This document shows positions 1 through 64,000 of a stretch of DNA of 64,000 nt, piece by piece. The DNA is taken from positions 34,693,133 through 34,757,132 of the forward strand of contig NC_061863.1 in the NCBI RefSeq assembly GCF_907164915.1, read 5' to 3'. The notes below the pieces were generated by a model. The model did not search any database, was not told the origin of the DNA, and saw only the letters and a list, made by a program, of their open reading frames with translations. The stretch's first letter is position 1. Every line of letters starts with the position of its first letter. The position numbers and the translations under genes were made by a program. The stretch is from Impatiens glandulifera (Eukaryota; Streptophyta; Magnoliopsida; Ericales; Balsaminaceae).

Positions 1-101
1 AAAAAACAAAGTTGAACTCAAGTATGATACATGTGATAAACCTAAAAATATTTTAAAAACTATTTTAGTGTAAAATATGAGATTAAAATTAAACTTGGGA
101 G

Positions 102-103
<2 letters not shown>

Positions 104-163
<60 letters not shown>

Positions 164-169
164 TGCGTA
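104..169. repeat. (AT)n microsatellite
   Basis: About 66 bp of uninterrupted TA dinucleotides are read directly. They lie in AT-rich DNA left of the satellite array. No coding or element boundary is visible here. Confidence 0.95.
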
Positions 170-723
170 TGACTTGTGATCATATATATATTCACTTTTA
201 CAAATATATTAAAAATATAATAATAAAATAGTATAAAAATGCACATTCAAATTTTGGCCATAATCAGCGCTTTAAACCTAGCTCAACTGGTTACTCATGA
301 GGTTATCAGAAAGCACAAATTAATCTATCAGCGATCTATCGTATGTTGAAACAAAGATGAATTAATTCAACGATGTTTAAACAACAATAATTTTATATGT
401 TGCTTAAAAATATCTATATCTCTAATGGGAAGCAACATTCATTCTTCCGGTTGGAAACAATCCATATGCTGTATTCTTTTCTTTTTCATCCGGCCACACA
501 CCAATGTTCTATGCTTTTGGCCGACCACTTTTGCTCTCTTCGCCCTCTTAGTAATAGAAACAACAAATCCTATCACTCTTTGAAATCTCCCCCTCGCCTC
601 CGTCTTTTTCTTCCTCGATCTTCTTTATCTAGCTGTTTCTTTGCGGACTTGTGATCCTCGCATCCATCCTCATCGGATTTGGTTTAGAGAGGAGCTGTTC
701 GAGTTTTTCGAAAGAAGACTTCT
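170..723. other. unassigned flank left of the satellite
   Basis: This stretch is less repetitive and somewhat more GC-rich than the array that follows. An 85-codon open frame from 397 to 654 has leucine- and serine-rich composition and no motif I recognise. I see no tRNA, LTR end or transposon terminus, so it stays unassigned. Confidence 0.4.
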
Positions 724-3700
724 ATAGAGTTTTTTGGTTTAAACAAATTATCTTATCGTATTTGACAATAAGAAGAGTTTTCTTAATGTATTTTGAGTTT
801 TTTCGTGTATTTTATTGCAAATTGTATTAGTTTTATTTATTTCTTTTAGTTTAATCTAAACTAAGATTATGTTTGTAATATAAAAGTTATCTTAACCATA
901 TATGAATTATCGCAAACCTTATTCGAATATTATTTACAATATTGTATTATTTTATGTTATGTTATATTTTTTTAATAAGTAAAAGTTATCTCAAACATAT
1001 TATAAATTATTTTCAGACGTACTTTTTTATTTTGAAATATTCTTAGAATGCCGGAAATTTTTATTTAAAATAAGAGTTTTTTTGTTTAAAAAAAATTATC
1101 TTATCTTATTTGTCAATAAGATGAGTTTTCTTAATGTATTTTGAGATATCTCGTATATTTTATTTCAAATTGTATTATTTTTTATTTTATTCCTTTAGTT
1201 TAATCTAAACTAAGATTAAGTTTGCAATATAAAAGTTATCACAACCAAATATGAATTATTGCAAACTTATTCGAATATTATTTATAATATTGTATTTTTT
1301 ATGTTAGGTTATATTTTTTAATAAGTAAAATTTATCTCAACATATTATAAATTAAGTTGAGACATACTTTTTTATTTTGTATTATTATTAGAATGTCGGA
1401 AATTTTTATTTAGAATAAGAGTTTTTTTAGATTAATAAAATTATCTTATCGTATTTTAAAACACAACGAGTTTTTTTTTTTTATTATTTTGAGATATTTC
1501 TTATGATTTTATTTCAAAATGTATTTTTATTTATTTACTTTAATTTAATCTAAACTAAGATTATATTTGAAATATAAAATTATCTCAACAATATGAATTA
1601 TATCAAACATTATTTGAACATTATTTACAATATTGTATTATTTAATGTTAGGTTATATTTTTTTTAATATGTAAAAGTTATCTCAACATATTATAAATTA
1701 TTTTGAGACGTACCTTTTCATTTTGGATATTATTAGAATGTCGGAATTTTTTATTTAAAATAAGATTTGTTTTGTTTAATAAAATTATTTATCGTATTTT
1801 AAATTCCAAAATGTTTTCTTAATTATTTTGAGATTTTTTGTGTGATTTATTTCAAATTGCATTTTTTAATTTATTTTAATTTAAACTAATTTTAGTTTTG
1901 TAATATAAAAGTAATCTCCACTTAATTGACCAAATTTATTCGAATATTATTTACCACATTTTATTATTTTATGTTAAGTTATATTTTATTTTTAATAAGT
2001 AAATGTCATCTCAATACATTTAAATCATGTATTGATGATATTTTTATTTTCGGATATTCTAAGAAAAAGAAGTATTTAAATTTAAATAAGATTTTTTAAG
2101 TGTTAAAAAAATAATAATATCGTATTTGAAATTACACTGATATTTCGTAATCATTTTTGGAATATTATGAATTATTTGATTTTAAATTGCATTAATTCTT
2201 ATTTATTTCAATTAATTTAATCTAATCAAGGAATATAAACTATAAAAGTTATCTAAAAAAATATAAACTATTGCAAACCATATTCGAATATTATTTACAT
2301 ATTATATTATTTTATGTTAATTTATATTTTTTTAAATAAGTAAAAGTTATGTCAATACATTATAAATTATTTTGAGACGTATTTTTTCATTTTGGAATAT
2401 TCTTAGAATGTCGGAAATTTTAGAAATTAAAGGATTTTTGTTTAAAAAACTTATCTTATAGTATTTGACAATGAGATGAGTTTTCTTAATGTATTTTGAG
2501 ATATTTCGTGTATTTTATTTCAAATTGTATTATTTTTTTTATTTTTTTTGTTTAGTTTAATCTAAACTAAGATTATGTTTGTAATATAAAAGTTATCTCA
2601 ACTAGATATGAATTATCGCAAACTTATCGAATATTATTGACAATATTGTATTATTTTGTATTAGGTTATATTTTTTTAATAAGTAAAAGTTAACTCAATA
2701 TATTATAAATTGTTTTAAGACTTAAGTTTTTATTTTGGAATATTCTTAGAATGTCGAAATATTTTTTTTAAATGAGATTTTTTTAGTTTAATAAATTTAT
2801 TTATCGTATTGTTTTCTTAATTATTTTGAGATATTTCGTGTGATTTTATTTTAAACTGTATTTTTTTATTTCTTTTAATTTAAACTAATTTTAGTTTTGT
2901 ATTATAAAAGTAATCTCAACTGAATGGACCAAACTTATTCGAATATAATTTATCATATTTTGATTGTATTTTGTTTTTAATAAGTAAAGTCATCTCAATA
3001 CATTTAAATCATGTGTTGATGATCTTTTTTATTTTCGAATATTCTATGAAAAAGAAGTATTTTAATTAAAAAATAGTTTTTTTGGTTAAAAAAATAATCT
3101 TATCGTATTTGAAATTATATTGATATTTTTTAATCAATTTTGGGATATTATGAATTGTTTGATTTTAAATTGCATTAATTTTTATTTATTTCAATTAATT
3201 TAATCTAATCTAAGAATAGTTCTGTAATATAAATGTTATCTCAACCAAATATAAATTATCGCAAACCTTATTCGAATATTATTTACCATATTATATTATT
3301 TATGTTATATTTTTTTAATAAGTAAAGGTTATCTCAGTATATTATAAATTGTTTTGAGACGTATTTTTTCATTTTGGAATATTCTTAGATGGTTGGAGAT
3401 TTTTACTTAAAATAAATATTTTTTCGTTTAAAAGTTATATTATCGTATTTGACAACAAGATTAGTTTTCTGATTGTATTTTGAGATATTTCGTATATTTT
3501 ATTTCAAATTGTATTTCTTTTATTTTATTCATTAAGTTTAATCTAAACTAAGATTAGGTTTATAATATAAAAGTTATCTTAACTAGATATGATTTTTCGC
3601 AAACCTTATTCGAATATTATTTACAATATTGTATTTTTTATGTTAGGTTATATTTTTTTAATGAATAAAAGTTATCTTAACATGTTATAAATTAATTTGA

Positions 3701-6700
3701 GATGTACTTTTTCATTTTAGAATAATATTTGAATGTCGAAAATTTTTATTTTAAAATAAGAGTTTTTTGGTCTAATAAAATTATCTTATCGTATTTTAAA
3801 ATACGAAGTGTTTTTTTTTCATTATTTTGAGATATTTCGTGTGATTTTATTTCAAATTGTATTTTTTTTTATTTCATTTATATTAATCTAAATTAAGATT
3901 AGTTTTGTAATATAAAATTTATTACAAACTAATATAAATTATAGAAAACCTTATTCGAATATTGTTATCATATTGTATTATTTTATGTTAGGTTATTTTT
4001 GTTTTTAATAAGTAAAACTTATCTTAACACATTATAAATTATTTTGAGAAGTATTTTTTTTAATTTGGAATATTCTTAAAATATCGTGTATTTTTATTTA
4101 AAATAAGAGTTTTTTTTTGTTTAAAAAATTATTTATCGTATTTCAAAATACGATGACTTCTATTAATTATTTTTTAGATATTTCGTGTGATTTTATTTCA
4201 AATTGATTTTTCATTCATTTAGTTTAATTTAAATTAGTTTTATTTTTGTAATATAAAAGTAATCTCCACTTAATTGACCAAATTTATTCGAATATTATAT
4301 ACCATATTATATTATTTTATGTTAGGTTATATTTTGTTTTTAATAAGTAAAAGTTATCTCAATACAATTAAATCATGTGTTGATTAGATTTTTTATTTTC
4401 GGATATTATAAGAAAAAGAAGTATTTAAATTTAAATAAGAATTTTCTTGGGTTAAAAAAATAATCTAATCGTGTTTGAAATTACACTAATATTTCAAAAT
4501 CATTTTTGGGATATTATGGATTATTTGATTTTAAATTGCATTAATTTTTATTTATATCAATTAATTTAATCTAATCAAATAATAATTTTGTAATATAAAA
4601 GTTATCTCAAAATAAATTATCGCAAACATTATTCGAATATTATTTACCATATTTTATTATTTTATGTTAAGTCATATTTTTTTTTTAAAATAAGTAAATG
4701 TTATCTCAGTACATTATAATTTATTTTGAGACAAACTTTTTCATTTTAAAATTTTCTTAGAATGTCGGAGATTTTTACTTAAAATAAGAGTTTTTTATTT
4801 TAAAAACATTATCTTATCTTATTTGACAATAAGATGTATTTTTTTTTATGTATTTTATTTCAAATTCTATTATTTATTTTTTATTTTTTTCCTTTATTTT
4901 AATATTAACTAAGATTAAGTTTGTAATATAAAAGTTATCTCAACCAGATATGAGTTATTGCAAACTTGTCAAATATTATTTACACTATTGTATTATTTTA
5001 TGGTAGGTTATATTTTGTTTAATAAGTAAAAGTTATCTCAATATATTATAAATTATTTTGAGACGTAATTTTTCATTTTGGAATATTCTTAGAATGTCGG
5101 AAAATTTCATTTTAAATAATAGTTTTTTTGTTTAATAAAATTATCTTATCGTGTTTCAAAACACGATGAGTTTTCTTGAATATTTTGAGATATTTCGTGT
5201 ATTTTAATTCAAATTGTTTAAATTTTTATTTATTTCCTTTAATTTAATCTAAACTAAAACTAGATTTGAAATATAAAAGTTAGCTCAACCAGATATGAAT
5301 TATCGCAAACCTTATTCGAATATTATTTACAATATTGTATTATTTTATGTTAGGTTATATTTTTTATAAGTAAAAGTTATCTTAACATATTATAAACTAT
5401 TTTGAGAGGTACTTTTTTCATTTTGGAATATACTAAGAATGTCAGAAATTTTTATTTAAAATAAGAGTTTTTTTGGTTTAATAAAATTATCTTATCATAT
5501 TTCAAAATACGACCATTTTTTTATTATTATTTTTAAGATATTTCGTGTGATTTTATTTCAAATTGTATTTTTTCATTTCAATTATTTTAATCTAAATAAA
5601 GATAAGTTTTATAATATAAAATTTATTACAACTGAATAAAATTTTAGCAAACCTTATTCGAATATTGTTACCATATTGTATTATTTTATGTTAGTATATA
5701 TTTAATTTTAATAATTAAAACTTATCTTAACACAATATAAACTGTTTTGAGAAGTATTTTTTTTATTTTGGAATATTCTTAGAATATTGAGTATTTTTTA
5801 TTTAAAATAAGAGTTTTTTTTGTTTAAAAAATTATTTATCGTATTTCAAAATACGATGAGTTTTCTTGATTATTTTGACCTATTTTATGTGTTTTTATTT
5901 CAAATTGCATTTTTTCCATTTATTTTAATTGAAACTAATTTTAGTTTTGTAATATAAAAGTAATCTCAACTGAATGGACCAAACTTATTCGAATATTATT
6001 TACCATATTTTATTATTTTATGTGAGATTATATTTTCTTTTTAATAAGTAAAAGTTATCTCAATATATTTAAATCATGTGTTGATGAGCTTTATTATTTT
6101 CGGATAATCTAAGCAACATAAATATTTAATTTTAATTAAGAGTTTTTTTTGGTTAAAAAAATAATTTTATCATATTTGAAATTACACTTATATTTCTTAA
6201 TCAATTTTGGGATAATATGACTTATTTGATTTTAAATTGTATTAATTTTTATTTATTTCAATTAATTTAATCTAATCGAAGAATAGTTTTGTTATATAAA
6301 AGTTATCTCAACCAAATATAAATTATCGCAAACGTTATTCGAATATAATTTATCATATTGTATTATTTTATGTTAAGTTATATCTTTTTTAATAAGTAAA
6401 AGTTATCTCAGTACATTATAAATTATTTTGAGACGTACTTTTTTATTTTGAAATATTCTTAGAATGTCAGATATTTTTACTTAAAATAAGAGTTTTTTCG
6501 TTTAAACAAATTATCTTATCGTATTTGACAATAAGATGAATTTTTTTAATGTATTTTGAGATATTTTGTGTATTTTATTTCAAATTGTATTATTTTTTAT
6601 TTATTTTCTTTAGTTTAATCTAAACTAAGATTAGGTTTGTAATAAAAAAGTTTTCTAAACCATATATGAATTATCGCAAACCTTATTCGAATATAATTTA

Positions 6701-9700
6701 CAATATTGTATTATTTCATGTTAAGTTATATTTTTTAATAAGTAAAAGTTATCTCAACATATAATAAATTATTTTGAGACGTACTTTTTCATTTTTGAAT
6801 ATACTTAGAATATCAGAAAATTTTATTTAAAATAAGAGTTTTTTTTGTTTAATAAAATTATTTATCGTATTTCAAAATACGATGAGTTTTCTTAATTATT
6901 TTGAGATATTTCGTGTATTTTAATTCAAATTATATTTTTTTTATTTTCTTTAATTTAAACTAATTTTAGTTTTGTATTATAAAAGTAATCTCAATTGAAT
7001 GGACCAAACTTATTCGAAAATTATTTACCATATTTTATTATTTTATGTTTGGTTGTATTTTGTTTTTAATAAGTAAAAGTCAAATTAATAAATTTAAATC
7101 ATGTGTTGTTGAGTTTTTTATTTTCGGATATTTTAAGAAAAAGAAGTATTTTAATTTAAAAATAGTTTTTTTGGTTAAAAAAAATAATCTTATCGTATTT
7201 AAAATTATATTGATATTTTTTAATCAATTTTGGGATATTATGAATTATTTGATTTTTAACTGCATTAATTTTTATTTATTTCAATTAATTTAATCAAATC
7301 TTAGAATAGTTCTATAATATAAAAATTATCTCAACCAAATATAAATTATCGCAAACCTTATTCGAATATTATTTACTATATTGTATTATTTTATGTTAAG
7401 TTATATTTTTTTTAATAAGTAAAAGTTATCTCAGTATATTATAAATTATTTTGAGACATACTTTTTCATTTTGGAATATTCTTAAATTATCGGAGATTTT
7501 TACTTAAAAAAAGTTTTTTCTTTTAAATAAATTATCTTATCGTATTTGACAATAAGATGAGTTTATTAATGTATTTTGAGATATTTCGTGTATTTTATTT
7601 CAAATTATATTATTTTTATTTATTTTCATTTAGTTTAATCTAAACTAAGATTAACTTTGTAATATAAATGTTATTTCAACCGGATATGAATTATCGAAAA
7701 CCTTATTCGAATATTATTTACAATATTGTATTATTTTATTTTAGGTTTAATTTTTGTAATAAATAAAAGTTATCTACACATATTATAAATTATTTTGACA
7801 AGTACTTTTTTATTTTGGAATATTCATTGAATGTCGGAGATTTTTACTTAAAATAATAGTTTTTTCGTTTAAACAAATTATCTTCGTATTTGACAATAAG
7901 ATGAGTTTTCTTAATTTATTTTGAGATATTTCTGTATTTTATTTCAAATTATATTAATTTTTATTTATTTCTTTTAGTTTAATCTAAACTCAGATTAGAT
8001 TTGTAATATAAAAGTTATCTCAATCAGATATGATATATCAAAAACCTTATTCAAATATTATTTACAATATTGTATGTTTTATGTTAGGTTATATTTTTTA
8101 ATAAATAAAAGTTATCTAAATATATTATAAATTAATTTGACACGTACTTTTTCATTTTAGAATAATCTTAGAATGTCGGAAATTTTTAATTAAAATATGA
8201 TTTTTTTGGTTTAATAAAATTATTTTATCGTATTTCAAAATACGACGAGTTTTCTTGATTATTTTGAGATATTTCATGTGATTTTATTTTAAATTCTATT
8301 TTTTTTCATTTATTTTAATCTAAATAAAGATAAGTTTTGTAATATAAAATATATTACAACTGAATAAAATTTTAACAAACCTTATTGGAATATACTTACC
8401 ATATTGTATTATTTTATGTTATTATGTATTTGATTTTAAAAAGTAAAATTTTTATAATTTATTGTATTTCAAAATACGATAGGTTTCTTAATTAATTTTA
8501 GACATTTCGTGTGATTTTATTTTATATTGTATTTTTTTAATTTTTTTTAATTGAAACTAATTTTAATTTTATATTATTAAAGTATTCTCATGGTCCAAAC
8601 TTATTTGAATATTATTTACAATATTTTATTATTTTATGTTACGTTGTATTTTGTTTTTAATAAGTAAAAATCATCTCAATAAATTTAAATCATGTGTTGA
8701 TGATATTTATTATTTTCAGATATTCTAATAAAAAAAGTATTTTAATTTAAAAAAGAGTTTTTTTTGGTTAAAAAAATAATCTTATCGTATTTGAAATTAT
8801 ATTGATATTTTTAATCAATTTTGGGATATTATGATTTATTTGATTTTAAATTGCATTAATTTAAATTTATTTCAATTAATTTAATCTAATCTAAGAATAG
8901 TTATCTAATATAAAAGTTATCTCAACCAAATATAAAATATCGCAAACCTTATTCGAATATTATTTATTATATTGTATTATTTTATGTTAAGTTATATTTT
9001 TTAATAAGTAAAAGTTATCTCAGTAGATTATAAATTATTTTGAGACGTACTTTTTCATTTCAGAATATTCATAGAATGCCAAAGATTTTTACTTAAAATA
9101 AGAAGTTATTCATTTAAAAAAATTTTCTTATCGTATTTGACAATAAGATGAATTTTCTTAATGTATTTTGGGATATTTTGTGTATTTTATTTCAAATTTT
9201 ATTATTTTTATTTATGTCTTTTAATTTAATTTAAAATAAGATTATGTTTGTAATATAAAAGTTATCTCAACTAGATATTAATTATCGTAATCCTTATTCG
9301 AATATTATATACAATATTTTATTATTTTATGTTATATTATATTTTTTTACTAAGTAAAATTATCTCAACATATTATAAATTATTTTGAGACGTACATTTT
9401 TATTTTGGAATATTCTTATAATGTCGGAGATTTTTACTTAAAATAATAGTTTTTTTGTTTAAACAAATTATCTTCGTATTTGATAATAAGATGAGTTTTC
9501 ATAATTTATTTTGAGATATTTCTGTATTTTATTTCAAATTGTATTAATTTTCATTAATTTATTACCTTTAGTTTAATCTAAACTAAGATTAGATTTAAAA
9601 TATAAAAGTTATCTCAACCATATATGAAATATCAAAAACCTTATTCAAATATTATTTACAATATTTTATGTTTTATGTTAGGTTATATTTTTTAATAAGT

Positions 9701-12641
9701 AAAAGTTATCTCAACATATTATAAATTAATTTGACACATAATTTTTCATTTTAGAATAATCTTAGAATGTCGGAAATTTTTAATTAAAATATGATTTTTT
9801 TGGTTTAATAAAATTATTTTATCGTATTTCAAAATACGACGAGTTTTCTTGATTATTTTGAGATATTTCATGTGATTTTATTTTAAATTGTATTTTTTTT
9901 TCATTTATTTTATTCTAAATAAAGATAAGATTTGTAATATAAAATTTATTACAACTGAATAAAATTTTAGCAAACCTTATTCGAATATTGTTAACATATG
10001 TATTATTTTATGTTAGTATGTATTTGATTTTAAAAAGTAAAACTTATCTTTAACACATTATAATTTATTGTATTTCAAAATTTGATAGGTTTCTTAATTA
10101 TTTTTAGATATTTCGTGTGATTTTATTTTATATTGTATTTTTTTTATTATTTCTTTTAATTTAAACTAATTTTAGTTTTATATTATTAAAGTATTCTCAA
10201 CTCAATGGACCAAACTTATTTGAATATTATTTACAATATTTTATTATTTTATGTAAGTTTGTATTTAGTTTTTAATAAGTAAAAGTCATCTCAATATATT
10301 TAAATCATGTGTTGATGATCTTTATTATTTTCAGATATTCTAAGAAAAAGAAGTATTTTAATATAAAAAAGAGTTTTTTTTGGTTAAAAAAAATAATCTT
10401 ATCGTATTTGAAATTATATTGATATTTCTTAATAAATTTTAGGATATTATGAATTATTTGATTTTAAATTGCATTAATTTAAATTTATTTCATTTAATTT
10501 AATCTAATCTAAGAATAGTTCTCTAATATAAAAGCTATTTCAACCAAATATAAAATATCGCAAACCTTATTCGAATATTATTTATTATATTGTATTATTT
10601 TATGTTAAGTTATATTTTTTTTAATAAGTAAAAGTTATCTCAGTACATTATAAATTATTTTGAGAAGTACTTTTTCATTTTGGAATATTCATAGAATGTC
10701 GGAGATTTTTACTTAAAATAAGAGGTTTTTCATTTAAAAAATTATCTTATCGTATTTGACAATAAGATGAATTTTCTTAATGTATTTTGAGATATTTTGT
10801 GTATTTTATTTCAAATTTTATTATTTTTATTTATGTCTTTTAGTTTAATCTAAACTAAGATTATGTTTGTAATATAAAACTTATCTGAACTAGATATTAA
10901 TTATTGCAAACCTTATTCGAATATTATTTACAATATTGTATTATTTTATTTTATGTTATATTTTTTTAATAAGTAAAATTATCTCAACATATTAAAAATT
11001 ATTTTGAGACATAATTTTTTATTTTGGAATATACTTAGAATATCGAAATTTTTTATTTAGAATAATTATTTTGGTTTAATAAAATTATCTTATCATAGTT
11101 TAAAATATGACAAGTTTTCTTGATTATTTTGAGATATTTCGTGTGATTTTATTCCAAATTGTATTTTTTATTTACTTTAGTTTAATCTAAACTAAGATTA
11201 TATTTAAAATATAAAATTTATCTCAACCAGATATGATTTATCGCAAACCTTATTTGAACATTATTTACAATATTGTATTATTTAATATGTAAAAGTTCTC
11301 TCAACATATTATAAACTATTTTGAGACGTACTTTTTCATTTTGGAATATTTTTTAGAATTTCGGAAATTTTTATTTAAAATTATATTTGTTTTTTTTAAT
11401 AAAATTATTTATCGTATTTCATATTAAGAGGAGTTTTTTTAATTATTTTGAGATATTTCGTGTGATTTATTTTAAATTGCATTTTTTTATTTAATTTAAT
11501 TTAAACTAATTTTAGTTTTGTAATATAAAAGTAATCTCCACTTAATTGACCAAATTTATTCAAATATTATTTACCATATTTTATTATTTTATGTTACGAT
11601 ATATTTTGTTTTTAATAAGTAAATGTCATCTCAATACATTTAAATGTGTTGATGAACTTTTTTATTTTTGGATATTCTTAAAAAAAGAAGTATTTAAATT
11701 TAAATAAGAGTTTTTTTGGGTTAAAAAAAAAAATCTTATCGTAGTTGAAATTACACTAATATTTCTTAATTAATTTTGGGATATTATGAATTATTTGATT
11801 TTTAAATTTTATTAATTTTTATTTATTTCAATTAATTTAATCTAAATAAGAATAGTTTTGTAATACAAAAGTTATCTCAACAAAATATAAATTATCACAA
11901 ACCTTATTCGAATATTATTTACCATATTGTATTATTTTGTGTTAAGTTATATTTTTTTAAAATAAAAGTTATCTCAGTACATTATAAATTATTTTAAGAC
12001 GTACTTTTCCATTTTGGAATATTGTTAGAATGCCGGAGATTTTTACTTAAAATAAGAGTTTTTTGTTTAAAAAATTTATCTTATCGTATTTGACAATAAT
12101 ATGAGTTTTCTTAAGGTATTTTGTGATATTTCGTATATTTTATTTCAAATTGTTTTATTTTTATTTATTTCTTTTAGTTTAATCTAAACTAAGATTAGGT
12201 TTTTAATATAAAAGTTATCTCAACCATATATTATTTATCGCAAACCTTATTCAAATATTATTTACAATCTTGTATGTTTTATGTTAGGTTATATTTTCTA
12301 ATAAATAAAAGTTATCTCAACATATTATAAATTAATTTGAGACGTACTTTTTCATTTTAGAATAATCTTATAATGTCGGAAAATTTTAATTAAAATAAGT
12401 GTTTTTTTGGTTTAACAAAATTGTCTTATCGTATTTCAAAATATGACGAGTTTTCTCGATTATTTTGAGATATTTTGTGTTGTTTTATTTTAAATTGTAT
12501 TTTTATTTCAATTATTTTAATCTAAATTAAGATTTGTTTTGTAATTTAAAATTTATTACAAACTAATATAAATTATAGCAAATTTAATTCGAATAATGTT
12601 ACCATATTGTATTATTTTATGTTAGGTTGTATTTATTTTTA
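724..12641 (+). repeat. AT-rich ~340-bp satellite array with higher-order structure
   Basis: Tandem monomers recur about every 340 bp. Recurrent words are AAAAGTTATCTCAAC, TATCGCAAACCTTATTCGAATATTA, GAGACGTAC and TTAGAATGTCGGA; the last is seen near 1048, 1393, 1737, 2406, 5092, 7830, 9420 and 10,696, among others. A second monomer type is marked by ATCATGTGTTGATGA and GGGATATTATGAATTATTTG. It recurs near 2026, 3010, 4373, 6074, 7100, 8691, 10,306 and 11,643, roughly every 3 to 5 monomers. No coding potential is visible and open frames here are chance. The regular ~340-bp period and higher-order spacing fit a plant heterochromatic or centromere-type satellite; centromere identity is inference only. 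Confidence 0.9.
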
Positions 12642-13581
12642 GAATAATGATAGGGGAAGTGAAAAATTTATAGCGAATGAGACAACAATGTTGTAGCATT
12701 GCACATGTCATCTTACAAATATGACCCCTATCAATTTCTCTCTCTTAAATTTTTAATTTTTAATTTTACATTTCACCTAAAGATTTTTAATAATTTTTCT
12801 CTCTCCTTATCTTTTATTATATATGTTTATTTCATTTGAAATTGAATTATAATATGATAAATTCTTAATTACTTAAATAATTTAACTTAAATTATAAACT
12901 ACTAATATTTAAAATAATAGAACTCAAATTACTAATATTCAATCTAGATAAAAAAATATATATTAGTATAAAAGAGAAGTTTTAATATAGACTCAAATCT
13001 TCTATTTCAAATGATATGTTCCATTATGTACCACGTTCACAAAAATTAATTATTTTAAACAATAAGTCAAAACACAAAAATTAATTATTTTAAAGAATAA
13101 GTCAAAAGTAATTAAGAGAGAGGAAAAAACCCACATATTTTGTGAATGTGGTACAAAATGAAACATAAATTTTGAAACAACAGATCTTAAGAGAAATAAC
13201 ATATAAATAAATACATTTAGTTATTTTATTCTTTTGATTTATTCTTTCTCATTATTATTTTAAAAACATATAAATAATTAATTAGATTAAAAATCAATTA
13301 ATATTTTTGATATTTAACTTCCTATTATATTTCTCTCTATATATGATGTAATATATATATATATATATTGATTTATTAATTTATTAATTTTTAAAATTAT
13401 TATTCTTAAAATATATAAATACAAATTAAAAGATAAAAAAATATATAAATGAAGAGAAGAGAAGAGAAAAAAAGAAAAGAAAAGAGAAAAGACCAAAGAG
13501 AAAATATTAAAAAAAAGAAAATAATCTCCACATCATTCGTTGCATTTTTTTTACAAAATTTTTGCTCCCCTATCATTACTC
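12642..13581. mobile_element. non-autonomous TIR DNA transposon, probably Mutator-like
   Basis: The termini are inverted repeats: left GAATAATGATAGGGGA, right end read in reverse GAGTAATGATAGGGGA, one mismatch in 16. An identical 9-bp direct repeat TTATTTTTA flanks it at 12,633-12,641 and 13,582-13,590. A 9-bp duplication suggests the MULE superfamily. The ~940-bp interior has no transposase. It holds a ~40-bp direct duplication (around 13,035-13,110), a short TA run near 13,355 and a purine-rich tract (13,449-13,510). The satellite reads through on both sides, so this is a clean insertion into a monomer. Confidence 0.8.
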
Positions 13582-13603
13582 TTATTTTTAATAAGTTAAA
13601 CTT

Positions 13604-14643
13604 TTTTTTTGGAAAACAGCTTAGTGCAATTTCATTAAAAAAACCCAAAAAAGGGAAAAAAATACAAAAGTTTAAGATCAGATCTAGACAATTTCTATAT
13701 TTGACAATGAACCAATATTGAATTACAGACAATAACAATAATCAATTAGAGCCTACATCGTTTTTACTTTTATTCTACTTGTGACCTTCTCAAACGAAAT
13801 ATCCCATATTTGGCAGAACTTTCTATTCTCTTCATTCCTTTCGATTCCTCTCCAGGATTGAATGAGTGAATTTCCATCTGAAGTTATATCTCTCCAAATA
13901 TCTTCAGCGGTTCTACTTCTTCCACTGTGAGTTCTTGAATTTCTTTCTTTCCAGATATTATATATTACTGCTCCAAAATAGCATTTCAACATACTTACAT
14001 AGAAGGATCTTCCTTTTTCTTTATTCTTCATCCACTCTTGGATTTCTTCCCATATTCCTGGAAAGTTGATGATGTTCATGTTTACAGCATACATCTTCCA
14101 GATTTGTATTACAAAAGGGCATTCCCCAAATAAATGGTTTATGCTTTTCTCAACTCCTGAACATAGACACAGTTGATATCAGGAATGTTTATGTATTTTC
14201 GAATTTTGTCTTTTGTTGTCAACCTTTTCCTGTATACCAGCCAGAGAATAAATTGGTTATGAGGAATAATCTTTGGAGACCATACCACATTATGCCAATT
14301 TACCTCATGTCCTCTTGTTCTAACCATTTCCCATGCCTTTCCTATAATAAACTTCTCATCGCTTTCTATTTTCCAGCATATTTCATCATTACTTTCATTG
14401 AGTTGTTTCTGCGTCATTAGGTTTAGGATTCTATCACCTTCTGGATTACGCCTCAAAAGTGAATCACATTTACCTTCATAGACGTCTCTAAATGAGTACT
14501 TGATGTATTCTCTTCTAACTCCGTTTCCTTGCATTTCTTCTTTGAATATAGTGAGAATATTATCCAGCCAAGGATCATGCCAGAATAATACCTTCTTCCA
14601 TTTCCAATTGTGGTTTTCACCATTTGTGGTTTTCACCAATTGT
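13604..14643 (-). mobile_element. 5'-truncated L1-type LINE inserted in the satellite
   Basis: This minus-strand element ends in a short poly(A), seen as T9 at 602-610 of the 13,600 block, just after the 3' motif AATGAAATTGCACTAAGC. The same 3' motif, slightly changed, ends the second LINE near 41,585. The flanks GTTAAACTT (13,595-13,603) and GTAAAACTT (14,644-14,652) form a 9-bp target duplication with one mismatch. Satellite sequence resumes in phase after it. Only the C-terminal part of ORF2 remains, so the element is dead. Confidence 0.8.
13753..14640 (-). pseudogene. LINE ORF2 C-terminal (zf-RVT-type) remnant
   Basis: Reading on the minus strand, the remnant starts with WKKVLFWHDPWLD, the G/W-F-W-H-D-x-W signature that precedes the zinc-binding zf-RVT region of plant L1-type ORF2. 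It continues through WHNVVWSPKIIPHNQFILW and RLTTKDKIRKY. A frame break near 14,139 interrupts it, and it resumes at 14,094 with a tail carrying YFGAVIYNIWKERNSRTH. Endonuclease and reverse transcriptase are absent. The closest relative in the window is the second LINE (WHKVVWSSKVIPRNQFNFW), so both belong to one family. An immediate duplication of GTGGTTTTCACCA lies at the truncated 5' junction. Confidence 0.8.
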
Positions 14644-14652
14644 GTAAAACTT

Positions 14653-15767
14653 ATCTTTAACACATTATAAATTATTTTGAGAAATACTTTTTTATTTTAG
14701 AATATTCTTAGAATATCGGGTATTTATAATTAAATAAGATTTAAAAAAAAATATTTATCTTATTTTTAAAATATGTTGAGTTTTCTTAATTATTTTTAGA
14801 TATTTTGTGTGATTTTATTTCAAATTGAATTTTTTTTTCATTTTTTTCATTTATTTTAATTTTAATTTTTTAATATAAAAATAATCTCAACTAAATGAAC
14901 CAAACTTATTTGAATATTATTTACCATATTTTATTATTTTATTTAGGTTATATTTTGTTTTTAATAAATAAAAGTCATCTCAATACAATTAAATCATTTG
15001 TTGATGAGATTTTTTTATTTTCGAATATTTTAAGAAAAAGAAATAATTAAATTTAAATAAGAATTTTTTTGGTGAAAAAAATAATCTTCTCGTATTTGAA
15101 ATTAAACTGATATTTTTCGTAATCATTCTTGGGATATTATGAATTATTTGATTTTAAATTGCATTAATTTTTATTTATTTCAATTAATTTATTCTAATTG
15201 AAGAATAATTTTGTAATACAAAAGTTATCTTAACAAAATATAAATTATCGCAAACCTTATTCAAATATTATTTACAATATTGTATTATTTTATGTTAAGT
15301 TATATCTTTGTAAAATAAGTAAAAGTTATCTCAGTACATGATAAATTATTTTGAGACGTACTTTTTCATTTTGGAATATTCTTAAAATGTCGGAGAGTTT
15401 TACTTAGAATAAAAGTTATTTATTTTAAAATAAATTATCTTATCTTATTTGACAATAAGATGAGTTTTCTTAATGTATTTTGAGATATTTCGTGTAGTTT
15501 ATGTCAAATTTTATTTATTTTTTTATTTATTTCCTATAGTTTAATCTAAACTAAGATTAGGTTTGTAATATAAAAGTTATCTCAATCAAATATCAATTAT
15601 CACAAACTTATTGAATATAATTTACAATATTGTATTATTTTATGTTAGGTTATAATTTTTTAATAAGTAAAAGTTATGTCAATATATTTTAAATTATTTT
15701 GAGACGTACTTTTTTATTTTGAAATATTCTTAGAATGTGGGAATTTTTTATTTTAAATAAGAGTTTT
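14653..15767 (+). repeat. satellite array, continuation
   Basis: The ~340-bp satellite resumes in the same orientation and phase after the LINE target duplication, including another TTGTTGATGAGAT-type monomer near 14,993. After subtracting the two insertions, the distance from the previous monomer of that type (11,643) is about 1,350 bp, or four monomers. It ends abruptly at the RE-B LTR terminus. Confidence 0.88.
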
Positions 15768-16973
15768 TGAAAGAATTGGTGGCACCAATAGAAACAAGGG
15801 TTTAACTATTGATGACAACATCTGGAAAACATTTTGATAGAAATCTTGTTAGGGATTTATATCACTTTCTATTCTTCACAAACCTTTGCAAACTCTTGAA
15901 ACGATTCAAGTGCGGAAACGTTTGCTTGGGTTTGAAGCTAAGAACGAATGAAAGAATGAAGGACAAAATGTAGAAGACACAGAGAGTTATTTATGGATGT
16001 TTGGAACAAAACTCTCCTACGTCACCCCTTCTTCCAACCACTGGAAGGATTCACTATACTTTCTTCGAATCAAATACAGTTTCAATGCTAGCTAACTGTT
16101 GAACAGAACAGACTCTGTTCAACTTATAAAAGGTTAAAGAATATCACTCAGCTATACAGGGTTTAGATTTTATCTCTCTCTTGATGTACAAACTCAGTAA
16201 GCAAACAAGTGAGCAATTCGTGAGATGGATTGTAAGTCTGACAGATCGTCCATTTTCCTTGAAGATCTTTAAATAGAGAACATGTACCTACTGTCGAATC
16301 TTCTACCTTAAAACATGGAAAACACCCATTGGAAAGCCTCCATAGTACACAGGTACAGCAGACACTAAGCACAAAAATTGTGGCTGTACCAATTTGGTAG
16401 TGCACCGAATATTCTTCTAGGATTGTCCTGCAAGGAACAATAAGTGGAAAGAATATTTACTTACGTGGCATTCATTCATTGGATGCAACTGACTGTCATA
16501 CTGATTTACACGGATTAGTGGAGCAGGAGTAGCATATAGCTAGTTGATCGTGGGTAGACGGATGCTAACTTCAAGTAACTACTGAAGCGAGACATTAGAC
16601 GTGCTCCATTGACTACCAAGTCTAATGAAGTTACACACTCCCATCTAATAGTAGGATCCATTAGACCACCAAGTCTAATGGATTTAGACGTCACGTTTCA
16701 CTTCAGACTAGTCTGAAGGAGTTAGACTCCCTAAGTCTAACTTTCATTTGTTAGACTGCACGTCTAACCACGTATCTGTTAGACTACACGTCTAACTACG
16801 TATATATTATACTGTATGTCTAACCACATATCTGTTAGACTGTACGTCTAACCACATGTCTGTTAGTCTGCACGTCTAACCACGTATCTATTAGACTGCA
16901 CGTCTAACTATGTGTCTGTTAAACTGCACGTCTAACCACGTATCTGTTAGACTGCACATCTAATCACATATCT
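15768..16973 (-). repeat. RE-B 3' LTR, distal part
   Basis: The terminus reads TGAAAGAATTGGTGG on the plus strand, matching the 5' LTR end TGAAAGGATCGGTGG at 36,451. The shared block CTCTCCTACGTCACCCCTTCTTCCAACCA lies near 16,011-16,040 and occurs in all related LTRs. From ~16,600 the LTR becomes an array of TTAGACTGCACGTCTAAC units spaced by CACGTATCTG-like linkers. RE-A is inserted in this array. The LTR continues at 28,343. Confidence 0.85.
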
Positions 16974-18903
16974 TGATAGGATCGGCTTTATCGATAGAGA
17001 CGGAGGTCTGACTAAGCATGAAGGCTTATGAAAAACGGTTTGAAAGAAATTCTGTTAGGCATTTAATTCGCTTTCTATTCTACGCAAACTTGTGTAAACA
17101 CTTGAAACGGATACAAGGTGGAATTGTTTACTTGGGTTTGAAGCACAAGATGAAATATGAAAAGATGAGAAAAATGAAGAACACAACAGTTTGTTTATGG
17201 ATGTTCGGAGAAACTCTCCTCGGTCACCCCTCTTTCAACCACCGGAAGGATTCACTATAATATGATTCGAATCAAATACAGTTTACACATACTTAGCTCA
17301 CTTTCTATTCAATTACAAGATGAAGAATATCACTCAGCTAAAGGTGTTTTAATTCTAGCTCTCTCTTGATTCACACACAGTACAATCAAAAAGCAGCTTA
17401 AAGTATGAATGTTCAAAGGCTTGGATTCATTAAGCAAGAAGATAGAACAATTTCTCTCTTTGTAAAATCAGATTGATTGTTCGTTCTCTCAGACAGATTG
17501 TCCGTTGTCCTTTATATTTGTTAAATACTGAGCACGAGCTAACTGTCGAATCTTCAAGAATGATACATGGCACTCTTCCATTGGAAAACCTCCATTGTAC
17601 ACAGCAGGTTCTGAGCACAAGGATCGTGGCAGTACATCACTGGTAGTGCGCCGAATATTCCATCAGGGATGTACCTCAAAATAAGTAATGTGAGGAAAAT
17701 TCTCTTACGTGGCATTCCTTCGTTGGTTGCATATAGCTGTTGTACTAATCTTCACTGATAGTGGAACAGGAGTAGGGTACAGCTATAGCACGTGGGTAGA
17801 TGAAATGCTAGATTCAAGCATACTACTTAAATTAAGCATTAGACGTATTTCAGTTAAATGGATTGTAAAATCAGTCTAATGAAATCACACATCTCCTTTT
17901 AATAACGTCTATTAGACCGCATGGTCTAATAGAATTAGACTTATGTCTAATTATTCAATAACGATTAGACGGTACGTCTAACTCCACTGAGTTAGACTAC
18001 ACGTCTAATTCTGGTTCTACCTCAGACTTGTCTGAAGGTGTTAGACGCACGCCTAACTTTCACTAATTAGACTACACGTCTAATTATCCAATTACCATTA
18101 TACTGCACGTCTAACTCCACTGAGTTAGACTACACGTCTAATTCCGATTCTACCTCAGACTTGTCTGAAGGAGTTAGACGCACGTCTAACTCCACTGAGT
18201 TAGACTACACGACTAATTCCGGTTCTACCTCAGACTTGTCTGAAGGAGTTAGACGCACATCTAACTTTCACTAATTAGACTACACGTCTAATTCCGCACA
18301 TATTAAACTATCCGTCTAATTACACATATATTAGACTACACGTCTGACTCCGATGAGTTAGACTGTACGTCTAATTCCGAAAATATATTAGACCATCCGT
18401 CTAATTACAAGTTTATTAGACTACACGTCTAACTTTGGTGAGTTAGACGGTACGTCTAATTTCGAACGCATTAGACTTACGTCTAATTCCGTGTATTCAT
18501 TAGACTTACGTCTAAGTCTTTACATTCATTAGACTACACGTCTAACTCCGATGAGTTAGACTGTACGTCTACTTCTATGCATTCATTAGACTACACGTCT
18601 AACTCTGATGAGTTAGATTGTACGTCTAATTCTATGCATTAGACTTACGTCTAATTCTGTGTATCTATTAGACTATCCGTATAATTACACGTCTATTAGA
18701 CTACACGTCTAACTCCGGTGAGTTAGATTGTACGTCTAATTTTATGCATTGAATGCCAAAATCGGTCTAATGACCCTCATTAGAGCCAAGTCTTATGAAA
18801 TATTGTTTCAGTACACCTGAATCAAAACTCATAAGTCATTTCATCATCAAAATCTCAGTGGTTAAATTATTTCAACACATAGTCAAAATAATTTGACCCA
18901 ACA
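16974..18903 (-). repeat. RE-A 3' LTR
   Basis: The LTR is 1,930 bp, with ends TGTTGGGTCAAATT and GATCCTATCA in element sense. It contains a large hairpin array (17,860-18,760). A candidate TATA box, AATATAAAGG in element sense, lies at 17,509-17,516; the copy of this site in the outer 5' LTR is changed. The LTR closely matches the outer 5' LTR over its first 150 bp, with substitutions and array-length changes elsewhere. Confidence 0.88.
17860..18760. repeat. interrupted-palindrome minisatellite in RE-A 3' LTR
   Basis: Dozens of copies of TTAGAC-5 nt-GTCTAA occur, commonly TTAGACTACACGTCTAA, with linkers such as CTCCGATGAG, TTCCGCACATA and TTCTATGCATTCA. The basic unit is about 27 bp and units often alternate in pairs of about 55 bp. 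Each copy contains an ACGT core and could fold as a 6-bp stem with a 5-nt loop. A separate motif, CTCAGACTTGTCTGAAGGAGTTAGACGCACGTCTAA, is interspersed; its halves are TCAGACTTGTCTGA and TTAGACGCACGTCTAA. Confidence 0.9.
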
Positions 18904-18918
18904 ATTTCCTCCTTTTTT
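18904..18918 (-). other. RE-A polypurine tract
   Basis: In element sense the sequence is AAAAAAGGAGGAAAT directly against the 3' LTR start TGTTGGG. This is the expected priming site for plus-strand DNA synthesis. The same tract type precedes the RE-B, RE-D and RE-E 3' LTRs. Confidence 0.8.
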
Positions 18919-19466
18919 ATAAAGAAATTGGAAACCTGCATACATATACCAAAATATGCATTCATCATATAAATAAACAAAACCTTCACATGCATATTCA
19001 TCATAAACATATCATGTTAATAAACAACCAAACGTGAGTGTTTTCAGAAGAAACACACAAAAAACTTGTTCTAAAAAATAACCAGAATAAGTTAACATCA
19101 AAACATTAAAAATACATGTTTCAAAAACTTTCATCTTAAATGAAGATAATATCTATTATAATCTTTTTCTTCTTCTTCTTCCTAGTCATAACTTCTGGAG
19201 AGGATAAACATCAACCTAAGAGATCTATAAGACTGCGGTTAGAGGGGAGTTGGAGTCATCTCTTTTCCTTTTCTTAGACTTGAGCGCCTCCACCCTTTAA
19301 ATGTAGTCTACCACTTTTGGTAGTTCAGGATCTTAGAAAGAAGGGGAAAGCTCTTACCGGGTTCATTTAGAAGAAAGCAAAGAAAAGAGCTGAGAGGACC
19401 ATCAAAGCCAAAGATTTTATTCCGAGCAACTACCATTCTGACAAAATTTCCGAAGAGGAAGCTTGT

Positions 19467-19972
19467 CTAGTTCACAGGAACACCCCTGGTGATATCCACC
19501 ATTATCTGAAAGACCTTCGTACAATACTTGTAGGAAGACTCCTTAGAAAGAAGGGATTTCGATACGATGTCGCTTAAAAGAGCATATTCAACCTTCAAGA
19601 GGTTTTTCTTTCCATGAATGTCTACTTGAGGGGAATCGGAAAAGACTTTCATCATCGTAATCATTAGATCAGGAGGAGTGGTTGAGAAATCATCAATTCC
19701 TACCTTTGGGAGTTGGAAAAACGTACCGAAGGACTCTTCGGTGATACAGATCATCTGGCCCATTACGGCCCAGCAATAACTTTATCCTGATAGAAGCCGA
19801 CGGTTTCGAAAAGTTCTTTAACTAATTGTTCGTGATAGGTTTCATGAGGGGTGAGGAATCTTCTCAATACAGAAGCTTTTAACGATTCAAACATCCTATG
19901 CATTCCTGGAGATTGTAAGGTGGATATAGATTGAAAGTCCACTCGAATCGACTTTGGACGGAAGGATGACAT
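19467..19972 (-). pseudogene. RE-A ORF3, truncated and frameshifted
   Basis: An extra ORF lies downstream of pol. The first segment (19,972-19,763) includes VDFQSISTLQSPGMHRMFESL. After a frame change at 19,763 comes ITEESFGTFFQLPKVG and a tail ending RGVPVN. The layout matches RE-B ORF3 (LQVNFPSVYTFDQQEVVDMF, ISLNEASYTEFFELLSEG, GIQVNWA), so these are homologous N-terminal regions of about 170-250 residues. Decayed sequence with basic KRKRD-like codons lies between this segment and the PPT; most of the middle seen in RE-B is absent. Function is unknown. Position after pol is where Sireviruses carry their envelope-like or other extra ORF, but I see no membrane segment here. Confidence 0.7.
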
Positions 19973-20747
19973 TTTGATTTGATGAACAAGGATTTAGACG
20001 ATTCGAATTCTAGAGATAGAGAAAAGTTTCGAAGAACTCTAATATTTGGAATGAATAACCCTATAAATATCAAGATTTAATCATGTAAGAAATAACTAAT
20101 GATTACTGCTGTCGTCAAGAAAATCAAAAGTCTATTCCCAATAAACATAACATTTAATGTTAACATGAAACTGAACATTTAATACTATGTATACAAGTAA
20201 AAGTTGTCATAAATATTAGTCATTCTTTGTATATTGAGAGACACATGTCTTCAATTCTTTTGAGGAATGACTGATTTGATTTTCGGCGGGAAAATAAACT
20301 TGATCAGAAACTAGCAAAGGACAGCTGTCCAACTAGCCAGAAGATGAAGAATCTAATTACATCAGTAGTTAGACGTTTATTCTCCTTTTTGCATTTTCAA
20401 CTTCCTTTTGAAAATCAGTCTACTAGACATACACGTCTAATTATGCAATAACAACATGTGAGACACGCATGTCTGGTTAGACGTGAGCATCCTCTTGCTC
20501 ATGACGTAAAAATTTCTAACGTCTATTAGACGTGTCCGTCTATTAGACACATTCGTCTAATCATGCAGGTTAGAATAACCAAGACAATGATTTCATATGA
20601 AGATGAAACTGCTAAGGTAGACGTTCATCTAAGAAGCTGTATTTCTAAACTCTAAATCCTTAGGACAAATCAAGACCTCTGTCTTTCACGTCTGTTCAGT
20701 TGTGTTTTGAACAATACGTTCCCCCTTAATTTGTGCACATAATAACA
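19973..20747 (-). other. spacer between pol and ORF3 with palindromes
   Basis: This non-coding stretch holds several TTAGACGT/ACGTCTAA motifs (20,340-20,640). A ~38-nt segment at 20,476-20,513 is almost identical to 50,241-50,280 of RE-C and recognisable at 34,160-34,200 of RE-B. Its core, GAGCAAGAGGATGCTC in element sense, can form a 5-bp hairpin. Its position upstream of ORF3 in all three elements suggests a conserved leader, promoter or processing signal. Confidence 0.6.
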
Positions 20748-21160
20748 TCAATCAAGATCAACAAGACCTAACATGTTTCTAAAGTGAGAAAACTTAGCTT
20801 CAGGTAGAGGTTTCGTGAAGATGTCCGCAGTTTGTTGATCTGTAGGAACATGTTCAAGACGAATCTGCTTCTGATTGACGTGTTTTCGGATGAAGTGATG
20901 CCTAATTTCAATATACTTTGTTCGAGAATGCAAAACTGGATTGTAGGTGATTGCGATAGCACTTGTGTATGTCAAATTACGGAAAGATGTCCGATTGCGA
21001 TACACTTTGTCGTAGAAAATTGGAGATTCATCAGCCTTAATCCCATAGTCTCTGAGCTATTGTTGAATCCACAGAACTTGAGAACAACAACTTCCAGCTA
21101 CAAGATACTCTACTTCAGCTGTAGACGTGGCGACCGACGTCTGCTTCTTGCTGAATCATG
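20748..21160 (-). pseudogene. RE-A pol: RNase H C-terminal part
   Basis: The copia RNase H end is read on the minus strand: IEIRHHFIRKHVNQKQIRLEHV followed by QQTADIFTKPLPEAKF and the terminus GLVDLD. The upstream RNase H start, SDADYAGCKIDRKSTSG, sits in the RT-containing frame (near 21,215). Stops and a frame change separate the two. The ADIFTKPL tail is useful because the same tail is the only part of pol kept in RE-D and RE-E. Confidence 0.85.
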
Positions 21161-22793
21161 TGATTAGACGATCTCCAAGGAACTGGCAAGTTCCACTTGT
21201 GCTTTTTCTATCAATTTTGCATCCTGCATAATCTGCATCTGAGAAACTAATTAAATTGAAACTGGAATCCTTCGGATACCACAATCCCACATTTTGAGTT
21301 CCCTTTAAGTATTTAAGAATACGTTTAGCAGCAGTAAAATGAGAGAGTTTAGGATTAGCCTGAAATCTGCCACAAACACCAACAACAAATTGAATGTTTG
21401 GCCTGCTAGCAGTTACATACAGCAACGAACCGATGGGTCCTCTATATGTTGTTACATCGACACTTTGTCCACCTTCATCTTTATCCAATTTAATTGAAGA
21501 ACTCATTGGAGTAGCTGCTGCAGAACAGTTCTCCAAACCAAACTTCTTTAGCAGTTCTTTGGTGTATTTGGCCTGGTTGATAAGAGTTCCGTTTTCTAGC
21601 TGACGAACTTGAAGCCCAAGGAAGAATGTAAGTTCTCCCATCATGCTCATTTCAAATCTGTCCTTCATCAGCTTGGCAAATTTCTCACACAATTTGGGGT
21701 TAGTTGAGCCAAAGATAATGTCATCAACATATATCTGAACAAGTAGAATGTGAGAATCTTTAGTAAATCTAAACAGGGTTTTATCCACTGTTCCAACAAC
21801 AAAATCATGATCAAACAAGAAATTGGTTAAAGTGTCATACTAAGCTCTAGGAGCTTGTTTCAGACCATACAATGCTTTGTTAAGCCTATAAACATGATTT
21901 GGCAAAACATGATCTACAAAACCAGGGGGTTTCTCAACATATACTTCTTCACTTAATTTTCCATTTAAGATTGCACTTTTCACATCCATTTGAAAGACTT
22001 TAAAGTTCTTAAATGATGCATATGCTAGGAAGATTCTAATTGCCTCTAGTCTTGCAACCGGTGCAAAAGACTCATCAAAATCAATACCTTCCTCTTGTCT
22101 GTATCCTTGAGCAACTAAACGAGATTTGTTTCTAATGACTAAGTCATCTTCACTAAGCTTGTTTCTAAAGACCCATCTTGTTTCTATGACTGACTTATCA
22201 GTTGGTCTAGGAGTAAGATACCACACTTTATTTCTAGAAAATTGGTTTAACTCCTCCTGCATAGCATTGATCCAATCTGGATCAACTATAGCTTCACCAA
22301 TTTTCTTAGGTTCAATTTGAGAAATAAATGCAGAATTGGCTATTTCATCGATCAATTGACGTCTTGTCCTTCGAGGAGAAAAAGGATTTCCGATTATCAG
22401 TTTTTGTGGATAATTTCTGTTCCATCTGAAGTTGGATCCAAGGGGATTGGTCATCTGAACTGGTGACACCGCGATATCCAAACTCTCAACTTCTTGTTGA
22501 ACAGGAGTTTGCACGTCTGGTTGAATTTCAACCGGATCAGCCACTGGATCAGATAGAGCCATCCGCTTGTCCAAAATTTCTTCTTCTTCACTTACAGACT
22601 CAAGACTAGTTGCTTTTAGTCTGTCAGCAAAATCAATGGGTTCATTAGATTTGCTCTCAATAGGCTCATCAAAAACTACATGGAGGGATTCTTCAACAGT
22701 CTGTGTTCTTTTGTTGTAAACTCTGTAAAACTTTCTTACTGATGAGTATCCCAACATGAATCCTTCATCTACTTTAGCATCAAAAGCGGTCAA
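21156..22793 (-). pseudogene. RE-A pol: integrase C-terminus and reverse transcriptase
   Basis: The first segment (22,793-21,840) starts with the integrase tail ([17 protein letters not shown]), then an acidic linker. The RT begins at about residue 175 with [12 protein letters not shown], followed by [30 protein letters not shown] and [13 protein letters not shown] with the first catalytic Asp. It ends in a stop after [10 protein letters not shown], where the family usually has W. The second segment (21,818-21,156) contains the catalytic YVDDIIFGS and the start of RNase H. Catalytic Asp residues are intact, so the losses are nonsense and frame changes rather than active-site changes. Confidence 0.92.
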
Positions 22794-23660
22794 ATAAACC
22801 TTTCCATTGTTGTGGATAAAACATTTACACCCAAATATCTTGAAGTAAGAAACTGTGGGAATTCTCCCATAGTACAGTTCATAGGGAGTTTTATCAAAAC
22901 GTTCGTTGATTATTGACCAGTTTTGTGTATAGTAGGCAGTACTAATAGCTTCCTCCTAGAACCTTTGAGGAAAATCTGATTCAACAAGCATAGATCTCGC
23001 TGCTTCCTTCAGAGTTCTCACTCTTCTCTCAGCAATGCCGTTTTGCTGGGTAGTTTTGGCACTAGAAAACTTGTGCCTAATTCCAGTCTCCTCGAGATAG
23101 GATGATAGGTATCTGTTAGTGAACTCAGTTCCCTGATCACTTCTGATGCATGTAATATTTAGAGATTTATGATTCTGAATCCCTTTAAATATCCTAATCA
23201 ATTTTCAGCAGTTTTATCTTTTGATGGTAAAAATGCAACCCATGTAAAACGAGAGAATTCATCAATAACGATCAAGGCAAATCTCATTCCTCCTATACTC
23301 TTTACAGGAATTGGACCAAAAAGATCCATATGTAAAAGTTCTAGGATACGTCTGGATTGTGATTTTCCTTTGTTGTTGAACGATGATCTGCACTGTTTGC
23401 CTAACTGGCAAGCAGTGCATATCTTGTCCTTTGAAAACCGAAGTTTGGGCAAACCAATAACTAAATTGTTTGAACAAATGTTGTTGATGGTTTTAAAATT
23501 CAAATGGTTCAAACGTTTATGCCATAACCATTTCTGGTCATTCTTGGCAATCATGCACATAGGATCAGAAGACTCTTTTTGCCAATTCATTTTGTATGAC
23601 TTTCCTACTCTACTTCCAGTCAATAAAATATTTCCATCTTGGTCTTTAACTAAGAATGCA
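22794..23660 (-). pseudogene. RE-A pol: pre-integrase zinc region and integrase core
   Basis: The HHCC region reads WLWHKRLNHLNFKTI and then CTACQLGKQ. The retroviral-type integrase core follows with all three acidic positions visible: D in LLHMDLFGP, D in IRSDQGTEF, E in QQNGIAERR. A stop after SKDKTAEN near 23,200 breaks the frame and another after FPQRF near 22,957 ends it. Coding resemblance continues to the next segment (22,955-22,794, [21 protein letters not shown]). The enzyme would join element DNA to the chromosome; this copy is non-functional. Confidence 0.9.
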
Positions 23661-23677
23661 TGAGTTTGAAAGTCTAC

Positions 23678-23926
23678 TTACAAACCGTTATCACATAATT
23701 GACTAATGTTAATCAAATTATAGCATAGATTGTCAACAAGCAGCACGTCATTAATAGTTAGGTTACCATGGATAATCTTACCCTTACCCATGGTTTTACC
23801 CTTCTTGTTGTCACCAAATGTGATCTTAGGTCTAGAGCAATCTGATATATCAGTGAGAAGCCGTCTGTTTCCTGTCATATGCCTGGAACATCCGCTATCA
23901 AGATACCATACAAATTCCTCCAGTCC
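23678..23926 (-). pseudogene. RE-A pol: protease and start of pre-integrase region
   Basis: The aspartic protease signature WYLDSGCSRHMTG is encoded around 23,882-23,910 (LDSG at 23,891-23,902). Downstream come ITFGDNKKG and LLVDNLCYNLINISQLCD, the usual C-terminal part of copia protease. A stop lies just upstream (23,927-23,929) and another ends the segment at 23,678. DSGCSRHMTG is characteristic of Sirevirus-lineage elements. Confidence 0.88.
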
Positions 23927-23989
23927 TTAGTTTATTTGTACCTACATCAATAAATGTTTACAATCTTTTGGTACCCACTTTCAATTGGG

Positions 23990-25162
23990 TCATCGGTCAA
24001 TCAGTCCCTTAGGAATCCATATTTGAGTTATTCTGATGGATTTCCCATTTTGAGTTTTGATTAATGCGCATGTTTTTGACTTAGCAGACGACTTTCTGCT
24101 AGCCACTGATCTTTTATCTTTTGAAGAAGGTTTTCTTTTAAAACTCCTTGACTTAGAGTCAGGTTTTAAATTACCAGACTTATTAGCTTTTTCTAGCTTA
24201 TTCTTAAGCCAGCTAACAGTCGGTGGAACATAAACTATTTCATTTTTGAAAATAACTTCTTCATGAATAGGATCAGATTCAATGTTAGTCATACTTCTTT
24301 TGACAAAGTTTATAGGCTTAAACTTGTCAGTTGGAGGTTTTGACTTTTTGCAGGACAGATTAGGGTCATTGCTGTCATATCCCAATCCGGATCTAAATCC
24401 ATCAGGTTTTAACATACTGATCTGATATTTGACAGCATCTCCGGATCTTGTCCATGCACTGACTATATAGTTTAATCTCTTGTTTTCAGATGAAAGAGTT
24501 TGAATCTGTTCTTTGAGCATCTCATTCTCAGATGAGATCTTTGTTAAGTTTTCATAAAAAATATTTGGTTCAGATTCTTGGTTTGAAGAAAGAACAGTTG
24601 ATTCATATTTAACTTTTATTTCATAAAAAGAGTCAGTTAATTTCTTGTACTCAACAACCATTTCATTGAGTGCATTAGTTAACTCCTCGTTTGTAAATTC
24701 TAGTGCAGAGATATCATTTACCTTAGATTGGTCATCTGCCATCAGACAAGTTACAGCTTCGTTCTCTTTTTCAGCAGGAGACTCCTCTGTATCACTGTCA
24801 GCCCATCTGGATTTGTTCTGACTGCATATGAACGCTTTCTGGTTCTTCTTTGCTTGAAAGTTTGCACCGTAGATCTGATTAAGCTTATCCCATATCTCTT
24901 TTGTAGTGGAACAGGACTTGATCTCACAGAACATATTCATGTTGAGTGACTGCTACAGAATATTCTTAGCAACATTATCCAGGTTGTTGGTCATCTTATC
25001 TTCAGTAGTCCAATCACTTCTTGGCTTTGAAATCTTTATGGGGCCATCGGTAATAACGCTCCACATATCATAGTTAATGGCAGCCAAGTGAGCTTGCATT
25101 CTTATCATCCAATATTCGTAGTTGTCCCTTGACAGAAGAGGAATTTCATTGAAGATAGACAT
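23990..25162 (-). pseudogene. RE-A gag with internal deletion
   Basis: It starts at MSIFNEIPLLSRDNYEYW, matching the RE-B, RE-C and RE-E gag start (ENYIVWKKR, DDFANWKAR). One in-frame TAG after NVAKNIL (24,953-24,955) interrupts an otherwise open frame to 23,990. Compared with RE-C gag, the segment between QIYG and the DSDTEES region is missing: the second half of the UBN2-type capsid domain and the CCHC zinc knuckle. The C-terminal region is intact in plan: Ser/Thr-rich, ALNEMVVEYKKL, SENKRLNYIVSAWTRSG, SWLKNKLEKA, IRITQIWIPKG. Loss of capsid and knuckle should abolish packaging. Confidence 0.85.
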
Positions 25163-25196
25163 GTTTCAGGTTCTTGATGCTTGAGAATAGAAACAG

Positions 25197-25211
25197 GGCT
25201 CTTATAGAAAT
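25197..25211 (-). other. degenerate PBS next to RE-A inner LTR
   Basis: The expected element-sense ATTGGTATCAGAGC, complementary to initiator tRNA-Met, is here changed at several bases (plus strand GCTCTTATAGAAAT against GCTCTGATACCAAT elsewhere). Its position against the LTR end identifies it. Confidence 0.6.
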
Positions 25212-26522
25212 TGATAGGATCGACTTGATCGATAGAGACGGGGGTCTGACTAAGGATGAAGGCTTATGAAAAACGGTTTGAAAGAAATTCTATTAGAGAT
25301 TTAATTCGCTTTCTATTCTACGCAAACTTGTGTAAACACTTGAAACGGATTCAAGGCGGAATTGTTTACTTGGGCTTGAAGTACAAGATGAAATATAAAA
25401 AGATGACAGAAATGAAGAACACAACAGTTTGTTTATGGATGTTCGGAGAAACTCTCCTACGTCACCCCTTCTTCCAACCACCGGAAGGATTCACTATAAT
25501 ATGATTCGAATCAAACACAATTTACACACACACTTAGTTCACTATTGAACAGAACACTTTATGTTCAATTACAAGATGAAGAATATCACTCAGCTAAAGG
25601 TGTTTTGATTCTAGCTCTCTCTTGATTCACACACAGTACAATCAGAAAGAAGTTTCACAATATGAGTTCAGTAAGGAAGATGATTGAGTAGTTTCTCTCT
25701 CTGCAAAATCAGATTGCTAATCTTCACTAGAAAGTAGGGTACAGCTATAGCACATGGGTAGGTAAAATGCTAGATTCAAGCGTACCGCTTAAACTGAGCA
25801 TTAAAAGTATTTCAGTAAGAAGGATTGTGAAAATCAGTCTAATGAAATAAAACATCTCCTTCTAATAGAAAACGTCTATTAGACCGCCTGGTCTAATAAA
25901 ATTAGACTCGCGTCTAATTATCCAATAACCATTAGACAGCACGTCTAACTCCACTGAGTTAGACCGCACGTCTAATTCCGGTTCTACCTCAGACTTTTCT
26001 GAAGGAGTTAAACGCACGTCTAACTTTCACTAATTAGACTACACGTCTAATTCCAATAACTATTAGACTGCACGTCAATTTCCACTGAGTTAGACTGCAT
26101 GTCTAATTATGCATAAATTAGACTACCTGTCTAATTGCAAATATATTAGACTACACGTCTAACTCCGATGAGTTAGACTGTACGTCTTATTCCATATTCA
26201 ATAAACTTGCGTATAATTCTTTACATTCATTAGACTACACGTCTGACTCCGTTGAGTTAGACTATACGTCTAATTCCGTATTCATTAGACTTATGCCTAA
26301 TTCTTTAAATTCATTAGACTACACGTCTAACTCCGACGAGTTAGACTGTAAGTCTAATTCTATGCATTCAATGACAAAAATCGGTCTAATGACCCTCATT
26401 AGATCCAAGTCTTATGAAATATTGTTTCAATACACCTGTATCAAAACTAATAAGTTATTTCATCATCAAAATCTTAGTGGTTAAATTATTTCAACACTTA
26501 GTTAAAATAATTTGACCCAACA
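25212..26522 (-). repeat. RE-A inner LTR (shorter, tandem to outer 5' LTR)
   Basis: This is a complete LTR by its ends (TGTTGGGTCAAATTATTTTAAC start, GATCCTATCA end in element sense) but only 1,311 bp. The region carrying the promoter candidate and part of the array are deleted. Its flanks GAAAT and CTCTG do not match, so it is not an independent insertion with a target duplication. A hairpin array occupies about 25,860-26,360. Confidence 0.8.
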
Positions 26523-26535
26523 CTCTGATACCAAT
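26523..26535 (-). other. PBS-like motif between two LTRs
   Basis: CTCTGATACCAAT on the plus strand equals ATTGGTATCAGAG in element sense, a good match to the 3' end complement of initiator tRNA-Met. It sits exactly between two LTR termini instead of before gag. Confidence 0.8.
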
Positions 26536-28337
26536 TGATAGGATCGGCTTTATCGATAGAGACGGGGGTCTGACTAAGGATGAAGGCTTATGGAAAACGG
26601 TTTGAAAGAAATCAAGTTATTGATTTAATTTGCTTTCTATTCTACGCAAACTTGTGTAAACACTTGAAACGGATTCAAGGCGGAATTGTTTACTTGGGTT
26701 AGAAGCTCAAGATGAAATATGAAAAGATGACAGAAATGAAGAACACAACAATTTATTTATGGATGTTCGAAGAAACTCTCCTATGTCACCCTTCTTCCAA
26801 CCACTGGAAGGATTCACTATAATATGATTCGAATCAAATACAGTTTATACACACACTTAGCTCACTATTGAACAGAATACTTTCTGTTCAATTATAAGAT
26901 GAAGAATATCACTCAGCTATAGGTGTTTTGATTCTAACTCTCTCTTGATTCACACAAAGTACAATAAAAAAGCAGCTTCAAAGTATGAATGTTCAAAGGC
27001 TTGGATTCAGTAAGCAAGAAGATAGAACAATGTCTCTCTCTGTAAAATCAGATTGCTTGTTCGTTCTCTCTGGCAGATTGTCCGTTGTCCTTTAGATTTG
27101 TTAAATAATGAGCAGGAGCTAACGGTCGAATCTTCAAGAATGATATTTGGCACAAGGATCATGGCCGTACATCACTAGTAGTGCGCCGAATATTCCATCA
27201 GGGATGTACCTGCAAAACAAGTAATGTGAGGAAAATTCTCTTACGTGGCATTACTTGGTTGGTTGCATATAGCTGTTGTACCAATCTTCACTGATAGTGG
27301 AGCAGGAGTAGGGTATAGTTATAGCACGTGGGTAGATGAAATACTAGATTTAAGCATATTGCTTAAACTAAGCATTAGACGTATTTCAGTTAGACGGATT
27401 GTAAAATCAGTCTAATGAAATCACACATCTCCTTTTAATAACGTCTATTAGACTGCCTGGTCTAATAGAATTAGACTTACGTCTAATTATCCAATAACCA
27501 TTAGACTTCACGTCTAATTCTGGTTCTACCTCAGACTTGTCTGAAGGAGTTAGACGCACGTCTAACTTTTACTAATTAGACTACACGTCTAATTATCCAA
27601 TAACCATTAGACTGCACGTCTAACTCCACTGAGTTGGACTACACGTCTAATTTCGGTTCTACCTCAGACTTGTCTGAAGGAGTTAGACGCACATCTAACT
27701 TTCACTAATTAGACTACACGTCTAATTCCGCACATATTAGACTATCCGTCTAATTACACATATATTAGACTACACGTCTAACTCCGATGAGTTAGACTGT
27801 ACGTCTAATTCCGAATATATATTAGACCATCCGTCTAATTACAAGTCTATTAGACTACACGTCTAACTCCGGTGAGTTAGACGGTACGTCTAATTTTGAA
27901 CGCATTAGACTTACGTCTAATTCCGTGTATTCATTAGACTTACGTCTAATTCTTTACATTCATTAGACTACACGTCTAACTCCGATGAGTTAGACTGTAC
28001 GTCTAATTCTATGCATTCATTAGACTACATGTCTAACTCCGATGAGTTAAAGTGTACGTCTAATTCTATGCATTAAAATTACGTATAATTATGTGTATCT
28101 ATTAGACCATCGGTCTAATTACACGTCTATTAGACTACACGTCTAACTCCGGTGAGTTAGACTGTACGTCTAATTTTATGCATTGAATGCCAAAATCGGT
28201 CTAATGACCCTCATTAGAGCCAAGTCTTATGAAATATTGTTTCAGTACACCTACATCAAAACTCATTAGTCATTTCATCATCAAAATCACAGTGGTTAAA
28301 TTATTTCAACACATAGTCAAAATAATTTGACCCAACA
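26536..28337 (-). repeat. RE-A outer 5' LTR
   Basis: The LTR is 1,802 bp, with TG/CA ends, and is followed by the TATCT target duplication. It matches the 3' LTR closely near its start and through the array (27,400-28,170). Array composition and a deletion near 27,140 account for the length difference. Substitutions between the two LTRs are readily visible, so the insertion is not very recent. Confidence 0.87.
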
Positions 28338-28342
28338 TATCT

Positions 28343-28703
28343 GTTAGACTGCACGCCTAACCACGTATCTATTAGATTGCACGTCTAACCACGTGTCTGT
28401 TAGATTGCACGTCTAACTACGTGTCTGTTAGATTGTATGTCTAACCACATATCTGTTAGACTACACGTCTAACTACGTGTCTATTAGACTACATGTCTAA
28501 CCACGTATCTGTTAGACTGGACGTCTAACTAGCCGTACGTCTAATAACCAACACGTCTAATGAACCTGATTCAAGCTAAGTCTAACTTAGCACGTTTTGA
28601 TGCACCTGCACAAAAATAATTAGACGACTTAATTTCATTTTTATTTAAGTTTTACACAAGTTCATCATCAAAATACCGTTAGTCAAAATAATTTGACCCA
28701 ACA
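28343..28703 (-). repeat. RE-B 3' LTR, proximal part
   Basis: The LTR interrupted at 16,973 resumes here with the same hairpin array (TGTTAGACTGCACGCCTAACCACG). It ends in the LTR start, TGACCCAACA on the plus strand. About 100 bp next to the terminus is array-free, as in RE-A. Confidence 0.85.
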
Positions 28704-28717
28704 ATTTACTCCTTTTT
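28704..28717 (-). other. RE-B polypurine tract
   Basis: In element sense it is AAAAAGGAGTAAAT, immediately before the 3' LTR start. Confidence 0.75.
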
Positions 28718-28934
28718 GATGATGTTAAAACTTTGCACAATTAATTAGATAAGATAAGCACTTATCAAATTAAAGAAAAAGTGATACTTTTTCGCAAACT
28801 ACAAAAATAATATCCAAAGACCAATATTCAAAAACCAAGTTCAAAAACCAACAAAAGATAGTTTAGAATAAGAGAGATTATTGATCTTCCCTTTTTACGA
28901 TTGGGTAATTGAATCCTTCACCGCTCAGAAGGTT

Positions 28935-29453
28935 TTAAAATGGAGAGAGAGCACAACCACCACGACCACCTCTTCCACCGCTTCCACCACCATGGTCACC
29001 GCTGCGACCTCCACCTCTTTTGGTTGGTCTGTAACCTCCTTCATCAACTGGTTTTCTCTTGGATCTAGGGCGGGTCGAAACACTTCCTCTAATGCTTCCA
29101 CCGCTTCTTGAACTTCCTTCCCTCTTTTTAACATTATCAACATCAAGAGAAATGAGGTTCTTCTCTTTATTAGCAACAACATCAGCATTTTCAACGATTT
29201 GAATTTGTCTTGCGAATGTATCAGATTTTCCCATTCGCTCAGCATCAGCTCTATTCATATGATTGGTGCCCTCAATCATCTGACCTTGAATCAAACTTAC
29301 TCCAGCCATAAGTTCTTGATGAAGTTCAACGGTGAATTCCCTTTCGCAATCAAACCTTTCGGACTGCCGTTTGAAAAAGTTCTTCTCAAATTTGGTGTAG
29401 GTTTTATTGAGGATGTTGATCTCATACGTGTTCGTCTTCATAGTCTTCTCCAT
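28935..29453 (-). pseudogene. RE-B ORF3 C-terminal region: coiled coil plus RGG-rich tail
   Basis: A 172-codon frame ends ORF3. Residues ~1-100 are charged and helical with heptad-like spacing (YEINILNKTYTKFEKNFFKRQ). Residues ~110-172 are basic and glycine-rich: SSRSGGSIRGS, RPRSKRKP and a run of RGGGRSGDHGGGSGGRGGRGG-type repeats before the stop. RGG/GRG repeats are a known RNA-binding or condensate-forming feature, so a nucleic-acid-binding role is plausible. The frame lies just upstream of the PPT, so ORF3 ends about 230 bp from the LTR. It is on a different frame from the N-terminal part, so the gene is broken. Confidence 0.7.
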
Positions 29454-31232
29454 TTCTTTATGAGTTTCAAGAAGAGAGGCAAATTCTTTCTTGTTTGATC
29501 TTTAATTCTTTTCGAAACTCATCATTTTGGATTACAAGTCCAAAACATTCTTTTGGAGAGTGCTCATCATTTATACCATAGACTTTAAAAGCTTTGCTCC
29601 TCCAAAGAATGTTCTTCATTTGATGAGACTTCATGAGAGTCGACATGAGCGGTCTGAATAGGACTGACATGAGTGTGAACCTGTAAAGACTTTTCTGGTT
29701 TATCTTCCTTATAAGCATCATTAGACTTTTCTTCATATCCTATAATATCTTCACACACCTTGTGAATTTGATCAGACGGACCGTCAAAGTGAAGAGGAAG
29801 GTCAACAACATTCTCATAAATGTTCGCAACTGTAATTTCCGGAGTCGGTCAAGGAATATCTTCTGAACTTTCAGATGACGTATCATTGTTGTCTCGTTCC
29901 CCCTCAGCAGAAGAACTCTTATCAGATTCCTTTTCTTTTGAGGGTTCCCCTCAAAATGTTCTTTGATATGTTGGTTGGCTTTAGTCTCCTTCACTAGAGA
30001 TGCCTCTATTTCAAGAACAGGGGACTCCAGCGTATTTTCTTGTTGAAAAACATTCGGTTGAACGGGTTCGACATTAATCTCTTTTTCTTCAATGATTAGA
30101 TCAGGTTGAACTGGTTCTTGAGTCTGTTCAATTCTGGGTTGAGCCGTAAGGAATTTTTCTTCAACAGACAGATTTCCTAGTTCAATGAGATGAACAGCGG
30201 CTTACTCATCTTCCGGTAGAATAAGATCAAAATCTTCAGAAAGTTGCATCGGATCCTCTCCATCTGAAGAGTTACCGAATGGATTTACCCCTGAGCAATC
30301 TGCTTTATGAACATACCTGATCACGATTGAGATATAATCATGCATAATTTCATCAAGTTTCTTCAAAGCCTTTTACTCTGCATTAGCATTCTTTTCCAAT
30401 GAATTGAAGTTAGGTTTTTTTGCTTCGAGTACTGGAAAAAGAGCCTGACCTCTGAGATTGGCTTAAAGTAGCTCCTTTCTCTTTAAAGATTCATAAACCT
30501 CAGAAGTTTTAGCCCATTTTAGGACTCACTTTTCTATGTTGACTAGCTTCAACCATTTCTCGCTTATTCCTCTTCCTTTGATGACTTGATCATACATATT
30601 GGACATTATGTTCATAACCTAGGTATCGAAGATATTGATCTTCGCAGCAAATTTCACGTTGGCCCGATCAGACCTCAAGTTTACAATACATGTTGCCTTT
30701 GAGACCTCCTCATTTGATGTAGTAGAAATTTCCTTGCCTTTTCTAATAACCTCAACAGGTTTTGGAGTTGGCCTCGGTTCTCCGATAGTTATGCCAACAA
30801 CTCTTCTGGTGTCTCTCATTATCTCATGAGGAGTTAGGGGTTTTGCAAAGAGCCCAGACAGAGTGTTAGACTGGACTATATTTCCTGTCACTACGGACTC
30901 TACTTGAACATGTTTGGGTACTGGTGGCTCTTCATTTGCCAAAAAGAGAGCCTGATCACATATGGAAACAACAGTAGGGGTATGAACAACACCCTACTCT
31001 GTTTCGGCAAGAACTATAGCTTCAGAAGCTACTAAAATAGTTTGACGGATAGGGAATGGAATCCTGTTAAGATTTTCAAATTTTGGACCAACTGGCTCAA
31101 CATTTGGCCCGGTAGCACGTTCCACTACAGGAACATAACAGATACATCTTGTTCCAACATAGGAATATTAAACTTAGGAACTTCGGCCTGAGATGGAGTA
31201 GGGGTTACCTTGATTGAATCCTTCAAAGACGT
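29454..31232 (-). pseudogene. RE-B ORF3 middle region (low complexity, broken)
   Basis: In the antisense reading this stretch is rich in Glu, Ser, Pro and Val with many stops. A 107-codon piece (30,942-30,619) shows VPKHVQVESVVTGNIVQSNTLSG. Composition suggests a long disordered linker between the folded N-terminal region and the RGG tail. No enzymatic motif is visible. RE-F interrupts it at its upstream end. Confidence 0.55.
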
Positions 31233-32444
31233 TGTTAGAAATATGAAGATAGTTAATTTATTAAAATAAAATTAATTATCCAAAGAATTTAATCAATTCT
31301 TATCTATATGTACAGGAACATCATCAACCAGACCGGCCAAACCGAAATCCTAAATTGATCAACCAGACCGGCCAAACCGAAATGCCTAAATTAATCCATC
31401 GTCTCAGAGAAATCGAATCGGCTCAATCACATCCGTAATAACCTGGATCTGATTAACTTCAGGCCCGGCTAGAGTTGCAAACCGATGATGTTTGGCTGAC
31501 TCAACGTATTAAAGATCCTAAAGCCAACGGAAAGATTACTCAAAGCTATAGATAATCTGAAGATGATGTAATGAATATTCCTTGGGAATAAGAAGAAGAA
31601 GGATCTGAAACAAGTCATGCGACAATCTAATGATTACGAATTTTATCTAATTCCACAAGCAACCTTCACGGTACAAGCAGCCGCCTAATGCATCATTGTC
31701 ATGTATACAAAAGGCAAAGCATGAACGCCACCTACTCTGACAGGCACGGCTCCCTATGACCAATCAACTCAAGAAAGAGAAATATGACCGTTGTCATATT
31801 TCCCATATAAAAGGAAGCCAAAGTATTGAAGAAAAGGATCTGGTCTCACTTGAAAAGAATTTGATCTGAAACATATGAAATTTATACAATTCTCTTGATC
31901 AAAGTTAAACAGTTGTAAACATTAAACATTCCGTTGTAAAAGTGTATTACATCACTGTGTGAGTGTTGTAAAGTGAACGACGAGAAGTAAATAAGACTCG
32001 ATCATATTGTGTTTTGTGTTGTTAAATATTCAATTAGTGAATATCCTTCTTACTATTTGAAAAGAAGAGGTGACGTAGAAGAGTTTGCTCCGAACATCCA
32101 TAAAATTATGTATTGTGTTCTTCATTATTTCCGGCTATACTATCAACCAAGATGAATCACTAACTATTCCAATCAAATTGAACCATCACTTTATCAACCC
32201 AACCGACTTTACCTCAGTCCAACCGATTTCTCTATACTACCTTCTTTAACCGAACCGTGTGTGTTGCTTCAAGTTGAAACAAACATTTCTGCCCATGAAC
32301 TCGGTTCAAGAGTCTGTGACAACCTATTTAGTGCTAAGAACGGTAATAATCTTTAACCGGATTAGTGCCAATTGGTGTGTGTGTTGTGTAAGCGATCTCC
32401 TTTAACCGGACTCCGGTCCCCTATCGGCAATCCCGATCTTAACA
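31233..32444 (+). mobile_element. RE-F: solo LTR inside ORF3
   Basis: The 1,212-bp segment begins TGTTAGAAATATG and ends CGATCTTAACA, with flanks GACGT (31,228-31,232) and GATGT (32,445-32,449), a 5-bp duplication with one mismatch. The terminus resembles RE-E LTRs (TGTTAG...CTAACA, AACCGGACTCCGGTC near the end). It shares the GGTGACGTAGAAGAGTTTGCTCCGAACATCC block (near 32,070) with the other LTRs. No internal region remains, so it is a solo LTR left by LTR-LTR recombination. Orientation is opposite to RE-B. Confidence 0.75.
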
Positions 32445-32449
32445 GATGT

Positions 32450-33479
32450 AGACGCCCTGGGCGCCTTAGACTTTTCTCCTCTTGAAACAGAGGACTTTGT
32501 TGGTTTTCTTAACTGGATTGCGGGGGAAGACAGAGGAGACATCATGATAGTAGCAAGTGCGGAAGGACCTTGCTTTACTCTAGAGTCAACTACCCTAGAG
32601 TCTTTCTTCGAAGAGCTTTTCTGGCTAGTAGAACTAGCCTCTGATTCATTCACTGTTCTTGCTCTTTTGACTCTCGTCGAAAGAATAGAAGCAGTCGGTT
32701 GCTTAGAACGAGTGACGAATCTTCCACCCTTCTATTGGCTCGACGCGCCAGAAAGGGACTCCTTGGAGTTCTTCATTCGAATGAGAGTGTTGGCGATAGG
32801 GAAGATGTGGAACACTCGACTAGAGTTAATAGGCTCTGATTCCCCCATAGAAACTCCTAAGTGTTCCAACAATCGGCTGAGTTGTGCAGCAAAGCTCACA
32901 CTCTCTTTATTTTTGGAATCAATCATCGCACATAGGTTCAAGAAGAGCGTTGAAGCCCAATTAACCTGAATACCCTTGGAGATGACCGTCATATAGTCAA
33001 AACGATCCTGACTATAGAGATGAAACGATCCCGCTCTTCCTTGAAGAGCCTTAGCAACAACATTGTTCAATAGGATGAAATGGGGTTTGAGAATCTTCTT
33101 ACTTCCATTTAATCTGATTTTCTGAACCATTGGCTGAGAAAATAGTCTTCATTTCCGCAATAATATTCGAAGGAAGGTTCAGATTGAACGTGTGGCCCTC
33201 CGATAGAAGTTCGAAAAACTCCGTATAGGACGCCTCGTTTAAGGAAATAACTGTATTGTTCACCGTTGCCGTGACTGAATCGCCAACCCTATTTGGCGAT
33301 TTAAAGAACTCTCGGACTTCTTTCTCGTAGAAGATAAACGACCCGTCGAGATATTTCCCGAGACCAGAGTATTCCAGAGATCTAAACATGTCGACCACCT
33401 CCTGTTGATCGAATGTATATACAGAAGGAAAATTCACCTGTAAAGTACAGTATCCAAGGGTGATTCTCTTGTTACCCAT
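32450..33479 (-). pseudogene. RE-B ORF3 N-terminal region
   Basis: It starts at MGNKRITLGYCTLQVNFPSV (33,479). Conserved stretches are VVDMFRSLEYSGLGKYLDGS, VTATVNNTVISLNEASYTEF and, after a frame change near 33,110, HFILLNNVVAKALQGRAGSF, GIQVNWASTLFLNL and AAQLSRLLEHLGV. It ends in a Ser/Lys-rich segment with SSTSQKSSSKKDS. About 250 residues are alignable by eye with RE-A ORF3. No catalytic motif, signal peptide or membrane helix is visible. I recall similar predicted proteins in asterid genomes, unverified. Function unknown. Confidence 0.7.
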
Positions 33480-34606
33480 TTTGAAAGAAGACGAACATAC
33501 ACAAGATGAACAAGGGTTTTTAAAGAGAATACTCCAGAGATCTGAACGTGTTGATCAAATGTATACACAGAGGGAAAGTCTACCTACAAAATACAATGTT
33601 CGAGGGTAATCTTCTTGTTGCCCATTTTGAGAGAGAAGATGAATAGACACAAGATGAACAAAGGTTTTTAAAGAGAAGTTTGGAGAAATCTGGGATTCTT
33701 GAGAGATTTGTGAGTGAAAAACCTTTTCATCACATGCAAGATGTTCTTAAATAGATTTCTAAGAGACGCATGTCTTAACCGTAACTTTTCCTAAGTGTAG
33801 GACCCATTAATTAATATTAAACGTCTTTTCCCACAAAGTCATAATTAATTTTGGGATTATATAAGTCATTCTCTCTTAACTTTAAATCCACGTGTCTTCA
33901 TGTTATTTGAAGATGACTATTTTTATGTTTGAGCGGGAAAATTAGATGACATGGCATGTGGGACAGATATCCTTGATCAGTCTAATACACACGTAGTTAA
34001 ACGTTTTTCTTACTTCTACAATCTATGAGATCTAGACGTCTATTAGACGCATGAGTCTATTAGACGCAAGTGTCTAATCACGTGTCTTATAGACGTCTTA
34101 CATCTATTAAACGTCGACGTCTAATTACGCATGAACAACACGTATTAGACGTGTGTTTAGTTAGACGTGAGCTTCCAATTGCTCTTGTCTTATAAACGTC
34201 TAAATGTCTATTAGACGTCAGCATCTAACCACGTAGGTTATTAACCAAGACACATTTGACTTAGATTCATAGAGTGTGTAAGTAAAAATACGTCTAAGTA
34301 CATGCTTTTTCATTTTAAACGACCTCATCTAATAGACCGATTAAAGAATTTTGTCTGCATGCATCTTTATTTTCACAATAAGTTTCCCTCTCAATTTATG
34401 CATGTACAAAATGAATAGATAAATGTTTTGAGGTCCTTAAGACCAAAAATATTCTTAAAACATAAAACACTTAGTCCTTAGGAATGACAAGGGCCATTGT
34501 TGATCTTCTAGAATATATACTCAGAAGAGTATGCTCCATGCTTCCTTCCTGCCGCTTCCCTGTATCACCTACACAAGATAATATTTACAAACTTTGGTAC
34601 TCACAT
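33480..34606 (-). other. spacer between gag and ORF3, with duplicated ORF3 start
   Basis: The ORF3 leader and first codons are tandemly repeated: a second start context (CCCATTTT, ATG at 33,625 in antisense; MGNKKITL) precedes the used copy at 33,479 by about 146 bp. From ~33,960 to 34,340 lie TTAGACGT-type palindromes and the conserved hairpin region (34,160-34,200). Right after gag, sequence from ~34,590 to 34,420 parallels RE-C 49,860-50,020, showing a shared gag-to-ORF3 junction with no pol. Confidence 0.65.
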
Positions 34607-36406
34607 TCACTTGGGGCCTCGATCAACCATTCCCTTAGGAATCCATATTTGAGTTATTTGGATGGATTTCCTATTTTGTGTTATAATTAGTGCGTATGAT
34701 TTTGACTTAGCAGACGCCTTCTTGCTAGCCACTGATCCCTTAGATTTTAAAGATGATTTTCTTTTAAAACTCCTTGACTTTGAGTTAGGTTTTAGATTGC
34801 CAGAGTTTCTGGCTGCATTTAACTTATTTTTCAACCAACTAACAGTTGGAGAAACATAAGTTATTTCATTCTTCAAAGCTAACTCTTCATGAATTGGATC
34901 AGGTTCAATGTTAGTTAGACTCCCTTTGAGAAAACTTATTGGCTTAATCTTGTCAGTTGCTGAGTTTAACTTTTTGCAGGGTTAGTTTGGGTCATTGCTA
35001 TCAAATCCTAAACCAGATTTGGATCCAGCAGGTTTCAACAGACTAATATGATATTTTTAAGCATCTATAAACCATGTCCAAGAACTAACAACATAGTTTA
35101 ACCTTTTGTTTTCAGAAGAAAGAATTTGAATCTGTTCCTTGAGCATCTCATTCTCAGATGAGATCTCGACCTTGTCATTTTTAAGAGTTTTTTATTTTAG
35201 AGTTTGAGACAAAACATGTTGAGACACTTTAGATGAAGACTTTATTTCATTTAGGGATTCTGCTAGCTTTCTATACTCTATGACCATGTCATCCAATGCA
35301 GCTACAAGTTGTTCCCTTGAAATTTTTTCAAAAGAGAAGTCAAATAACTCAGATTCCTGAGTTTCTTATTCTTCTCTTTCCATGAAGCAAGCAATCTCGT
35401 CATCACCACTTTCGCTGGATGAAAAATAAGAATCATTATAGTTCTGTTTGTTCTTCTCGTCCCCTACCACAAGAGCCTTCAACTCCTTTTCTTCGTCTTT
35501 CTTCTTCTCATCACGCTTCGGCTTCCGATATTCCGATTGTTAATGACCTAGAATGCCACAGTTAAAACACTTAGCATTAGCTTTGGATTTCTTATTATCA
35601 TTTGAATTTGAGGAGCTTGAGTTAGAGTTTCTCTTCTTCATGAAGTCGCCAAACTTCTTCACGAAGAGAGACATGGCATCGGTACTGAGCTACTGGGCAG
35701 CTGTCTTCACGTTAGGAGCACTCGATGACTCTTCAGTAGTCACCAAAACTTTGGCAATGATGATGGATGAGGGTTGATTTTCTTCAATCCTTGAGTTCAA
35801 CTCGAACTCATAGGCCTTGAGATCAACAAACAAATCGAAGAGCGAAATTTTGTTGAGGTCTTTGGATTCCCTTATAGCCATCGTCTTTATGTCCCATTCC
35901 CTTGGCAAAGCACGCATGACCTTGATAGCAATCTCCCTATTGCTATAGGTCTTGCCAAGAATAGATAGAGTGGAGACCACTTTGCTGAACCTTGTGTCGA
36001 ACTCATTCATTGTTCCTCAAGGACACATTTTGAAACTATTAAACTATTGAGTGGAAACCATGATCTTGTTCTCCTTTCTTTGCTCATTGCCCTCACACAA
36101 TTGGGTAAGTCTGTACCATATCTCCTTAGCAGTATTACACTCGATGATGTAGTTGAACATACTGTCATCAAGAGATCTGTACAGAACGTCTAATTCCATG
36201 TTGTTGACGTTGTTTCTCCTCTTGTCTTCACCGGTCCATTCGGATTTCTCCTTTTCAATCTTGATGGGACTATCTATGATAACACTCCACATATCGTCAT
36301 GAAGAGAAGAAATGTGAGCACAAACTCTCTTCTTCCACACAATATAGTTTTCTCTTGAGAATGTGGGGATTGCGGTAGCACTGGCATCTTTGGTTATGGT
36401 CGACAT
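34607..36406 (-). pseudogene. RE-B gag, multiple nonsense codons
   Basis: It starts MSTITKDASATAIPTFSREN. The UBN2-type capsid region follows (CEGNEQRKENKIM, FDTRFSKVVSTLSILGKTY, MRALPREWDIKTMAIRESKD), close to RE-C gag. The zinc knuckle is damaged: CFNCGILGH, then a stop, and Tyr where the last Cys should be. The C-terminal region SSENKRLNYVVSSWT and SWLKNKLNAARNSG ends with QIWIPKGMVDRGPK. Several TAA/TAG/TGA codons interrupt it. It is the structural protein of the particle; this copy is dead. Confidence 0.88.
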
Positions 36407-36436
36407 TCTTAGTGATAGCTTTAGAATAGAAACAGG

Positions 36437-36450
36437 GCTCTGATACCAAT
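36437..36450 (-). other. RE-B primer-binding site
   Basis: Plus-strand GCTCTGATACCAAT gives ATTGGTATCAGAGC in element sense, complementary to the 3' end of plant initiator tRNA-Met. It directly follows the 5' LTR end at 36,451. Confidence 0.88.
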
Positions 36451-37950
36451 TGAAAGGATCGGTGGTACCAATAGAGACAAGGGTCTAACTATTGATGACA
36501 ACTTTTGAAAAAAGTTTTGATAGAAATCCTGTTAGGGATTTATATCGCTTTTTATTCTTCACAAACCTTTGAAAACTCTTGAATCGATTCAAGTGCGGAA
36601 ACGTTTTCTTGGGTTTGAAGCTAATAACGAATGAAAGAATGAATGACAGAATGTAAAAGACACGGAGAGTTGTTTATGGTTGTTTGGAGCAAAACTCTCC
36701 TACGTCACCCCTTTTTCCAACCACCAGAAGGATTCACTATACTTTTCTTTGAATCAAATATAGTTTCAGTTCTATCTAACTATTGAACAGAACAAACTCT
36801 GTTCAACTTACAGAAGGTTTAAGAATATCACTTATCTAGACATGGTTTTGATTCTCTCTCTCTCTTGATGTACAAACTCAGTAAGCAAACAAATGAGAAA
36901 TTCGTAAGATGGATTGTAAGTCTGACAGCTCGTCCGTTGTCCTTGAAGATCTTTAAATAGAGAATAGGTACCAACGGTCAAATCTTCTACCTTGAAACGT
37001 GTCAAGAACTCATTGGAACGCCTCCATAGTACATAGGTACAGTAGACACTGAGCACAAAGATTGTGGCCGTACCAATCTGGTAGTGCGCCCAATATTCTT
37101 CTAGGATTATCCTGCAAGGAACAATTAGTGGAAAGAATATTTACTTACATGACATTCATTCATTGGATGCAACTAGCTGTCATACTAATCTGCACGGATT
37201 AGTGGAGCAGGAGTACCGTACATCTAGTTGATCGTGGGTAGACGGATACTAACTTCAAGCAACTGCTAAAACGAGGCATTAGACGTGCTCCATTAAACTG
37301 TCAAGTGTAATGAAGTTAGACGCCCCCGTCTAATAGTAGGATCCATTAGACTACCAAGTTTAATGGAGTTAGACGACACGTCTAACTACGTTTCACTTTA
37401 GACTAGTCTAAAGGAGTTAGACTCCCTACGTCTAACTTTCATTTGTTAGACTACATGTCTAACCACGTATCTATTAAACTACATGTCTAACTACGTGTCT
37501 GTTAGACTGTACGTCTAACCACGTATCTATTAGACTACACGTCTAACTATGTGTCTGTTAGACTGTACGTCTAACTACGTGTCTGTTAAACTACACGTCT
37601 AACCACGTATCTGTTAGACTGCACATCTAACCACATATCTGTTACACTATACGTCTAACTACATGTCTATTAGACTGCACATTTAACCACATATTTGTTA
37701 GACTACACGTCTAACTACGTATCTGTTAGACTGCACGTCTAACTACGTGTTTGTTAGATTGCACGTCTAACCACGTATCTGTTAGACTTCATGTCTAACC
37801 ATGTGTCTATTAGACTGAACGTCTAACCCCGTATCTGTTAGACTGCACATCTCACTATGTATCTGTTAGACTACACGTATAACTATGTGTCTATTACACT
37901 ACACGTCTAACCACGTATCTATTAGACTGCACGTCTAACTACGTATCTAT
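36451..37950 (-). repeat. RE-B 5' LTR, truncated
   Basis: The end TGAAAGGATCGGTGG matches the 3' LTR. A hairpin array (37,290-37,950) with a unit of about 28 bp (TTAGACTGCACGTCTAACCACGTATCTG) runs to the break at ~37,950. Beyond it the LTR start TGTTGGGTC is missing and unrelated sequence begins, so a deletion or rearrangement removed the outer end. Confidence 0.82.
36951..36960 (-). promoter_or_regulatory. candidate TATA box in RE-B 5' LTR
   Basis: In element sense the site is CTATTTAAAG, about 500 bp before the LTR end and downstream of the hairpin array. RE-A has AATATAAAGG at the equivalent place. This would put the array upstream of the transcription start, as an enhancer-like region. 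Confidence 0.4.
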
Positions 37951-38570
37951 TAAATTAAAAAACGTAACCTCTTAATATACTCTAAAATTTCCGGAATTTT
38001 TGGGACCCGTTTGGAAAATGTCTAACTTTGCAGTATCATATCGAGAGTTCTACAACTCTGAAAATTCCAAACTCGATTCCTATGAGCTTTTAAAAATATT
38101 CCTGATAATTATATAAAGTTTTAGAAACTTTGAGAATTATTTTCTGAAAATGACTCATTTTAAAGTGATGTATTAAGAGTTTTCTTATCTCTGAAAATTT
38201 TAAAAGGGGAAACACTTGGGACCTTCAGTTAGTTCATTATCTTCTCTCCTTTGTCCAAGAAGAATAAGACTCCCAATCTTCAATCTGAACCTTTATCATT
38301 GTCGTTCTCACTTGTATGTCCTCCCTCGGGAATCGTGACTCTTGTTTTCCCTAAGAATTTCACTACATGTTTTCAATGCTTTTCAGTGCTTTTTAATGCT
38401 TTATCCACTTCAAGCACCTCATGAATAGGACTAGCCCCTTACAAAATGATTAAAATTTTCTTACACAAGCAAAAGGGTTCTGAACTAGGAACAAAAACGT
38501 AACAATCTTTCAAACATCAACTAGCCAATTACTTAGGAGTAGAGACTGTCTGTAAAGACATGCGTATATG
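37951..38570. other. unassigned sequence
   Basis: No open frame, LTR terminus, TIR or satellite match is visible. Mixed composition with modest AT richness suggests an old element fragment. Sequence continues across the hAT-like insertion to about 39,295. Confidence 0.4.
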
Positions 38571-39035
38571 TAGGAATGGCAATGGGGCAGTTCGGGGCGG
38601 GGAATATAATCCCTACCCCGTTTTAATTTTGGGGATTTTTTAATACCATCCCCGCCCTGTTTGGTTTTTTCGGTTTCGGGAAATCCCGCGGGGAACTGTT
38701 AATAATTTTTGTTTTAAAAAAAATAAAATAAAATGATACAATAAAATTATTTAAACGAATATTTTAATATAATATATATTGTAATATATTAAAATTTTAT
38801 ATTATTATAAAGAAATAACCTTACCACTTTTTTAAATTATAGTGAATAAATAAATATAATATTGATTTAATATATTTAATTATATTTATGGTATTCGGGG
38901 CAGAATCAGGGTGAAATCGGGGAGGGGGACACAAATACCATCCGCGCCCCATCCCCATTCGGTTTCGGGGGAAACCTTCCCAAACGGGGAAATTTAGTTC
39001 GGTTTTTGTGTGGCGGTTTCAAATTGTCATCCTTA
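38571..39035. mobile_element. small GC-rich non-autonomous DNA element, hAT-like
   Basis: The 465-bp segment is flanked by CGTATATG (38,563-38,570) and CGTATAGG (39,036-39,043), an 8-bp duplication with one mismatch, the size made by hAT transposases. Termini TAGGAATGGCAAT and, in reverse, TAAGGATGACAAT form imperfect inverted repeats. Both arms carry GGGGCGGGG/CCCCGCCC-type runs around an AT-rich core (38,710-38,890). No transposase is encoded. Similar GGGGA-rich short elements are common in plants. Confidence 0.65.
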
Positions 39036-39043
39036 CGTATAGG

Positions 39044-39295
39044 ACATAGTGCCTTAGGCCCTTTCCTAATACGTAACCAAACACCGAACTCTTAAAACGA
39101 ATCTCTGATTTTATTTTTTTAATTTCTTTGGGAAGTAAACTAAAGTTGTGACTCTCAAGTAATTTAGATTAATACATTTGTGAGTGTATCGATTTAAAAC
39201 CTATATGGGACAATTAAAAAAAGAGCGTATGCCAATTAAAAAGGGAATGCGCCAAATAAAATGAAGCGGAACGAAAAAAAACGCGTACAACAGTA
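39044..39295. other. unassigned sequence between hAT-like element and LINE
   Basis: Continuation of the unassigned DNA split by the hAT-like element. The sequence CCTTTCCTAATACGTAACC (near 39,060-39,080) looks like an LTR-retrotransposon end, but no boundary can be fixed. Confidence 0.35.
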
Positions 39296-40348
39296 TTGAA
39301 TCTGATTCCCAAAATCTCACTTCCAGAAAAAATTCAAGACTTTCGTCCTATTTCATGCTATAATGTAATCTATAAAATCATATCTAAAATCCTTTCGCAA
39401 AGATTTAAAACTATTTTTTCAGAATTAATTAGTTTAGGGAAATCAGTTTTTATTCCGAATCGCTCTATCTTCCATAACATACTTCTTATATAGAGTTTAT
39501 TGAAAAATTATGGGAAAAAAGCTATATCTCCGAGTGTGGCTTTCAAAATTGACATTTGAAAATCTTTTGCCTCGATAAGATGGGAATTTATTCATGAATT
39601 CCTTTATGTTGTCGGTTTCCCTAACATTTTTAACGAGTGGTTAATGTAGTGTGTTTCGACCCCTCACTTCATTGTTATCGTGAATGATATAAATAGTAGC
39701 TTCTTTAAGGGTGAAAAGGGAGTAAGGCAAGGAGATCTTATCTCACCTTACCTCTTCGTTCTTATTATGGATATCCTGAATTGTATCTTTAAAATACTCT
39801 TAAGGAACCATAAATTCAAATTTCACCTCTACTGCAAGGAACAAGCAATAACACTTGTTTGTTTTACTAATGATATGTTCTTATTGACTCACGTAGATGT
39901 TGAATCTGTTAGTACAATCAAGGAAGCACTGACAATGTTTTATAGTATTACTAGTTTATTCATTAATGAAAACATAAGCCATGCTTTCTATGGAGGAGGA
40001 GTGAAAGAGAATTTAAAGCCTAATATATTTAATATCATGGGGATAAAAGAAGGAACGCTTTCAGTCAAATATCTTAGAGTCCCCTTATCTGCAAATCAAC
40101 TTCAAAGCTCACATTTTTGCCCACTTATTGAAAAGGTCAGAAATTCTATCTTAGGTTGGGCTACAAAAAACTTGTCTTACGCAGGAAGAATAGAGCTTGA
40201 GAAAATAGTGACTATGGGAATCATTGTCTATTGGGCACAACTAGTCATTTCCAAAAAGGTTATGGCTGAACTGGATAAGCTGGTGAGAGACTTCATATGG
40301 GCTACTCAAGGAAGAAGAGGAAAAGGAAGAAGGAGGGCTTGGCATTAA
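39296..40348 (+). pseudogene. LINE reverse transcriptase remnant
   Basis: It begins in the RT domain with NLIPKISLPEKIQDFRPISC and NVIYKIISKILSQRFK. Stops follow after HNILLI and within KIDI-stop-KSFASIRW. The second piece (39,680-40,348) carries KGVRQGDLISPYLFVL, matching the conserved RQGDPLSP block. The catalytic (F/Y)xDD motif has decayed to FTND in VCFTNDMFLL. GWATKNLSYAGRIELEK and the trailing basic RRGKGRRRAWH complete it. Not functional. Confidence 0.88.
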
Positions 40349-40559
40349 AAATTGTGTTATATGGAATCGAGCGCTCACAATCAGACATGTATGGGCCCTT
40401 GAGATGAAGGAAGATTCTTTATGGGTCAAATGAGTTCATACGAGATTCATGAAAGGAGAAGTTAGCATATGGACATGCCAAATAAAAAATGAAATGGCAT
40501 GATCCTTGAGGAAAATCCTAAGAACTAGAGGAGAGGCATATCAAATGATGAAGTTCAGG

Positions 40560-41192
40560 ATCGGGAATGGAAATGGAATATTATTCTGGCACGATCCATG
40601 GTAAGAAAATAATCCCATAATTATTCGGGAGGAATTCCAATCTATTAGAGTCAGAATCAGAAGAAAATGTCTCTTGTACTCAATTAGAGATATTCAAAAA
40701 GGAAAATGCAGCTCTATTCTTAGAAATATTTTAGAAGAAGTCAGAATTCTGAATATTATCAATAATATACAATTCAATAGAAACATTGATACAAAGAGTT
40801 GGGATACTATTATGAATGGAAAGTTCGTGGCAGGAAAAACATGAGAGATTATTAAAATAAAGGAGGTGGTAGTCGATTGGCACAAAGTAGTCTGGTCTTC
40901 AAAGGTTATACCTCGAAACCAATTCAATTTTTGGTTGACATTCAAAAAAAGATTGGCGACAAGAGACAAAATTAAGAAGTATATGAATATTCTAGATGTC
41001 AATTTCCCAATCTGTACAGAAAAAGAGGAAAGCATTGATCACTTGTTTGGGAAGTGTGCATTGGTATCCAAGTTGTGGATCATTTTTTCTCAGAACATGA
41101 ATATCACTAAATTTCTAGGTACATGGAACGAAATCATAGGGATTATAAAGAGAAAGGATAAGGGAGATAGCTTTTACGCGAATGTTTTTTAA
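40560..41192 (+). pseudogene. LINE zf-RVT-type C-terminal remnant
   Basis: Readable blocks are ILFWHDPW near 40,580-40,605 and, in the frame 40,866-41,192, WHKVVWSSKVIPRNQFNFW, RLATRDKIKKYMNI and DHLFGKCALVSKLW. Frameshifts separate them. The order matches the minus-strand LINE at 13,753-14,640. Confidence 0.8.
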
Positions 41193-41610
41193 TGCTTCTT
41201 TGGATCCTTGGTCTACAATACTTGGAGAGAAAGAAATACAAGAATTCATAGTACGAATAAAAGAACAGAAGGAAAAGTTTGGGATGATATTGTTTCTGAT
41301 GGCAATGCTCTCATACATACATGAAGGGGAATTCCGAATAATGAAGATAGTTGGAAGCTCGGTCAAAGATGGAATATCCCCTATAAAATCATTACAAGGA
41401 AATGAAAGTTTAAATAGTTCTTATTTAATGACTTGTTTGTAATTCAATTGTTTGATATTCTGTTTGTTCTATAATTCAGTTGTTTGAAATTTATTTGGTT
41501 TTTTTTAACAAAGCTAGGGTTTGTCTAGCTTTGTTTCTTGAAACTCATTTTCCCTCTTTTGAGGTTTTTAATGAAATGGAACTAAGCCGTCCCCCCCCCC
41601 AAATAAAAAA

Positions 41611-41796
41611 TATTCGAATAAGTTTGGTCCATTTAGTTGAGATTACTTTTATATTACAAAACTAAAATTAGTTTAAATTAAAATAAATGGAAAAAATGCA
41701 ATTTAAAATAAAATCACACGAAATATGTCAAAATAATTATGAAAACTCATCGTATTTTGAAATACGATAAATAATTTTTTAAACAAAAAAAACTCT
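41611..41796 (-). repeat. satellite fragment, inverted
   Basis: The reverse complement of the left satellite is recognised: TATTCGAATAAGTTTGGTCC, AAAATCACACGAAATATGTC, CTCATCGTATTTTGAAATACG. Less than one monomer remains, between the LINE tail and the CACTA terminus. Orientation is opposite to 724-15,767. Confidence 0.88.
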
Positions 41797-41839
41797 CACT
41801 GTTAAAAAATCGACCTTTACCGACGGTATTTATTGAAAG
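41797..41839 (+). repeat. CACTA 5' terminus
   Basis: It starts with CACTGTTAAAAAATCGACC, followed by TTTACCGACGG, typical of plant En/Spm-type ends. The left flank triplet TCT (41,794-41,796) would be the 3-bp target duplication; the other end lies outside the window. Confidence 0.8.
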
Positions 41840-42360
41840 TTTTATAAAACTCTCCTAAATGATTCCGAGCGGAACAAATCTTTCGGTATTAAAAATAGAT
41901 TCCGAGAGGGGTGTAAAACCTTCGGGTTTATTAATTAGTACCAAAAGTTCTACAAAGAACATTCGGTTTTGACCTTCCCAAAAAACCAAAAATAATTCTA
42001 AGTGTTGGAGGTGGGTTAATTGCGAAGATTTTGTAAAAAACTTTCGGTTTTACATTTCCTGAAATTTTTAATTGTGAAGGTTTTCCAATAAACATTTTTT
42101 TTGACACATCCCCAAAAAATGAAAAAATGTTATAAGTTTGAGTATGATTAATTGCGAAGGTTATTCAAAGAACTTTCGGTTTTACCTTTTTTGAAATTCT
42201 TGTTTGCGAAGGTTTTATAATAAACCTTCAGTTTGACTCATCCAAAAATAATTAAAAATAATTCTAAGTTTGGTGATGGTTATTTCTGAAGGATTTTCAA
42301 TAAACCTTCGGTTTTGACTAATATCAAAACCGAAAGTAATATAAAAACCTTCGGTAACTA
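41840..42360. repeat. CACTA subterminal repeat region
   Basis: Repeated direct and inverted copies of a short motif, GCGAAGGTTTT/AAAACCTTCGG and AACTTTCGG, are spaced by tens of bases. Multiple short motifs in both orientations next to a CACTA terminus are where TNPA-type proteins bind. Confidence 0.7.
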
Positions 42361-42777
42361 CATTTATAAATATAAACCATAACCCTTCTCTTTTTCATTC
42401 GCCTCTCTCATTTGTCTCTATTCCGCCCGCGCCGCAGCCGCCTCCGTCGCTTCACTTCTTCTCGCCGCAAATCCAGGTTAGATTTATTTTGTTTTTGTTA
42501 ATTATTAGATTTAGATTTGTTATCGGTTAGTTTTATATCATCTAAATTGAGGCTAGTTTAGATTATTTTTTTGGTAGTTTGATTTAGATTTGTTATTGTT
42601 TAGATTAGATTTAGTTTAGGTTAGTTTATATTATATTTTGTTTGTTAAATATATATATCTGATTTTGTTAGATTTTGTTAAATGTATGATATATTTTAGT
42701 TATTGTGTTTGATTTAAGTTATATTATATTTGGATTATGGTTATTTTGTTTGATTAATATATATGAAATGTATTTAG
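42361..42777 (+). promoter_or_regulatory. promoter, 5' UTR exon and leader intron of the coiled-coil ORF
   Basis: A pyrimidine-rich, GC-rich leader (CTCTTTTTCATTCGCCTCTC, then CGCGCCGCAGCCGCC) ends in CCAG/GTTAGATT, a good splice donor at about 42,478. An AT-rich intron with TTAGATTTGTTA repeats runs to TATTTAG/GATGAGT, placing the start codon just after the acceptor. The layout recurs at 45,511-45,808. Confidence 0.55.
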
Positions 42778-42778
42778 G

Positions 42779-43057
42779 ATGAGTGAATCATGGAAATATA
42801 TTCGGCGGACACTAGAAAAACTGTCCCAACAATACCAGAATTTGATAGCAGCATCAAAATATGCGGAAGAGGCGAGACAAATAGCGTTGGAATTGGAGCA
42901 AATCCGATTGAGGGACGCGGAAAGAGGTCAATTGGTTATTGAACTGAAAGCAGATAATCTTGAAATGAAGCAAAAACTAGAGAATCTCGAACAACAATTT
43001 AATTATTTTAAGAAGAAAAATCAACCACCCCCTCCTCCTCCTTCATCTTCTAATTAG
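42779..43057 (+). CDS. small coiled-coil protein of the CACTA element
   Basis: A 92-residue intact ORF. Residues 1-27 (SWKYIRRTLEKLSQQYQNLI) resemble the start of the Transposase_24-type ORF at 62,842 (WKSMRKTPSKLSKPY). Residues ~28-78 form a charged coiled coil (LELEQIRLRDAERGQL, LKADNLEMKQKLENLEQQF). The end is PPPPPPPSSSN. TNPA-like proteins of CACTA elements often have a C-terminal coiled coil and Pro-rich tail, so this looks like the two ends of such a protein with the DNA-binding middle removed. It could act as a dimerising competitor or be a deletion remnant. The first ATG follows a plausible splice acceptor. Confidence 0.55.
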   Translation: MSESWKYIRRTLEKLSQQYQNLIAASKYAEEARQIALELEQIRLRDAERGQLVIELKADNLEMKQKLENLEQQFNYFKKKNQPPPPPPSSSN

Positions 43058-43229
43058 TAGATTTTAGCGTTTAATTTATTATGAGTAATCTTTTTCGTTT
43101 GAACTATGTAAGATTGGGTGTGTTTTGAATTATGATATATTCTTATCGTTTGGTTTATTAATGTTGTTTATGAATTTTTTTCCTTTATTAATGGGTTATT
43201 TGAGAAAATTATATAACATGTTTGATATA

Positions 43230-44500
43230 TACTTTTGTCAAAAAAATATGGTAATTGCGAAAGGTATTCAAAGAACCATCGCTTTTAATTCGTAATTGCG
43301 AAAGTTTTATTGTAAAACTCTCGCCTTCGACCCTTCCCCCAAAGAATCTGAAATTTTTCTAAGTGTCGGTGGGTGAGTATTTGCGAAAGTTTTCCAATAA
43401 ACTTTCTCTTTTAACCTTTCCCCAAAAAATTTTGAAATTTTTTCTAAGTGTATGGAAGGGTTATTTGCGAAAGTTTTCCAAACAACTTTCGCTTTTGACC
43501 CTTCCCTAAAAAAATCTGAAATTTATCTAAGTGTTGGGAAGGGTATTTGTGAAAGTTTTCCAATAAACTTTCGGTTTTGACCCTTCCTCCCCAAAAAAAA
43601 TGAAATTTTTTCTAAGTGTTGGGAAGGGGTATTTGCGAAAGTTTTCCAATAAACTTTCTCTTTTGACCCTTCTCTAAGAAAATCTGAAATTTATCGAAGT
43701 GTTGGGAAGGGTATTTGCGAAAGTTTTCTAATAACCTTTCGGTTTTGACCTTTCCCCAAAAAAATTGAGAGTTTTTCTAAGTGTTGGGAAGGGGTATTTG
43801 CAAAAGTTTTCCAATAAACTTTCGCTTTTGACCCTTCTGCAAAAAAAAATTGAGAATTTTTCTAAGTGTTGGGAAGGGTATTTGCGAAAGTTTTCTAATA
43901 TACTTTCGATTTTGATCATTCCCCAAAAATATTTAGAATTTTTCTAAGTGTTGGGAAGGGGTATTTGCGAAAGTTTTCCAATAAACTTTCACTTTTGACC
44001 CTTCCCCAAAAAAATTGAGAATTTTTCTTAGTGTTGGTAAGGGTATTTGCGAATGTTTTCCAAACAACTTTCGCTTTTGACCCTTCCCTAAAAAAATCTG
44101 AAATTTTTCTAAGTGTTGGGGAGGGGTATTTGCGAAAGTTTATTGGAAAACTTTCGTATTTAACCCTTCCCTAAAAAATCTGAAATTTTTCTAAGTGTTG
44201 GAAAGGGTATTTGCGAAATTTTTCTAATAAACTTTCAATTTTAACCCTTCCCAAAAAAAAGAGAATTTTTCTAAGTGTTGGGAAGGGGTATTTGCGAAAG
44301 TTTTCCAATAAACTTCCGCTTTTGACCCTTCCACAAAAAATCTGAAATTTTTCTAAGTGTTAGGAAGGGTCAAAGGCAAAAGTTTTCAATAAAACTTTCG
44401 CTTTTAACCCTTCTCCAAAAAAATTTAAAATTTTTCTAAGTGTTGGGAAGGGTATTTGCGAAAGCTTTATTGAAAACTTTCGCCTTTGACAATTCCCAAA
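43230..44500. repeat. ~80-86-bp hairpin minisatellite
   Basis: About fifteen units of a direct repeat include CTAAGTGTTGGGAAGGGTAT, TTTGACCCTTCCCC and the inverted repeat GCGAAAGTTT-N7-AAACTTTCGC. One measured unit is 85 bp. The stem sequence is the same motif seen in the subterminal region, so the array multiplies that motif with a potential 10-bp hairpin per unit. Confidence 0.88.
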
Positions 44501-45510
44501 AAACATTCTATTTAAGGTTAGGACCGAGAGTTATATGTATAACTTTCGGAAATAATGATCAAAACCGAAAGTTAATGGTATAACTTTCGGTTTTACCACT
44601 TCATAATTTGTTAAATTAATTGGTTTTTCACCTACTAATCTAGACTCCTAACTAATCTAATCATGTGTGTGTTGTTTTTTAAAAATTAAGATTATGTTTA
44701 ATGTTAAAATGTCTATTATTGTGTTTGATTATATAAAGAAGTGTATATGTATGTTCGTGTTTGTTGATCATATGAATGTCTATAAAGTTTGATCATATGG
44801 ATTGTGTAATGTTTTAAAGTTATCAAATGTGTTAAATTAATGATGTTCAAAGTCATTAGAAGATTAAAAACTAATTAATTTAACAATTTTTGAAATGGTA
44901 ATTCCGAAAGTTAATGGTATAACTTTCGGAAATAACCATCAAAATCGAAAGTTATACCATTAACTTTCGGAATTACCATTTCACAAATTGTTAAATTAAT
45001 TGGTTTTTTACTTTCCAATCTAAACTCCTAACTAATATAATCAAGTGTGTGTTATATTTTAAAAATGAAGATTGTGTTTAATGTTAAAATGTTTATGATT
45101 GTGTTTGATTAGATAAAGAAGTGTATATGTATGTTTGTGTTTGATTATCCTATGAATTTGTGTAATGTTTGATCATATGGATTGTGTAATGTTTTAAGAA
45201 TATCAAATGTGTTAAATTAATGGTGTACAAGGTTATTAGAAAGTGAGAAACCAATTAATTTAAGAAATTGTGAAGTGGTAATTCCGAAAGTTCATGGTAT
45301 AACTTTCGGAAATAACCATAAAAACCGAGAGATATACCAAAATCTCTCGGTTTTATCTATTTAAATTTAATTGTATATATGTCAAAATAGAAAGATTTAG
45401 ACACATCTCTCGGAATTTAATTGATCAAAACCGAGAGTTATATGATTAACTTTCGGAATTAATCAATTGATCAAAGCTGAAAGTTAATCATATAACCTTC
45501 GGTAATAACC
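44501..45510. repeat. inverted CGAAAGTTA repeats and duplicated segment
   Basis: Palindromic stretches such as CCGAAAGTTAATGGTATAACTTTCGG recur near 44,566-44,595, 44,903-44,975 and 45,283-45,310. Two ~360-bp segments (from ~44,580 and ~44,945) are near duplicates, sharing AATTGGTTTTT, CCTAACTAAT, TGTGTGTT and ATCATATGGATTGTGTAATG. Confidence 0.8.
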
Positions 45511-45808
45511 TACTAAATAAAAAAACCTACGCCTTCTCTTCTTCTTTCCCCGATTTCTTTTACCTTCTATATCTCTCTCGCTCTCTCATCCTTCCGTCGC
45601 CTCCCACCCGACGACGACGCCGCCCCACCCGACGACAACGAAGCCTCCTCCGTTTGAAGAACCGTCTGCTGCCTCCGCCGCCCCTTTCTAGTCGTTCCTC
45701 CGTTTGAAGAACCGCCACCAGCCTGCCGCTTGAAGACCCTGCTGCTGAGCCGCTGATGCCGCTTGAAGACCCCGTTGTCGCGCCGACGTTTGAAGAACTG
45801 CATTTCAA
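45511..45808 (+). promoter_or_regulatory. second CACTA leader exon, probably of TNP2
   Basis: A GC-rich leader with repeated GTTTGAAGAAC units and CCGACGACGACGCCG ends at CATTTCAAG/GTTATATTG, a plausible donor at about 45,808. An AT-rich intron-like stretch with TTAGATTAGGTTTT repeats follows, into which RE-C is inserted. Apparent antisense Gly/Ser/Arg-rich frames here are composition artefacts. Confidence 0.5.
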
Positions 45809-45984
45809 GGTTATATTGTTTAGATTTGTTAGATTAGGTTTTTATATTGTTTGTTAGATTATGTTTATCAATGTTAGATTAGGTTTTAGATTTGTTAGAT
45901 TAGGTTTTTAGATTTGTTAGATTATGTTTTTATATTGATTTTGATTAGTTTAAGGTTCTTGTTGATTAGATTTAGGGTTGAATT

Positions 45985-47994
45985 TGTTGGGTCAATTTAT
46001 TTTGACTGTGTTGAAATAATTTAACCACTGAAATTTTGATGATGAAATGACTTATGAGTTTTGATGCAGGTGTATTGAAATCATATTTCATAAGACTTGG
46101 CTCTAATGTGGCTCATTAGACCGATTTTGGCATTAGATACATAGAATTAGACGTGTAGTCTAACACGGTGAAGTTAGATGTGCAGTCTAATGAATGCATA
46201 GAATTAGACGTGCAGTCTAACTCAGTGGAGTTAGACGTGCAGTCTAATATATTTGGAATTAGACGTGCAGTCTAACTCAGCGGAGTTAGACGTGTAGTCT
46301 AATATATTTGGAATTAGACGTGCAGTCTAACTAAACGGAGTTAGACGTGTAGTCTATTAGAATGAGAGAATTAGACGCGTAGTCTAATGTATACGGAATT
46401 AGACATGCAGTCTAACTCAACGGAGTTAGACGTGTAGTCTAATATATTTGGAATTAGACGTGCAGTCTAACTCAGCGGAGTTAGACGTGCAGTCTAATAT
46501 ATTTGAATTAGACGTTCAGTCTAACTAAACGGAATTAGACGTGCAGTCTATTGGAATGAGAGAATTAGACGTGTAGTCTAATGTATACGGAATTAGACGT
46601 GCAGTTTAACTTAGTGGAGTTAGACGTGCAATCTAAAATATGCAGAATTAGACGTGAGGTCTAACTCAATGGAGTTAGACGTGCAGTCTAATGGATTGTG
46701 AAAGTTAGACGTGAGTCTAACTCCTTCAGACAAGTCTGAAGTAGAACCAGAATTAGACGTGTAGTCTAACTTAGAGAAGTTAGACGTGTAGACTAATGGT
46801 TAGTGAATGATTAGACGTGTAGTCTAATAAGTGAAAGTTAGACGTAAGTCTAACTTTTTCAAACAAGTCTGAGGTAGAACCGGAATTAGACGTGCAGTCT
46901 AACACAGTGGAGTTAGACGTGCAGTTTAATGGTTTGTAACCATTAGACGTGTAGTCTAATTGGTGAAAGTTAGACGTAAGTCTAACATTTTTAGATTAGT
47001 CTGAAGTGACTGTAATTAGATGTAAGTCTAATTCCATTAGACCAGGCGGTCTAATGGACTCTGTTATTAGACGGGGATGTTTAATTTCATTGGACTGGTT
47101 TTCACAATCCGTCTAACTGAAATACGTCTAATGCTTAGTTTAAGAAGTATGCTTGAAGCTAGCACCTGCCTACCCACGTGCTATAGCTGTACCCTACTCC
47201 TTCTCCACTTTCTAGTGAAGATTAGTAAAACAGCTATATGCAATCAACTAACGAATGCCACATAAGAAAATTTTCCTCATATTACTTGTTTTGCAGGTAC
47301 ATCTCTGATGGAATATTCGGCGCACTACCAGTGGTGTACGGCCACGATCCTTGTGCTTAGAACCTGTTGTGTACAATGGAGGCTTTCCAATGGAAGAGTG
47401 CCACGTATCATTCTAAAGATTCGACCGTTAGTCTCTGCCTAATATTTATCATATCTCAAGGACAACGGACAATCTGCCTTACGAATTGCCAGATTTTACA
47501 AAGAGTTAATCTACAATTCTGCTTGCTATTCCAGAGAGAGAAATCAAGCCTTTTACTGTGAAGCTGCTTTCTGATTGTACTGTGTGTGAATCAAGAGAGA
47601 GCTAGAATCAAAAACACCTTTAGCTGAGTGATATTCTTTATATTGTATATTGAACAGAGTGTGTTTTGTTCAATAGTGAGCTAAGTGTGTGTAAACTGTA
47701 TTTGATTCTACTCATATTATAGTGAATCCTTCCGGTGGTTGGAAGAAGGGGTGACGTAGGAGAGTTTCTCCAAACATCCATAAACAAACTGTTGTGTTCT
47801 TCATTTCTGTCATCTTTTCATCTTTCATCTTGAGCTTCAAATCCAAGTAAACAATTCCGCCTTGAATCTGTTTCAAGTGTTTGCGTAGAATAGAAAGTGA
47901 ATTAAATCTCTAACATGATTTCTTTCAAACCGTTTTTCATAAGCCTTCATCAATAGCTAGACCTCCGTCTCTATCGATAAAGCTGATCCTATCA
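45985..47994 (+). repeat. RE-C 5' LTR with long hairpin array
   Basis: The LTR is 2,010 bp, TGTTGGGTCAATTT to GATCCTATCA. The array at 46,140-47,110 consists of TTAGACGTGCAGTCTAA units, alternating linkers CTCAGCGGAG and TATATTTGGAA, giving pairs of about 55 bp. A few CTTCAGACAAGTCTGAAG inverted repeats are included. Downstream lie CCACGTGCTATAGCTGTACCC and the conserved GGGGTGACGTAGGAGAG block. This is the most regular array in the window. Confidence 0.9.
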
Positions 47995-48008
47995 ATTGGT
48001 ATCAAAGC
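47995..48008 (+). other. RE-C primer-binding site
   Basis: ATTGGTATCAAAGC follows the LTR end directly; one change from the ATTGGTATCAGAGC seen in RE-B and RE-E. Confidence 0.85.
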
Positions 48009-48039
48009 CTTGTTTCTATTCTCAAGCTTTTACTAAAAT

Positions 48040-49836
48040 ATGTCGACCATAACCAAAGATGCCAGTGCTATAGCCATTCTAACTTTCTCTTGAGAAAACT
48101 ACATTGATTGGAAGAAAAGAGTTTGTGCGCATCTTTATTCTCTTCATGACGACATGTGGAGTGTTGTCACAGAAGGTCCTATCAAGATTGATAAGGAGAA
48201 GGCTGACTGGACCGCTGATGAAAAGAGGCAGAACAACCTCAACAACATGACTCTTGATGTTCTGTACAGATCTCTCAATGACAGCATGTTAAACTGCATT
48301 ATCGAATGCGATACTGCCTAATAGGTTTGGGACAGACTCACCCAACTGTGTGAGGGCAACGAGCAAACCAAGGAAAATAAGATCATGGTTGCCACTCAAC
48401 AGTTTGACAGCTTCAAGATGCATCCTGGTGAAACAATGAACGATTTCGACACCAGATTCAATAAGATTGTCTCCTCTTTGTCTATCCTAGGCAAATCCTA
48501 TAACAACCGAGAGCTTTCTATCAAGGTCATGCGTGCTCTTCCAAGGGAATGGGACATAAAGACAATGGCGATAAGAGAATCCAAAGATCTTAACAATATC
48601 TCTCTCTTTGATCTCTTTGCTGATCTCAAGGCCTATGAGTTCGAGCTGAACTGTAGGATGGAAGAAGATCAACCCACATCCGTTATCATTGTCAAGGCGC
48701 TGATGACTGCTGAAGAGCCACCAACCGCTCCGGATGTGAAGATGGCAGCTCAGCAGCTGAGTAGCGATGTCATGTCTCTCTTTGTGAAAACGTTTGGCGA
48801 TTTCATGAAGAAGAGCAACTCAAACTCAAACTCTTCAAATTCTAATGAAAATAAAAAATCTAAAGCTAATGTTACTTGTTTTAACTGTGGTATTAAAGGT
48901 CATAATGCATCGGAATGCCGGAAGCCAAAACGTGAAGATGCCAAGGATGATGGAAAAGAGCTGAAGGCTCTTATGGCAGGTGACGGGAAGAACAGAGGAA
49001 GCAGTCGTGGTTTCTACTTTTCATCCAGTGAAAGTGATGAAGAAGAGGTGTCCTGCTTCATGGAAAGAGAAGATGAAGAAAGAACGCAGGAGACTGAGGT
49101 ATTTGACTTCTCTTCCGAAAGATTTTCAAGGAAACAACTGATAGCTGCACTAGATGACATGGTCATTGAGTACAGAAAGCTAGTAGAATCCCTAAATGAA
49201 ACTAAGTCTTCATCAAATGTAAACAAACCAAATATGTCTCAAGCTGAAGTGTCAAATGTTTTTGAAAAGAAGATTGAAGAGATCTCATCTGAGAATGAGA
49301 TGTTCAAAGAACAGATTCAAACCCTTTCATCTGAAAACAAAAGGTTAAACTATGTTGTCTGTGCATGGACAAGATCAGGAGATGTTGTCAAACATCAGAT
49401 CAATATGTTGAAACCTGCTGGATCTAGATCCGGATTGGGATTTGACAGCAATGACCTTAATCTGTCATGCAAAAAGTCCAACTCATCTAACAAGCTTAAG
49501 CCAATAAGTTTTGTCAAAGGGAGTATGACTGACATTGAATCTGATCCTATTCATGAAGAAGTTGCTTTAAAAAATGAAATAGTTTATGTTCCGTCGACTG
49601 TTAGCTGGCTTAAGAATAAGCTAGAAGCAGCCAACAAGTCTGGCAATTTTAAACCTAACTCTAAGTCAAGGAGTTTTAAAAGAAAGTCTTCTTCAAACGT
49701 TAAAGGATCAATGGCTAGCAAGAGGTCATCTGCTAAGTCAAAATCTTATGCATTAATCACAACACAAAACGGGAAATCCATAAGAATAACTCAAATATGG
49801 ATTCCTAAGGGACTAATTGATCGAGGACCCAATTAA
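48040..49836 (+). pseudogene. RE-C gag, nearly complete
   Basis: From ATG at 48,040 (MSTITKDASA) the frame stays open to 49,836 except TGA at codon 18 and TAA-TAG at codons 94-95. From 48,385 it is uninterrupted for 483 codons. UBN2-type capsid region: FDTRFNKIVSSLSILGKSY, MRALPREWDIKTM. Intact zinc knuckle CFNCGIKGHNASEC at 48,874-48,918. Then an acidic Ser-rich linker (SSSESDEEEVSCF), a coiled coil (EISSENEMFKEQIQTL), and the C-terminal SWLKNKLEAANKSG and QIWIPKGLIDRGPN. It is the best guide to full gag in this family and the only one here with an intact knuckle. Confidence 0.9.
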
Positions 49837-50838
49837 ATATGGGTACCAAATTGTGTAAATAGTTTCTTTTGTAGGTGATGCAGGAGGACTGTAGGAAGGA
49901 AGCAAGAAGAATACTCTTTTGAGTACACAGTCTGGAAGATCAACAATGGCCTTTGCCATTCTAGTAGATAAATGTTTTTATTTGTTAAATATATTTTTGG
50001 TCTTTGGACCACAAAACCTGTCTATTTTACTCTTATGTTCATATACATAATGAGAGGGAAAATTACTTTGGAAGTAAGGATACCCTCTAAACGAATATTC
50101 TTAATCGGTCTATTAGACAAGTGTGTCTAAAAGAAACGGTTTGTACTTAGACGTATTTTTGCTCAAAATCTATACATCTAAGTCTATATGTTGAGGTGTT
50201 AAACCTACACGATTAGACGGACACGTCTAATAGACGTTAGACGTTTTTACGTCATGAGCAAGAGGATGCTCACGTCTAATCAAACACACGTCTAACACGT
50301 GGTGTTTATGCGGAATTAGACGTACACGTCTAATAGACATTAGACGTATTGCTTTTCAACAAGGAATTAGACGTATGCGTCTAATAGACCCATCCGTCTA
50401 ATAGACGTTTCGTTATATGGATTTTTGCTGTAAGAAAAACGTCTAACTACGTGCCGATTAGACTGATCAAGGACAGTTGTCCCACGTGAGAATATATTCG
50501 TTTTTCCCGCTCAAAACATTAAACAGTCATCTCTTATCAACATAAAGACACACGTCTTTCAAGTTTAGAGAAAATGACTGATATACCCTCATTTTTAATG
50601 ATGACTCCTTGAAAAAGGACGTCTAACATTTATTGATGGGCCATACCCTTAAGAAAAGTGACGGTTATTTTGTGTATCTCTTCTCTGTCTATATAAGGAC
50701 ATTGATGCATGAGTTTGAAAGTTTTTCATCTCTCGAAATCCTTAAGAACCCTAGTTTTCTTTGTCTTTCTCTCTCTAAATCTCTCTAAAATCTTGTGTCG
50801 GTTCATATTCTTTCGAAAATGGTGAACAAGAAAATGGC
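49837..50838 (+). other. RE-C spacer and ORF3 start
   Basis: Sequence after gag matches RE-B, then changes to a palindrome-rich stretch (50,100-50,460) containing the conserved hairpin region 50,241-50,280. A leader follows, and ATG at 50,819 starts MVNKKM, parallel to MGNKRI of RE-B ORF3. Only about seven codons precede a stop and the join to CACTA sequence. Confidence 0.7.
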
Positions 50839-50839
50839 A

Positions 50840-51597
50840 TAAAATCATGGTTACATCCTATAAATGATGAAGGAGTGCTTCATTATCCCTTTGACATCCG
50901 ATAATAAAAAACGTCTTTGTAAATTCTTGAAATACCTCTAGTTGTCTGATGGTTTTTGCTCAAATATCGGCGGTTGTGTAAATTTGGAAGAGAAAAATAT
51001 TTTGGGATTAAAGAGTCATGATTGTCACATTTTGTTGTTTATATCTTATTCCTTTAGCAACCAGTGGATTACTTTCAAATAATGTGTATGATGCGTTAGT
51101 AAATTCGTCTCGGTTCTTTCGGTTGTTGTGTTTCAAAGAGTTGATTCAAGAGGACCTCGAACTATTGTACATGAATATTACATTGACACTTTGCAAATTT
51201 GAAATGATTTTTCCACCGTCAATCTTCGACATCATGATGCATCTCCCGATTCACTTGTCATTTGAGGCTTTGCTTGTGGTACCTGTCTAGTATCAATGGA
51301 TGTATCCGTTTGAACATTACATGGGTACAATGAAAAAATATTTGCAGAATAATAACCACCCTGAAGCCTCTATAAACGAGAGCTATCTTGTAAATGAGAG
51401 TATTAGTTTATGTGTCTGGTATATGGAGGAAGAAGACCAAGAAAATGCACAAACTGAAATCTCGGGCATTTCAAAATTTTCATCGTTGGAAGACATATCT
51501 AACGGAAAAATATACAACTTGGATTATATCGATCGAGTGACAGCTCATTCATACATTTTGAAAAATTTTCCCGAAGCAGAACTTTTTTACATGTAAG
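50840..51597 (+). pseudogene. CACTA TNP2 fragment (DUF4218 region)
   Basis: Readable in several frames: NIGGCVNLEEKNILGLKSHDC, then from 51,018 LIPLATSGLLSNNVYDALV, FRLLCFKELIQEDLEL and FPPSIFDIMMHLPIHLSFEA. From 51,300 MYPFEHYMGTMKKYLQNNNH and ESYLVNESISLCVWYMEEE follow. This is the DUF4218 region of plant TNP2 transposases. The preceding Transposase_21 domain is absent, and the fragment is cut by RE-D after 51,636. Frameshifts mark it as dead. Confidence 0.88.
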
Positions 51598-51636
51598 ATT
51601 CTATGTTGCTGTTATTAATTAGCATTAAATAGTATG

Positions 51637-52992
51637 TGTTGGGTTAAGATTTTTAATGTTTAAACAAGTTTTGATTATTTAGCTTAAATAATCAAAAAGG
51701 GAGAAATTATTGGTTAAGATTTTTAATGTTTAAACTGGTTTCAATAAGTTAGTTTAAATAATCAAAAATGGAGAAATTGTTGGGTTAAGATTTTTAATTG
51801 ATTTAAAGTAACTTAACAATTTTGATTTGATGATTGATGAAATAGTTTTTGATAATAAATGGTTAAAACTAAGTTCAATAATTGTTTATATAAATATATA
51901 TTTAGATATCAACATAGTCTGTGGTGTAATGGTAAGTACACCTACCTATCATGCTGGTGACCTGGGTTCAAATCTCACCAGATTTATAATTAATAATTGG
52001 ATTTTTGTTAATTTACAGGCATAGCTAAAAGTCAACGCACGACAGTCTAACCAGTGGGGGTTCTAACGTGTGGTTAGACGTGGAGGTCTAATGTTAGATG
52101 GGGCGTCTAATGCAGATTGCGTCTAATCAAATGAACGGTCGAGATGAGGCGTCTAATAGACTGTTAGATGGGGGCGTCTAAGCAGATGTACGACTAAGAT
52201 GATCAGATGGGCATTTGAAGGTAGATGCTCTTCCAGACAATTGGCAACTAGAAGTAGAGTCTTCCAGGCAGTTGACAACTGAGCTCAATAAATGAATAAT
52301 CTCCACGTATGCCATAATTCAAATTGCTTGTACTGCATTGTACTACCACGATCTCAATAATCTTTTTCTGCTATACTACCCAGTACCTCATGGATAGTAC
52401 ATCCAACGGAAAGATGACATGTGTCCAAAAGAAGAATTTGACCGTTGAAGCTTTTCAAGAATAAATTGCTGCCTAAGACAACGGACAAATTGCTGGCTGA
52501 AAAATACAAGAAAGAGAGAGCTGCTTCATTTTTCATTCAAAAAAGTTCCTGAAATCAAACATTTCACTTATCATCTAGTTGTGAATACATTGTATTACAT
52601 ACTGTCTTTTCTGTGAGAAAACTTCAGTATTGTAAGTTGAACAAAGGTTGTTTTGTTCAACAGAGAGTTAGCTAGATTAGTGAACTGTATTTAATTCAAA
52701 GAAGTATAGTGAATCCTTCCAGTGGTTGGAAGAATGGATGACGTAGGAGAGTTTGATCCGAACATCCATAAACAACTTCTTGTGTTCTTTACTTTCTGTC
52801 ATTCATCTTTCATTGGTTCAAAGCTTCAAATCCGACGAATATTTCCGCACTTGAATCTGTTTCAAGAATTCGAAGCATTTGCGAAGAATAGAAAGAGATA
52901 TTAATCCCTAATAGGATTTCTATCAAACAGTTTATCCGAAGTCGTCATCAATAGCCAAACCCCCGTCTCTATTGGTGTCGTCGATCCTATCA
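51637..52992 (+). repeat. RE-D 5' LTR
   Basis: It starts TGTTGGGTTAAGATTTTTAATG and ends GATCCTATCA. The first 145 bp contain a tandem duplication of the LTR start together with PPT-like AAAAAGGGAGAAAT and AAAAATGGAGAAAT, so LTR-start motifs occur near 51,637, 51,706 and 51,780. A tRNA-like segment and one remnant TTAGAC repeat (52,040-52,180) follow. The promoter-proximal block GGATGACGTAGGAGAG is near 52,735. Confidence 0.82.
51917..51983 (+). other. tRNA-Asp-like segment in RE-D 5' LTR
   Basis: It contains TGGTGTAATGG, matching the A-box consensus TRGYNNARNNG, and GGTTCAAATCT, matching B-box GWTCRANNC. In between is CACCTACCTATCATGCTGGTGACC, laid out like tRNA-Asp with the anticodon position reading ATC (GTC in the 3' LTR copy). 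The acceptor stem does not pair well, so it is a tRNA-derived relic, not a tRNA gene. Confidence 0.7.
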
Positions 52993-53007
52993 ATTGGTAT
53001 TAGAGCC
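52993..53007 (+). other. RE-D primer-binding site
   Basis: ATTGGTATTAGAGCC directly follows the LTR end; one change from the usual tRNA-Met complement. Confidence 0.85.
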
Positions 53008-53044
53008 TTGTTTTCTATTCTCAAGCTTCTAAGGAATTTGAATC

Positions 53045-54689
53045 ATGTTTATGGCTGTCATCAACAATGTTCCCATGTTCTTATAGAAAAACTATGTCGT
53101 GTGTAAGGCGAGAGTCCACACTCATCTAGCTGCCATAGATGATGACATGTGGTTTGATATCACCAACGGTCCGATAAAGATTGAGAAGGCTAGATCTGAG
53201 TGGACCAGTGAAGATAAAAGAAAGAACAACCTCAATAACATAGCAAAAGACATCCTCTATAAGACATTGGATGACAACAAGATTATCATTTGTCCCACTG
53301 CCAAAGATATTTGGGAGAAGCTGACAAAACTGTGTGAGGGCAACGAGAAAACAAAAGAAAACAGACTCATGGTTGCCACTCAACAGTTCGATAACTTCAA
53401 GATGCGTCATAGAGAGACGATGACTGAGTTCGATGAGAGATTCAGTAAGGTTATCACTTCTCTATCCACTCTGGGCAAGACTTACAACAATAGAGAGGTT
53501 GCGATCAAACTCATGCGTGCTTTTCCCAGAGAGTGGGATATTAAGACGATGGCGATGAGGAAGTCTAAAGACCTCAATAAGATGAAGTTCTTTGACTTGC
53601 TGGCCGATCTGAAGGCCTATGAGCTCGAGTTGAACTATAGAAATGAAGAGGAGCATCCCACATCCACCATCATAACAAAGGCATTGGTGACGGTTGAGGA
53701 GCCATCTACTGCCACTACTGTGAAGGCTACTTCTATGCAGATTAGCAGAGATGCCATGGCTCTTTTTATGAAGAATATATGCAAATTCATGAAGAAGAGA
53801 CACTTCAAGGAAGGAAACAACAAGCTGAAGCTTGATGAGAAAAAGAAAGATGAGAAAAAGAACAAGAAAGAGCTGAAGACTCTCATGGTGGCTGAAAACA
53901 AAGCCAATGGGCCGACAACGACTCAGATGATTCATCATCCAACGTTAGTGATGATGAAGAGGTCACTTGCTTCATGTCAAAAGAAGAAGTTGACTCTGAG
54001 GTATTTGATTTTTCCTCTGAAAAAATCTCAAGAGATGAGTTAATTACTGCACTCAATGACATGGTCATTGATTACAAGAAACTGTCAGACTCTTTTGATG
54101 AATTAAAATTGAAAAACAAATCTGACAGCTCTTCTTCATCTCGAAATAATGATTCTGAAGTTTTAAAAACAAAATGGCTGAGCTCTCATCTGAGAATGAA
54201 AAGCTCAAGGAAAATGTTCAAACTTTGATTTCTGAAAACCAACGTTTGACATATGTGGTCGATTCCTGGACGAAGTATGGAGATGCAGTTAGACAGTAGA
54301 TAAGTATGTTGAGGCCTGCCAGATGCAAATCCGGTTTAGGATTTGATGGCAATGACTCAGACAAGTCTTGTGAAAAATTAAACCCAAAAACTGACAAGTT
54401 TAAGTCTATAAACTTTGTCAAAGGGAGCTTAACTAAGAATGGAATTGATCCAAGCTGTGATGAGTTAACCTTGAAGGATGAGATTACTTATGTTCCGTCA
54501 ACTGTTAGCTGACTGAAACTTAAGATGGAAGCAGCCAGTAAGTCTGGAATATTAAAACTTGACAGGAAGTCAAGGAGTTTTAGACAAAAACCATCCTCTA
54601 AGATTAACAGTTCAGCTGCTAGTAGGAAGACATCTGCTAAGCCTAAATCATACGCACCGATCACAACGCAACATGGGAAATCCATAAAA
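53045..54689 (+). pseudogene. RE-D gag, frameshifted, split by RE-E
   Basis: It starts MFMAVINNVPMF with an early stop, then from 53,099 an open stretch: KARVHTHLAAIDDDMW, CEGNEKTKENRLMVATQQF, MRAFPREWDIKTM. The zinc knuckle is missing between KKRHFKEGNN and KKELKTLM. Frame changes follow near 53,925 and 54,180. Later parts are recognisable: ALNDMVIDYKKLSDSF, KSGLGFDGNDSDKSC, SYAPITTQHGKSIKI. The coding sequence resumes after RE-E at 60,089 with WIPKG. Confidence 0.85.
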
Positions 54690-55895
54690 ATAATTGTTAG
54701 GATCTAGGTCGCGGCTGGAGGACCGGGGTTGGGCCGGTTAGCGCGTTTCACTCAAAGGGTGGTGATTAATCCTGTTAGAGATTAACACCGGGGTTTCAAT
54801 ACTACACAAACTGTCACAAACCCTTGAACTAGGTTCAAGCGCGGAAGAGGTTTGTTTCAGGTTGAAGCAGCACACTCACAAGATAGGCAGAACCGTTTTT
54901 GAATAGGACAGGTTTGGAAATTGATGGGTCGGTTTTTGTAACTTGGTGATTCGGTTTAGATAGTGTAGAGTCAGTTAAAAAGGTGTGGGTCGGTTAGAAT
55001 GGGTCAGTTAGAATGTAAAACCAGCAGAAAGTAAATAACAAGACAGGTTTTTATGGATGTTCGGAGATAAAACTCCTACGTCACCCCTTCCTCTTGAAAC
55101 CGTGAGAAGGATATTCACTAAGGAATACAAATACAATCCGATCGAGACTTATTTCCTGCTCGATAACACCCTTACAATTTACACCGAAATTGTAAAATAC
55201 ACACTTCAACTTTAGCACTTATGCTTTCTAGAGAGAGAGAACACACTCTTTTCACTTGTAGATTAAATGTTCACTATGTCTCACGTATATCACTTGTTCC
55301 GTATTGTGTCCCGTTTGAACTCTTCTTCAGCTGCTCCTTTTATAGGTGAAATATGCCAACGGTCATATTTCACTTTCTTGAATCTGATTGGTTGAACAGA
55401 GGTTCAGTGATTCAGACCCTACGGTCATCTTTTCAGACCTGGTGGTCAACTCTACAGACTTTACAGTCTGTTCTTCCGGTGTGTAAGACAAACCTGCTAG
55501 GTTTGTCTTTTACTCAATGTGGTAACTGTTGGTTAGACAGTTGTCTGTACTTGGAAGATTGTCTCTGATTTATCCTGAAAGTGGAAAGATCATGTAGGAC
55601 TGTCTTCTGCAGCCTGTCGACTTTCCTCAGACTTGTATGAATATGGAAATGTTCAGTCTGTTCCTTTGGTATCATTCTCAACAGATACCCGAAGTATCTT
55701 CTTATGTTGGTCGGTCATTTGACTTAGCCTGATGACTTCCGGTTATTGACCGGCTGTCTGGTGTTTCCTGCCTTCAGTTTTGACCGATCTTGTCTTTCTT
55801 TGTGCGGAAATGTTTCTGGTCGGTTTGATTGCTTGACCGGTTGAGTTTCTTAACCGGTTGAGTTCTTTGACCGGTTGAATTCTTTACCTGTTCTG

Positions 55896-56180
55896 GATGA
55901 CTTCAGGTTTTTTCATAGCTTCAGGTTAACCGGATGACTTCAGGTTTTTCATAGCTTCAGGTTAACCGAATGACTTCAGGTTTTTCATAGCTTCAGGTTA
56001 ACCGGATGACTTCAGGTTTTTCATAGCTTCAGGTTAACCGGATGACTTCAGGTTTTTCATAGCTTCAGGTTAACCGGATGACTTCATGTTTTTCATAGCT
56101 TCAGGTTAACCGGATGACTTCATGTTTTTCATAGCTTCAGGTTAACCGGATGACTTCAGGTTTTTCATAGCTTCTTCTGG
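55896..56180 (-). repeat. 36-bp tandem repeat in RE-E 3' LTR
   Basis: Eight near-identical units, GGATGACTTCAGG plus TTTTTCATAGC plus TTCAGGTTAACC, the last partial. The 5' LTR copy (59,522-59,700) has five units. TTCAGG occurs twice per unit. Confidence 0.92.
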
Positions 56181-56433
56181 CCGGTTTGATATTCAACCGG
56201 TTAGATTTATTGACCGTTCTTTCGGTTTACAACTCAACCGATCCTGAACTTGAACCTGTCCGGATTTCTGCACATAGGTTGAACATGTCCGGATTTTGAA
56301 CTTCTTGACCGAACCGGTTGACCGAACTCCGGTTGACTGAGTCGGTATACATTGTCGAGCCGATCTTGCCTATAGGTAAATTTCGGATTTTGCTCAGCTT
56401 CCCTGAAATAGCAAAACTTTAAATATTATTTGT

Positions 56434-56500
56434 TGTCGGTGAGATTTGATCCTTGGTCACATGTGTGACAGGCATGGGTGTTTACCACTACGCTACAGCT
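56434..56500 (-). other. tRNA-Asp-like segment in RE-E 3' LTR
   Basis: On the minus strand: TAGCGTAGTGGTAAACA (perfect A-box TAGCGTAGTGG), then GCCTGTCAC with the anticodon position GTC, GTGACC, and GGATCAAATCTC (B-box GATCAAATC). Core words match plant tRNA-Asp-GTC. It starts about 60 bp from the LTR start. Confidence 0.75.
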
Positions 56501-56560
56501 TCTTGTTATATTTAAATCAATTAATATACTTGATATGACTTAACGGTTTATTTTCTAACA

Positions 56561-56663
56561 ATTTCTCCCTTTTTGATTATTTAGAATAAATATTCAAAAC
56601 TTGTAATCGTTGGCCGGTTTAAAATTAACTTACTTAATTTTTCTAACAATTTCTCCCTTTTTG
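56561..56663 (-). other. duplicated polypurine tract of RE-E
   Basis: AAAAAGGGAGAAAT in element sense lies directly before the LTR start (56,561-56,574). It occurs again about 88 bp inward (56,649-56,662), each followed by TGTTAGAAAA-like sequence. So the PPT and the first bases of the LTR are tandemly duplicated. Clustered PPT copies are a known Sirevirus feature. Confidence 0.8.
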
Positions 56664-56743
56664 ATTATTTAGAATAAATATTCAAAACCATGCAAGAAGT
56701 AAGAGGTAGGCCGGTTTAAAAATCTGATGTTTGTTTCGCCGGT

Positions 56744-56989
56744 TTAGAAAAGCTTATGTTTGTTTGGCCGGTTTTTGGAAAAACGGTTTGGTTTAAGGAG
56801 AACATTATTTGAAGAAGAATTTTGTATGAAATTTTTTTTGTAATCTAACAATTCTAAGATATTTCTAAGGGAAGAAAACTTAGACTCGATAAGTGGCTTT
56901 GTGAGGATGTTAGCCACTTCATGTTTGTTCCCTTCATGTGATGTGTCTGTCAGCAACCGGCTGTCCGAATGCAATGTTGTCTTTTCCAA
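56744..56989 (-). pseudogene. RE-E pol-tail remnant (RNase H end)
   Basis: HEVANILTKPLIESKFSSLR corresponds to the RNase H end QQTADIFTKPLPEAKF of RE-A. Nothing else of pol is present between it and gag. It lies in a different frame from gag and overlaps the gag end. RE-D has the same remnant at 60,225-60,330, showing a shared deletion. Confidence 0.8.
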
Positions 56990-58313
56990 GCCTTTGTCTT
57001 GATTTACCTACATTCATAGACAATAGAAAATCTGGTTCCCATTTTTCTTTGGGTCCGTGGTTGATTAGTCCCTTGGGTATCCAAACTTTAATAAATCGGA
57101 TAGCTTTCCCGGTTATGGTTCTAATTAGTTTTCCTGTGTAAGACTTGACATCTTTCTGCTGTCCTAAGAGTGCCTTATTTGGGGATGGTCTTTGGTTTAT
57201 CCTATGCGGTTGAGAATTGGCTTGCCTACTTTTGAACCGGTTGGCTTTCCTTTTCTTAGGGTGAAGCCATTTCTCAGAATCAATCGGACCTACATAGGTT
57301 AATTTGTCTTCCGTATAATAGGCAGTTAATTCCTCTTCAGCGGTTAAGGAGCTTCTTATAAAACTTATAAAGGGAAGATCATTCTTTGTGAGCCTTACTT
57401 TGTCTAAGTGTTTTTGGCTTTGGGATCTATTGTTTTTGTAACCTAGACCAAACATGCAAGTAGGGTGTCTTTTGTAACTACACATTTTTCTTACCATTTC
57501 ACTAGATCTCTTCCATGCGGCCATTCTATATTGGAGGCGGGCATTTTCTTCCTCGGTCAATTCTTGAACTGGCTCATTGAGCTGTTCGGTTTCAGAGGGT
57601 AGTCCAGGTGCTGACTCGGTTTCTAAGGTAGGGGTTTCATCAGGTTGTATGATCTTTGGTTCGGTCAGAATGGGTACTATGAGGTCGGCTCTAAAATTGG
57701 GTTGCTTAGGTAATAGAGTTAGTAGGTTATTATACTCTGCTACCAAATCATTCAATGCATTATATAACTCATCTTTAGTAAATTCTTCACAAGGAGAGTC
57801 AAATACTTGTTCCTCATTTGCCATAAGGCATGTGAGTTCATCATCACTGTCATTGTGAGCCCATAAGCTTCCTCCATCATCGACTATCAGTGCTTTCTGA
57901 ACCTCACTTCCTTCACCGGTTTGTTGATAGTTATTTCTGTTATTTTGATTGTCCGGTTTCCGGTCATCTCTCCTCGGATTTCTGCATTCCCACTTGTTTT
58001 CCTTGATTCTTTCATTTCCCTCATAAATCTGAATAACCTTGTCCCATGTTTCCTTTGCGGTTTTGCAGTCTCTGATCTTGCAGTACGTGTTTTTGTCCAC
58101 ACTGTTGGAAATCCGGTTTCTAGCATGGTTGTCCAAGTTATTTCTTCTCCTGTCTTCAACTGTCCAGTCCTTTCTGTCCTTATCAATGATTATCGGTCCT
58201 TCGGCTAAAATGAACTGCATTTCATCATCCATGGTGATTAAGTGTAGGTGCATGCGTGCCTTCCAGTTGGCGAAGTCATCACCTTCTAGCAATGGGGGCC
58301 TATCGAAAGACAT
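56934..58313 (-). CDS. RE-E gag-like protein, intact frame with internal deletion
   Basis: An uninterrupted 459-codon frame, starting MSFDRPPLLEGDDFANWKAR. The first half of the UBN2-type region is present (DKVIQIYEGNERIKEN), then the frame jumps to KWECRNPRRDD, the last residues of a zinc knuckle. The second half of the capsid domain and most of the knuckle are missing without loss of frame. After this come an acidic segment (NDSDDELTCLMANEE), a Pro/Glu-rich linker, ARLQYRMAAWKRSSEMV and the C-terminal IKVWIPKGLINHGPKEKW, plus ~35 residues that run into the former pol tail. It may still be translated, but it lacks parts needed for RNA packaging. Confidence 0.85.
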   Translation of the reverse strand: MSFDRPPLLEGDDFANWKARMHLHLITMDDEMQFILAEGPIIIDKDRKDWTVEDRRRNNLDNHARNRISNSVDKNTYCKIRDCKTAKETWDKVIQIYEGNERIKENKWECRNPRRDDRKPDNQNNRNNYQQTGEGSEVQKALIVDDGGSLWAHNDSDDELTCLMANEEQVFDSPCEEFTKDELYNALNDLVAEYNNLLTLLPKQPNFRADLIVPILTEPKIIQPDETPTLETESAPGLPSETEQLNEPVQELTEEENARLQYRMAAWKRSSEMVRKMCSYKRHPTCMFGLGYKNNRSQSQKHLDKVRLTKNDLPFISFIRSSLTAEEELTAYYTEDKLTYVGPIDSEKWLHPKKRKANRFKSRQANSQPHRINQRPSPNKALLGQQKDVKSYTGKLIRTITGKAIRFIKVWIPKGLINHGPKEKWEPDFLLSMNVGKSRQRLGKDNIAFGQPVADRHIT

Positions 58314-58338
58314 GCTTGCTTGAGTATTGAAACTAACT

Positions 58339-58352
58339 GCTCTGATACCAAT
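58339..58352 (-). other. RE-E primer-binding site
   Basis: Plus-strand GCTCTGATACCAAT adjoins the 5' LTR end; ATTGGTATCAGAGC in element sense, complementary to initiator tRNA-Met. Confidence 0.88.
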
Positions 58353-60083
58353 TGTTAGGATCTAGGTCGCGGCTGGAGGACCGGGGTTGGGCCGGTTAGC
58401 GCGTTTCACTCAAAGGGTGGTGATTAATCCTGTTAGAGATTAACACCGGGGTTTCAATACTACACAAACTGTCACAAACCCTTGAACTAGGTTCAAGCGC
58501 GGAAGAGGTTTGTTTCAGGTTGAAGCAGCACACTCACAAGATAGGTAGAATCGATTTTGAATAGGACAGGTTTGGAAATAGGTTTAGATAGTGTAGAGTC
58601 GGTTAAATAGGTGTGGGTCGGTTAGAATGGGTCGGTTAGAATGTAAAACCAGCAGAAAGTAAATAACAAGACAGGTTTTATGGATGTTCGGAGATAAAAC
58701 TCCTACGTCACCCCTTCCTCTCGAAACCGTGAGAAGGATATTCACTAAGGAATACAAATACAATCCGATCAAGACTTATTTCCTGCTCGATAACACCCTT
58801 ACAATTTACACCGAAATTGTAAAATACACACTTCAACTTTAGCACTTATGCTTTCTAGACAGAGAGAACACACTCTTTTCACTTGTAGATTAAATGTTCA
58901 CTATGTCTCACGTATATCACTTGTTCCGTATTGTGTCCCGTTTGAACTCTTCTTCAGCTGCTCCTTTTATAGATGAAATATGTCAACGGTCATATTTCAC
59001 TTTCTTGAATCTGATTGGCTGAGCAGAGGTTCAGTGATTCAGACCCTGCAGTTATCTTTTCAGACCTGGCGGTCAACTCTACAGACTTTACAGTCTATTC
59101 TTCCGGTGTGTAAGACAAACCTGCTAGGTTTGTCTTTTACTCAATGTGGTAATTGTTAGTTAGACAGTTGTCTGTACTTGGAAGATTGCCTCTGATTTAT
59201 CCTAAAAGTGGAAAGATCATGTAGGACTGTCTTCTGTAGCCTGCAGACTTTCCTCAGACTTGTATGAATATGGAAATGTTCAGTCTGTTCCTTTGGTATC
59301 ATTCTCAACAGATACCCGAAGTATCTTCTTATGCTGGTCGATCATTTGACTTAGCCTGATGACTTCCGGTTATTGACCGGCTGTCTGGTGTTTCCGGCCT
59401 TCAGTTTTGACCGATCCTGTCTTTCTTTGTGCGGTCATGTTTCTGGTCGGTTTGATTGCTTGACCGGTTGAGTTTCTTAACCGGTTGAGTTATTTGACCG
59501 GTTGAATTCTTTACCTGTTCCGGATGACTTCAGGTTTTTTCATAGCTTCAGGTTAACCGGATGACTTCAGGTTTTTCATAGCTTCAGGTTAACCTGGATG
59601 ACTTCAGGTTTTTCATAGCTTCAGGTTAACCGGATGACTTCAGGTTTTTCATAGCTTCAGGTTAACCGGATGACTTCAGGTTTTTCATAGCTTCTTCTGG
59701 CCGGTTTGATATTCAACCGGTTAGATTTCTTGACCGTTCTTTCGGTTTACAACTCAACCGGTCCTGAACTTGAACATGTCCGGATTTCTGCACATAGGTT
59801 GAACATATCCGGATTTTGAACTTCTTGACCGAACCAGTTGACCGAACTCCGGTTAACTGAGTCGGTATACATTGTCGAGCCAATCTTGCCTATAGGTAAA
59901 TTTCGGATTTTGCTCAGCTTCCCTGAAATAGCAAAACTTTAAATATTATTTGCTGTCGGTGAGATTTGATCCCTAGTCACATGTGTGACAGGCATGGGTG
60001 TTTACCACTACGCTACAGCACCTTCTTGTTATATTTAAACCAATTAATATACTTGATATGACTTAACGGTTTATTTTCTAACC
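58353..60083 (-). repeat. RE-E 5' LTR
   Basis: Nearly identical to 54,695-56,560, with five instead of eight 36-bp units and a ~40-bp deletion near 58,580. The outermost base is C where the pair has A (element-sense start GG instead of TG), just before the target duplication. Confidence 0.9.
59954..60020 (-). other. tRNA-Asp-like segment in RE-E 5' LTR
   Basis: Same segment as at 56,434-56,500. Here the outer ends can also pair (TGCTGT with ACAGCA), giving an acceptor-like stem. A-box TAGCGTAGTGG and B-box GATCAAATC are intact, anticodon position GTC. Confidence 0.75.
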
Positions 60084-60088
60084 ATAAT

Positions 60089-60399
60089 CAATGTATGGAT
60101 TCCCAAGGGACTATTAAGCCATGGGACCAAAGAAAATTGGGAACCATATTTATTATTTTTAAATGCAGGTAAGACAGGAAAGCAGCTTGGAAGAGCCAAA
60201 CGGCATCTGGACAGCTGACTGCTCGGACATAGCATATGACAATCAGCAGCCTGAAGTGGCTGACATCTTCTTAAAGCCACTTCTCGAGTCTAAGTTTTAT
60301 TACCTTAGAAATATTTTTAAGATTGTTAGATTATGATAATGCCTAGATTATGTTTAAATCATGAACTCGACTAGTTTTGATGATTTAGTTTAAATTATC
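60089..60399 (+). pseudogene. RE-D gag end plus pol-tail remnant
   Basis: RE-D resumes with the gag end (WIPKG, then HGTKENWEP) and the same short extension as RE-E. It then reads GCTGACATCTTCTTAAAGCC, equivalent to the ADIFTKPL tail of RNase H. No other pol sequence is present. It ends just before the PPT. Confidence 0.8.
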
Positions 60400-60413
60400 A
60401 AAAAGGGAGAAAT
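60400..60413 (+). other. RE-D polypurine tract
   Basis: AAAAAGGGAGAAAT adjoins the 3' LTR start TGTTGGGTT. Further copies lie inside the LTR near 60,474-60,487 and 60,544-60,557, each followed by LTR-start-like TTGG-TTAAGATTTTTAAT sequence. Confidence 0.8.
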
Positions 60414-60706
60414 TGTTGGGTTAAGATTTTTAATGTTTAAATTAGTTTTTGATAATTTAGTTTAAATAATCAAAAAGGGAGAAATTATTGGTTATGATTT
60501 TTAATGTTTAAACTGGTTTTGATAAGTTAGTTTAAATAATCAAAAAGGGAGAAATTGTTGGGTTAAGATTTTTAATTGATTTAAAGTAACTTAACAATTT
60601 TGATTTGATGATTGATGAAATAGTTTTTGATTATAAATGGATAAAACTAAGTTCAATAATTGTTAGTCATATCAAATATATAAATATATATTTAAATATC
60701 AACATA

Positions 60707-60773
60707 GTCTGTGGTGTAGTAATAAGTACACCTGCCTGTCATGCTGGTGACATGGGTTCAAATTTAACCAGAC
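60707..60773 (+). other. tRNA-Asp-like segment in RE-D 3' LTR
   Basis: Counterpart of 51,917-51,983, with the anticodon position reading GTC (CCTGTCATG). The A-box region is changed (TGGTGTAGTAA) and the B-box is GTTCAAATT, so it is more decayed than the 5' copy. Confidence 0.65.
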
Positions 60774-60849
60774 ATATAATTAATAATTGGATTTTTGTTA
60801 ATTTACAGGCACAACTAAAAGTCAACGCACACGTGCAAAGTCAACGCAC

Positions 60850-61080
60850 GGTGTTAGACGTGCAGTCTAACTAGTGGAGTTAGACATACAGTCTAAACAG
60901 TGGAGTTAGACGTGCAGTCTAACTAGTAAAGTTAGACGTGCAATCTAACTAGTGAAGTTAGACGTGCAGTCTAACTAGTGGAGTTGGACGTGTAGTCTAA
61001 CTATTGGAGTTGGACGTGTAGTCTAACTAGTGGAGTTGTACGTGCAGTCTAACTAGTGGAGTTAGACATGGGGGGTCTAA
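60850..61080 (+). repeat. hairpin array in RE-D 3' LTR
   Basis: Around nine units of TTAGACGTGCAGTCTAACTAGTGGAG (26 bp). The 5' LTR has about one comparable unit near 52,045. The palindrome is the same as in RE-A, B and C although the rest of the LTR is quite different. Confidence 0.88.
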
Positions 61081-62087
61081 CGTGTGGTTAGACGTGGGGG
61101 TCTAATGTTAGATGGGGCGTCTAATGCAGATTGCGTCTAATCAGATGAACAGTCGAGATGAGGCGTCTAATAGACTGTTAGATGGGGAGTTTAAGAAGAT
61201 GGACGGCCAAGATGATGTGTCTAAGCAGATGAACGTCTAAGATGATCAGTTGATCAGATGGACGACTAAGATGATCAGATGGGAATCTGAAGGCAGATGC
61301 TCTTCCAGACAACTGGCAGTTGACAACAGAGTCTTCCGGGCAGCTGTCAGCAGAGTCTTCTAGGCAGATGACAGCTGAGCTCGACAAATGAATAACCGCC
61401 ATGTATGCACTAATTCAAATTTAATGTACTACATTGAACTACCATGATCTCAAGAATCTTTTTCTGTTGTACTACCCAGTACCTCATTGATAGTACATCC
61501 AACGGAAAGATGAAATGTGTCCAAAAAAAGAATTTGACCGTTGAAGCTTTTCAAGAATAAATTGCTTCCTAAGATAACGGACAAATTGCTGGCTGAAAAA
61601 TACAAGAAAGAGAGAGATGTTTCATTTTTCATTCAAGAAAGTTCCTGAAATCAAACATCTCACTTATCATTTAGTTGTGAATACATTGTATTACATACTG
61701 TCTTTTTTGTGAGAAAACTTCAGTGTTGTAAGTTGAACAAAGGTTGTTTTGTTCAATAAAGTGTTAGCTAGATTAGTGAACTGTATTTGATTCAAAGAAG
61801 TTTAGTGAATCCTTCCGGTGGTTGGAAGAAGGGGTGACATAGGAGAGTTTGCTCCGAACATCCATAAACAACTTCTTGTGTTCTTTACTTTCTGCCATTC
61901 ATCTTTCATTGGTTCAAAGCTTCAAATCCGACGAATATTTCCTCACTTGAATCTGTTTCAAGAGTTCGAAGATTTTGCGAAGAATAGATAGAGATATTAA
62001 TCTCTAATAGGATTTCTATCAAACCGTTTATCCGAAGTCGTCATCAATAGCCAGACCCCCGTCTCTATTGGTGTCGCCGATCCTATT

Positions 62088-62750
62088 AGTATCCTATTTA
62101 ATATTCGATCTATTTGCAGAGATTATATGTAGTATTGCAATAACAATGAGTCACATGGAGAAACGTTTGTCGTCTATTTCAAGCATAGAGTGAGTAGATT
62201 ATAAACCATATCTCCTAACTCTTTATATTTATTTTAACGACTACATTTCGGGTATATATATATAGGTCGCTCAATTAGTATAAATTAACGACATATCAAG
62301 AGACCTCAAGATATTAGGATAAGGTCCAAGTATGTACTCGTCTATGTATGTTTTGTGTAAAGTAAACGGATACAAATTCTGTACAGAAAAACACGACGAA
62401 GGTTTGACCACTCAAAATAGTGGGTGGTTATTGAAGGGTACAACGGGTCTGAAACTATGTCATACTACGGAGTTTTAATGGATATAATCAAAGTACAATA
62501 CTTTTCTCACAAACGAGTTGTGTTATTCAAGTGTAAGTGGTTTGATACACACTCGGGGGAACTAGGAGTGAAAGTGGATAAATATGGATTCATAAGTATA
62601 AATGTAAACCGAATTTTGAAAACCCAAAGTCAAGACCCATATGTATAGGCGAGTCAAGCAAAACAAGTATTCTACGCCCCTGATATGTCAGCCCGACCCG
62701 GTTGGAAAATTAAAACCGCGATTTACAAATATATAGTTCAGATTAATTAA
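62088..62750 (+). pseudogene. CACTA TNP2 C-terminal fragment (DUF4216 region)
   Basis: The TNP2 reading resumes after RE-D: HGETFVVYFKHR, then from 62,424 SYYGVLMDIIKVQYF, RVVLFKCKWFDT and KVDKYGFISINVNRIL, the DUF4216 region. A stop at 62,646 is followed in frame by ASQAKQVFYAPD, the expected continuation. It is separated from its upstream half only by RE-D. Confidence 0.88.
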
Positions 62751-62841
62751 TTAGGTAGTTTTATGTTTTTTTACTTTATATTCAATCTTATTACTACTTT
62801 ATTTCAATTATTCGCTCATTTATTAATGGTATGCATTAAGA

Positions 62842-63933
62842 ATGTCTGAAGGTCGTAAAGAAACTTGGAAGAGTATGAGGAAAACACCCAGCAAACTGTC
62901 TAAGCCATACTAGAACCTACTTGTACAATCAGAAAACTTAAGGCTCCGAGAATCGTCTTTTAGAGATCAACCACCTATTGTTGTGATCCCGATAGTTACT
63001 TCTCCCCCAACAGATGAGGATATTGATGCTACTGAGGCTGAAGAGTTTGTTGAGAGTATGTTTGTTGATATGGGAATGACGATGAAGGTCACGAGGAGCC
63101 TCAAGAGGAGGATGACGAGGAGGAGCACCGTTCCACTCCCGACCCATCATCGACAGGTAACTTGTTTACAATTAGTTATTGTTTGAATTGATTCACATAT
63201 CTAATTATGAATTTGATAATTTTAAAAAATCTTCTGCCCGCAAGAGACGGTTGAAGAACAAGAATATTGCGATATCTAAGAGGCCAGCGGGGACAATGAT
63301 TCCTCTGACTTTTATAGCGGTAGATGGGAGGCCCGACATTTCTGACGAGGGAAGAACACGGTGGTCTAGACATGTGGGGTCGATTGTGCGGGACCCCTCA
63401 GCCGTCTCACACTGTCTTCTGAAATATAAGGAATTAAGTGATGACCAATTGGATTCCATTTGGACTGCTATGAGGGTAATAATTATTACTTAATTATACA
63501 TTAATCATTCAATAATTTTTTATAACATTTGAATGTTTTTATTTTCAGGATCCGTTCGAGTTTACTGATGGTCCTATTGATTCTTATCGAAAGACCGGAT
63601 TGGGACACGCCAAGAAGATATGGGATAGATGGCACTCAGATTTGAACAAGAAATATAGCCGCGTCCATCAAGGAGATGAGGCGGCGGTACTGACCAATCC
63701 TCCACCAGACTATGATCGAGATGATTGTGAGTTTGTGTGTCGCAACCATTTCTTCACGGAAAAATTTAAGGTACGGTTTCATAATTCAAATAAAATATGT
63801 TATTAATTATTTTAACTTAATTTTTTATTTAAAATTCATAAATACAATAGTACAAATATTGTTAACAGAAATAAGTTAAAATTCCCACATCATACGGAAA
63901 ATAGACAGTTTGCTCAAGTTGAAGAAGAGTTGG
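62842..63933 (+). CDS. Transposase_24-type (TNPA-like) gene of the CACTA element, partial
   Basis: Exon 1 starts at 62,842 (MSEGRKETWKSMRK) with an early stop after KLSKPY, and contains an acidic region (TDEDIDATEAEEFVESMF); a donor lies near 63,157. The next coding part reads RPAGTMIPLTFIAVDGRPDI and WSRHVGSIVRDPSAVSHCLL. A GT-AG intron lies at about 63,476-63,548, then DPFEFTDGPIDSYRKTG, AKKIWDRWHSDLNKKY and CEFVCRNHFFTEKFK. Another intron runs from ~63,772 to 63,868, then KLKFPHHTENRQFAQVEEEL and a donor at about 63,934. This order is the plant transposase family that accompanies TNP2. The gene continues beyond the window. Confidence 0.8.
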
Positions 63934-64000
63934 TAAGTACATTATTTGTAATAACATAATATAAAGATTGTTATTAATTATATAAATCATTTATTTCAAT

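Follow-up and report, generated by a model that had tools for sequence, protein, structure and literature searches.

The window, that is, the whole stretch of 64,000 nucleotides of Impatiens glandulifera DNA that was analysed, holds two LTR retroelements, RE-D and RE-E, whose features are collected in Table 1. RE-E sits within RE-D, with an ATAAT duplication at either side of it. The limits of the RE-D LTRs were set by their target duplications, which differ at one base (GTATG versus GTATC). With these limits the tRNA-Asp-like segment begins at position 279 of the RE-D 5′ LTR, and counted from the inner TGTTGGG at 51778 it begins at position 138. Within the LTR the segment is situated upstream, in what would be U3.

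Table 1: Location of the LTRs, tRNA-Asp-like segments and other features of RE-D and RE-E in the window.
Feature	Position	Strand	Remarks
RE-D 5′ LTR (TGTTGGG...CCTATCA)	51637..52992	+	target duplication GTATG at 51632-51636
tRNA-Asp-like segment of RE-D 5′ LTR	51915..51986	+	Rfam tRNA 31.6 bits
A-box-like TGGTGTAATGG, RE-D 5′ LTR	51922..51932	+	from the sequence; consensus assumed
B-box-like GTTCAAATC, RE-D 5′ LTR	51966..51974	+	from the sequence; consensus assumed
T-run, possible Pol III terminator, RE-D 5′ LTR	52002..52006	+	15 nt past segment
PBS of RE-D, TGGTATTAGAGCC	at 52995		
gag fragment of RE-D (PF14223)	53087..54040	+	
RE-E target duplication ATAAT	54690..54694		second copy 60084-60088
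RE-E 3′ LTR	54695..56560	-	
tRNA-Asp-like segment of RE-E 3′ LTR	56432..56501	-	
RE-E gag ORF, 475 aa (PF14223)	56934..58361	-	
RE-E 5′ LTR	58353..60083	-	
tRNA-Asp-like segment of RE-E 5′ LTR	59951..60022	-	Rfam tRNA 24.2 bits
RE-D 3′ LTR	60414..62088	+	target duplication GTATC at 62089-62093
tRNA-Asp-like segment of RE-D 3′ LTR	60705..60776	+	

The elements are Copia-type and non-autonomous; gag and RT were sought, and gag was the sole coding region recognised. Each of the 20 D loci matched one or more of three gag queries, and 18 of them matched the D gag. The gag was broken in several copies, and among three E elements it was present in two, the other having a stub only. RT matches in D loci were confined to L020 and L026, where they lay on the opposite strand and not between the two segments. 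No RT by which to assign a lineage was found in the copies read. No autonomous partner was found among the first 100 of 377 genome places (see the pattern search below), where two same-strand pairs were more than 5 kb apart; in the 6 kb read of each, one had no match to the RT queries and the other had RT on the opposite strand. The Copia gag (PF14223), the PBS TGGTATCAGAGC and the PPT AAAAAGGGAGAAAT are shared with Copia elements of what we take to be the Sirevirus/Maximus type. Since this PBS fits tRNA-iMet and not tRNA-Asp, a primer role of the tRNA-Asp segment was discarded.

The initial annotation had reported a tRNA-Asp-like segment on the sense strand of all four LTRs, and it was present in the four of them, with a length of 70-72 nt. 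The RE-E boxes and anticodon were as claimed (A box TAGCGTAGTGG, B box GATCAAATC, GTC), and the anticodon position reads GTC in the RE-D 3′ copy and ATC in the 5′ copy. The tRNA-Asp(GTC) gene sequence used as query matched exactly in the I. glandulifera genome, at no fewer than 40 scored places. When both strands of the window were scanned with it, the four segments scored 134-152 and the runner-up place 68, while the best place for six shuffled queries scored 63-73. When 12 D, 6 E, and 17 F copies were aligned with the host tRNA-Asp gene, these 35 rows showed no gaps over 72 columns; the alignment omits three F rows with deletions (L056, L060, and L065), one further F row (L016), and the remaining D and E copies. 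This supports, as to origin, one of the readings first offered for the segment, that of a captured-tRNA relic. Several Copia-type families (D, E, and F) have, in the 5′ part of their LTRs, a module that stems from the tRNA-Asp(GTC) gene of the host. Together with its flanks the module is homologous from one family to the next, and it was copied along with the elements.

The segment is present in the LTRs of at least these three families, and it recurs in copies of them elsewhere in the genome. D gave 34 segments in 20 loci, apart from the two in the window; the listing of 36 rows for these loci consists of the 34 D segments, one F segment, and one short piece. Two segments were found in 14 of the 20 loci, spaced by 2.9-4.1 kb in 13 and by 1.4 kb in one. 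A 20-nt A-box pattern that fits families E and F had 377 exact matches in the genome (reversed-pattern control, 0), and among the first 100 places 23 of 25 same-strand pairs were 2.4-4.2 kb apart. The similarity matches scored were the best 40 of 432 (D), 1259 (E), and 1552 (F) candidates, numbers which are not copy counts and in which E and F are likely to overlap. For D, the stretches taken comprised the two window copies and 27 of 40 listed places, and from the top of the match lists came 23 stretches for E and 20 for F; 17 of the 20 F copies were exactly 72 nt long. The three E elements read measured 2973, 3746, and 4223 bp, with the segment in 6/6 LTRs and perfect 5-bp target duplications in all three. 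Their LTR pairs were 99.75, 99.84, and 99.88% identical, and from this identity family E is young and recently mobile. All elements measured were 3-5.4 kb long, with LTRs of 0.6-1.9 kb.

The segment, a degenerate tRNA, does not constitute a functional tRNA gene. The covariance search that the initial annotation had named as a check came out partly in its favour: the RE-D 5′ segment exceeded the Rfam tRNA cut-off of 29 bits, but the RE-E 5′ segment stayed below it (Table 1), and the other two segments of the window gave no Rfam tRNA match up to E=10. The cut-off was reached by 6/34 D segments in loci, 0/6 in E, and 0/1 in F. ARAGORN detected no tRNA in the window. The T and acceptor stems are partly lost in the D, E, and F copies; pair 48-64 is broken in 35 of 36 rows (the sole exception is the real tRNA) and pair 2-70 in 32 of 36.

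The layout of the module is that of a plant tRNA gene: TATA within an AT-rich flank, then CAA at the start, the A and B boxes and, about 15 nt past the segment, a T-run. CAA was found within 10 nt upstream in 22/27 D, 20/20 E, and 20/20 F copies, and a run of at least four T in the 50 nt that follow in 23/27, 20/20, and 19/20, respectively, the D counts being based on 27 of 36 segments. The corresponding numbers for 20 real tRNA-Asp genes of the host were 19 and 20, and CAA ended at -1 in 15/20 of these genes and likewise in 15/20 F copies. With the A- and B-box consensus that we assume, the A box was exact in 23/35 D, E, and F rows, with one or two mismatches in the other 12, and the B box in 16/35. 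Both boxes were intact in 20/20 E stretches among the closest matches to the query, and the GTC loop in 19/20. Published values for plant tRNA genes are 36-45% for CAA within 10 nt and 67-73% for poly(T) (PMC11700998). That the 5′ flank was copied from a real tRNA-Asp gene found no support beyond CAA, its likeness to the 20 genes being no better than that of shuffles. AT-rich LTRs are expected to hold TATA and T-runs anyway. A T-run ahead of CAGG also occurs in the C-type LTR heads read, which are devoid of tRNA; the "terminator" may accordingly be an LTR motif of older date.

It had been argued initially that retention in diverged LTRs suggests function. This is weaker than claimed, because D, E, and F have in common about 45 nt before the segment and 40 nt after it, conserved similarly to the segment, and the boxes show no clear excess. 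Extra conservation of the boxes relative to the rest of the segment was not significant in five of six comparisons (one-sided p = 0.345-0.73), and the D-E comparison gave p = 0.047. Among the 36 D segment copies, 129 of 204 changes were C>T or G>A, as in typical decay, and within D the segment varied more (0.079) than the LTR immediately upstream (0.027). Beyond mutational bias, neither the boxes nor the fold gave a clear sign of selection.

Taking into account that TATA, CAA, and the T-run flank the segment, an internal Pol III promoter is the best functional reading. The best overall explanation, whose chances we put at about even, is a captured tRNA-Asp module that would work as a Pol III/TFIIIC site in the LTR. 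Its capture part seems to us nearly certain, while the working-promoter part, read from the sequence, is a tentative proposal somewhat short of even. The module within U3 would be a landing site for TFIIIC/TFIIIB and a Pol III start; the RNA made would be no more than a short tRNA-like one of roughly 90-110 nt, ending at the T-run, and the benefit would be an LTR kept open for Pol II and not the production of genomic RNA. A bolder version is quite improbable, namely, that hundreds of LTRs would carry an active Pol III tRNA-Asp-like gene with selected cloverleaf and GUC loop, whose RNA or TFIIIC would aid the element, possibly through resistance to silencing or by keeping tRNA-binding enzymes occupied. 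The segment could also be an inert passenger of a single tRNA capture, in an LTR part preserved for other reasons and decaying neutrally. The similar conservation of the flanks, the lack of surplus conservation in the boxes, the C>T/G>A bias and higher variability within D, and the partial loss of the T and acceptor stems all favour it. We regard it as possible but doubtful, since the promoter layout is maintained across three families and both boxes are intact in 20/20 recently active E copies, although the E consensus differs from the host tRNA-Asp at 26 of 72 sites. As to origin only, and compatible with any functional reading, a tRNA-derived SINE inserted in an ancestral LTR is an unlikely substitute for capture of a tRNA gene. 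The heads of SINEs are frequently derived from tRNA, and a direct repeat, TTTTTG(A/T)TAAT, lies on both sides of the D module. However, shuffles give at least one such repeat in 24/100 (as many as the three observed in 5/100), and its reading as a LINE-type insertion scar found no support; neither SINE body nor A-tail is seen after the tRNA, and it is preceded by the approximately 45 nt common to D, E, and F. The route was proposed by Kojima for Helenus (PMC10886601).

Two further readings would place the role in RNA. There is a slight chance that the 3′ LTR copy, near the 3′ end of the genomic RNA, would act as a tRNA-like structure, with RNase P/Z processing, packaging, or long-distance RNA movement, of the kind reported for tRNA-mRNA fusions in plants, as variants; tRNA-like mobility signals have been described (PMC8166872). 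Standard pairs filled 71.8% of cells versus 67.5 ± 0.7 in shuffles, both sides were changed in 40 cells versus 19 ± 4, and the covariation score was 0.264 versus 0.186, none of these being reached in 500 shuffles; slid-register controls scored lower. Anticodon pair 28-42 is maintained in E through changes at both sides, and in the acceptor stem of D the five pairs GUCUG/CAGAC may be a compensatory change or, by another alignment, the outcome of a deletion in D. Nevertheless, the pairs with double changes (10 versus 8.5; 119/500) and the number of pair types (97/500) were within the shuffle range, and the cell counts are inflated, the copies of one family not being independent and representing effectively three lineages. 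Free folding was not clearly better than shuffles in the four segments (z -1.76 to +0.80), nor in a fifth input that was out of register. Invariant sites were more frequent in loops (22/30) than in stems (17/42; p = 0.008), but this contrast is matched by within-family variation (p = 0.30), and loop-versus-stem selection was rejected. It is very improbable, by analogy with Cassandra, that Pol III would produce the full genomic RNA. The promoter layout within the LTR and the Cassandra precedent (PMC10853983) speak for it; the element size, the T-run already found shortly past the segment, and the 10-25 runs of T4 or longer between the 5′ and 3′ segments of three E and three D elements speak against it.

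The initial statement that such LTRs are not a standard feature is fair, but a precedent has been described. Helenus/TRIMp3 is non-autonomous, and both its LTRs contain a segment derived from tRNA, A and B boxes included, the tRNA being mostly non-functional (PMC10886601). Its Pol III transcription was called unproven by Kojima in 2024, and its 5-bp target duplications occur in fungi and plants, the fungal ones being tied to Copia (PMC10886601). The elements described here likewise have tRNA-derived sequence in both LTRs, PBS, PPT, and 5-bp target duplications. The Helenus TRIMs measure 311-1263 bp, with LTRs up to 323 bp, were screened at <1000 bp, code for no protein, and have Selaginella as their only plant host (PMC10886601); here, in a flowering plant, elements and LTRs are longer, and gag in the D loci and in two of the three E elements places them outside the TRIM definition. 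Cassandra is also non-autonomous and has the Pol III promoter of a small-RNA gene in plant LTRs, with element RNA made by Pol III (PMC10886601), but it uses 5S rRNA instead of tRNA and measures 565-860 bp; 5S rRNA gave no match in the window at the Rfam gathering score or up to E=10. TR-GAG elements are non-autonomous plant LTR elements with gag as sole ORF that moved in Arabidopsis ddm1, and the part of their description available to us does not mention a small-RNA gene in the LTR (PMC8704663). A mosquito "tRNA-like" case was set aside, consisting of tandem tRNA copies at a PBS (PMC3286476). No long, gag-bearing counterpart in flowering plants was found in the open-access PMC papers searched. 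Similar tRNA capture is known from very small elements; those described here are several times as long, and some of them were recently mobile. With a Pol III-type promoter segment inside long LTRs, these gag-bearing elements surpass the size limit assumed for TRIMp3. The elements presumably depend on Pol II, and the segment would therefore serve something other than genome RNA. Family E is young and multi-copy, so the role of a tRNA gene in an LTR is accessible to ordinary RNA sequencing and reporters. Spurious tRNA calls in genome annotation may stem from such segments.

We take the host of the window to be Impatiens glandulifera; the genome searched was that of a plant, 654 Mb, and the one protein match found for the gag of RE-E came from this species. 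RE-D is Copia-type, and its internal region holds RE-E nested on the opposite strand. Both elements have a PBS of the TGGTAT(C/T)AGAGC type and the PPT AAAAAGGGAGAAAT, and both encode gag (PF14223). The starts of the RE-D LTRs (51637-51777 and 60414-60555) contained extra units of about 70 bp, each made up of LTR head plus PPT-like sequence. The RE-E LTRs also carried tandem repeats of 36 bp (55873-56210 and 59500-59730), unequal in number between the two.

LTRs and target duplications of the two nested retroelements
Feature	Positions	Target duplications
RE-D LTRs	51637-52992, 60414-62088	GTATG/GTATC
RE-E LTRs	54695-56560, 58353-60083	ATAAT/ATAAT

The initial annotation had placed a tRNA-Asp-like segment in all four of these LTRs, and a scan with the tRNA-Asp gene sequence confirmed it. 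The query matched exactly at no fewer than 40 scored places of this genome. The segments scored 152, 152, 143, and 134, against 68 for the runner-up place in the window and 63-73 for the best of six shuffled queries. The heads of the C-type LTRs in the window had no such segment. The proposed covariance check (Rfam) agreed in part, since two of the four copies were supported (31.6 bits, above the cut-off, and 24.2 bits, below it) and the other two were not; the folding energies of the segments showed no clear gain over shuffles. On these results, the segment is a degenerate tRNA, recognised through descent and not through a stable fold.

The segment recurred in other copies of families D and E, the LTR groups named after RE-D and RE-E, and also in a family F, first seen within locus L016. 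Family F is the most diverse of the three, and its consensus agrees best with the real tRNA, at 54 of 72 sites compared with 49 for D and 46 for E. Family D had 34 segments across 20 fetched loci, besides the 2 in the window; two segments were present in 14 loci, spaced 2.9-4.1 kb in 13 of them. For E and F, 40 of 1259 and 40 of 1552 candidates were scored, respectively. The A and B boxes were each found in 20/20 small stretches of family E, and exactly 72 nt were kept in 17/20 fetched F copies. LTR length ranged from 606 to 1866 bp across the measured E copies. Three E elements had LTRs of 606-1612 bp, 99.75-99.88% identical within a pair, and internal regions of 522-1761 bp; their 5-bp duplications were perfect. 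An exact 20-nt pattern around the E/F A box gave 377 genome matches, against none for the reversed control; in the first 100 places listed, 23 of 25 same-strand neighbour pairs (<20 kb) were spaced 2448-4240 bp. On contig G000:C1, three same-strand modules (segment plus flanks) at 54024442, 54028180, and 54031918 have an equal spacing of 3738 bp, like a tandem element with three LTRs, and eight pattern matches, seven on one strand, cluster in 0.36 Mb (39.75-40.11 Mb).

All 20 D loci gave a match to one or more of three gag queries. RT matches appeared in 2/20; these were on the other strand and lay beyond the stretch bounded by the two segments. Among the three young E elements, L032 has a gag ORF of 412 aa, L031 a shorter one and L033 a stub. 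The copies read are therefore non-autonomous, and no autonomous partner was found. The nearest match for this coding content, from the accessible description, is that of TR-GAG elements (PMC8704663). According to the accessible text of Kojima 2024 (PMC10886601), Helenus designates TRIMs of 311-1263 bp with tRNA in their LTRs, in plants from Selaginella only; Repbase LTRs resembling part of a tRNA are "not a few". The paper also argues that an autonomous partner needs a Pol II promoter and that long stretches of common LTR sequence are improbable. Unlike Helenus, the elements described here fail the TRIM definition on length and gag; they are not members, but may work in a partly Helenus-like manner. 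None of the open-access papers searched describes a tRNA gene within the LTR of a long element that carries gag.

D, E, and F have sequence in common in the segment and on both sides of it. Identities upstream, within the segment and downstream were 30/45, 52/73, and 24/42 for D-E, 33/45, 57/73, and 26/42 for D-F, and 40/45, 61/73, and 36/40 for E-F; in the next stretch they were 4/37, 6/40, and 4/20. Outside the head, BLAST found only about 98 bp common to D and E LTRs (mid-LTR, 77-79%). The body of the D LTR instead aligns with the C-type LTR (78% over 370 bp of its 3′ end, plus the tandem repeats), and D gag is 53% identical to C gag over 227 aa versus 45% to E gag over 95 aa. A head shared with E/F and a body and gag nearer to C would point either to transfer of the module between lineages by recombination, in either direction, or to its loss in C.

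The most economical candidate function is a short Pol III transcript from the upstream part of the LTR, or TFIIIC binding there without a transcript. All copies examined (27 D, 20 E, 20 F) had TATA in the 50 nt upstream of the segment; CAA was present in the 10 nt upstream in 22, 20, and 20 of them, and a run of at least four T in the 50 nt downstream in 23, 20, and 19, respectively. Of 20 real host tRNA-Asp genes, 12 had the TATA, 19 the CAA, and 20 the T-run. CAA ended at -1 in 15/20 of both the real genes and the F copies. The accessible part of a flowering-plant survey (PMC11700998) puts the frequency of CAA within 10 nt at 36-45% and that of T-runs at 67-73%. The whole 5′ flank resembled the 20 real genes no better than shuffles did, and an older LTR motif could account for the T-run, since LTR heads lacking the tRNA also have one before CAGG. 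The six elements counted have 10-25 stretches of at least four T between their two segments, which makes full-length Pol III transcription unlikely. The LTR heads of D, E, F, and C share a 3′ splice acceptor-like motif (TTTTTGTTAATTTACAGG; TTTTGCTATTTCAGGG), as at 52002-52019; even heads without the segment have it in looser form.

The strongest rival is that the segment is an inert passenger. The initial annotation took its retention to suggest function; constraint is possible, and the tests of boxes and fold gave no clear sign of selection beyond mutational bias. In a gap-free alignment of 35 copies plus the real tRNA, cloverleaf pairing was 71.8% versus 67.5 ± 0.7 in shuffles, and 40 cells were changed on both sides versus 19. 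However, pairs affected by such changes were no more numerous than usual (119/500 shuffles reached the count), and the rows belong to three lineages. The A and B boxes had no significant extra conservation over the rest of the segment, except in D-E (p = 0.047). Loops had 22/30 invariant sites versus 17/42 in stems, and within-family variation shows the same difference (p = 0.30 after correction). Within D, the segment was more variable than the LTR directly upstream, and 129/204 of its changes were C>T or G>A.

Elsewhere in the window, tandemly repeated units of about 84 bp (43292-44507) contain weak, sub-threshold miRNA-like matches, and a large tandem array spans 726-15768, with self-comparison offsets of about 340 bp and a related piece at 41603-41809.
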